A stretch of DNA of 31,577 nucleotides from a virus. The stretch spans positions 1 through 31,577 of IMG/VR virus record IMGVR_UViG_3300021961_000381; one strand, written 5' to 3'. The notes beneath the pieces were generated by a model, which was not told the DNA's origin, did no database searches, and saw only the letters and a list, made by a program, of their open reading frames with translations. The position numbers and the translations under genes were made by a program. Below, piece by piece: positions 1 to 31,577 of the stretch (positions within the stretch are counted from its first letter, which is position 1; every line of letters starts with the position of its first letter).

Positions 1-1
1 G

Positions 2-100
2 CTCGTCGTGGCCGCGAACGGCAACAGTCGTCCAAGACAGGCCGACGGAAACCAGATCGAACGCCCTGCCAGACGCTCACAGGAACAGCAGGAACGATGA
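2..100 (+). CDS. possible 3' end of an upstream gene (partial)
   Basis: This frame is open from the left edge and stops with TGA at 98-100. The stop overlaps an ATG at 97-99 (ATGA), the same stop-start arrangement used by most genes further right. The encoded tail is hydrophilic, rich in Arg, Gln and Glu, and ends in SQEQQER. Support is weak, because T is so rare here (about 45 T in the first 480 bases by hand count) that all three forward frames stay open by chance. No function can be given. Confidence 0.2.
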   Translation, partial: LVVAANGNSRPRQADGNQIERPARRSQEQQER

Positions 101-462
101 CACCGCCACGCGCACAGGTCAGGCACCCGCAAAAGACGGAAACAGCCACCAACGACGAACCACGGCAGGTCGGGCAGAAATACACCAACCGATCACCCAC
201 CACAGGACACAGGGGCTGGCCCGGACACGGAACCCAAACCCGTCAGCCCAACCAGACAACGACCCCAGCAAGTCGCAAAACTGCTACCAGCGACCTAAAC
301 ACGTCGTTGAAAACTGTTTCGGCCAACAACCGTGAGGTCGAACCCAAACAGGGGATTCACGGAGTTTGCGGACCCGGCGTGCCGACCGACCGCAGGCGCG
401 TATCGGCACCGTCACCGCGACAAGGCAAGGTCACGGACGACGTAACTAAACTCCCGACCTGA
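97..462 (+). CDS. hypothetical basic, Thr/Pro/Arg-rich protein
   Basis: The candidate gene encodes 121 aa. It starts at an ATG preceded by AGGAAC and overlaps the stop of the upstream frame as ATGA, which suggests translational coupling. The product is low in hydrophobic residues and rich in Thr, Pro, Arg, Gln and Lys; I recognise no domain. The frame is actually open from base 1, and a second forward frame is open from base 3 to 335, so openness is explained by T scarcity. It may be a real disordered protein, the C-terminal part of a longer one, or non-coding DNA. Low T and lack of clear third-position bias keep confidence low. Confidence 0.25.
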   Translation: MTPPRAQVRHPQKTETATNDEPRQVGQKYTNRSPTTGHRGWPGHGTQTRQPNQTTTPASRKTATSDLNTSLKTVSANNREVEPKQGIHGVCGPGVPTDRRRVSAPSPRQGKVTDDVTKLPT

Positions 463-480
463 GCACGTCGCAAAACTGCT
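272..480 (+). repeat. short direct repeat GTCGCAAAACTGCT, two copies
   Basis: An identical 14-base word occurs at 272-285 and 467-480. A degenerate relative, CACGTCGTTGAAAACTGTT, lies at 300-318, and CACGTCGCAAAACTGCT at 464-480 is its closer counterpart. The copies lie in the T-poor segment, and the last abuts the C-rich tract. They could be protein-binding sites or remnants of a duplicated segment. The function is unknown. Confidence 0.4.
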
Positions 481-580
481 CACCCCACGCACACCACCGG
501 CCCACCCCCCAACCAACAACAACCCGACCACCAACCACAACACCAACAACAACAACACCCACACCCACAAAAAATCAAGA
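481..580 (+). terminator. C-rich, G-poor tract, candidate Rho-dependent (rut-like) terminator
   Basis: By hand count this 100-base stretch has 51 C, 43 A, 5 G and 1 T. An unstructured C-rich, G-poor RNA is what the Rho helicase binds, so a rightward transcript entering from the left edge would carry an ideal loading site just before the structural-gene promoter region. There is no stem-loop plus U-tract, so it is not an intrinsic terminator. On the opposite strand the same stretch is G/T-rich with several G-runs. The role is inferred from composition alone. Confidence 0.35.
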
Positions 581-703
581 CCGACTGGTTGTGTGGTGTG
601 TTGTACGTTGTTTCTACTATGTGTACAGTCCAGTTACCCCCGATGTACCACTAGGGGTATAGTTTCTGTACATGTGAGGGTTGTTTTTGGGGGTTTGTGC
701 AGA

Positions 704-754
704 CGGATGGTGGCTAATGGGGGGTTTTACAGGGGGCTAATGTCCACCCATCCG
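704..754 (+). other. stem-loop with bulge, loop with repeated GGCTAAT
   Basis: The left arm CGGATGGTGG (704-713) pairs with the right arm CCACCCATCCG (744-754) across ten base pairs with one unpaired C. The 30-base loop contains GGGGGG and GGGGG runs. GGCTAAT occurs at 712-718, straddling the end of the left arm, and again at 735-741 in the loop. It could be an RNA structure in the leader or an operator. No known family is recognised. Confidence 0.35.
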
Positions 755-988
755 GTTGCCGCTGTCGGATTCCCGGCCTTTGTTTATGGAGCTGGCTCGG
801 CTCGTTGTTTTGTTTGTCGCCCTCGCGGGTTCGTGCCTCTGTTCTTACTGGCAGGCTGAGAGTTCGTTATGGGATCGTCAGACTGGCATGACAGATCGAC
901 CACGTTCCCGTGGGTTGCGGCCCGCACCGTGCAACTGGTGTACGCCCTGAGCGACCTGCTTGGGTCGGTAGTTCTCATGGTAACATAT

Positions 989-1016
989 TTGACAGGTGTA
1001 CCGGACCGGTTAAGGT
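989..1016 (+). promoter_or_regulatory. candidate sigma70-type promoter for the structural operon
   Basis: A perfect TTGACA -35 box lies at 989-994. The best-spaced -10 is TAAGGT at 1011-1016 (16-base spacer, 3 of 6 matches). A better hexamer, TATGCT at 1016-1021, is 21 bases away. Between the boxes is an 11-base palindrome, ACCGG-A-CCGGT (1000-1010), that could bind a regulator. The element is 43 bases upstream of the first clear structural gene, which fits its use as a late promoter. The -10 is weak, so this remains a candidate. Confidence 0.45.
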
Positions 1017-1058
1017 ATGCTTGTTACCGATTGATGATCATCTGTATTGGAGATAACG

Positions 1059-1373
1059 ATGGCTGCTAATAAGACGGCGAGCAAGGCCGCTCATTTTGAG
1101 ATTACTGCAAGTACCGCGTTCAAGTTGAATTTGACGGGCGCAGGTAAGTATGTGGACATTGTTCCTCATGCGCATGGTTCCCACGTTGACGTGTACTACA
1201 CGGTGGCGGGGTCCGAGGCGGCGTTGGTTGCGGCCACTGTGGAGGGCGACGACACGTATTTGGCTCACGCTGACCAGACGATTCGGGTGCCAGTTCCGAA
1301 CGACACGTGGATGAGCTTAATTTCGCCGAGCACAATGGACGTGTCCGTCATGAAGGTAAACACCATCTTCTAA
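1059..1373 (+). CDS. small putative virion protein, function unknown
   Basis: The gene encodes 104 aa. The start is the ATG at 1059, behind GGAG at 1049-1052 (6-base gap); an in-frame TTG at 1047 overlaps that ribosome site and is discarded. The product is beta-rich, with alternating hydrophobic residues, no signal peptide and no membrane segment, and ends MKVNTIF. I do not recognise a family. Its place directly before the terminase and its predicted beta structure fit a small head decoration or completion protein, but this is inference from position. It is the first gene of the structural operon, 16 bases before terL. Confidence 0.75.
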   Translation: MAANKTASKAAHFEITASTAFKLNLTGAGKYVDIVPHAHGSHVDVYYTVAGSEAALVAATVEGDDTYLAHADQTIRVPVPNDTWMSLISPSTMDVSVMKVNTIF

Positions 1374-1389
1374 GAAAAAAACTTTTTTC
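1374..1389 (+). promoter_or_regulatory. A-tract/T-tract leader of terL without Shine-Dalgarno site
   Basis: The 16 bases between the stop of the 104-aa gene and the terL ATG read GAAAAAAACTTTTTTC, with arms GAAAAAA and TTTTTTC that are self-complementary. No AGGAGG-like site precedes the terL start, unlike most other genes here. An A/U-rich leader may recruit ribosomes through protein S1, or the sequence may lower terL expression by pairing. Either role is inferred. Confidence 0.4.
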
Positions 1390-3255
1390 ATGTCGTCAGA
1401 TGAACTTGTGACTGATCCGTCGGTCATTGCGGCGTTAGAAGCCGAAATTGCAGAGTCAACGGAACATGTTGACCCGATCCCGCAGGCTGAGCCGTACAAA
1501 GAGTCCGTTCATGTTCTTGGCCGTTCCAAAAAATATATGGAAGCCAAACAACGGCGGCTTGCCATTATTGGACATTTACGGACAGGCAAATCGGTAGGTG
1601 AGGCGTGTGAACTGGAAAAAATTTCTTACTACACGTACGCCTCGTACCGGCAACGATTCCCTGACTTTGCAGCCAAATGTGACGAAGCCCGCCAACTGTC
1701 CATGTTGGGCACCGACGCTGGGTATGACGGCTCCGCCGCTTCTTTTATCACCCAATACTTTGGGCATGTGCCGACATGGTTCCAACTGTTGTTTATCAAC
1801 GAATTAGAAAACACGCCGCCCGGAAACATTCTACTTGTACTTTGGCCCCCCGAATTCGGCAAAACAACTACATTTGAGAACCATGCGTCTAGAAAACTGG
1901 CAATCAATCCGGCGATGCGTTATCTGGTGGCGAGTGAATCGCGGGGCATTGCTCAGAAAATTCTTGGGCGTTGCCTTGACCGTATGGACCCGTTCGGACC
2001 GTCACCAGAATACGTTGAGCGTTTCGGTCCGTTTGCACCACAGCAAGGCGACGGACGAGTTCGCCAACCGTGGTCAGATTTACGATTTCGAGTCCGAGGA
2101 GCCAGAACCTCCGACGAACGAGACTATTCCATGCTGGCAGTCGGTGCGGGTTCTAAAAACATTGTTTCTACTCGTACTGATCACGCCCACGTTGACGACA
2201 TCCAATCGACCACAACGCTAGGCCAAACACAAAAATTTGTGAACTGGTTCCGACAAGACCTGTTGTCACGTCCCGGCGAAACTGGTATCACAACGGTATG
2301 CGGCACCCGTGTAGCCGAAGGCGACTTTTATGAAGCTTTGTTAGACGACGAAGACCTTGACTCGTCCATCATGAAAGTAATTCGGTTTCCTGCTATCATC
2401 ACCGACCATGACACCGGAGAAGAACGATCCTTATGGCCCGAAAAATGGCCGCTTGACAAACTGGAACGTCAGAAAAAGAAAGTTGGTTCTGAAGCGTGGG
2501 ACCGAAACTACATGCAGAACCCCGGAATATCATCCCGAGGCCGTGGCACATTTGATAAAAGCATTATCGAACCGTGCAAAGATTCGGACTTATCGTTAAC
2601 CCAGCATCCCACTGAGGGAAGCATTGTTTACATTGGGGTAGACCCCGCATTAGGCGGCAAAAACTGCATCATTGCTGTTGAAGCTACACCTGACTACCGG
2701 CTAATTGTACGGCGCATCATTGAAGACGTAGACTTCAAAACCAACAGCCAGATCATTGCCCGCATCCAAGACACCGTAGAGTTCTGTGCTGCTGGCGGTG
2801 CAAGCGTCACCGACGTAGTAGTCGAAGCAATGGCGTTTCAAAAAGGTCTTGTTCACGACGAAAACCTTTTAGAGTTACGCGACTACTGGGGGTTCGCAAT
2901 CCGTGACCATTTGACTGGCTGGAACAAATACGACCCCGATATTGGTGTCCCGTCAATGGCCGAATCTTTCCGAAAGCACGAAATTGTGCTACCGTATGGA
3001 GAAGATTCTTATACGCGGTTTGAAATCGATGAACTTGTACGGCAGTTGTATGCATGGAAACCCGGAGTAAAAGGTAACCGGTTACGTCAAGACCGTGTAA
3101 TGGCGTTATGGTTTTGTTGGATTATGTGGCGGGAACGTTGGAAACGGCCCGCTAACGGAGCAAGCACAATGAGTGACGGATTCAGACGAGAAGGTTTACC
3201 GTATCGGGCAACGCGCAGCGGTCTGTTGCTTCCTTCCAATCTTAGGAGACTGTGA
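1390..3255 (+). CDS. terL: terminase large subunit (packaging ATPase-nuclease)
   Basis: The 621-aa product is the motor that cuts concatemeric DNA and pumps it through the portal. The N-terminal ATPase has a variant Walker A at about 153-160 (PPEFGKTT), Walker B at 266-270 (AHVDD) and a coupling segment around CGTRVAEGDF (304-313). The C-terminal RNase H-like nuclease shows the acidic residues D418 (in YIGVDPALGG), E479 (VVVEAM) and D568 (RQDRVM). Residues 50-105 look like a helix-turn-helix (GKSVGEACELEKISYYTYAS), unusual for TerL and reminiscent of small-terminase DNA-binding domains. No separate small terminase is seen in the window. The start has no Shine-Dalgarno site. The portal gene overlaps its stop as TGATG. 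Confidence 0.93.
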   Translation: MSSDELVTDPSVIAALEAEIAESTEHVDPIPQAEPYKESVHVLGRSKKYMEAKQRRLAIIGHLRTGKSVGEACELEKISYYTYASYRQRFPDFAAKCDEARQLSMLGTDAGYDGSAASFITQYFGHVPTWFQLLFINELENTPPGNILLVLWPPEFGKTTTFENHASRKLAINPAMRYLVASESRGIAQKILGRCLDRMDPFGPSPEYVERFGPFAPQQGDGRVRQPWSDLRFRVRGARTSDERDYSMLAVGAGSKNIVSTRTDHAHVDDIQSTTTLGQTQKFVNWFRQDLLSRPGETGITTVCGTRVAEGDFYEALLDDEDLDSSIMKVIRFPAIITDHDTGEERSLWPEKWPLDKLERQKKKVGSEAWDRNYMQNPGISSRGRGTFDKSIIEPCKDSDLSLTQHPTEGSIVYIGVDPALGGKNCIIAVEATPDYRLIVRRIIEDVDFKTNSQIIARIQDTVEFCAAGGASVTDVVVEAMAFQKGLVHDENLLELRDYWGFAIRDHLTGWNKYDPDIGVPSMAESFRKHEIVLPYGEDSYTRFEIDELVRQLYAWKPGVKGNRLRQDRVMALWFCWIMWRERWKRPANGASTMSDGFRREGLPYRATRSGLLLPSNLRRL

Positions 3256-5129
3256 TGCGTGATTTTGAAACCATTCGTCAGATGACGATTGATTTGCAGA
3301 ACAACCGGACTCCGGTTATCCGCAAGATGCAAGAAATCCAGTCGCATTACGAAGGCGATCTTGTTATCCCTATGCCGGATGTCGCGGACGAACCCGACAT
3401 GCCGAACCTTACCCCGTCACTTATCACTGACGTTGTTGACGGTCTTTCTTTGCGTGCAGCTTCCGTCAAGCCGTCTGTGTACAGTCCGGCGTTAGACCCG
3501 TACAAAGAAGTCGGTGTCCGTTCTAAGCAGATGGCTACCGACCGTCGCCGTATCCTGTCTGCCACTTACCATCACAACGGATGGGCATTACTGCGTCGCC
3601 GTTACCTGCGGCACCTGAACGCGTACGACACGGCCAGCGTGTTTATCGAACCGGACTTCCAGACTGGTATGCCGCGCATCCGTGTCCGCGACCCGTTAAT
3701 GACGTTCCCCGAGGAACGAGCATTAGAGTCAATGGACGCACCAGAACACGTCGCGTTTATTACCCGTTACTCGGGCGACTATCTACGTAAACGATTCCCG
3801 CAAACAATGGCGGAACGTGGCGGACCTATTACTAACGCTGATGTGTCCGAAATGTGGGACGTGTTCGAATGGGTAGACAGCGAACAAATGCGGTTTGGTT
3901 TGCTTGGACCTGTGTTCCAGAACGGCGACCATATCTACCGTGATTACAACATGTTTAGCGGCCCGTGGATGCCGTTGACCGATCCGATTGTGAACCGTGC
4001 AGGGATGTGTCTTGCAATTACGCCGGGTGCTGTCACCTTGCACCGGATCGGAAACCGGCTTAACGCGTTGCTGGAAAACGCTAAGTGGCAGTCTAAGCTG
4101 TTGGCGTTAGACATTCTTGCACAGGAAAAAGCGGTGTTTCCTGACATGTATGTGTTGGGATCGCGAGGAATGTCACCACGGTTAGCTGACGGCCAATGGC
4201 ACGATGGGCGTGACGGCGACATCAACATCGTAACTGACGCAGAAAAAATTGGCACCCTCAATCAGATGCCTGATGTACGTACGTCACAGATGGTGGACCG
4301 GTTAGAGCGCAACTTCCGTGTGTCTGCCGGTTTGAACCCAATGTTTGGTGGCGAAACGCCGGGAGCTGCGTTACGTACTGGTCGTGCGTTAAACGAAATG
4401 GCCGGAATCAGCGTCGATCCGCGCATTCTTGAAATTCACGAGATTGACGAAGTGTGGATGCCGCATGTCAACAAAGCCATTCTGTCTTGCTACAAAGGCT
4501 GGTTTGGTAACAAGAAGTACACGTTGTTTTCGGGTTGGGCTGGGGACCGTGGACAAGTGGAGTTCGTTCCCAACAAGACAATTGAGACGACTGATAACAC
4601 GGTGTCGTATGCAATTCCGGGTGCCGACATTGTTCAAGTCACGCAGGTGCTTGGCTCTATGCTTGGTGCGCAAACTATTTCGACGGAAACGTTCCAGCGT
4701 CATCATCCGTGGGTTGAAGACCCGCACAGCGAACAGACGCGTATCAATGATGAGAAGTTGGAGCGTGGCGCAATTGACGGCATGTTGCAGCAAGTGATTA
4801 GCGGTCAGATGCCAATGGCGGTTTTTGCTCGCATTCGCGAAAAAATGAAAGATGGCACGATGGATGTGTTTTCGGCTACCGTTGCCGTTGATGATGAGAT
4901 TCGTGAGGAACAAGCTCGTGCGGCTGAAGCGGCGCAGGCTGATCAGCAGGCGATGATGGAACAGCAGCAGGGCAACTTGATGGCTCAACTTGGTTTGGCT
5001 GCTGGCCCGCAGGCTGCGGCTCCGGGTGCAATTCCGCCTGAAATGATGGCGCAGGGTGGAGCGCCGCCACCCGGAGGTCCTGTTGAACAAATGAGAGCCA
5101 TGATGCAAGCTGGTGCAGGAGCGGTCTAA
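3255..5129 (+). CDS. portal protein
   Basis: The 624-aa product should form the dodecameric ring at the packaging vertex, through which DNA enters and leaves. The identification rests on length, position directly after terL and portal-like traits: an N-terminal helical region, a beta/helix clip region, the GLNPMFGGETPGAALRTGRA segment in the middle (typical of the portal core in actinophage-type and SPP1-type portals) and a long helical C-terminus. The last 85 residues are Gln-, Ala- and Gly/Pro-rich, probably flexible. I chose the ATG at 3255, which overlaps the terL stop (TGATG) and lies behind TTAGGAGA, over the GTG one codon earlier. The next gene overlaps its stop as TAATG. Confidence 0.85.
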   Translation: MRDFETIRQMTIDLQNNRTPVIRKMQEIQSHYEGDLVIPMPDVADEPDMPNLTPSLITDVVDGLSLRAASVKPSVYSPALDPYKEVGVRSKQMATDRRRILSATYHHNGWALLRRRYLRHLNAYDTASVFIEPDFQTGMPRIRVRDPLMTFPEERALESMDAPEHVAFITRYSGDYLRKRFPQTMAERGGPITNADVSEMWDVFEWVDSEQMRFGLLGPVFQNGDHIYRDYNMFSGPWMPLTDPIVNRAGMCLAITPGAVTLHRIGNRLNALLENAKWQSKLLALDILAQEKAVFPDMYVLGSRGMSPRLADGQWHDGRDGDINIVTDAEKIGTLNQMPDVRTSQMVDRLERNFRVSAGLNPMFGGETPGAALRTGRALNEMAGISVDPRILEIHEIDEVWMPHVNKAILSCYKGWFGNKKYTLFSGWAGDRGQVEFVPNKTIETTDNTVSYAIPGADIVQVTQVLGSMLGAQTISTETFQRHHPWVEDPHSEQTRINDEKLERGAIDGMLQQVISGQMPMAVFARIREKMKDGTMDVFSATVAVDDEIREEQARAAEAAQADQQAMMEQQQGNLMAQLGLAAGPQAAAPGAIPPEMMAQGGAPPPGGPVEQMRAMMQAGAGAV

Positions 5130-5563
5130 TGCCTCGCAAAAAGAAAACGTTATCAGGTGACGCGACTCAAACGGTTCAGTCCGTTCCGGGTCAGCGATAT
5201 GGTGAAGGTGTTGCGCAAGAAGCAATGCAACAGGCAATGCCAGCGCCGTTACGTGCCGGTCAAGGCCCTGCTATTACACCGAGGCCTTCGGCTGTTCCTT
5301 TGCGCACAAACCGTGGAGAACCGCAGCAAGCTGCACCGTTGGAATCTGGTGTTGCAGAGTTATTAAATAATGTTCCTAAAAACATGTTGAGGCAACCCGG
5401 CAATTCGGCAAATGTTCCGACAGCAGGCATTTCCGTTGGTCCGGGCAGTGGCCCCAATCTTGGTTATATGGGCAACAACATGAGTCCGTACAAACGTACG
5501 TTAATGACCTTAGCTATGAATACTAATAATCCTGTTATTCGCCAGTTGTGGGAGTCGTTGTAA
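5129..5563 (+). CDS. hypothetical protein between portal and giant protein
   Basis: The 144-aa product has a basic N-terminus (PRKKK), then a Gln/Pro/Ala-rich, probably disordered stretch, then a compact end containing NMSPYKRTLMTLAMN and NPVIRQLWESL that looks helical. No family is recognised. Its ATG overlaps the portal stop (TAATG), and it ends one base before the giant gene, so it is translated as part of the same chain. It could be a portal-associated or internal head protein, since small disordered proteins of this kind often bridge portal and core. This is only positional inference. Confidence 0.7.
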   Translation: MPRKKKTLSGDATQTVQSVPGQRYGEGVAQEAMQQAMPAPLRAGQGPAITPRPSAVPLRTNRGEPQQAAPLESGVAELLNNVPKNMLRQPGNSANVPTAGISVGPGSGPNLGYMGNNMSPYKRTLMTLAMNTNNPVIRQLWESL

Positions 5564-5564
5564 T

Positions 5565-8500
5565 ATGCCGTGGACTAATCCGCAGCAACCTGCTGACGAT
5601 AATGAAATCCAGCTTGATGCAGATCGGCAGGCATACAACTACGAGATTGTTGTTGATGCTAATCCATGGATGGCAAATTATCCCGATGTTGCATATCAAA
5701 TTGCCAACTCGGGGATGAGCCCTCAGCAACTGCAAGAACAATCCATCAATTTGTTTTCGCATTTACAAGCCAACCAGTTACGTAGTGTATTGCCAACCTT
5801 GTCAAACGAAGAACAACGATCTATCTACAATCAGCTTCCTGAATATGGCAAACAACTTTTGTCTTCGACTGGTTACATTCCTCCGGCCGGATACCAAGAA
5901 AACTGGGTTGATGACGCGCTAGGCGCGCTTGGAACGGTTGTTGCACTGCCGTTTATGCCTTTGCAAGCGTTAACACGCGTTCCCGTTGTTGGTGGTCCAA
6001 CCAAATGGGGTTTGAACGTAATGATGGAAATGAGCGATATGCCTGCTCGTTTGTATCGGACTGCACGCCAAATGGAACCGTGGGAAGTTGGCGTAATGGC
6101 GGCTGGCGCTGCACTCGGTGTTGCCAGTCGTGGACGTATTGCACGAGGCGGTTCACAATTCGGACGATTCCTTGCTCGTGCAGATGCTACGGCGCGAGGC
6201 ATTGGGCGCACCGGAGTTTGGGCTGCAACAGTTGCACCCCCAGCATTTGCCGGTGCGTATGTTGGAGGACAATTAACAGATTTAATTCCCGGTCCTACCG
6301 ATTTTAATGACGCGTTTAACAGAGCAGCAGACGGCGAAAGTTTGTTTTTGCCTCAAGCATATGAACAAATTGCAGAAATAAGCGTTGATACACGTGTTCA
6401 AAATCTTGCACGAAACGCAGCTTTTTATCTTGACGAATATGCGTTGCGTGGCAGTGGGCGCACACTTGCCGAAGAATTAGCATTAGATGTTGCCTCCCAA
6501 CGCGACTCATTGAAAGACGAAGTATACCGGAATTCGGCTCAACAATTTATTGCGGAAAATTATATTGATGCCAATGATCCACGATTCCCGCAGTTCAGCC
6601 AAGCATTAGCTGAACTACTTGCAGACGAACGGTTTATGGAAATGGTTCGTATTTTGCAAAACAACAAAATTAGTTTTGGTCGCGACGTTGCCAACACACT
6701 CAAATTAGAACCCGGGACAACACTTTATAATCTTGTTTCAGGAACCGCTGATGCAACGTTTGTTTGGATGAACGACCCATTCCTCGGTTCAGTTCCTTAC
6801 TTCAGTTCAGCACGTCGAGGAGCATTAACGCTCGGCCCGTACGCACCACAACACGGTTCAGGATGGATGTTCCGCAAAAAGCCGCCATCCAACATGACCA
6901 ACATCGAACGCCGCATTTGGCTAAGTGAACAAAACGTTCGCAACATGGGTCGCGTTGACGATGACATTGTAGCCGCATTAAATGCTAACGACACTCGTTT
7001 GTTGCCTCAGCAATATCTTCCTGTTTGGGACACAATGCGAACCCATTTTACGGCTACGCAACATTTAAACGCCACCGGCAAAACTGTACGCGAAATTACA
7101 AAAGCCGACCTTTACATGTTTTATCGGCACACCGACAACGTTACATCGTTGCTTGGCGGCGAAGCTTTGGTCAAAGGTTTGCCATACGACGTGGTATCAA
7201 ATCGTCGTGCCAATATTAATCAAGGCGCATTACGACGTGGACTTCGCGAATTCCGCGCCAAATTAACAGAACCAACATTCGCAGTTCGCATCAATCAGCT
7301 TGCTAAAGAACATGGCGTTGACGCAGATGTCGTTTTGAAAAACGATATTTCACCAAATCTTGGAATTGATTACTCTCCGCCCGTTGGTGAAATTCCAGAC
7401 AGTCTGTCGTTGGCCGGAGGAATCGTTGGCAACGCATTAGGCAAAGCTAATGCGACAGTTAACCAAATTACCAGAACGCAAGGAACACTCGGACAGTTTG
7501 TTGACAGCATTTCAACTATGTCGCAAACTACACCGTTTGTGCCGTTGATTGGTCAAGGCGCAGAACAAGGCATTACTCGCCTTATTAACACGCTTGGCGT
7601 ATTAGCCCGAATGCCATATCGATTGCGTGAACAAACAATTGCCAACATTCTCGCAATCAACACCGTTGCCGGACGACGCACCGCGATCCGCGCATTTTAC
7701 AACCAGTTTTTTGAAATTACCGGTATTAAATATCGTCCACGCGGACAAGAATTCATTGACGATTTTATTCAAAAAAGCGAACAAGCATTTGGTTACAACG
7801 GTGCGGACCTTGCTGTAAACCCGGGACTGAACGAACTTGTTGGCAAAGCCGGTTTAGACGCAGGTCATCAATCTCATTTCCTTGCTGTTCCATCAATCAA
7901 AGAATTATCACGAGCTGTTCGTGACGACATCTACATGAACAGCTTGATGGGTGTCACCCGCAACGGACAGTTCCTTGATGTTGGCATGAGCAAAATATGG
8001 AAACCTGCCGTGTTGATGCGATACGGATTCATTCCTCGTGCCGCAGGCGAAGAAGCATTGGCATGGGTCATGCGCGGAACAGAATTTTCTGTCATGCAAA
8101 ACATTGGTGCTCGTCAAGTTGCCAAATACGAATTATATAAATCCGTTAGCGAACAATTGCAGAGTGGTGCACGACTGTATCAGTTAAGCCCAGCAGAACG
8201 AGCTGTTGTTGACAAACGATTGTTCAAACACATTCATGGGCCAATGGAACGTCTTGTTACGCAACAAGGCACTAACGTTTCACGCATCCGGCAAACTGCT
8301 GGCCGCATGATGGGGCCCGCTGAACACTTAGTTCTTAAAGGCTACGAAAGTTTTGTTCGGTGGCTTGGTCGTTACAAAGGTGTACCACAACTTGATGCAA
8401 TGCTTCGCCAAATTGGCAAACGGAGCAAAAATCTTGAAACGTTAATTGCTGGCAGAAAACACTCATGGACTTATTTTGGTGCCAGAGGATTAGCACCAGA

Positions 8501-11500
8501 ACTTGTTCAAAGTGCGCACCGGTATACCCGATTGCACGCAGGAACAATGGCCGGAAGTTTGTCGGCCAGAATGCACAACCAGTTTAATACAGACATGGGT
8601 CGAATTGAACCCGCGTTTTTGGTTCAACGATCATTAGAAAACGGCAACACACCAATCGTTGTAAATGCGGTTGGCGGTGTTCGTCAACGTGTTAGTCAAG
8701 CCGATAGTGTTTATCCCCGCGCATATTGGGAAGAAGTACACAGCAAACTAAACGACGATCCACTCAAAGCACCATTGTACGCAGAGGAATTACCACGTCG
8801 TCCGCCAACAACGGAAACATCTTATAACCCGGTTAGCACCTCAAATATCCTCACGTTTGTTGATGAACTTGTTGCTAATGCAAACACACCAATCTCAGAT
8901 ATTGTTTTGCATTTAGCAATGCTTGAACCTGATTTGTGGCGTGTTCTTGCTGACAGATTAAATGCTTCTGTTATTCCAGAAGAAAACGTTATTGGTGCAG
9001 CAATTGCTAATTCAATGAGCACCGGAACTTTTGATTTCGACAAATTAATGGACGGATTGCGAAGCGTTGTTGCTCCCGGCGACCGAGCACGAATAATTGA
9101 AATGTGGGGATATTTAGAAAACGCATCTCCTAACGTTCGTGGTTATACAAAGGCACTTATTGCGCAACACCGAAATGCACCTATTGCACAACAGTTGCCC
9201 GCAGGAGCATTACTACAACCTCCGGGCGTTGGCAGAGGCCAACGGTTGTACATGGGCAAAACACCCGGCAAAAGCGCGTTTTTGTTTGATGTTGATCCAA
9301 TAACCGGCGACCTAATTATTACTTCAACTTGGCAACCTCAGTGGTCGCCATCGTCAAGCATTAGCATGTCAATTGATCCGTACCATTCAATGCGGTACGC
9401 AATTTCAAGCTGGGAAAACATTAACAGCCCATACACGGGAGCCTTGTTTGAAATTGATGCCGATTGGTTGATGCGCGAATTTGGTTTGACCTTAGATGAT
9501 GTACTGGCTCAGCCATCGTATTACGCTGGCGTGCCACAATGGTATGAACCGCAAGTTGTTCATACAGGTAGGTTTGGCGCATTACAAAGCGATTTCCGAG
9601 AAATTGCTATTAACCCTAATCCTCGCATGTGGGATAATACAGGCGACCCTCGTTATGCAAGCATGGCTCGCCTGAAAGATGCTGTCATTGAATATGACAC
9701 AAACGGACGGCGACTATTGCCGCAACAATTATTGGACGATGTTCAAGAATTGCTTGAAGCAACACCTGAGGCGTTGCGTAATCAAATCTTGAGTATGCAA
9801 AGAGCTTCACCTTTAGAAAAAACGTGGCGCGCGGGTGTTCCTTATGAACAATTGCCTTCAATTGAGCAGTTAGAAAACATTGTTACACAGTTGCGATCAG
9901 TTGATGAACAAGCATTCAATATTGCGCAAAGCCAACAAAGACAATTAATTGTTGACGATTTATTAGCTGATCCAGAAATTGCCGCAATGTTCGGCGATTT
10001 AACTGATGCCGGTATCAGGCAAGAAGCTGTTGAAACGTTAGAACGATGGGTTACGTCTGTTGACGGTTCGGGACGATTCCGTGGCGCTATCCGCGATTTA
10101 GAAGACACAATTAATCAAATGCGACTGGCAGAACAGCAAGTTGCTGATGGCGTAATGGCAGCGGATCAATTGTCATCGTTTGAAATATCTTTGGCATACG
10201 ACAATTTGCGTCACATGTTGGGCGATGACCGATTTGTTTCGCCTGTCGATATTCGTGCGGGTGGACATTTCAGGGATTGGGCACCTTCGACGTTAGGAAG
10301 AACGCAGTCCCTTTCTCCATTTTTAGATTCAATTCGCAGTTATTTAGATGACAACTATTTTAATACGTCAGTCCGCATTCCTCGTGAGCAATGGCGTGCT
10401 TTAGGCCAGCAAGAAATTGAAGGGATGTTGGATGAGGCATTGACTATTGCTGAGCCTGCTCGCAGCGAGTGGGCAACAATTTCAGACAGTTTGTTAAAAC
10501 GGCAAGCAATTAACGAACCTCAATTGGCTCTGCAATTGCCACGCATTCAACAAATTCGTAAAGATTTGTGGGACGTATCTGATGCGCAACGACAAGCTGT
10601 TACTGCGGTGCGAGATAAAATTAATAATCGATTGGCTCAGGTCATTCCGGGCACTTCAATTGACACGTTGAATTTCAATCTTGTTTTTGATTTGGCAGAC
10701 GCTGCACCTGATGTTGCACCAGTAATTCGTCAGATCAACGAAATTATTACTGAAGAGTTGCAAGCGTTGGGCCCAGAACTGGCAGATGCTATTGCGTTCG
10801 TAAATGACGCAGCGGATTTTTACAGTGAAGTGTTAAAGAACGCTGAAGGGTCTGGGTTCCGGGGCACAAAATTTGAAAGACTAGATGGTTATTACAGCCA
10901 GCATATGTCGGGAACACGGCTAACGGACGTTGGTGAATTTGTTCGCGTTATGTTGGGTGAGTCTCCAATTGAACCAATGTTGGCGGATGATGTGCATCGC
11001 ATTTTGTCGGGAGCGATGCGCGAAGCAGCCGAACGTTTACGCAACGAACAACTGGCTCAACCAGTCAGAAGTTTGTTGGAACCCGCATTGTTTGAACGTG
11101 GCATCAGCAGCACGTGGTTCAACCCATCAACGTACGACGAAGGTTATTGGCTGCTCAGCGATTTCTTAATGAACACAAATCAAAGAAATATGAGTTTTGA
11201 TCCGCGTGCTGCCAGTCAAGCATTACAAGATTTTTATATTGATGATGTGCATCGTTCAATAGCGGCCCGCACACAAGGCGGATTACCTCCTGCAAACAAA
11301 TCAACTGTAGCCACTAATGCTGAACTTGTTACTCGTTTGCAAGATCAATACAATGCACGATTTTATCGTCCCGAAAACTCGGACGTTTTGCAATCAACAG
11401 ATTTTAGTGTTGCGGTTCCACAAGGAACTGTCGCAAATCCTGTGCCGCAAAACATGACACGGTATTTCTTTCCTGAACTACGCAACACCGATAAACTTGA

Positions 11501-14500
11501 AGCCGCAATTAGGCAGCTTCGTGAACAGACTGGGTTCTTTGACATTGCTCGGGTAATTGAAAATCCAGACGGATCGTTGGTATTAAACCAAGTCCAGATC
11601 GAAGAATTGACACGGCTGCTTGTCCGCAACCAAGTTGATGCTGGTCCGCCAGTTGGTGTGATAAGTCGGATGACTGAGAATCAACGCGTACAGTTGTTAA
11701 CGCCTTTTGTTGAACAAGCGTTGCTTTACCCAATGGGTTCCGTTAATCAAGTCATCCGCTCGTTGGGTGTTGCTGATCCGCAAGTTGCGTGGTGGATTAC
11801 GGGTGCATTGTCAAATATTCGAGCCGACATTATGGCTGGCGGCATGAAAGGCATGAACCAGATTGACGTGCGTACGTCTACTGTGATGCTTGGCGACAGC
11901 CCAAATTTTGGTTCACGTCAGCAGTTGCTTCCCGAAACCTACGGCATTGAAACATACCGTTTAGAACCAGCATTGCAAAATCAAGTTTCATACGTGTCTG
12001 GAAATATTCTTGCTGACGGAACGGTAGGTGTTCACCGAGATACAGCAATTGCTGAATGGACGAGCCGCAGCATTGAAAGCGACATGCATTTATTTGCGAA
12101 AGGTTCTAAAGAAGAATATCAAATTATTGCTGATGTCTACCAATTAAATTCTACTACTGGCGAGCTTGATTTGATTCCTCGCGGCACAGTAGTTGACTCA
12201 TCCGTCCGTCAATTGTTTGATGCTGATGGGCAGCGAATTGATTACAACGACAAACGGTACTTGAAAGTAGTTGGTTCACAACAAGAAGATTTGAACTGGG
12301 CATTGTTAGGTCCAATGATCGTTGATTATTGGGAAGGCAGAGGGGGACGGCATCAAGTCATTCCTACCGGCGCAGCAGATATTGCAACTAACAGCATTAT
12401 CCCCGACGCAGATTTTATTCCCACTCGTCACAGTCGCGTCGATCACGTTGAGCAAATCAACAAGTTTGATAGACCGAATATTGTGATTGGACGACAGTAT
12501 TCGCTTGAAAAAGTTAACAAGATGTCGCAATTTGTTGACAACTTTTTTGAGAAACAAGTTGGTCCTGCGATTGACGCAATCGTCCGCAACCCAATGTCGT
12601 TTGCCGCGTACCACGAGGCACGGTTGACGAACATGAGCTACTTGCCTGATTTGTTAGATAGGCAAGTTATAGATGCGTTAACTAACGATGTGCGTTTGCC
12701 TGATGGCCGATTAATTCCGGGCGAAACCTTGATTGATCCCGCAATTTTAGATGAAATCATTGACGGTTACTTGCCGTATATGGACCCTGATACAGCACGA
12801 GCCGCTGCAATTTACCATGTATTAATTGAAGCCGTAGACGAAAATGCTCTTGCCTACTACAAAGAAGGGTTGATTACTGGCAACGCTGTTCGTGACGCTT
12901 CCACCTACGATTATTATGTTCCGGGTACTACTGGTCCAGAACGCATTGAATGGGACACTCCCAAAACTGGAAACGAAACAGCGATCCCCAAACAATTGCC
13001 CGAGGGTTTAAATTCGTTAAATATTTCGAACGAAATGCTTGATGCTCTTGCAACAATGCAAAAACACATTGAGCTAATTGATCGTTCCGCCGCGCAAAAA
13101 GCTATCCGCAATGTTGTTCCATTTATTGACTCTGCTGAGTTCAGATCAGTTTGGTCAGTAAAGATGAGCAACTTGTTGCCGTTCTGGTATGCCGAAGAAA
13201 ACTTTATGAAACGTTGGTTGCGTGGAGCCAACAACGGCATGTTCGGAATTGACCAAGTAGTTAAAGCCCAGTATGCAATCAACGGTTTGATGAATGCTGG
13301 CATCATGTACGAAGACAACGGAACCTATTATTTCAACTGGCCCGGAAGTGCAATGATCAACGAAATCGTTGGCACTGTATTTCGCGTCCCATTGTCTGGC
13401 ACAGCATTACGCAGCCGAGCGGACAGTCTGCTTCCCGGTATTAACCCAGAAGCAGGCCGCGTGTCCGGTGGCCCACTATTAAACATCCCAGTGTCAGCAT
13501 TTACCTATGTGCTTGGCGAAATTGCTCCGAGCCTCAAAGACGAAACAACCGAATTCCGGCGACACATTTTAGGTGACATCGGATCAACACAATCGTGGGA
13601 AAACCAGTTTGTGCCTGCAAGCGTACGACGTTTGTGGCGAACATTAACAAGTTACATGGGCGAAGATCGTTACGACGAAGCACTCATGGCAAATATGGTT
13701 AATGCCGCCATTAACCTTGATGCAGCTGGTTTGGGTTACGACGAACAAGCAACCGAAGAAGAACAACAAGTATTTTGGGACCGTGTTCGCACTCAAGCAA
13801 GATTCCACATGTTTGCTCAATTCGTGTGGGGTTTGTTCTTGCCGGGAAATCCACAAACAATTGAAACGTTGCAAAGCCCGTTCTCATTTGAGAACATTAC
13901 GGGAGTTGGATTAGAAAATCCAAGCAGTGTTGTCAAAGGAATGTACCTTGATTACATTCGTACGTGGGGTGTAGATGAAGGCACGTTGCGATTCTTGCGC
14001 GAGTTCCCGGACGCAAACATCAACTATGTTGTTAATCCTGAAGCGTATCTAGTGTCGCGTTCTGAAACCGTATCAGGTGCGCCGTTGCCGCCCAACGAAC
14101 AAAACCTTGTTTGGTTTACAGAAAACGAACAATGGATTAAATCATTGCCGCAAGCTTCGATTTGGTTTGTGCCAAACAAGTCTTACGAAAACGAAGAGTG
14201 GAATGATTACGCTTGGGCGGAACAATTTAGTAGCGATCTTCGTATCAAAAAAACGCCGCAAGATGTTATGGATGCTATTCATTTCCGTCGTGCGGCCCCA
14301 GCGTATTTCTTGCGAAAAGAAGCATACGAACAAATGCGTGCTGATGCGGGTGATAACGCAGAATTAAAACGGCTACTTGATGCTGATTGGGAAATGCAAA
14401 GCGCAAGCTATCTGCGCACTCATCCCATTTTTGCTCGCATGTTAGCTAATCGTGACGGCCAGCAACAGCGGCTGGAAACAATCGATCAAATGAGAGTTGC

Positions 14501-14741
14501 GTTAAACGATCCAGCTGCGCCTACGTCACCGTGGACTCCGGCTATTCGGGAATTGTTTAATAAGTGGAACGAGTTCCAATTAGTGCAAAGCGAGCTAGCA
14601 CTTGATCGCAGTAACCGTAGCGAGGAAGTTCGGGCGTATAATCGTACGAGTATGCAGAATTGGGTTGACGAATGGTTGATTCGTAATCCGCAGTTGGAAT
14701 CGTTGTGGGTGGCTATTTTTAAACCGGAGACTGATTTGTAA
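5565..14741 (+). CDS. giant 3,058-aa virion protein, putative internal or ejected protein
   Basis: One uninterrupted frame of 9,177 bases, far longer than normal phage proteins. The N-terminal 250 residues hold three hydrophobic, Gly/Ala-rich segments (about 118-135, 175-189 and 217-236) that could cross or disturb membranes. The rest is mostly mixed helical, with Gln/Leu-rich helices around 1385-1660. Residues about 1226-1355 resemble an ADP-ribosyltransferase fold (low confidence). Near the C-terminus are aromatic stretches such as SNLLPFWYAEENFMKRWLRG (about 2530-2550) and FHMFAQFVWGLFLPG (about 2747-2761). I find no RNA polymerase motifs, HExxH metalloprotease motif or coiled-coil tape-measure pattern. 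Its place between portal and scaffold fits a core or ejection protein acting on the host envelope or cytoplasm. It is less GC-rich than the capsid gene. Confidence 0.8.
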   Translation: MPWTNPQQPADDNEIQLDADRQAYNYEIVVDANPWMANYPDVAYQIANSGMSPQQLQEQSINLFSHLQANQLRSVLPTLSNEEQRSIYNQLPEYGKQLLSSTGYIPPAGYQENWVDDALGALGTVVALPFMPLQALTRVPVVGGPTKWGLNVMMEMSDMPARLYRTARQMEPWEVGVMAAGAALGVASRGRIARGGSQFGRFLARADATARGIGRTGVWAATVAPPAFAGAYVGGQLTDLIPGPTDFNDAFNRAADGESLFLPQAYEQIAEISVDTRVQNLARNAAFYLDEYALRGSGRTLAEELALDVASQRDSLKDEVYRNSAQQFIAENYIDANDPRFPQFSQALAELLADERFMEMVRILQNNKISFGRDVANTLKLEPGTTLYNLVSGTADATFVWMNDPFLGSVPYFSSARRGALTLGPYAPQHGSGWMFRKKPPSNMTNIERRIWLSEQNVRNMGRVDDDIVAALNANDTRLLPQQYLPVWDTMRTHFTATQHLNATGKTVREITKADLYMFYRHTDNVTSLLGGEALVKGLPYDVVSNRRANINQGALRRGLREFRAKLTEPTFAVRINQLAKEHGVDADVVLKNDISPNLGIDYSPPVGEIPDSLSLAGGIVGNALGKANATVNQITRTQGTLGQFVDSISTMSQTTPFVPLIGQGAEQGITRLINTLGVLARMPYRLREQTIANILAINTVAGRRTAIRAFYNQFFEITGIKYRPRGQEFIDDFIQKSEQAFGYNGADLAVNPGLNELVGKAGLDAGHQSHFLAVPSIKELSRAVRDDIYMNSLMGVTRNGQFLDVGMSKIWKPAVLMRYGFIPRAAGEEALAWVMRGTEFSVMQNIGARQVAKYELYKSVSEQLQSGARLYQLSPAERAVVDKRLFKHIHGPMERLVTQQGTNVSRIRQTAGRMMGPAEHLVLKGYESFVRWLGRYKGVPQLDAMLRQIGKRSKNLETLIAGRKHSWTYFGARGLAPELVQSAHRYTRLHAGTMAGSLSARMHNQFNTDMGRIEPAFLVQRSLENGNTPIVVNAVGGVRQRVSQADSVYPRAYWEEVHSKLNDDPLKAPLYAEELPRRPPTTETSYNPVSTSNILTFVDELVANANTPISDIVLHLAMLEPDLWRVLADRLNASVIPEENVIGAAIANSMSTGTFDFDKLMDGLRSVVAPGDRARIIEMWGYLENASPNVRGYTKALIAQHRNAPIAQQLPAGALLQPPGVGRGQRLYMGKTPGKSAFLFDVDPITGDLIITSTWQPQWSPSSSISMSIDPYHSMRYAISSWENINSPYTGALFEIDADWLMREFGLTLDDVLAQPSYYAGVPQWYEPQVVHTGRFGALQSDFREIAINPNPRMWDNTGDPRYASMARLKDAVIEYDTNGRRLLPQQLLDDVQELLEATPEALRNQILSMQRASPLEKTWRAGVPYEQLPSIEQLENIVTQLRSVDEQAFNIAQSQQRQLIVDDLLADPEIAAMFGDLTDAGIRQEAVETLERWVTSVDGSGRFRGAIRDLEDTINQMRLAEQQVADGVMAADQLSSFEISLAYDNLRHMLGDDRFVSPVDIRAGGHFRDWAPSTLGRTQSLSPFLDSIRSYLDDNYFNTSVRIPREQWRALGQQEIEGMLDEALTIAEPARSEWATISDSLLKRQAINEPQLALQLPRIQQIRKDLWDVSDAQRQAVTAVRDKINNRLAQVIPGTSIDTLNFNLVFDLADAAPDVAPVIRQINEIITEELQALGPELADAIAFVNDAADFYSEVLKNAEGSGFRGTKFERLDGYYSQHMSGTRLTDVGEFVRVMLGESPIEPMLADDVHRILSGAMREAAERLRNEQLAQPVRSLLEPALFERGISSTWFNPSTYDEGYWLLSDFLMNTNQRNMSFDPRAASQALQDFYIDDVHRSIAARTQGGLPPANKSTVATNAELVTRLQDQYNARFYRPENSDVLQSTDFSVAVPQGTVANPVPQNMTRYFFPELRNTDKLEAAIRQLREQTGFFDIARVIENPDGSLVLNQVQIEELTRLLVRNQVDAGPPVGVISRMTENQRVQLLTPFVEQALLYPMGSVNQVIRSLGVADPQVAWWITGALSNIRADIMAGGMKGMNQIDVRTSTVMLGDSPNFGSRQQLLPETYGIETYRLEPALQNQVSYVSGNILADGTVGVHRDTAIAEWTSRSIESDMHLFAKGSKEEYQIIADVYQLNSTTGELDLIPRGTVVDSSVRQLFDADGQRIDYNDKRYLKVVGSQQEDLNWALLGPMIVDYWEGRGGRHQVIPTGAADIATNSIIPDADFIPTRHSRVDHVEQINKFDRPNIVIGRQYSLEKVNKMSQFVDNFFEKQVGPAIDAIVRNPMSFAAYHEARLTNMSYLPDLLDRQVIDALTNDVRLPDGRLIPGETLIDPAILDEIIDGYLPYMDPDTARAAAIYHVLIEAVDENALAYYKEGLITGNAVRDASTYDYYVPGTTGPERIEWDTPKTGNETAIPKQLPEGLNSLNISNEMLDALATMQKHIELIDRSAAQKAIRNVVPFIDSAEFRSVWSVKMSNLLPFWYAEENFMKRWLRGANNGMFGIDQVVKAQYAINGLMNAGIMYEDNGTYYFNWPGSAMINEIVGTVFRVPLSGTALRSRADSLLPGINPEAGRVSGGPLLNIPVSAFTYVLGEIAPSLKDETTEFRRHILGDIGSTQSWENQFVPASVRRLWRTLTSYMGEDRYDEALMANMVNAAINLDAAGLGYDEQATEEEQQVFWDRVRTQARFHMFAQFVWGLFLPGNPQTIETLQSPFSFENITGVGLENPSSVVKGMYLDYIRTWGVDEGTLRFLREFPDANINYVVNPEAYLVSRSETVSGAPLPPNEQNLVWFTENEQWIKSLPQASIWFVPNKSYENEEWNDYAWAEQFSSDLRIKKTPQDVMDAIHFRRAAPAYFLRKEAYEQMRADAGDNAELKRLLDADWEMQSASYLRTHPIFARMLANRDGQQQRLETIDQMRVALNDPAAPTSPWTPAIRELFNKWNEFQLVQSELALDRSNRSEEVRAYNRTSMQNWVDEWLIRNPQLESLWVAIFKPETDL

Positions 14742-16156
14742 TGGGTATTCAAATTGATATTGATCCCGCTCTTGAAAGCGCACCAAGTACTGGTTCGCCT
14801 TTAACTGTTGAGCAAGCAGCAAAACAAATTAAAAGCTATTTGAACAATCCAGCATTGTTCAATGTGCAAGTTGATCAAAACTACGAAATTACGTTGGATG
14901 AGTTTACAACTCTTATTGCCGAATCATTACCAGAAACGTTGTTAACTCCAACAACCTTGTTAACTATTGACTACCGCTATTTGGTAAACGAAGCAGCAAC
15001 AAATGAAGCTACTCCGCCACAGATCAAATCATTTTTAGTTGATCAACAAATTGGGAATCAAATTAATGAAGGTTACATAAACCAGTACGCTAACAGTACG
15101 GGCATGCAAGTTGATTTGATTCGTAGCCAATGGGCTACCACTGCGCCAGAACCAGTTCGTTTAACGTTGAGCCCATTACCGACAGGACAAGAAACGGTTG
15201 CTGGTGCTGGTATGCCGGGTTCTTTTTATAGTCCAGAGATGATGGCTGCTTTGGCTGGCACGCAGTCTAGCCGCGCTTATTCAAACGAAGATTTTATAAA
15301 ACTGTTTCAGTTTGACAGCAATTGGCAAAACGCTTGGAACATTTTTATGGATCAGCAAAGCAAGGGATATTTTCCAAGCGATGATGCTGACGTAGAACCA
15401 ACACCGTTGTACAATTTTACGTGGGAAACCGCTGCTCCTGATCCGGGTTCGATCATGGGTTCCGATGCGGAACGTGGTCCGACAGGTGTGTTGGGTATTC
15501 GCAATCGTGTTCGCAATATGAGTCCTGAAGAAGTACAAGTGTTTGTTACCAAAATGCATATGGCTGGTATTTTTGAAGATATCGGTGCGTATCCGGATCG
15601 TGCGTTTTCTGGTTCTGACCAGTTCATTCAGCTTGGTTTGGATCGGATTATGGCGTTAAGTATTGAGCAGGGCGGTATTGGTTTGGAAGAAGTGTTGCGG
15701 AGGCGCACTGACGAACGCAAAACTAATCTGTTAGACAGAGTGCAGAATGCTAATATTTCTGTTGTGCAAGAAACACTTCGTTCAATTGGTGTCAATATTT
15801 TGGGTCGCCCGTTGACGCAAGAGGAATCGTTGCAGGTGTTAGCAAGCCTTGAAGAACTAGCACCGGAGTTTGCCGAGGCCCAGTTGGGCAAGGGTGTATC
15901 TGTTGAGGACATTATCACAGATATTGAAACTGTTGACGAAGAAGAAATGTTGACGTATTCGCGGGTTGTTGAGGACATGTTTAAACAGCAGGCAGGTAAT
16001 TTCCGTGGATATAACAGAACGCGTTCTGTTGGAGATTATTTACGGTCGCGTGATCGTGGTGGTAGTGCTGCTAATGATGGCGGATATTCACCTACTGCGT
16101 TTGAAGCATCTGTAGAAACCGTTGAAGATATTCAGGGAGCGTTAGAAAATGGCTGA
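14741..16156 (+). CDS. putative internal virion protein
   Basis: The 471-aa product is soluble and acidic, with no signal peptide. It is mainly helical from about 240 on (MSPEEVQVFVTKMHMAGIF, LTQEESLQVLASLEELAPEF). Around 390-410 is an acidic patch (DIETVDEEEM), followed by a basic stretch (RGYNRTRSVGDYLRSRDRG) and a disordered tail. No named family is recognised. The gene starts inside the giant gene's stop (TAATG) and overlaps the next gene by 8 bases. Such overlaps and the position before the scaffold suggest it is made with the giant protein, in the place where podoviruses encode core or ejection proteins. The role is inferred. Confidence 0.75.
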   Translation: MGIQIDIDPALESAPSTGSPLTVEQAAKQIKSYLNNPALFNVQVDQNYEITLDEFTTLIAESLPETLLTPTTLLTIDYRYLVNEAATNEATPPQIKSFLVDQQIGNQINEGYINQYANSTGMQVDLIRSQWATTAPEPVRLTLSPLPTGQETVAGAGMPGSFYSPEMMAALAGTQSSRAYSNEDFIKLFQFDSNWQNAWNIFMDQQSKGYFPSDDADVEPTPLYNFTWETAAPDPGSIMGSDAERGPTGVLGIRNRVRNMSPEEVQVFVTKMHMAGIFEDIGAYPDRAFSGSDQFIQLGLDRIMALSIEQGGIGLEEVLRRRTDERKTNLLDRVQNANISVVQETLRSIGVNILGRPLTQEESLQVLASLEELAPEFAEAQLGKGVSVEDIITDIETVDEEEMLTYSRVVEDMFKQQAGNFRGYNRTRSVGDYLRSRDRGGSAANDGGYSPTAFEASVETVEDIQGALENG

Positions 16157-17231
16157 CGGCGAGGATAAGAACGTTCCCGGTTCGATCCGGTCTATTGAAG
16201 GCGGCGAAGCTGCTATCGCCGAGGTAGGCGGAATTCCGTATCGGCCTGTAGACCATTTGATTCCTAACGTTGATGACGAAGATTACCAGTCATGGTTTCT
16301 TGGGTTTAACAATGCCGCGTATCTTCAATACGCTGATGAAACGTTTATTGACGAAGACGGTGTGCAACGCAAAGCCGGAGATTTTTTCTTTGAGTTGTTA
16401 AACGATCCGGGTTATACCGAGGCAACAATTGGGCCGCGTCTTGAATATGTGCTTTCACCGCGTGAAGTAAATGGTGTTTTGTATCGTGGGGCTACATGGT
16501 TTAACGATTGGGCGGAATCATTTGTTGATAACGAACAACGCATTATTGATTTTAACAATAGTGATGGTGCAGCTCAAGCTAATCAAGTTGCTAACGTTGC
16601 CGCAAACATTCGAGATCGTTCAGCCAAATTGGGTCTTGTACTTACAGAAGACGACGTGCAGCAAATGGCAACTATTGCGGTTACGTCGAACTGGAACGAC
16701 GCTCGCATTTTAGATCGTTTATTAGAAAACTTTAATTACGGCGAACTGCAAACGGGTGACATCACTACGTTTGTAGACAATCTTGAAATGATGGCAACTG
16801 ATTATCTTGTAACATTCACACCGGATCGTTTGCAAGATATGGCACAGCGTGTCTTTTCCGGCGAGTTAAGCGAAACAACCGTGAATCAAATGATTCGTGA
16901 TCAAGCGGCTGCTGAAATGCCGTTCTTGCAAAGTTATCTTGATCGCGGGCTAAAACCAATTGATGCATTCGGATCGTTAATTGGTACTGCTGCTAAAGAA
17001 TTAGAAATGGATTCATCAAACATTAGTTTGATGGACCCCAAATGGCGTGACGTAATGATTAAACAAAACGATGACGGCAGTAATCGTCTTGCCACTATGT
17101 CCGAGGTGCGAACATTTGTTCGTGATCTCCCAGAGTGGCAAAACACTGAGGCTGCTCGCAACACAGCACAAGAATTAGGTGTAGCACTTGGTTCAATTTT
17201 TGGACGGGGTTTCCGTAGAGGTGGTTTCTGA
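16149..17231 (+). CDS. putative internal virion protein
   Basis: The 360-aa product is acidic and Asn/Asp-rich, with aromatic patches (SWFLGFNNAAYLQYADETF near residue 45). A helical middle part carries a long acidic helix around VLTEDDVQQMATIAV, and the end is Gly/Arg-rich (GSIFGRGFRRGGF). No family is recognised. It starts 8 bases before the upstream stop and ends in a TGATG overlap with the next gene. With its two flanking genes it forms a block of three similar-sized, mostly helical proteins, plausibly internal head or ejection proteins working with the giant protein. That grouping is inference from order and size. Confidence 0.75.
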   Translation: MADGEDKNVPGSIRSIEGGEAAIAEVGGIPYRPVDHLIPNVDDEDYQSWFLGFNNAAYLQYADETFIDEDGVQRKAGDFFFELLNDPGYTEATIGPRLEYVLSPREVNGVLYRGATWFNDWAESFVDNEQRIIDFNNSDGAAQANQVANVAANIRDRSAKLGLVLTEDDVQQMATIAVTSNWNDARILDRLLENFNYGELQTGDITTFVDNLEMMATDYLVTFTPDRLQDMAQRVFSGELSETTVNQMIRDQAAAEMPFLQSYLDRGLKPIDAFGSLIGTAAKELEMDSSNISLMDPKWRDVMIKQNDDGSNRLATMSEVRTFVRDLPEWQNTEAARNTAQELGVALGSIFGRGFRRGGF

Positions 17232-18439
17232 TGGTTATTCCAGCTGATCTTGCAGCGTTCTTGCGTAGTCGTGCGCCCAAAACCGCACCAAAACCTGTCA
17301 CATCTGTACAGATTGGCGGTGGAGGTCGCAGGCCAAATCAAACGTTACAACAGTATCGTGCAGAAAAAGCAGCTGCTGCTGTAACTCCTTCACTGGAACC
17401 TGCACCTGAACCAGCGTCCGAACCAGCGCCCGAACCAGCGCCCGAAGCGTCAGCACCGGTATCAGCACCTGCTGCAACTCCTGCGGACACAACTAATCCA
17501 TTGCAAGACGAAGTTGATGCGCTTCGCCAAGAACTCGCCGATTTCCAGCAGAGTTTACAAGATGATCGACGCGCTGGTGTATATCGTGAACTTGAATCAT
17601 ATTTGCAAGCTATTGGTTTGGGTTCGTTAATGCAAACTGATTCGAATGGCAATCCAACAGGATGGTTATGGGAACAAGTTAAAAGCGGTGTAACAAGTTC
17701 TGCATCACTAGAAATTGCGTTACGTCAAACTCCTGAATTCCAGCAACGATTTGGAATTATTTTAGAACAGCAGCGGCGGGCAGCCGCAGGCGAAAACGTG
17801 TACGTAATGACCCCAGCCGAAGTGCTTGCATACGAAGTGGACGTATCACAAGCGTTCCGTACTGCGGGTTTGCCAACATCTTTTTACGATACTCCCGGAG
17901 AACTTCACCAGTATTTAAGCAACAATCTTTCTGGCGAGGATGTTGTCGGACGTATTGAAACAGCGTTTAATTATGTTGTTACGGCCCCTCCGGAAGTGCG
18001 CGCTAAGTTTGAAGAATTTTACGGGGTCGGACAAGGTGACATTGCGTTAGCAACGTACATTCTTGATCCTGATATCGCGGTGCGCGAGCTTGAAAAAGCT
18101 GGACGTACAGCGTACGCAGCTGGTGTAGCAGAAAGGTATGACATTCAGTTGGCACGTCAGCAAGCAGAACGTATTGCTGAAACTCCCTTAACTAACGTGG
18201 GCATTTCTGAAGGGCTGCAACAGATTGCTGCTCAGGCACCGTTGTTTGCTGAGTCGGTTGGCGAAGCAGTTGATTTAACTGCGGAAGAAACTGGTGTTGC
18301 TGCCGTCTTTGAAGGTTCGGGTGAAGCACGTACAGCATTAGAACGCCGATTGGCACAACGTCAAGCCGTAAACCGCGCAACTGTTGGCGGCGCAATTACT
18401 ACGTCTGCTGGTGTAATTGGTTTAGGTGTCGGCAACTAA
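17231..18439 (+). CDS. putative internal virion protein with Glu-Pro-Ala repeat linker
   Basis: The 402-aa product starts at an ATG inside the previous stop. After a basic N-terminus there is a low-complexity linker at about residues 56-75, built of EPAPEPASEPAPEPA units. A probable coiled coil follows (about 91-112, DEVDALRQELADFQQSLQDD), then a helical domain. The C-terminus (GGAITTSAGVIGLGVGN) is short, Gly-rich and hydrophobic, a possible membrane-active tail. No family is recognised. The Glu-Pro repeats act in other proteins as stiff spacers. It closes the first structural transcript; the next gene has its own promoter-like site. Confidence 0.75.
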   Translation: MVIPADLAAFLRSRAPKTAPKPVTSVQIGGGGRRPNQTLQQYRAEKAAAAVTPSLEPAPEPASEPAPEPAPEASAPVSAPAATPADTTNPLQDEVDALRQELADFQQSLQDDRRAGVYRELESYLQAIGLGSLMQTDSNGNPTGWLWEQVKSGVTSSASLEIALRQTPEFQQRFGIILEQQRRAAAGENVYVMTPAEVLAYEVDVSQAFRTAGLPTSFYDTPGELHQYLSNNLSGEDVVGRIETAFNYVVTAPPEVRAKFEEFYGVGQGDIALATYILDPDIAVRELEKAGRTAYAAGVAERYDIQLARQQAERIAETPLTNVGISEGLQQIAAQAPLFAESVGEAVDLTAEETGVAAVFEGSGEARTALERRLAQRQAVNRATVGGAITTSAGVIGLGVGN

Positions 18440-18457
18440 CCGGCAACTGTTTAATGG

Positions 18458-18463
18458 TACAAT
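18458..18463 (+). promoter_or_regulatory. candidate extended -10 promoter before the micro-genes
   Basis: TACAAT at 18458-18463 matches the -10 consensus at five of six positions and is preceded by TGG (18455-18457), the extended -10 signature. No good -35 is seen at the right distance, which extended -10 promoters do not strictly need. It lies 28 bases before the ATG of the lysine-rich micro-gene and just after the stop of the 402-aa gene. Confidence 0.45.
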
Positions 18464-18490
18464 GCGAAACACCAAACGATAGGAGTAGTT

Positions 18491-18589
18491 ATGTACGGAG
18501 CTAAGAAAAAGCCTGCCAAAAAGATGGCTGCAAAGAAAGTTGCTAAGTCCGCAAAGAAAAAGACCAGCGGGAAGGGAATGTACAAATGA
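18491..18589 (+). CDS. lysine-rich, histone-tail-like micro-protein (32 aa)
   Basis: The short gene has a strong ribosome site, AGGAG at 18481-18485, five bases before the ATG. The product has 13 lysines in 32 residues, no acidic residues, and AKK-type repeats (KKKPAKKMAAKKVAKSAKKK), bracketed by MYG at the start and GMYK at the end. Such Lys/Ala/Pro repeats occur in histone H1 tails and in extended HU-type proteins of actinobacteria. A role in neutralising or condensing packaged DNA, or in RNA binding, is plausible but unproven. It is followed by a gene overlapping its stop (ATGA), and both sit immediately before the scaffold. Confidence 0.75.
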   Translation: MYGAKKKPAKKMAAKKVAKSAKKKTSGKGMYK

Positions 18590-18723
18590 GTTACACGATG
18601 TGTTCACACGACAAGGGATCGCGTTCTGGCAGCAAGGTTGTTGTTGGTTCGTCGTCTAGCCACAAGTCGGGTTTGGCTTCTACGCCTAAGCCGTCGGGTG
18701 GCACGAAGGTGTCGGGCAAGTAA
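18586..18723 (+). CDS. Ser/Gly/Lys-rich micro-protein (45 aa)
   Basis: The ATG overlaps the stop of the lysine-rich gene as ATGA, so the two are probably made together. The product is almost free of large hydrophobic residues and is rich in Ser, Gly and Lys, with one Cys near the start (YTMCSHDKG) and a run SSSSHKSG. It is likely disordered and positively charged. No family is recognised. The tight coupling to the lysine-rich peptide suggests a shared role in the head, or as a substrate or regulator, but there is no direct evidence. Confidence 0.6.
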   Translation: MSYTMCSHDKGSRSGSKVVVGSSSSHKSGLASTPKPSGGTKVSGK

Positions 18724-18912
18724 TACTTGCGTAACATCAAACTATTGACGTAAACTTTGATCAACATATTCCGGGTGAGCTATTTCAGTGTGTGCTCTTT
18801 GGGCCGCTGGTTTGGCCTCGGGTTTTGTGTCGGGTTACCGGCACCCCATCATCGGCTGTCCGCGCAAGTCGATTGTAGGGAAAGTCGCGAGTAATAAACA
18901 ATTTGGAGAACC
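18724..18912 (+). other. 189-base leader before scaffold and capsid genes
   Basis: No gene is seen here. The stretch contains a promoter-like element at 18745-18772 and short potential hairpins: GGCC at 18802-18805 with GGCC at 18814-18817, and GGGT with ACCC around TACCGGC near 18832-18846. It ends in a clear ribosome site, GGAG at 18905-18908. It looks like an independent 5' leader for the scaffold and capsid genes, which are needed in the largest amount. Confidence 0.4.
18745..18772 (+). promoter_or_regulatory. candidate promoter for scaffold and capsid genes
   Basis: TTGACG (18745-18750) matches the -35 consensus at five of six positions. The best -10 at a proper distance is TATTCC (18767-18772, 16-base spacer), a weak match; CATATT overlaps it at 14 bases. 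A separate start here would uncouple capsid synthesis from the long upstream transcript. The evidence is limited to the -35. Confidence 0.35.
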
Positions 18913-19452
18913 ATGAGTGAGGAAAACGAAGTGACCGAAGACGGGGCACCTGATCACATTAAGCAGTTACGTGCTGATGCGGAAAAGGGTCGGAAGCTTG
19001 AGTCCATGCTTGCCGATAAGGAACGTGAGATTGCGTTTCTTCAGGCGGGAATCAAGACTGATACCAAACTTGGTGCAATGCTGATGAAAACGTATGAGGG
19101 CGAGTTAACGTCTGATGCGATTAAAGCTGAAGCAGCGGAACTGGGTTTGATTGACAAGACTGATGATCCGGTTGAGTTCGGTGAGGATTCTCCTGAGGCC
19201 CAGTTGCAGCAGGCTCGTGAGAATTTGTCGGCTGGGCGTACTGCTACGACTGAGGTCCGTGGAGTGAACGCTGTAGATGCGGCGTTTGCCGAGTGGAACG
19301 ATTCTCGTAAAGAGGGTATGTCTAGCGGTGAGGCTCAGGACATGGCGTTTGCGTCGTTTATTGCGGCGGCGGCTCGTGGCGATTCATCCGCCCAGTTTGA
19401 TGAAGGAGCGTGGCGACAGAAATCTGCGATGTACGGACACGGATCAGGGTGA
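18913..19452 (+). CDS. capsid scaffolding protein
   Basis: The 179-aa product is acidic and highly helical, with a coiled-coil-like N-terminal half (HIKQLRADAEKGRKLESML, then ADKEREIAFLQAG) and a charged, flexible second half. This is the usual look of phage scaffolding proteins, which guide capsid assembly and then leave. Its place two genes before the capsid gene supports this. The short basic/aromatic end (EGAWRQKSAMYGHG) may bind the shell. The start is the ATG behind GGAG at 18905. Its stop overlaps the GTG of the next gene (GTGA). Confidence 0.82.
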   Translation: MSEENEVTEDGAPDHIKQLRADAEKGRKLESMLADKEREIAFLQAGIKTDTKLGAMLMKTYEGELTSDAIKAEAAELGLIDKTDDPVEFGEDSPEAQLQQARENLSAGRTATTEVRGVNAVDAAFAEWNDSRKEGMSSGEAQDMAFASFIAAAARGDSSAQFDEGAWRQKSAMYGHGSG

Positions 19453-19742
19453 TCCACGAACCGGGATGCACGTGTGGCAAGTATGCCTGCGAACTCAGAG
19501 CCAAAGGGATCACTGTTTCTCCTAAGGCTACTCCAACACAGCACAACCGGAAGAAACCAGCAGAGCACACCAACAATAGTTGGGAACGTGGAGTTGCTGG
19601 CGAAAATCGTGGACACGGAACTTTTATGCCGTACCTCAACGAAAAAGGTAAGCCACTCCCCATTAAACAAGGGTCGGAACAACGACACAAAATCCGAGAA
19701 ATACGGCAGAAACAGAAGGCCGGAACCTTCAAAGCCGTTTAA
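19449..19742 (+). CDS. small Cys-containing protein between scaffold and capsid genes
   Basis: The 97-aa product, counted from a GTG at 19449, overlaps the scaffold stop as GTGA, the coupling used elsewhere here. An ATG at 19410 would add 13 residues inside the scaffold gene and is less likely. Near the start is CTCGKYACELRAKG, three cysteines spaced like part of a metal-binding knuckle. A basic, polar remainder follows, with a possible helix at the end (HKIREIRQKQKAGTFKAV). No named family is recognised; small proteins of this look occur next to capsid genes in actinobacterial phages, as far as I recall. It ends 17 bases before the capsid start. Confidence 0.65.
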   Translation: MIHEPGCTCGKYACELRAKGITVSPKATPTQHNRKKPAEHTNNSWERGVAGENRGHGTFMPYLNEKGKPLPIKQGSEQRHKIREIRQKQKAGTFKAV

Positions 19743-19759
19743 CCTAATGGGAGAAAATC

Positions 19760-20917
19760 ATGGCTGAGGTTGCTACCAACCCGCTTAACTCAACCCACTT
19801 GTCGGTTGAGACGAAAATCAACATTGATGAGCTTATCTACATGCTCAACCCGGATGACCTGCCGCTTCTTGGCGGTGTCAACAGCGACGGTTTCCCTGTC
19901 GTTCCGCGTCAGCCTGTCGATAACACCGTTTTCTACTGGTTAGAGGACGAGTTCCTGACCCCCCGTACCACTGTCGCTACCGCCACCGTGACCAATGTTG
20001 CCACCAGCTTCGATGTGGCTGCTGGCGCTGGCGAGCGTTTCGCTGCCGGTGACGCGATCAGCATCGGTGACGAGGTTCTGTACATCTCCGGTGTGTCCAA
20101 CGACACGCTGACCGTGAGCCGTGGCGCTGCCGGTACGACCGCTGCCGCGTTCGTTGCTGGCGCTGAGGTTGTCGGACTTGGCACCCTGCTTGCTGAAGGT
20201 TCCATCGGTGACGAGCAGTTCAGTGGCCGGACCAAACTGTCGAACTACACGCAGATTTGGACCTCCAAGATTCAGATCACCCGTACCGCTCAGCGTATCC
20301 CGAAGTACGGTATCGCTAACGAGTTGGCCCGCCAGACCCGTAAGATCATGCTGGCTGAGGGTGTCAACATGGAGCAGTCCGCTCTGTACGGTGTCAAGTA
20401 CCAGTCCGGTGCGACCCGTTCGACCGGTGGCCTCAAGCAGTTCATCACCACCAACACCTTCAACAACGCTGCGTCGGGCGACTGGCTCACCGTTGGTGAG
20501 GTTGAGCGTGTCCAGCAGATCGCGTACGACGCGGGCGGTCAGTTCACCGCCATCGTGTCCAACCCCGCGAACTTTGCTGCGCTGAACAACCTTGCTGGTG
20601 CCGAGCGTATCCAGACCGTCACCATCGAGGACGAGCGTCGTGGCCGTCGCCGCGCCACCTCGGTCATCACCGAGTTCGGTGAGGTCCTGCTGGTTCGCAA
20701 CCGGTACTGCAAGGCTGCTGACGCGTTCGGTATCAACCGTGAGAACGTAATCTACCGTGTGTTCCAGCCGATGATCATGCAGCCCCTCGCCAAGACCGAC
20801 GACAAAGACAACTACATGTTTGTCGCTGAAGGCGGTTTCGAAGTTAAGGGTGAGCGCCACATGGCGCGTTGGACCGGACTTGATTCGACGGCTTCGCTGC
20901 CGACCGATCTCGTCTGA
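19760..20917 (+). CDS. major capsid protein, SU10-like (HK97 fold)
   Basis: The 385-aa product begins with the pattern typical of SU10/DUF5309-type capsid proteins: TKINIDELIYMLNPDDLPLL, then a WLEDEFL segment near residue 60. Residues about 75-140 form a beta insertion (GDAISIGDEVLYIS...DTLTVSRGAAGTT) before the spine and P-domain (TRTAQRIPKYGIANELARQ). The start is an ATG after GGGAGA, at the usual spacing. Codons are strikingly biased to C- and G-ending forms (AAC, GAG, GTC, ATC), unlike most neighbours, which fits very high expression. A strong hairpin follows. It forms the icosahedral shell on the scaffold. Confidence 0.9.
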   Translation: MAEVATNPLNSTHLSVETKINIDELIYMLNPDDLPLLGGVNSDGFPVVPRQPVDNTVFYWLEDEFLTPRTTVATATVTNVATSFDVAAGAGERFAAGDAISIGDEVLYISGVSNDTLTVSRGAAGTTAAAFVAGAEVVGLGTLLAEGSIGDEQFSGRTKLSNYTQIWTSKIQITRTAQRIPKYGIANELARQTRKIMLAEGVNMEQSALYGVKYQSGATRSTGGLKQFITTNTFNNAASGDWLTVGEVERVQQIAYDAGGQFTAIVSNPANFAALNNLAGAERIQTVTIEDERRGRRRATSVITEFGEVLLVRNRYCKAADAFGINRENVIYRVFQPMIMQPLAKTDDKDNYMFVAEGGFEVKGERHMARWTGLDSTASLPTDLV

Positions 20918-20937
20918 TCGCTGCTGACAACATAGTC

Positions 20938-20978
20938 GTGGGGGGAAGGCCACTTGCCTCCGGTGGTCTTCCCCCCAC
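20938..20978 (+). terminator. strong hairpin after the capsid gene
   Basis: A 16-bp stem, GTGGGGGGAAGGCCAC (20938-20953) with GTGGTCTTCCCCCCAC (20963-20978), has one G-U pair and a 9-base loop. It lies 20 bases after the capsid stop and 19 before the next start. No U-tract follows, so it may act as a partial terminator of the actinobacterial type or as an mRNA-stabilising 3' end that keeps capsid mRNA abundant relative to the fibre genes. Confidence 0.75.
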
Positions 20979-20997
20979 AACGGAACAGAGGTAACAC

Positions 20998-21360
20998 ATG
21001 AGTATTTCTAATTACGCTGAGAACGCAATGCTTGATGCTTTGCGGAACACCTCGTTTGCGGTAGCGGCTACGTATCTTCAGCTTCACACGGGTGATCCGG
21101 GTGAGGATGGTACGGCTTCTGTAGCGACTGAGAACACTCGTCAGGCGGTGTCGTTTGCTGCGTCGTCGGGTGGGTCGATGGCTTCGTCGGCTAACGTGAC
21201 GTGGACCAACGTTTCTACGACGGAAACGTATACGCATTGGTCGATGTGGGATGCGTCTACTGCTGGTAACTGTTTGTGGACTGGTTCGCTTGCGTCATCG
21301 GCTTCGGTTGATGCGGGTGACACGTTCCAGATTACGAGCTTGACTTTGACGTTGGACTGA
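20998..21360 (+). CDS. phage Gp80-like small fibre/virion protein
   Basis: The 120-aa product opens with SISNYAENAMLDALRNTSFA and LQLHTGDPGEDG, the arrangement of the mycobacteriophage Gp80-like tail-fibre family: a short helix followed by a beta region with an LHTxDPG motif. Later strands are rich in Thr and Ser with aromatics (HWSMWDAS). The start is an ATG behind GAGG. It follows the capsid hairpin and heads the fibre cassette. It is likely a decoration or fibre protein exposed on the virion; whether on head or tail is unknown. Confidence 0.7.
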   Translation: MSISNYAENAMLDALRNTSFAVAATYLQLHTGDPGEDGTASVATENTRQAVSFAASSGGSMASSANVTWTNVSTTETYTHWSMWDASTAGNCLWTGSLASSASVDAGDTFQITSLTLTLD

Positions 21361-21361
21361 T

Positions 21362-21697
21362 ATGGCGACGAATTTTCCTGCGTCGCTTGATTCGTTGACG
21401 AATCCGACTAGTTCGGATTCGTTGAATTCGCCTTCTCATTCGGCGCAGCACGCGAACTCGAATGATGCGATTGAAGCTTTGCAGGCGAAGGTTGGTGTTG
21501 ATTCGTCTGCGGTGACTTCGAGCTTGGATTATCGGGTTGGTCGTTTGGAGACGTTTCCGATTCAGTTGAACGGTCAGACGATCAGCGCGGATTATACGAT
21601 TCCGTCGGGTTATAACGGTGTTTCTGCTGGGCCTGTTACTATTGCGAGTGGGGTTACTGTGACGGTTTCTTCTGGAAGTGCGTGGGCGGTTGTATGA
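21362..21697 (+). CDS. small fibre protein with FPxSLDxLTNP N-terminal module
   Basis: The 111-aa product starts with the module ATNFPASLDSLTNP, then SAQHANSNDAIEALQAKVG, found again at the start of the proteins at 24211 and 25906. In tail-fibre proteins of many phages a comparable N-terminal piece (HxxxHNDAIEAIQxxLG) attaches the fibre and starts a trimeric helix. Here it is followed by a short beta-rich end (GVTVTVSSGSAWAVV). Its stop overlaps the next start (ATGA), so this may be the base half of a two-gene fibre whose tip is the 209-aa protein. Confidence 0.7.
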   Translation: MATNFPASLDSLTNPTSSDSLNSPSHSAQHANSNDAIEALQAKVGVDSSAVTSSLDYRVGRLETFPIQLNGQTISADYTIPSGYNGVSAGPVTIASGVTVTVSSGSAWAVV

Positions 21698-22323
21698 GTA
21701 CGTTGAGTGTTGGTGATCTTGAAGGGTTGGCGGCGAACAGTAATGTTATTTCTGTCCCTACCGGTCATACGTTGAATGTTGCTGATGCGGGTGCTTTGCA
21801 GATTGGTGGTTCTGGCGTTGTTAATGCCGGGTTGGTGCCGTTGGCAACTAGCACTTTTTCGGCAGTATCTAGCGTTGAGATTGACGATGTGTTTTCGTCC
21901 GATTATCGGAACTACAAGATCACGCTCCGCATTTTGACGCTTAGTGCTTCCACAACGTTGACGGCCCAGTTGCGTTCGGGCGGTACCACTGTGACTTCAG
22001 GCTACAATACCAACCGTTTGTATTCTTATGGATCCAACGTCGGGGGTGGTGAAAACCCCTCAGGGACTGATGATTGGTATATGGGGAGTCCTCACAACGC
22101 TTACAATGACAGATGTGGCTTTGAGATGACATTGTTTGACCCGTACAGCACAGATGTGAAGTTGGCGACGGCGCAGGGCACATACCGTGACAGCACGTAT
22201 CACGTTTCATATACGAATGGCTACTACGCAGGTACCGCAGGCCTGTGTGACGGAATCCGTGTGGCCGTTTCAGGAACGTTCGGTGGAACACTCAATATTT
22301 ATGGATTGGTGGACCCGTCGTGA
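21694..22323 (+). CDS. fibre tip-like beta protein
   Basis: The 209-aa product starts at the ATG in ATGA. An upstream in-frame GTG at 21682 is less likely. After about 45 residues of turn-rich sequence comes a jelly-roll-like domain with DDVFSSDYRNYKITLRI and a final strand ending NIYGLVDPS. The same domain forms the end of the 230-aa protein at 25906 (SDVFTTDYDNYRILFEF ... VYGYK). Such domains end fibres in many aquatic phages and are thought to bind the receptor or cap the trimer. A GTGA overlap leads to a small helical partner. Confidence 0.7.
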   Translation: MSTLSVGDLEGLAANSNVISVPTGHTLNVADAGALQIGGSGVVNAGLVPLATSTFSAVSSVEIDDVFSSDYRNYKITLRILTLSASTTLTAQLRSGGTTVTSGYNTNRLYSYGSNVGGGENPSGTDDWYMGSPHNAYNDRCGFEMTLFDPYSTDVKLATAQGTYRDSTYHVSYTNGYYAGTAGLCDGIRVAVSGTFGGTLNIYGLVDPS

Positions 22324-22550
22324 GCAATCAGAAACTTGTGATCAACGCTAAGACTGGTGAGCAAACTCTTGTTGCTCTCACTTCCGATGAGATTGCAGAA
22401 CGTGAAGCGCGCCATGCAAGACATGAAGCAATGATGGTTGAACGTGAATTGCGGGAGGCCGCTCGTCAGTCTGTTATTGAGAAGTTGGAGGCTTTAGGAT
22501 TGACCGTTGATGAGATTCGGGAAGCCTTTGGTTTGGAGGCCCCCCAGTGA
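22320..22550 (+). CDS. small helical partner protein with KLxALGLTVDEI tag (copy 1)
   Basis: The 76-aa product starts at GTG (GTGA overlap) and is charged and helical, with EIAEREARHARHEAMMVERE. It ends in IEKLEALGLTVDEIREAFGL, a tag shared with the proteins at 23092, 23942 and 26585. All four follow a fibre-like gene directly, as tail-fibre chaperones do. It could be an assembly chaperone or a small docking subunit. It also overlaps the next start (GTGA). Confidence 0.65.
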   Translation: MSNQKLVINAKTGEQTLVALTSDEIAEREARHARHEAMMVERELREAARQSVIEKLEALGLTVDEIREAFGLEAPQ

Positions 22551-23095
22551 GTACGTTGAGGTTCAACACTTGGCAGGATACGGGGGGCACGGAGGTTGCT
22601 AACTCGACGTTGGGTACCGGCAAGATTTTGCAGGTCGTGTCTACCACCAAGACTGACACGTTTACAGCGGCAACCGACAACGACGGAACACCCAACGCCC
22701 AATGGACATCGGTGACAGGACTCACCGCAACAATTACACCGACTTCAGCAACTTCAAAAGTGTTAGTTTTGGTGGAACTTAGCGTTGGTTATCTCATGTC
22801 GTATCGCATCACCCGTGGTGGTACTGCTATTGGTGTAGGTGCTGCTGCGGGCAGTCGCCAACAGGCAACAAGTGGAGGCGGCAAAGACAACACCTACTAC
22901 TTAGAAAATGTGTCTGGTGTTCATCTTGACAGCCCTGCAACAACGTCTGCAACCACTTACGGTGTTGACATTGCCAACAACTCAAGCACCGCAACAACAA
23001 TCACGCTCTACATCAACCGTATGCAGAATGATTTTGACAATACTGCAACGTCTAGAGGCATTTCCACCATTACTCTTGTGGAGGTGTCAGCGTGA
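22547..23095 (+). CDS. fibre protein, tandem paralogue A
   Basis: The 182-aa product starts at GTG (GTGA overlap). Segments STLRFNTWQDTGG, GKILQVVSTTKTDTFT, ATITPTSATSKVLVL and HLDSPATTSATTYGVDI lead to an end reading GISTITLVEVSA. The protein at 23361 matches it throughout in order and spacing. This beta-sandwich family is common in fibre genes of aquatic phages, to my knowledge, and is a candidate receptor-binding or decoration subunit. The last 17 bases of the gene are identical to the end of the 23361 gene, giving a repeated gene-junction sequence. Confidence 0.75.
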   Translation: MSTLRFNTWQDTGGTEVANSTLGTGKILQVVSTTKTDTFTAATDNDGTPNAQWTSVTGLTATITPTSATSKVLVLVELSVGYLMSYRITRGGTAIGVGAAAGSRQQATSGGGKDNTYYLENVSGVHLDSPATTSATTYGVDIANNSSTATTITLYINRMQNDFDNTATSRGISTITLVEVSA

Positions 23096-23361
23096 TTGAC
23101 TACACTGCCATTCTCACCGCCAACTATGAAGGCTCCGCATGGAGTCTGAACGGCGACACCTACGACGGCCTCACATGGCTGAGCGATACGCCCAAGCCTA
23201 CCCAACAGGAGTTAGATGATGCGTGGCCTGCTGTCCAGCAAGCCCGACAGGACGCTATTGCTGCCGAAGCTGCTGCTAAACAATCCGCTATCGACAAGCT
23301 TGCGGCTCTCGGTCTTTCGGTGGATGAAATCCGGGCCGCGTTTGGTTTGGGGGGTGACTGA
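23092..23361 (+). CDS. small helical partner protein with KLxALGLSVDEI tag (copy 2)
   Basis: The 89-aa product starts at GTG inside GTGA. The N-terminal half (YTAILTANYEGSAWSLNGD, then YDGLTWLSDTPKPTQQELDD) resembles small XkdW-like or fibre-assembly proteins. The second half is an Ala-rich helix ending in DKLAALGLSVDEIRAAFGLG. It is the close relative of the protein at 23942. Position after a fibre gene suggests a dedicated chaperone or adaptor. TGATG links it to the next fibre gene. Confidence 0.7.
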   Translation: MIDYTAILTANYEGSAWSLNGDTYDGLTWLSDTPKPTQQELDDAWPAVQQARQDAIAAEAAAKQSAIDKLAALGLSVDEIRAAFGLGGD

Positions 23362-23945
23362 TGGCTTCTATTCTTCGTTTTGATAATTGGCAGAATTCTG
23401 ATGGTACGTCTATTGCTACTACTGATGCTTCTGGGAATATCAGTTTTGCTGGTTCGGGGGCAGGCAAGATTTTGCAGGTGGTGTCAACGGCAAAGACCGA
23501 CACTTGGTCGGGAAGCGTCACTGCAGAAGCATTTAGCAGCAACATCACCGGCCTAGAAGTGACGATTACGCCGACTTCCGCGACTTCTAAGGTGCTGATC
23601 ATCTGCCTTCTTCACGCCAGTCACGGCAATTACGGTCAGGCAAACTGGCGTCTGGTTCGCAACGGCACTGCGGTTGGTGTAGCGGATGCGGCAAGCAGCC
23701 GCCCCCAGTTGACGAGCGGACTCCAACCATCCGACGTTACCTCGGCAACCGCCACGCCGCAGATGAACATGGGCGCGCATTACTTGGATAGTCCTGCCAG
23801 TACCTCGGCTTTGACCTATGGCGTACAACTTTACAACGTGAACCCGACTGGCACGTTTTACGTCAACCGCACCCAAAACGATGGCGATTCGACATCGCGT
23901 GGCCGTTGGGTCTCAACGATTACCGCTATGGAGGTGTCAGCGTGA
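23361..23945 (+). CDS. fibre protein, tandem paralogue B
   Basis: The 194-aa product is a diverged duplicate of the 182-aa protein at 22547: SILRFDNWQNSDG, GKILQVVSTAKTDTW, VTITPTSATSKVLII, HYLDSPASTSALTYGVQL and VSTITAMEVSA occupy the same places. The middle (HASHGNYGQANWRL and the following loops) differs most, as expected if it carries receptor specificity. Its ATG overlaps the stop of the partner gene as TGATG. With the next gene it repeats the unit just upstream. Confidence 0.75.
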   Translation: MASILRFDNWQNSDGTSIATTDASGNISFAGSGAGKILQVVSTAKTDTWSGSVTAEAFSSNITGLEVTITPTSATSKVLIICLLHASHGNYGQANWRLVRNGTAVGVADAASSRPQLTSGLQPSDVTSATATPQMNMGAHYLDSPASTSALTYGVQLYNVNPTGTFYVNRTQNDGDSTSRGRWVSTITAMEVSA

Positions 23946-24211
23946 CTGACTACGCCGCCGTGCTAAGTGAGAACTATCCCGACGCAATTTGGGAACTAAA
24001 TGGCGACGCTTACGACGGACTCACATGGCTGTCTGACAGTCCGAAGCCGACGCAGGCCGAGTTGGATGCCGCATGGCCTGCCGTACAGCAAGCTAAAACT
24101 AATGCTGTAGCGGCTGAAGAAGCAACCCGTCAGTCTGCTGTTGACAAGTTGGCGGCGTTGGGTTTGACCGTTGATGAGATTCGGGTTGCATTCGGATTGG
24201 GTGGTGAATAA
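23942..24211 (+). CDS. small helical partner protein with KLxALGLTVDEI tag (copy 3)
   Basis: The 89-aa product starts at the GTG in GTGA (a TTG 36 bases earlier is discarded, since it lies inside the upstream gene and lacks support). It matches the protein at 23092 over its whole length: WELNGDAYDGLTWLSDSPKP, then AAWPAVQQAK, then DKLAALGLTVDEIRVAFGLG. Both the unit order and the gene-end sequences repeat, so this is half of a duplicated fibre/partner pair. It overlaps the next start as TAATG. Confidence 0.7.
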   Translation: MTDYAAVLSENYPDAIWELNGDAYDGLTWLSDSPKPTQAELDAAWPAVQQAKTNAVAAEEATRQSAVDKLAALGLTVDEIRVAFGLGGE

Positions 24212-24438
24212 TGGCTACTAACTTTCCTGCATCGCTTGACACGCTGACTAACCCGTCGGCTACTGACACGTTGGATTCGCCGCCGCATGATGAGCAGCAC
24301 GCTGACGCTAATGACGCTATTGAGGCGTTGCAAGCGAAGGTTGGTGTTGACGGTTCTGCCGACACTAATTCGTTAGATTTCAAAGTAAACAATATTACGC
24401 CGCCGTATCCGGTGGTGTTTATGCTGATGGGAGCCTGA
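24211..24438 (+). CDS. small protein with FPxSLDxLTNP module (copy 2)
   Basis: The 75-aa product consists almost only of the attachment module: ATNFPASLDTLTNP, then EQHADANDAIEALQAKVG. It is followed by a short tail, NITPPYPVVFMLMGA. Its relatives at 21362 and 25906 carry extra domains after the module, so this copy looks like a stripped base whose partner domain is supplied by the next gene or was lost. It starts inside the previous stop (TAATG). Confidence 0.65.
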   Translation: MATNFPASLDTLTNPSATDTLDSPPHDEQHADANDAIEALQAKVGVDGSADTNSLDFKVNNITPPYPVVFMLMGA

Positions 24439-24441
24439 GCT

Positions 24442-24771
24442 ATGGCTACTGCTTATAAGGTTTTGGGTCAGGTGGCTCCGGCTGCGACGACCGCAACGGC
24501 TATCTATACGGTGCCGTCGGCTACTGAGGCGGTGGTGTCTAGCATCGTCGTTTGTAACCGGTCGGGATCTCAGGCCACGTTTCGCCTGTCGGTTAGACCA
24601 AACGGTGCAGTGTTGGCAAACGAGCATTATCTTACTTATGACGTTGGAATTGCTGCAAGTGATACAATGATTTTGACTATTGGTTTAACGCTTGATGCGG
24701 CTGATATTGTTGAGGCGTATGCCTCATCTAGTAACTTGACGTTTCATGCTTACGGGTCGGAGATTTCGTAA
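24442..24771 (+). CDS. conserved small virion protein (beta-rich)
   Basis: The 109-aa product contains AYKVLGQVAPAATTATAIYT, VSSIVVCNRSGSQATFRLSV, then LTYDVGIAASDTMILTIGLT. This pattern is, to my knowledge, widespread in small structural proteins of marine and freshwater phages, where it sits next to fibre genes. The fold is probably a beta sandwich. GGGAGCC precedes the ATG, and the stop overlaps the next start (TAATG). It is likely a decoration or fibre-network subunit. Confidence 0.7.
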   Translation: MATAYKVLGQVAPAATTATAIYTVPSATEAVVSSIVVCNRSGSQATFRLSVRPNGAVLANEHYLTYDVGIAASDTMILTIGLTLDAADIVEAYASSSNLTFHAYGSEIS

Positions 24772-25625
24772 TGGCAATTACTTCGGTTAAGTCTGCGTTT
24801 TTGTCAACCGCGAGTCCCGGTTACGGTTTATTTCCTGATGGGGTTGCTACTGGCGCAGCTGGTGGCACCTCATCGACCATTACTATTGATGGCGAATCAT
24901 ATACTTTGTTGGAATTTACTGCATCTGACACTCTTGTTGTTACCGAACCGGGAATGTTTGACGTTATTGTTATTGGTGGCGGTGGAGGCGGAGGTAGTCC
25001 TGACTCAGCAGGCCCAGACCGAGTTCCCGGCGGCGGTGGTGCTGGCGGTTTTGGACAGCAAAGACTATATCTAGATGCTAATACACCTATTGTTATTGGT
25101 GGAGGCGGAGCAATAACAAATAATGGTGTTTGGGGAACTGGAAGTATTAGTCGTCTGGGACAGTTTATTGTTGAAGCTGGCGGTGGTGGCGGATGCATCC
25201 GGGCACCAGGCAGTGGTGGTCCCGGCGCGTCTGGTGGCGGCGGCATGTATCAAACTGTTGGCGGTGCAGGCAATGGTGTGACTGGCAACAACGGTGGAAC
25301 TGGCGGTGCTGCTAGCGGCGGGGGCGGCGGAGGTGCCGGAGCCGCAGGAAATAACGGCACTTCTGCTGATGGTGGTGCTGGTGGTGCTGGCCTTGACGCT
25401 TCGGCGTTTCGTGGCGAGGCCGCAGGTACTACTTATTATGCTGGTGGTGGCGGTGGTGGTGAAAATACTGCTGGGCGTGGAGGTGCTGGGGGCATCGGTG
25501 GTGGTGGTGTTGGTGGCGCTCCTAACGGTAGCGCTGGTGGTGCTGGCACTGCTAATACTGGCGGCGGTGGCGGCGGTGTAGCTACTGGCGGCTCTGGTCT
25601 TGTTTTAGTGAGGTTTAAGAACTGA
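24771..25625 (+). CDS. glycine-rich adhesin-like fibre tip
   Basis: The 284-aa product has a beta-rich N-terminal part of about 60 residues (SYTLLEFTASDTLVVTEPGM) and then a long Gly-rich region (IVIGGGGGGG, GGGGAGGF, GGNNGGTGG-like runs) to near its end, finishing GSGLVLVRFKN. This matches the architecture of glycine-rich phage adhesins such as the gp38 type of S16-like T4 relatives, whose tips fold as polyglycine-II sandwiches and bind the host receptor through loops. It starts inside the previous stop (TAATG). The loop sequences between Gly runs are candidate specificity determinants. Confidence 0.75.
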   Translation: MAITSVKSAFLSTASPGYGLFPDGVATGAAGGTSSTITIDGESYTLLEFTASDTLVVTEPGMFDVIVIGGGGGGGSPDSAGPDRVPGGGGAGGFGQQRLYLDANTPIVIGGGGAITNNGVWGTGSISRLGQFIVEAGGGGGCIRAPGSGGPGASGGGGMYQTVGGAGNGVTGNNGGTGGAASGGGGGGAGAAGNNGTSADGGAGGAGLDASAFRGEAAGTTYYAGGGGGGENTAGRGGAGGIGGGGVGGAPNGSAGGAGTANTGGGGGGVATGGSGLVLVRFKN

Positions 25626-25888
25626 TGGCACATTTTGCACATATAGAAAACAACGTAGTTCAACAGGTTATTGTTATTTCTGATAACGTTTGTCCTGACC
25701 CTGCTCCTGACAACGAATCAGCAGGTCAGGCGTTTATTGCTGACGTTCTTGGGTTGTCCGGCACTTGGCTTCAAACGTCGTACAACGGAAATTTTCGTGG
25801 TGCCTACGCTGGTGTAGGTTTTATTTATAATCCTGATCTTGACGAATTTGCAGAACCGCCTGAACCTTCTGAGCCGGAAGCTCCGTAA
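25625..25888 (+). CDS. conserved small phage protein (YNGNFRGxYAGxGxxY family)
   Basis: The 87-aa product reads MAHFAHIENNVVQQVIVI at the start, then LSGTWLQTSYNGNFRGAYAG and VGFIYNPDLDEF. It is a short beta protein that, as far as I recall, recurs in cyanophages and other marine phages near fibre genes with no known function. It ends in a Pro/Glu tail (EPPEPSEPEAP). The gene starts in the TGATG after the glycine-rich adhesin. A role as fibre-associated subunit or chaperone is inferred from position. Confidence 0.75.
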   Translation: MAHFAHIENNVVQQVIVISDNVCPDPAPDNESAGQAFIADVLGLSGTWLQTSYNGNFRGAYAGVGFIYNPDLDEFAEPPEPSEPEAP

Positions 25889-25905
25889 GGTAGAATAGGT
25901 GCGCT

Positions 25906-26598
25906 ATGGCCTCTAATTTTCCCACTTCGCTTGATGCGTTTACAAATCCGTCGTCTACTGATGCGATGGATTCTGTGTCGGTGCCTCATGCTACCCAACA
26001 TTCGGATTTGAATGATGCTGTGGAGGCGTTGCAGGCGAAGGTTGGTGCGGATTCGTCTGGGGTTGTGTCGAGCCATGATTACAAGATTGCCCAGTTGGAG
26101 GCGGACGAATCGCTAGTCAAAGTAACGTCAGCAACATTCAGTGGTTCGTCGGCTGTTGCGTTTGCTTCGGACGTGTTTACAACCGACTATGACAACTACC
26201 GAATTCTTTTTGAATTTATTCCTACAGCAACTTCTGCTCTGGCTTGCCAACTAAATGTTTCTGGGTCAGCCCAAAGTTCAAATTCCTATTTTGGAAGTTA
26301 CTGGGAAATTAGAACGGGTGCTCTTTTTGGGGCCAATCCAGGAACTAGCCACACGATTATGCACGCAAACGCTTCGACTCCTGCTAACAATTCATTGTCT
26401 ATTGATATTTTCAAGCCTGCTACGGCTGCGGTCAGAACTGGATGGCACGGAACTTTCTATGGTTCAAATAGTGCAGGAAGTTTTGCCGCAGGGATAACAG
26501 GAGCAGAATATAATGTTGCGGAAGCGCACGACGGTCTGACGTTTACGCCTGCGACTGGAACAATTACGGGAAAGTATACGGTCTATGGCTACAAATGA
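25906..26598 (+). CDS. fibre protein with FPxSLDxFTNP module and jelly-roll-like tip
   Basis: The 230-aa product joins two pieces found separately in this window: the module (ASNFPTSLDAFTNP, then AVEALQAKVG) from 21362 and 24211, and the C-terminal beta domain (SDVFTTDYDNYRILFEF ... ITGKYTVYGYK) of the 21694 protein. At 21362-22323 the same two pieces are encoded by two overlapping genes, so here they appear fused. TAGAAT lies just upstream in the 17-base gap, but no -35 is seen. It is probably a trimeric fibre. The next gene starts 14 bases before its stop. Confidence 0.75.
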   Translation: MASNFPTSLDAFTNPSSTDAMDSVSVPHATQHSDLNDAVEALQAKVGADSSGVVSSHDYKIAQLEADESLVKVTSATFSGSSAVAFASDVFTTDYDNYRILFEFIPTATSALACQLNVSGSAQSSNSYFGSYWEIRTGALFGANPGTSHTIMHANASTPANNSLSIDIFKPATAAVRTGWHGTFYGSNSAGSFAAGITGAEYNVAEAHDGLTFTPATGTITGKYTVYGYK

Positions 26599-26794
26599 CC
26601 TAACAATCAACGTTGGTGGTGTTGAGCGCCCAATGACCGACGAAGAAATAACTCATCACCAGAACGTCATTGACGATCTGCAAGCACAAGCTGACGCTGC
26701 AGCCGCTAAAGAAGCTGCCCGCGCTTCCGGGGTAGCCAAACTTGAAGCTCTTGGACTCACCGTGGACGAGGTGTCCGCAGTCTTCGGAGTCTAA
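26585..26794 (+). CDS. small helical partner protein with KLxALGLTVDEV tag (copy 4)
   Basis: The 69-aa product has a short beta start (DLTINVGGVERPMTDEEI), an Ala-rich helix and the shared end AKLEALGLTVDEVSAVFGV. It is the fourth protein here with this tag and again follows a fibre gene, overlapping it by 14 bases. It is likely the partner or chaperone of the 230-aa fibre. The first 20 residues differ from the other copies, so only the tag and the helix are common. Confidence 0.65.
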   Translation: MATNDLTINVGGVERPMTDEEITHHQNVIDDLQAQADAAAAKEAARASGVAKLEALGLTVDEVSAVFGV

Positions 26795-26796
26795 CA

Positions 26797-28350
26797 ATGG
26801 CACGGCTGTACGAGTCGTCCACCGACTACGAAGAAAACGTAACTTACGCAGGCGACACCCTCGCCTCCGACCGGTACGACTCCGAAGCCGACTACGACCG
26901 TATCACCGTCACCTACGAAGGCGCAGTCAGCGCCGGAGCTTTCAACGGATACGCCAACACAACTGCCACGTATCGCAGCACGCTTGGTTACAACGGCGGT
27001 GCGCTGTTCCAACGAACCGCAACATCTTCTGGTGTTGGAGGATCGTCAACAACAATCGTTATTACCCGTGTCCGCACGTCTACGGGATCAGGAACTGGCA
27101 CATCGTCTGCCTTGTGGCTCAACACCATTCCGCGTTCCGCTACTGGCACAGGTAACGGTGCGTCAGGCGGCGGAGCAACCGGATTCACTACCGTGTTCCG
27201 CACCAGTACTGCGACAGGTGCAGGCGCATCGTCCAGCGTATACCTGCACACCAACAACCGTGCTGCTTCTGGTGCAGGTGCAGGCACACACAGCATCGTG
27301 TCCGCCAAAACCGTGCAGATGCAGCTCATTGACTATGGGCGTGGCCGTTCTGTCACTGTCAAACTTACGAGCCGGACACGCACTAGCAGCGGGGTAGGCG
27401 AATCGTCTACAATTGCTGTCAGGAGATTACGTAAAATGGCACGATACACTGTTAACAATGTGATTGAACGGGTGCGCCGTCAGTTGAACTCGTCGTTGCG
27501 TCACGAATTCAACGTGCTGTCGGTGTCAGCCAGCCAGTCCGACACGACATTTACGTTGCAATACGATTTAACTCCTGCTGTTCGTGCCGGAGCAATCCTT
27601 AGCATTGGTTACGAACTGTTGCGTGTCACCGATGTGAACGCCAGCTTAAAACAAATCACGGTTATTCGTGGCTGGCATGACTCGCCCACCGAATCGCACG
27701 AAGCCGGTGACGAACTGTTAGTCAACCCGCGTTTCAGCAGGTTCGACATTTTTGATGCGCTTATTGACGAGTTAGCATCATGGGAAACCGAACTGTACCG
27801 TGTCGTTTCCTACCAGTGGACGGTCACTGAGGATCAAGACACCATTGAAATTCCCGCCGACTATGAAGATGCTGTCGGTTTGGTGCAGGTATACCGGCAG
27901 TGGGACACGTCAGATTCAACTGCATGGCCATCAATCAAGTTCCGTTTACAGCGTGGCGTGGTCGGCGGATGGGATGCGGTCACCGCTTCCGGTCTGCTGA
28001 TTCGTTTAATCACAAAGAACAATCATGTTCCGGCAGGCAAAATCCATGCCCTGATTGCGTTACCGTTTGACATTGCCGAACCGTTATCCGAGTCGTCAAA
28101 CCTTGTCAGTATCCTCGGATTGTCACCGTCACAAGTTGATCTGTTGGTGCAGGGGATTAAACTGCGGTTGTTGTCGGACGACGAAAACATTCGCGGTTCA
28201 CGGCTTGGTGCCGATTCGTCCCGCATGGACGCAATCAACCCTGTCAACGCCACCACCGAAATGGTGCAGACTGCACGAGCTAATTACATTCGCAGGTATC
28301 AGGAAGAAGTTACGAAACTGCGTGCACGCTACCCGATGAAAGCGTGGTAA
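26797..28350 (+). CDS. probable head-tail adaptor with fused repeat-rich N-terminal half
   Basis: The 517-aa frame has two unlike halves. Residues 1-72 hold about three Tyr-rich repeats (YESSTDYEENVTYAG, YDSEADYDRITVTYEG, YANTTATYRSTLGYNGG). Residues 73-211 hold about six units of roughly 20 residues starting R-[TSA]-x-[TS]-G-x-G. From M214, MARYTVNNVIERVRRQL starts a domain resembling podoviral tail adaptor (gp11-like) proteins: a beta module at 241-311 ending in ITVIRGWHDSP, then helical and beta parts ending RRYQEEVTKLRARYP. AGGAG precedes that internal ATG, so a separate 304-aa product is possible. The order adaptor then nozzle matches T7-like tails. The assignment is inferred. Confidence 0.7.
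   Translation: MARLYESSTDYEENVTYAGDTLASDRYDSEADYDRITVTYEGAVSAGAFNGYANTTATYRSTLGYNGGALFQRTATSSGVGGSSTTIVITRVRTSTGSGTGTSSALWLNTIPRSATGTGNGASGGGATGFTTVFRTSTATGAGASSSVYLHTNNRAASGAGAGTHSIVSAKTVQMQLIDYGRGRSVTVKLTSRTRTSSGVGESSTIAVRRLRKMARYTVNNVIERVRRQLNSSLRHEFNVLSVSASQSDTTFTLQYDLTPAVRAGAILSIGYELLRVTDVNASLKQITVIRGWHDSPTESHEAGDELLVNPRFSRFDIFDALIDELASWETELYRVVSYQWTVTEDQDTIEIPADYEDAVGLVQVYRQWDTSDSTAWPSIKFRLQRGVVGGWDAVTASGLLIRLITKNNHVPAGKIHALIALPFDIAEPLSESSNLVSILGLSPSQVDLLVQGIKLRLLSDDENIRGSRLGADSSRMDAINPVNATTEMVQTARANYIRRYQEEVTKLRARYPMKAW
27421..27438 (+). promoter_or_regulatory. internal ribosome site and in-frame ATG of the adaptor domain
   Basis: AGGAG at 27421-27425 lies 10 bases before an in-frame ATG at 27436-27438, codon 214 of the 517-aa frame. 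The residues after it begin exactly where the adaptor-like domain starts. This is the arrangement of a normal gene start, so either two genes fused without losing the second start, or both a long and a short form are made. Confidence 0.55.
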
Positions 28351-28353
28351 TCC

Positions 28354-30261
28354 GTGGCCGAAATCACTCATCGGCTGTATCCGGCCACACCGTTTCTTGA
28401 AGGCCAGTTAGGTTTAACGCCTTCCGCGTCAGGACCGTTTGATACATACGTCCGCAACCCACCTAAAACCGTTTTCTTGAACGGACAGATTTACAGTGTT
28501 GAGTTAGAAAACTATCGGCACTCTGGTTTGCCAACGTTACGTGAAGGCGTGGTGCTGTCAGAAACACCATCGGACACGTTGTTTAATCCGAACGGTGGAT
28601 GGTGGCGTTACCGGTACGACTGGTCACACGGCGCAGGTCAGCTACGTTTAGATCTTGGCGACACCGACGACAAACGTTTTTACACGTCATCAAACATTGA
28701 TCCGTGGGACGAAGACACTTTACGGTTACAGCCTAGCGTCACGGAAATCCTTGACACGTCGGCCACCTTAACGCAGCCCGTTATGCTCAACCAGTTCGGC
28801 AACCAAGTGTATGCCTGCAACGGTGACCGTATTTGGGAATTTGACAACGACCTTGCACCCACAGCACTTGTCACATCAGGTATTGCAAACGTTAAAGCAT
28901 GGGACTTTGACGGCACCTACATCTGGGCTATCTCAGATACCACTCTGTACAAAATCACGTTAGCCGGAGCTGTCACTACCGAAGCTACTGCTACTGGCAC
29001 GTTTAACAGTGTCACATTCACGGGCGCAAACCTGCTGGTTTCAGAAGACAACGTGCTAAAAGAATACATCCCAGCGACTACTAGCTTCACCAATATTTAC
29101 ACGCATTACAACACCGAGTTTGTTTGGACCACCGTGTTCAACATCGGCTCCAAAATTTATGTTGGCGGGTACGCATACAACACGAGCAGCCTGTTTAACA
29201 TGACAACCACAACGAGCGGCGCACTGGCTATTTCCAACCAAGCTGCATCATTCCCGAAAGATGAAAAACTGTACGGTGGTGCAGGATACGGCGGCTCAGG
29301 CATCCTCTACAGCAACCACGGCATCCGATTTGCGACAGTCACAGGCGACGGATCGCTCACCTACGGACCGCTCATCGCTACCAACGGACCGGTTCTTGCC
29401 ATCGAACCGCAAGGCGAATACGTGTGGTTCAACTGGCAACGCGACGACGACCTCATCGAACTCGCACGACTATCACTTACCACGTTCACCGACACGCTGC
29501 TGCCCGCATACGCAGGCGACATCAAAACAGACATCGCCGGAGTCAACTGTCGAAGCATCGTACGATTTGCAGCACAAGGCACCACCCCATCAGGTGTCGG
29601 CGCAGCAACACCTTATGAAGATTACCAAACCTTGTTTACCGACATTCAAGGCCGAGTGTACGCATCAAATCGCAACGGATATCAAACGTCCGGCGAACTG
29701 CACTCCGGCGAAATCTATTTCGGCACGGTCGAAGACAAATCACTCAACGAAATCAACATCAAATTCTCACCGCTCGTTGCAGCGAACAACGAAAAAGTTA
29801 TCGTCGAAGTACACACCGATCAGCTAGTTGGTTCATACAGCGCCGAGGGTGACGGCGAAACAAACATGACCATCTACGGTGCAGGCATCGAGTTTGATCA
29901 CATGCATCTTGTGTTGAAATTAGAAAGCGACGGCACATCAACCCCTGCTATTCACCAGTTCCGTGCGAACGCTTCACCCAAACCACCAGCCGTACAGCAA
30001 TGGGTGGTTCCGTTAATTGTGGCGCAACGCGTCATCATTGGCGACGGGCAAGGCGAATACTACAACTACGACCCGTGGACCGAACTAGAAACCATCAGAA
30101 AAGTGTGGCAAAATAAAGATGTTGTGATTTATCGTGAAGGAAATCACGACTACAGAGTACGAATCGATAACTTTGCGGTACAGCCACGCAAATGGGATGA
30201 CGTTGGCAACTGGCTAGAAGCAATGATCACCGTTCAACTACATAGCGTGGGAACATTATGA
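28354..30261 (+). CDS. probable tail nozzle protein (beta-propeller-like)
   Basis: The 635-aa product starts at GTG, three bases after the previous stop. It shows repeated blade-like strands of the kind GNQVYACNGDRIWEFD, GTYIWAISDTTLYKIT, GANLLVSEDNVLKEY and GSKIYVGGYAYN in its middle third, which suggests a beta-propeller. Podoviral nozzle (gp12-like) proteins are about this size, carry a propeller and follow the adaptor gene, as here. The C-terminal part (VIYREGNHDYRVRIDNFAVQ) is beta-rich and probably contacts the ring. An overlap (ATGA) leads to the last fibre gene. Confidence 0.68.
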   Translation: MAEITHRLYPATPFLEGQLGLTPSASGPFDTYVRNPPKTVFLNGQIYSVELENYRHSGLPTLREGVVLSETPSDTLFNPNGGWWRYRYDWSHGAGQLRLDLGDTDDKRFYTSSNIDPWDEDTLRLQPSVTEILDTSATLTQPVMLNQFGNQVYACNGDRIWEFDNDLAPTALVTSGIANVKAWDFDGTYIWAISDTTLYKITLAGAVTTEATATGTFNSVTFTGANLLVSEDNVLKEYIPATTSFTNIYTHYNTEFVWTTVFNIGSKIYVGGYAYNTSSLFNMTTTTSGALAISNQAASFPKDEKLYGGAGYGGSGILYSNHGIRFATVTGDGSLTYGPLIATNGPVLAIEPQGEYVWFNWQRDDDLIELARLSLTTFTDTLLPAYAGDIKTDIAGVNCRSIVRFAAQGTTPSGVGAATPYEDYQTLFTDIQGRVYASNRNGYQTSGELHSGEIYFGTVEDKSLNEINIKFSPLVAANNEKVIVEVHTDQLVGSYSAEGDGETNMTIYGAGIEFDHMHLVLKLESDGTSTPAIHQFRANASPKPPAVQQWVVPLIVAQRVIIGDGQGEYYNYDPWTELETIRKVWQNKDVVIYREGNHDYRVRIDNFAVQPRKWDDVGNWLEAMITVQLHSVGTL

Positions 30262-31265
30262 GCTACATCCAGAAATCATATGTCGGGGCGGCACCAACCC
30301 GCACACTGTCAACTGCAATCAGTGCAGGTGACACCAGCATTGTTATTAACTCTGGCACGGACTGGCCGGATGGTGCGTCATACCCGTTTGTTATTGTCAT
30401 TAACCGGGGTAACGCGACCGAGGAAAAAATTCTTGTCACGTCCCGTTCCGGTACCACGCTTACTGTTAACAGCCGTGGCTATGACGACACGACAGCGGCT
30501 TCGCATGGTGTCGGTGAAACCGTTGAGCATGTGTTAGATGCTCAGACGATTGCGCAGGCTAACCGGTACGTGAACTTGCAGACTGCTAAAGCGCAGCTTG
30601 TTTCTCATAACGGCACGAACGCTACGGTGCTTGCTGCGCCAGATATGACTGGCACGGACAACGGCAAAGTGTTGCTGGTCGACTCGACTGATGCGGTCGG
30701 TTTTACGTACGGTCAGGTGGACACGGCAGGTATTGCTAACGACGCGATCACCATTGACAAAGTTGCTGACAACGCTGTCGATACCGCCCAGTTAGTCACG
30801 GGTGCTGTGACCTCAGACATTTTGGATAGCAACAGTGTTGCAACAAACAAGATTCAGAACAGTGCTGTCACTACCGCAAAGATTGATCCGACCGTGTTGG
30901 CTCAGTTCCCGAAAGGCGTTGTCGCCGTTGACTCGTATAGCAACACTGCTGTCACAACTGACACAGAAGTTGCGAGCGTCACGTTTACGGCTGTGTCAGG
31001 CCGACAGTATTCTGCGTCAGCCATCATCAAATACGACGACAGCACCGCCGCCGGACAATACCGTGCATCCATCGAACTAGGTGGAACAACGGTATTTACG
31101 GTAACCGAACAACATTACAGCACCAGCCACGCTGCCACGTTCAGCATCCGCTGGTTGTTTACCGCATCTGGTAGCACCACCGTCAAACTGTTAGGCACCA
31201 CTGTCGCAGGCGGCACCATGTACGCCGGACAGTTCGTTGTCGAAGACGTTGGTCTAGTCCCCTAA
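30258..31265 (+). CDS. tail fibre / minor tail protein
   Basis: The 335-aa product has a beta attachment module at 16-92 (ISAGDTSIVI ... EKILVTSRSGTTLTVNSRGY). Then comes a shaft of short repeats at about 155-220 (NAVDTAQLVTGAVTSDILD, SVATNKIQNSAVTTAKI). A C-terminal beta domain begins near FPKGVVAVDSYS and ends VVEDVGLVP. Shaft units of the type AVTxxKI are common in trimeric phage fibres. The tip domain probably binds the receptor. It starts in the ATGA after the nozzle-like gene and overlaps the last bases of the opposite-strand lysozyme-like gene by 12 bases. Confidence 0.75.
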   Translation: MSYIQKSYVGAAPTRTLSTAISAGDTSIVINSGTDWPDGASYPFVIVINRGNATEEKILVTSRSGTTLTVNSRGYDDTTAASHGVGETVEHVLDAQTIAQANRYVNLQTAKAQLVSHNGTNATVLAAPDMTGTDNGKVLLVDSTDAVGFTYGQVDTAGIANDAITIDKVADNAVDTAQLVTGAVTSDILDSNSVATNKIQNSAVTTAKIDPTVLAQFPKGVVAVDSYSNTAVTTDTEVASVTFTAVSGRQYSASAIIKYDDSTAAGQYRASIELGGTTVFTVTEQHYSTSHAATFSIRWLFTASGSTTVKLLGTTVAGGTMYAGQFVVEDVGLVP

Positions 31266-31577
31266 CGGAATGTACCGCAATGGAGTCTGCCCATAACACG
31301 GGTAGCCAGCCGCCCGATCCCACGGCCCCAACCCGCAGCCCTCCATCAACACACTTGCTGCATGAACACTGCCTTCAACCGTGGACATGTAATCTTGCGG
31401 GAAACCAATTGCATCCCAAGAACGAGCTAAAGCCCCATAACGATTGACTTGGAACACTCCGTATGATAAATCACGGGTGTCCGGATTATCGTTTACAACA
31501 TGGGAACAGCGTGACTCACGCCACATAATATGCTCAACCTCGTCAAATTCTATGCCGTATTTCTCAAGCAACGGTTC
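31254..31577 (-). CDS. lysozyme-like / lytic transglycosylase fold hydrolase (partial)
   Basis: The visible 108 codons run leftward and stop with TAG at 31256-31254. The frame is still open at the window edge (codons GAA CCG before a TTG), so the true start probably lies outside. The sequence EHIMWRESRCSHVV carries the catalytic Glu of lysozyme-like transglycosylases, and LSYGVFQVNRYG is their second motif (SYGxFQ.N). Three cysteines are present (SRCS, EGCG and YPCYGQ). The enzyme cleaves the peptidoglycan glycan chain and may be the endolysin or a virion-associated hydrolase. It is convergent with the fibre gene. Confidence 0.78.
   Translation of the reverse strand, partial: EPLLEKYGIEFDEVEHIMWRESRCSHVVNDNPDTRDLSYGVFQVNRYGALARSWDAIGFPQDYMSTVEGSVHAASVLMEGCGLGPWDRAAGYPCYGQTPLRYIPLGD

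What the first reader, a model, noticed from the sequence alone, without database searches (positions are those of the whole stretch)
5565..14741. Giant 3,058-aa protein between portal and scaffold
A single frame makes up 29% of the window. It has no recognised polymerase, protease or tape-measure motifs, but has hydrophobic segments at the N-terminus and aromatic helical segments at the C-terminus. It is probably an internal protein ejected into the host and may carry unknown enzymatic domains.
Basis: partly seen in the sequence, partly recalled or inferred. Interest (0 to 1): 0.72.

Follow-up and report, generated by a model that had tools for sequence, protein, structure and literature searches.

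The report
Giant phage ejection protein, variable centre
This short-tailed virus of bacteria carries one enormous gene that most likely makes a protein packed inside the virus particle and pushed into the host with the DNA; related viruses keep both ends of the protein but swap the middle, some filling it with recognisable enzymes, so it may be a natural protein-delivery frame.

Summary
The 3,058-aa frame is real and coding. It lies between a portal gene plus a 144-aa gene and three further genes ahead of a scaffold-like gene and an SU10-type capsid gene. That order matches Streptomyces phages of the Beephvirinae, whose 1,646-aa gp10 is homologous by profile comparison. A profile scan matched 105 stretches in IMG/VR (giants of 1.6-4 kaa). 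They share N- and C-terminal blocks but differ in a central slot of about 330-2,160 aa.

In four distant relatives the slot holds named domains: AlkB-like dioxygenase, SLOG, DUF7831, weak NADAR. Two 98%-identical phages differ in the slot by exactly one whole domain. The window's slot contains a ~130-aa domain shared with six relatives. It looks ADP-ribosyltransferase-like, but no profile search supports that and its model is unusable.

Five close relatives have TerL, portal and capsid 75-99% identical but giants only 24-34%. In the sister phage the whole block from the 144-aa gene to the third downstream gene is replaced.

Best reading: a giant podophage ejection protein with an exchangeable cargo region. 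Packaging and ejection are inferred, not shown. No link to N4 vRNAP or T7 gp16 was detected. Tape measure is unlikely.

The parts
5565..14741 (+). giant gene, 3,058 aa
5565..8984 (+). N-terminal conserved part (residues 1-1140); blocks at ~380-430 (VSGxxDAxxxxxDP) and ~660-860 (WKPAVLxRxGFIPRAAGEE)
   Evidence: A1/A2 alignments, hmm blocks, region identities
8985..11369 (+). central variable slot specific to this protein (residues 1141-1935; only 160-185 of 795 residues align in the compact relatives L008, L009, L012)
9225..9824 (+). domain at about residues 1221-1420, best-supported stretch 1226-1350, shared with giants of L066, L040, L038, L069, L060, L076; ART-like motif order, unconfirmed
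   Evidence: negative profile tests; model pLDDT 39.8
11370..14738 (+). C-terminal conserved part (residues 1936-3058); 2150-3058 modelled, mostly helical, mean pLDDT 70, last ~180 residues about 90
5129..5563 (+). 144-aa gene; the exchanged block begins inside it (about position 5248)
14741..16156 (+). first gene downstream of the giant (471 aa), no match found in any relative by tblastn
16149..17231 (+). second gene (360 aa), C-terminal part matches phrog_6654, as do Manuel gp12/gp13 (NlpC/P60-type and SLT-type fusions)
17231..18439 (+). third gene (402 aa), phrog_8424, relative of Manuel gp14; in the sister phage this gene has an N-terminal LysM-like part
5248..18483 (+). block replaced as a unit between the window and its sister phage G003 (no long nucleotide similarity here; 92-96% identity on either side)
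1390..3255 (+). terminase large subunit
   Evidence: phrog_38, E 1.1e-39; Beephvirinae TerL
3252..5129 (+). portal protein
   Evidence: phrog_64, E 0.003; Manuel portal; position after TerL
18913..19452 (+). scaffold-like gene (phrog_7813; its Manuel relative also hits a head-scaffolding PHROG weakly)
19760..20917 (+). major capsid protein, SU10_MCP family
   Evidence: PF17236, E 4e-50
28354..30261 (+). phrog_11667 protein, shared with Manuel gp54; proposed tail nozzle (inference)

Best explanation
The gene encodes the giant member of an ejection-protein cassette of a short-tailed phage related to the Beephvirinae. Proposed steps: the protein is made late, packaged inside the capsid over the portal with the products of the three genes that follow, and leaves through the short tail ahead of or with the DNA. 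The conserved N- and C-terminal parts do the packaging, threading and envelope-crossing work (inferred). The central slot carries lineage-specific cargo delivered to the host at entry (inferred from relatives with enzyme domains there). In this phage the slot is ~795 residues long and includes a ~130-residue domain that may be a diverged ADP-ribosyltransferase. Shown here: the gene, its family, the conserved ends, the variable middle, a whole-domain indel in relatives, and replacement of the cassette as a unit between close phages. Not shown: packaging, ejection, any activity.
For: Same gene order as isolated Beephvirinae phages: TerL, portal, small genes, giant, phrog_6654, phrog_8424, phrog_7813, capsid gene. 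Profile homology to Manuel gp10 over both ends. Downstream partners in relatives carry LysM, SLT, NlpC/P60 or lysozyme domains, as expected for envelope penetration. Cassette exchanged as a unit. Slot enzymes in L107, L108, L100, L062, ART-PolyVal-like domains in the slots of L051 and L064, and loss of exactly one domain between 98%-identical phages. Precedents: N4/DEV vRNAP is a ~3,400-3,500-aa ejection protein in an operon with two others (PMC10925440, PMC12633501); P22-like ejection proteins gp16 are mostly only 22-26% identical between phages (PMC10883804).
Against: No virion proteomics or structure for any member was found. No sequence link to N4 gp50 or T7 gp16 (hhalign probability 1% and 0.25%) and no PDB fold match for the C-terminal part. 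Membrane segments are weak. The window's own slot has no profile match to any enzyme.
Confidence: 0.66

Rival explanations
1. It is an internal structural or assembly protein (inner core or scaffold) that stays in the capsid and delivers nothing; the variable middle is a tolerated spacer.
For: No direct evidence of ejection. Much of the window's slot, residues ~1421-1935, shows no recognisable enzyme.
Against: Enzyme-type domains in slots of relatives and exchange together with the downstream cassette suggest contact with the host rather than a static spacer.
Confidence: 0.14
2. It is primarily a polyvalent counter-defence effector carried in the capsid, with no conduit role; the conserved ends are only packaging signals.
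For: The domain mix in relatives (AlkB-like, SLOG, NADAR-like, ART-PolyVal-like) fits the polyvalent-protein idea (PMC5512222) and the NAD-ADPr theme (PMC9503650).
Against: Beephvirinae gp10 keeps the conserved ends with little room for cargo (1,646 aa), implying that the ends have a function of their own.
Confidence: 0.13
3. Tape-measure protein of a long-tailed phage.
For: Length and helix content only.
Against: It lies upstream of the capsid gene beside the portal. Gene set and order match Beephvirinae, which I know as short-tailed phages (own knowledge). No tail-tube or sheath match turned up among the window proteins scanned. The fold search gave only a weak tape-measure row (E 0.067). 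A ~795-residue region mostly absent from a sister phage is odd for a length ruler.
Confidence: 0.03
4. The sister-phage difference is an assembly chimera and the cassette is not really exchanged.
For: Both are metagenome contigs.
Against: Five related contigs from different metagenome records show the same split (TerL 76-99%, giants 24-34%).
Confidence: 0.04

Closest known systems
gp10 of Streptomyces phage Manuel and other Beephvirinae (phrog_10618)
   Same: Same place in the same gene order; profile homology over window residues ~644-935 and ~2500-3058.
   Different: 1,646 aa instead of 3,058; little room for a slot. No blast-level similarity beyond one short motif; function unannotated; the window protein itself does not match phrog_10618 by hmmscan.
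N4/DEV virion RNA polymerase (gp50/gp71)
   Same: Giant (~3,400-3,500 aa) ejection protein encoded in an operon with two other ejection proteins (PMC10925440, PMC12633501).
   Different: No detectable sequence relation (probability 1%); no polymerase domain found; different gene order.
T7 gp14/gp15/gp16 and P22 gp7/gp20/gp16 ejection proteins
   Same: Consecutive virion genes, fast divergence, mosaic peptidoglycan hydrolase (PMC8954989, PMC10883804).
   Different: T7 gp16 shows no detectable similarity; the giant is more than twice its size.
Polyvalent proteins of phages and conjugative elements (Iyer et al. 2017, PMC5512222)
   Same: Relatives combine disparate enzyme domains in one giant chain encoded among virion genes.
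   Different: No Pfam match of any kind, hence no LPD or other polyvalent-protein domain, in the window protein; the conserved ends are undescribed in Pfam.

Membership tests
podophage ejection proteins | encoded in a compact run of consecutive genes within the virion gene block | tested here: met
podophage ejection proteins | present in the virion and released during infection | not testable with these tools
   needs proteomics
podophage ejection proteins | sequence homology to T7 gp16 or N4 gp50 | tested here: not met
   hhalign 0.25% and 1%; DEV ejection proteins likewise lack detectable similarity to those of T7 (PMC12633501), so this limits membership, not function
podophage ejection proteins | peptidoglycan hydrolase or wall-binding domain in the cassette | tested here: inconclusive
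   met in relatives and the sister phage, none found in the window's three downstream genes
podophage ejection proteins | membrane-crossing segments | tested here: inconclusive
   borderline hydropathy only
Beephvirinae gp10-type protein | gene position and profile homology at both ends | tested here: met
polyvalent proteins | two or more domains of disparate activity in one chain | tested here: inconclusive
   met in L107, L100, L108, L062; window: one unconfirmed ART-like domain
ADP-ribosyltransferase superfamily (window residues ~1226-1350) | profile match to a known ART family | tested here: not met
   PF01129, PF18760, whole Pfam and PDB sequences negative
ADP-ribosyltransferase superfamily (window residues ~1226-1350) | R / STS / ExE-type motif order | tested here: inconclusive
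   order present in several relatives; the window has a non-consensus residue at the first motif; regex made after the fact
ADP-ribosyltransferase superfamily (window residues ~1226-1350) | ART fold | tested here: inconclusive
   model pLDDT 39.8, unusable
tape-measure proteins | gene downstream of the tail tube in a long-tailed phage | tested here: not met

The most novel reading that the evidence does not exclude
A widespread, undescribed family of giant phage ejection proteins built as a fixed delivery frame (conserved ends) with a central bay into which phages load exchangeable enzymes, often of NAD/ADP-ribose chemistry, and whose whole cassette is swapped between nearly identical phages like an immune-escape locus.
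Probability: 0.42. Interest if true: 0.78.

Novelty: new variant of a known kind. Interest (0 to 1): 0.57.

Why it matters
If the reading holds, it gives a family of natural single-chain protein-delivery vehicles, with a compact isolated form (Beephvirinae gp10) on which packaging and ejection can be tested and a defined region where cargo is gained and lost. It would also show that genome-entry proteins, not only tail fibres, are a hypervariable locus in these phages, which bears on why entry machinery diversifies: in P22-like phages the SieA exclusion protein is thought to act on the ejection conduit (PMC10883804).

Tried and rejected
Tape measure: rejected on gene context. N4-type RNA polymerase: no sequence relation. 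Lytic enzyme in the giant itself: no Pfam match. ART fold: AlphaFold of residues 1150-1460 with 7 rows gave pLDDT 39.8, useless; the slot profile against PDB and single relatives against PDB gave nothing; comparison with the ART-PolyVal-like slot of L064 was not significant. C-terminal fold: no PDB match by Foldseek (best E 0.78); VIA-align rows mostly cover the last ~70 residues with Z up to 6.5, a common helical arrangement; the best BFVD matches are unnamed or uncharacterised, three of the five marked as from uncultured phages. Single-sequence scans of IMG/VR with the giant found nothing, and with the sister's giant only itself. Bacterial and archaeal genomes: two metagenome-bin contigs only, no host inference. 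PDB searches with the phrog_11667 and phrog_7578 tail proteins: nothing. A motif-order regex (5 of 41 slots, shuffled mean 0.02) was written after seeing the sequences and is not independent evidence.

Full report
Observation. The frame 5565-14741 is a real gene of 3,058 codons: the two other frames of the strand hold 137 and 213 stops and codon-position GC is uneven. It starts directly after the stop of the 144-aa gene. Pfam and PHROG scans find nothing in it. G000 is a 31,577-bp virus record.

Context. The window encodes TerL (phrog_38), portal, a 144-aa gene, the giant, three genes (471, 360, 402 aa), a scaffold-like gene and an SU10-type capsid gene. The 360- and 402-aa proteins match phrog_6654 and phrog_8424, the families of Manuel gp12/gp13 and gp14; in Manuel the first two carry NlpC/P60-type and SLT-type N-terminal parts (annotated peptidase and glycosylase). 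The same order occurs in Streptomyces Beephvirinae, where the giant's position is taken by gp10, 1,646 aa. Direct blastp gives only a short motif, WKPAVLMRYGFIPRA against WKFAQLFRLGYAPRA, E 0.004, but profile comparison gives 94% (E 1.5e-7, 496 columns) for the C-terminal part and 91% (E 9.6e-7) for window residues 644-935. The same method finds nothing for N4 gp50 or T7 gp16.

Family. A TerL scan of IMG/VR gave 13 loci; all with enough sequence carry a giant in the same place. A profile of ten giants matched 105 stretches that encode a relative, of which the best 80 loci were kept (some are the same contigs as before). Complete frames run from about 1,600 to 3,950 aa. Recurrent blocks (hmm positions ~53-138, 334-430, 632-850, 1869-2614; the first or third falls below detection in the shortest giants) are separated by variable stretches; the largest, between blocks 3 and 4, spans about 330 to 2,160 residues. 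In the window this slot corresponds to residues ~860-2260, of which 861-1140 and 1936-2260 still resemble close relatives, leaving 1141-1935 as the part that compact relatives mostly lack.

Slot contents. Pfam on 41 slots: AlkB-like 2OG-Fe(II) oxygenase (E about 1e-24), DUF7831 (1e-33), SLOG types (cpYpsA 4e-29; YAcAr weaker), and below-cut-off NADAR and Phage_30_3, spread over L107, L108, L100 and L062. Single genes of Caulobacter phage phiCbK (gp136) and Sinorhizobium phage phiM9 (gp152) match the DUF7831 stretch of L107. L107 and L108 are about 98% identical phages, yet L108 lacks exactly the DUF7831 segment, in frame. ART-PolyVal gives weak matches at the slot of L051 and L064 (6e-4, 3e-3) and of L062, and two in a downstream gene of L099 (best 2e-7); reading the L064/L051 sequence shows the H, Y and D motif regions (YHGTT, GLYMTDN, GYDGF). 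All are under the curated cut-off.

The window's slot. Residues ~1220-1318 match L066 (3e-8), and a profile extends to L040, L038, L069, L060 and L076. Motif order resembles R-S-E type ADP-ribosyltransferases (YRG; SxS with A..Y; ElD; E[IV]xIPaGxW), clearest in L060, L066 and L076. In the window the first motif reads YMG and the last FREIAI, so activity is doubtful. No profile, PDB or fold evidence supports the assignment. I rate ART ancestry at about 0.4 and activity in this protein lower.

Cassette exchange. Sister phage G003 matches the window at 92% nucleotide identity over 674-5247, 96% over 18484-21553 and 94% over 26744-31577, with only short matches (at most 188 bases) over 5248-18483; alignments place the boundaries inside the 144-aa gene and just after the third downstream gene. 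Across five phages TerL is 76-99%, portal 76-96% and capsid 75-98% identical, while giants are 24-34%, the second downstream protein 29-41% and the third 38-51%; the first downstream protein (471 aa) finds no match in any of the 23 loci searched, some of which end before it. The window's giant is no closer to those of this clade than to those of phages with TerL near 40-53%. In P22-like phages ejection proteins are likewise among the most diverse virion proteins (PMC10883804).

Structure. The C-terminal 909 residues gave a usable, mostly helical model (mean pLDDT 70; last ~180 residues about 90). No PDB relative was found; the best viral-library matches, E 4e-14 to 2e-5, are unnamed or uncharacterised phage proteins. 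The N-terminal part and the slot were not usefully modelled.

Mechanism, with status. Packaged with partners: inferred. Ejected through a short tail: inferred; the tail proteins include phrog_7578 and phrog_11667 relatives, the latter shared with Beephvirinae, and short tails in that group are my own knowledge. Wall and membrane crossing by conserved parts and partners: inferred from wall-active domains in relatives. Cargo delivery by the slot: inferred from relatives. Why the cassette varies: unknown; escape from superinfection exclusion or defence is a guess by analogy with SieA.

Novelty. Giant ejection proteins (N4 vRNAP) and multi-enzyme polyvalent proteins are known; this family joins the two ideas with its own undescribed conserved ends, so I file it as a new variant of a known kind.

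Noticed in passing
18491-18590, + strand: Small lysine-rich reading frame (begins MYGAKKKKPAKKMAAKK) just outside the right edge of the exchanged block, conserved in the sister phage; the sister has an extra basic stretch inside its block.
   Followed up: partly
21362-26794: Repeated tail-fibre-like genes (starts MATNFP or MASNFP at 21362, 24211, 25906; paralogues 22547/23361); this region is also mosaic between the window and the sister phage.
   Followed up: no
19760-20917, 26797-28350, 30258-31265: Capsid protein and 517-aa protein both match phrog_1101 over a similar stretch, and a like motif is visible by eye in the 335-aa protein: a short domain shared across structural genes.
   Followed up: no
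26797-28350: 517-aa protein looks like a ~217-aa N-terminal extension fused to the ~300-aa phrog_7578 protein that stands alone in relatives.
   Followed up: partly
L107, L108, L100 giants, slot: Giant chains with AlkB-like, DUF7831, NADAR-like and SLOG domains; L107 and L108 differ by one whole domain.
   Followed up: partly
L099:15638-19618: 1,327-aa downstream gene with two weak ART-PolyVal matches.
   Followed up: no
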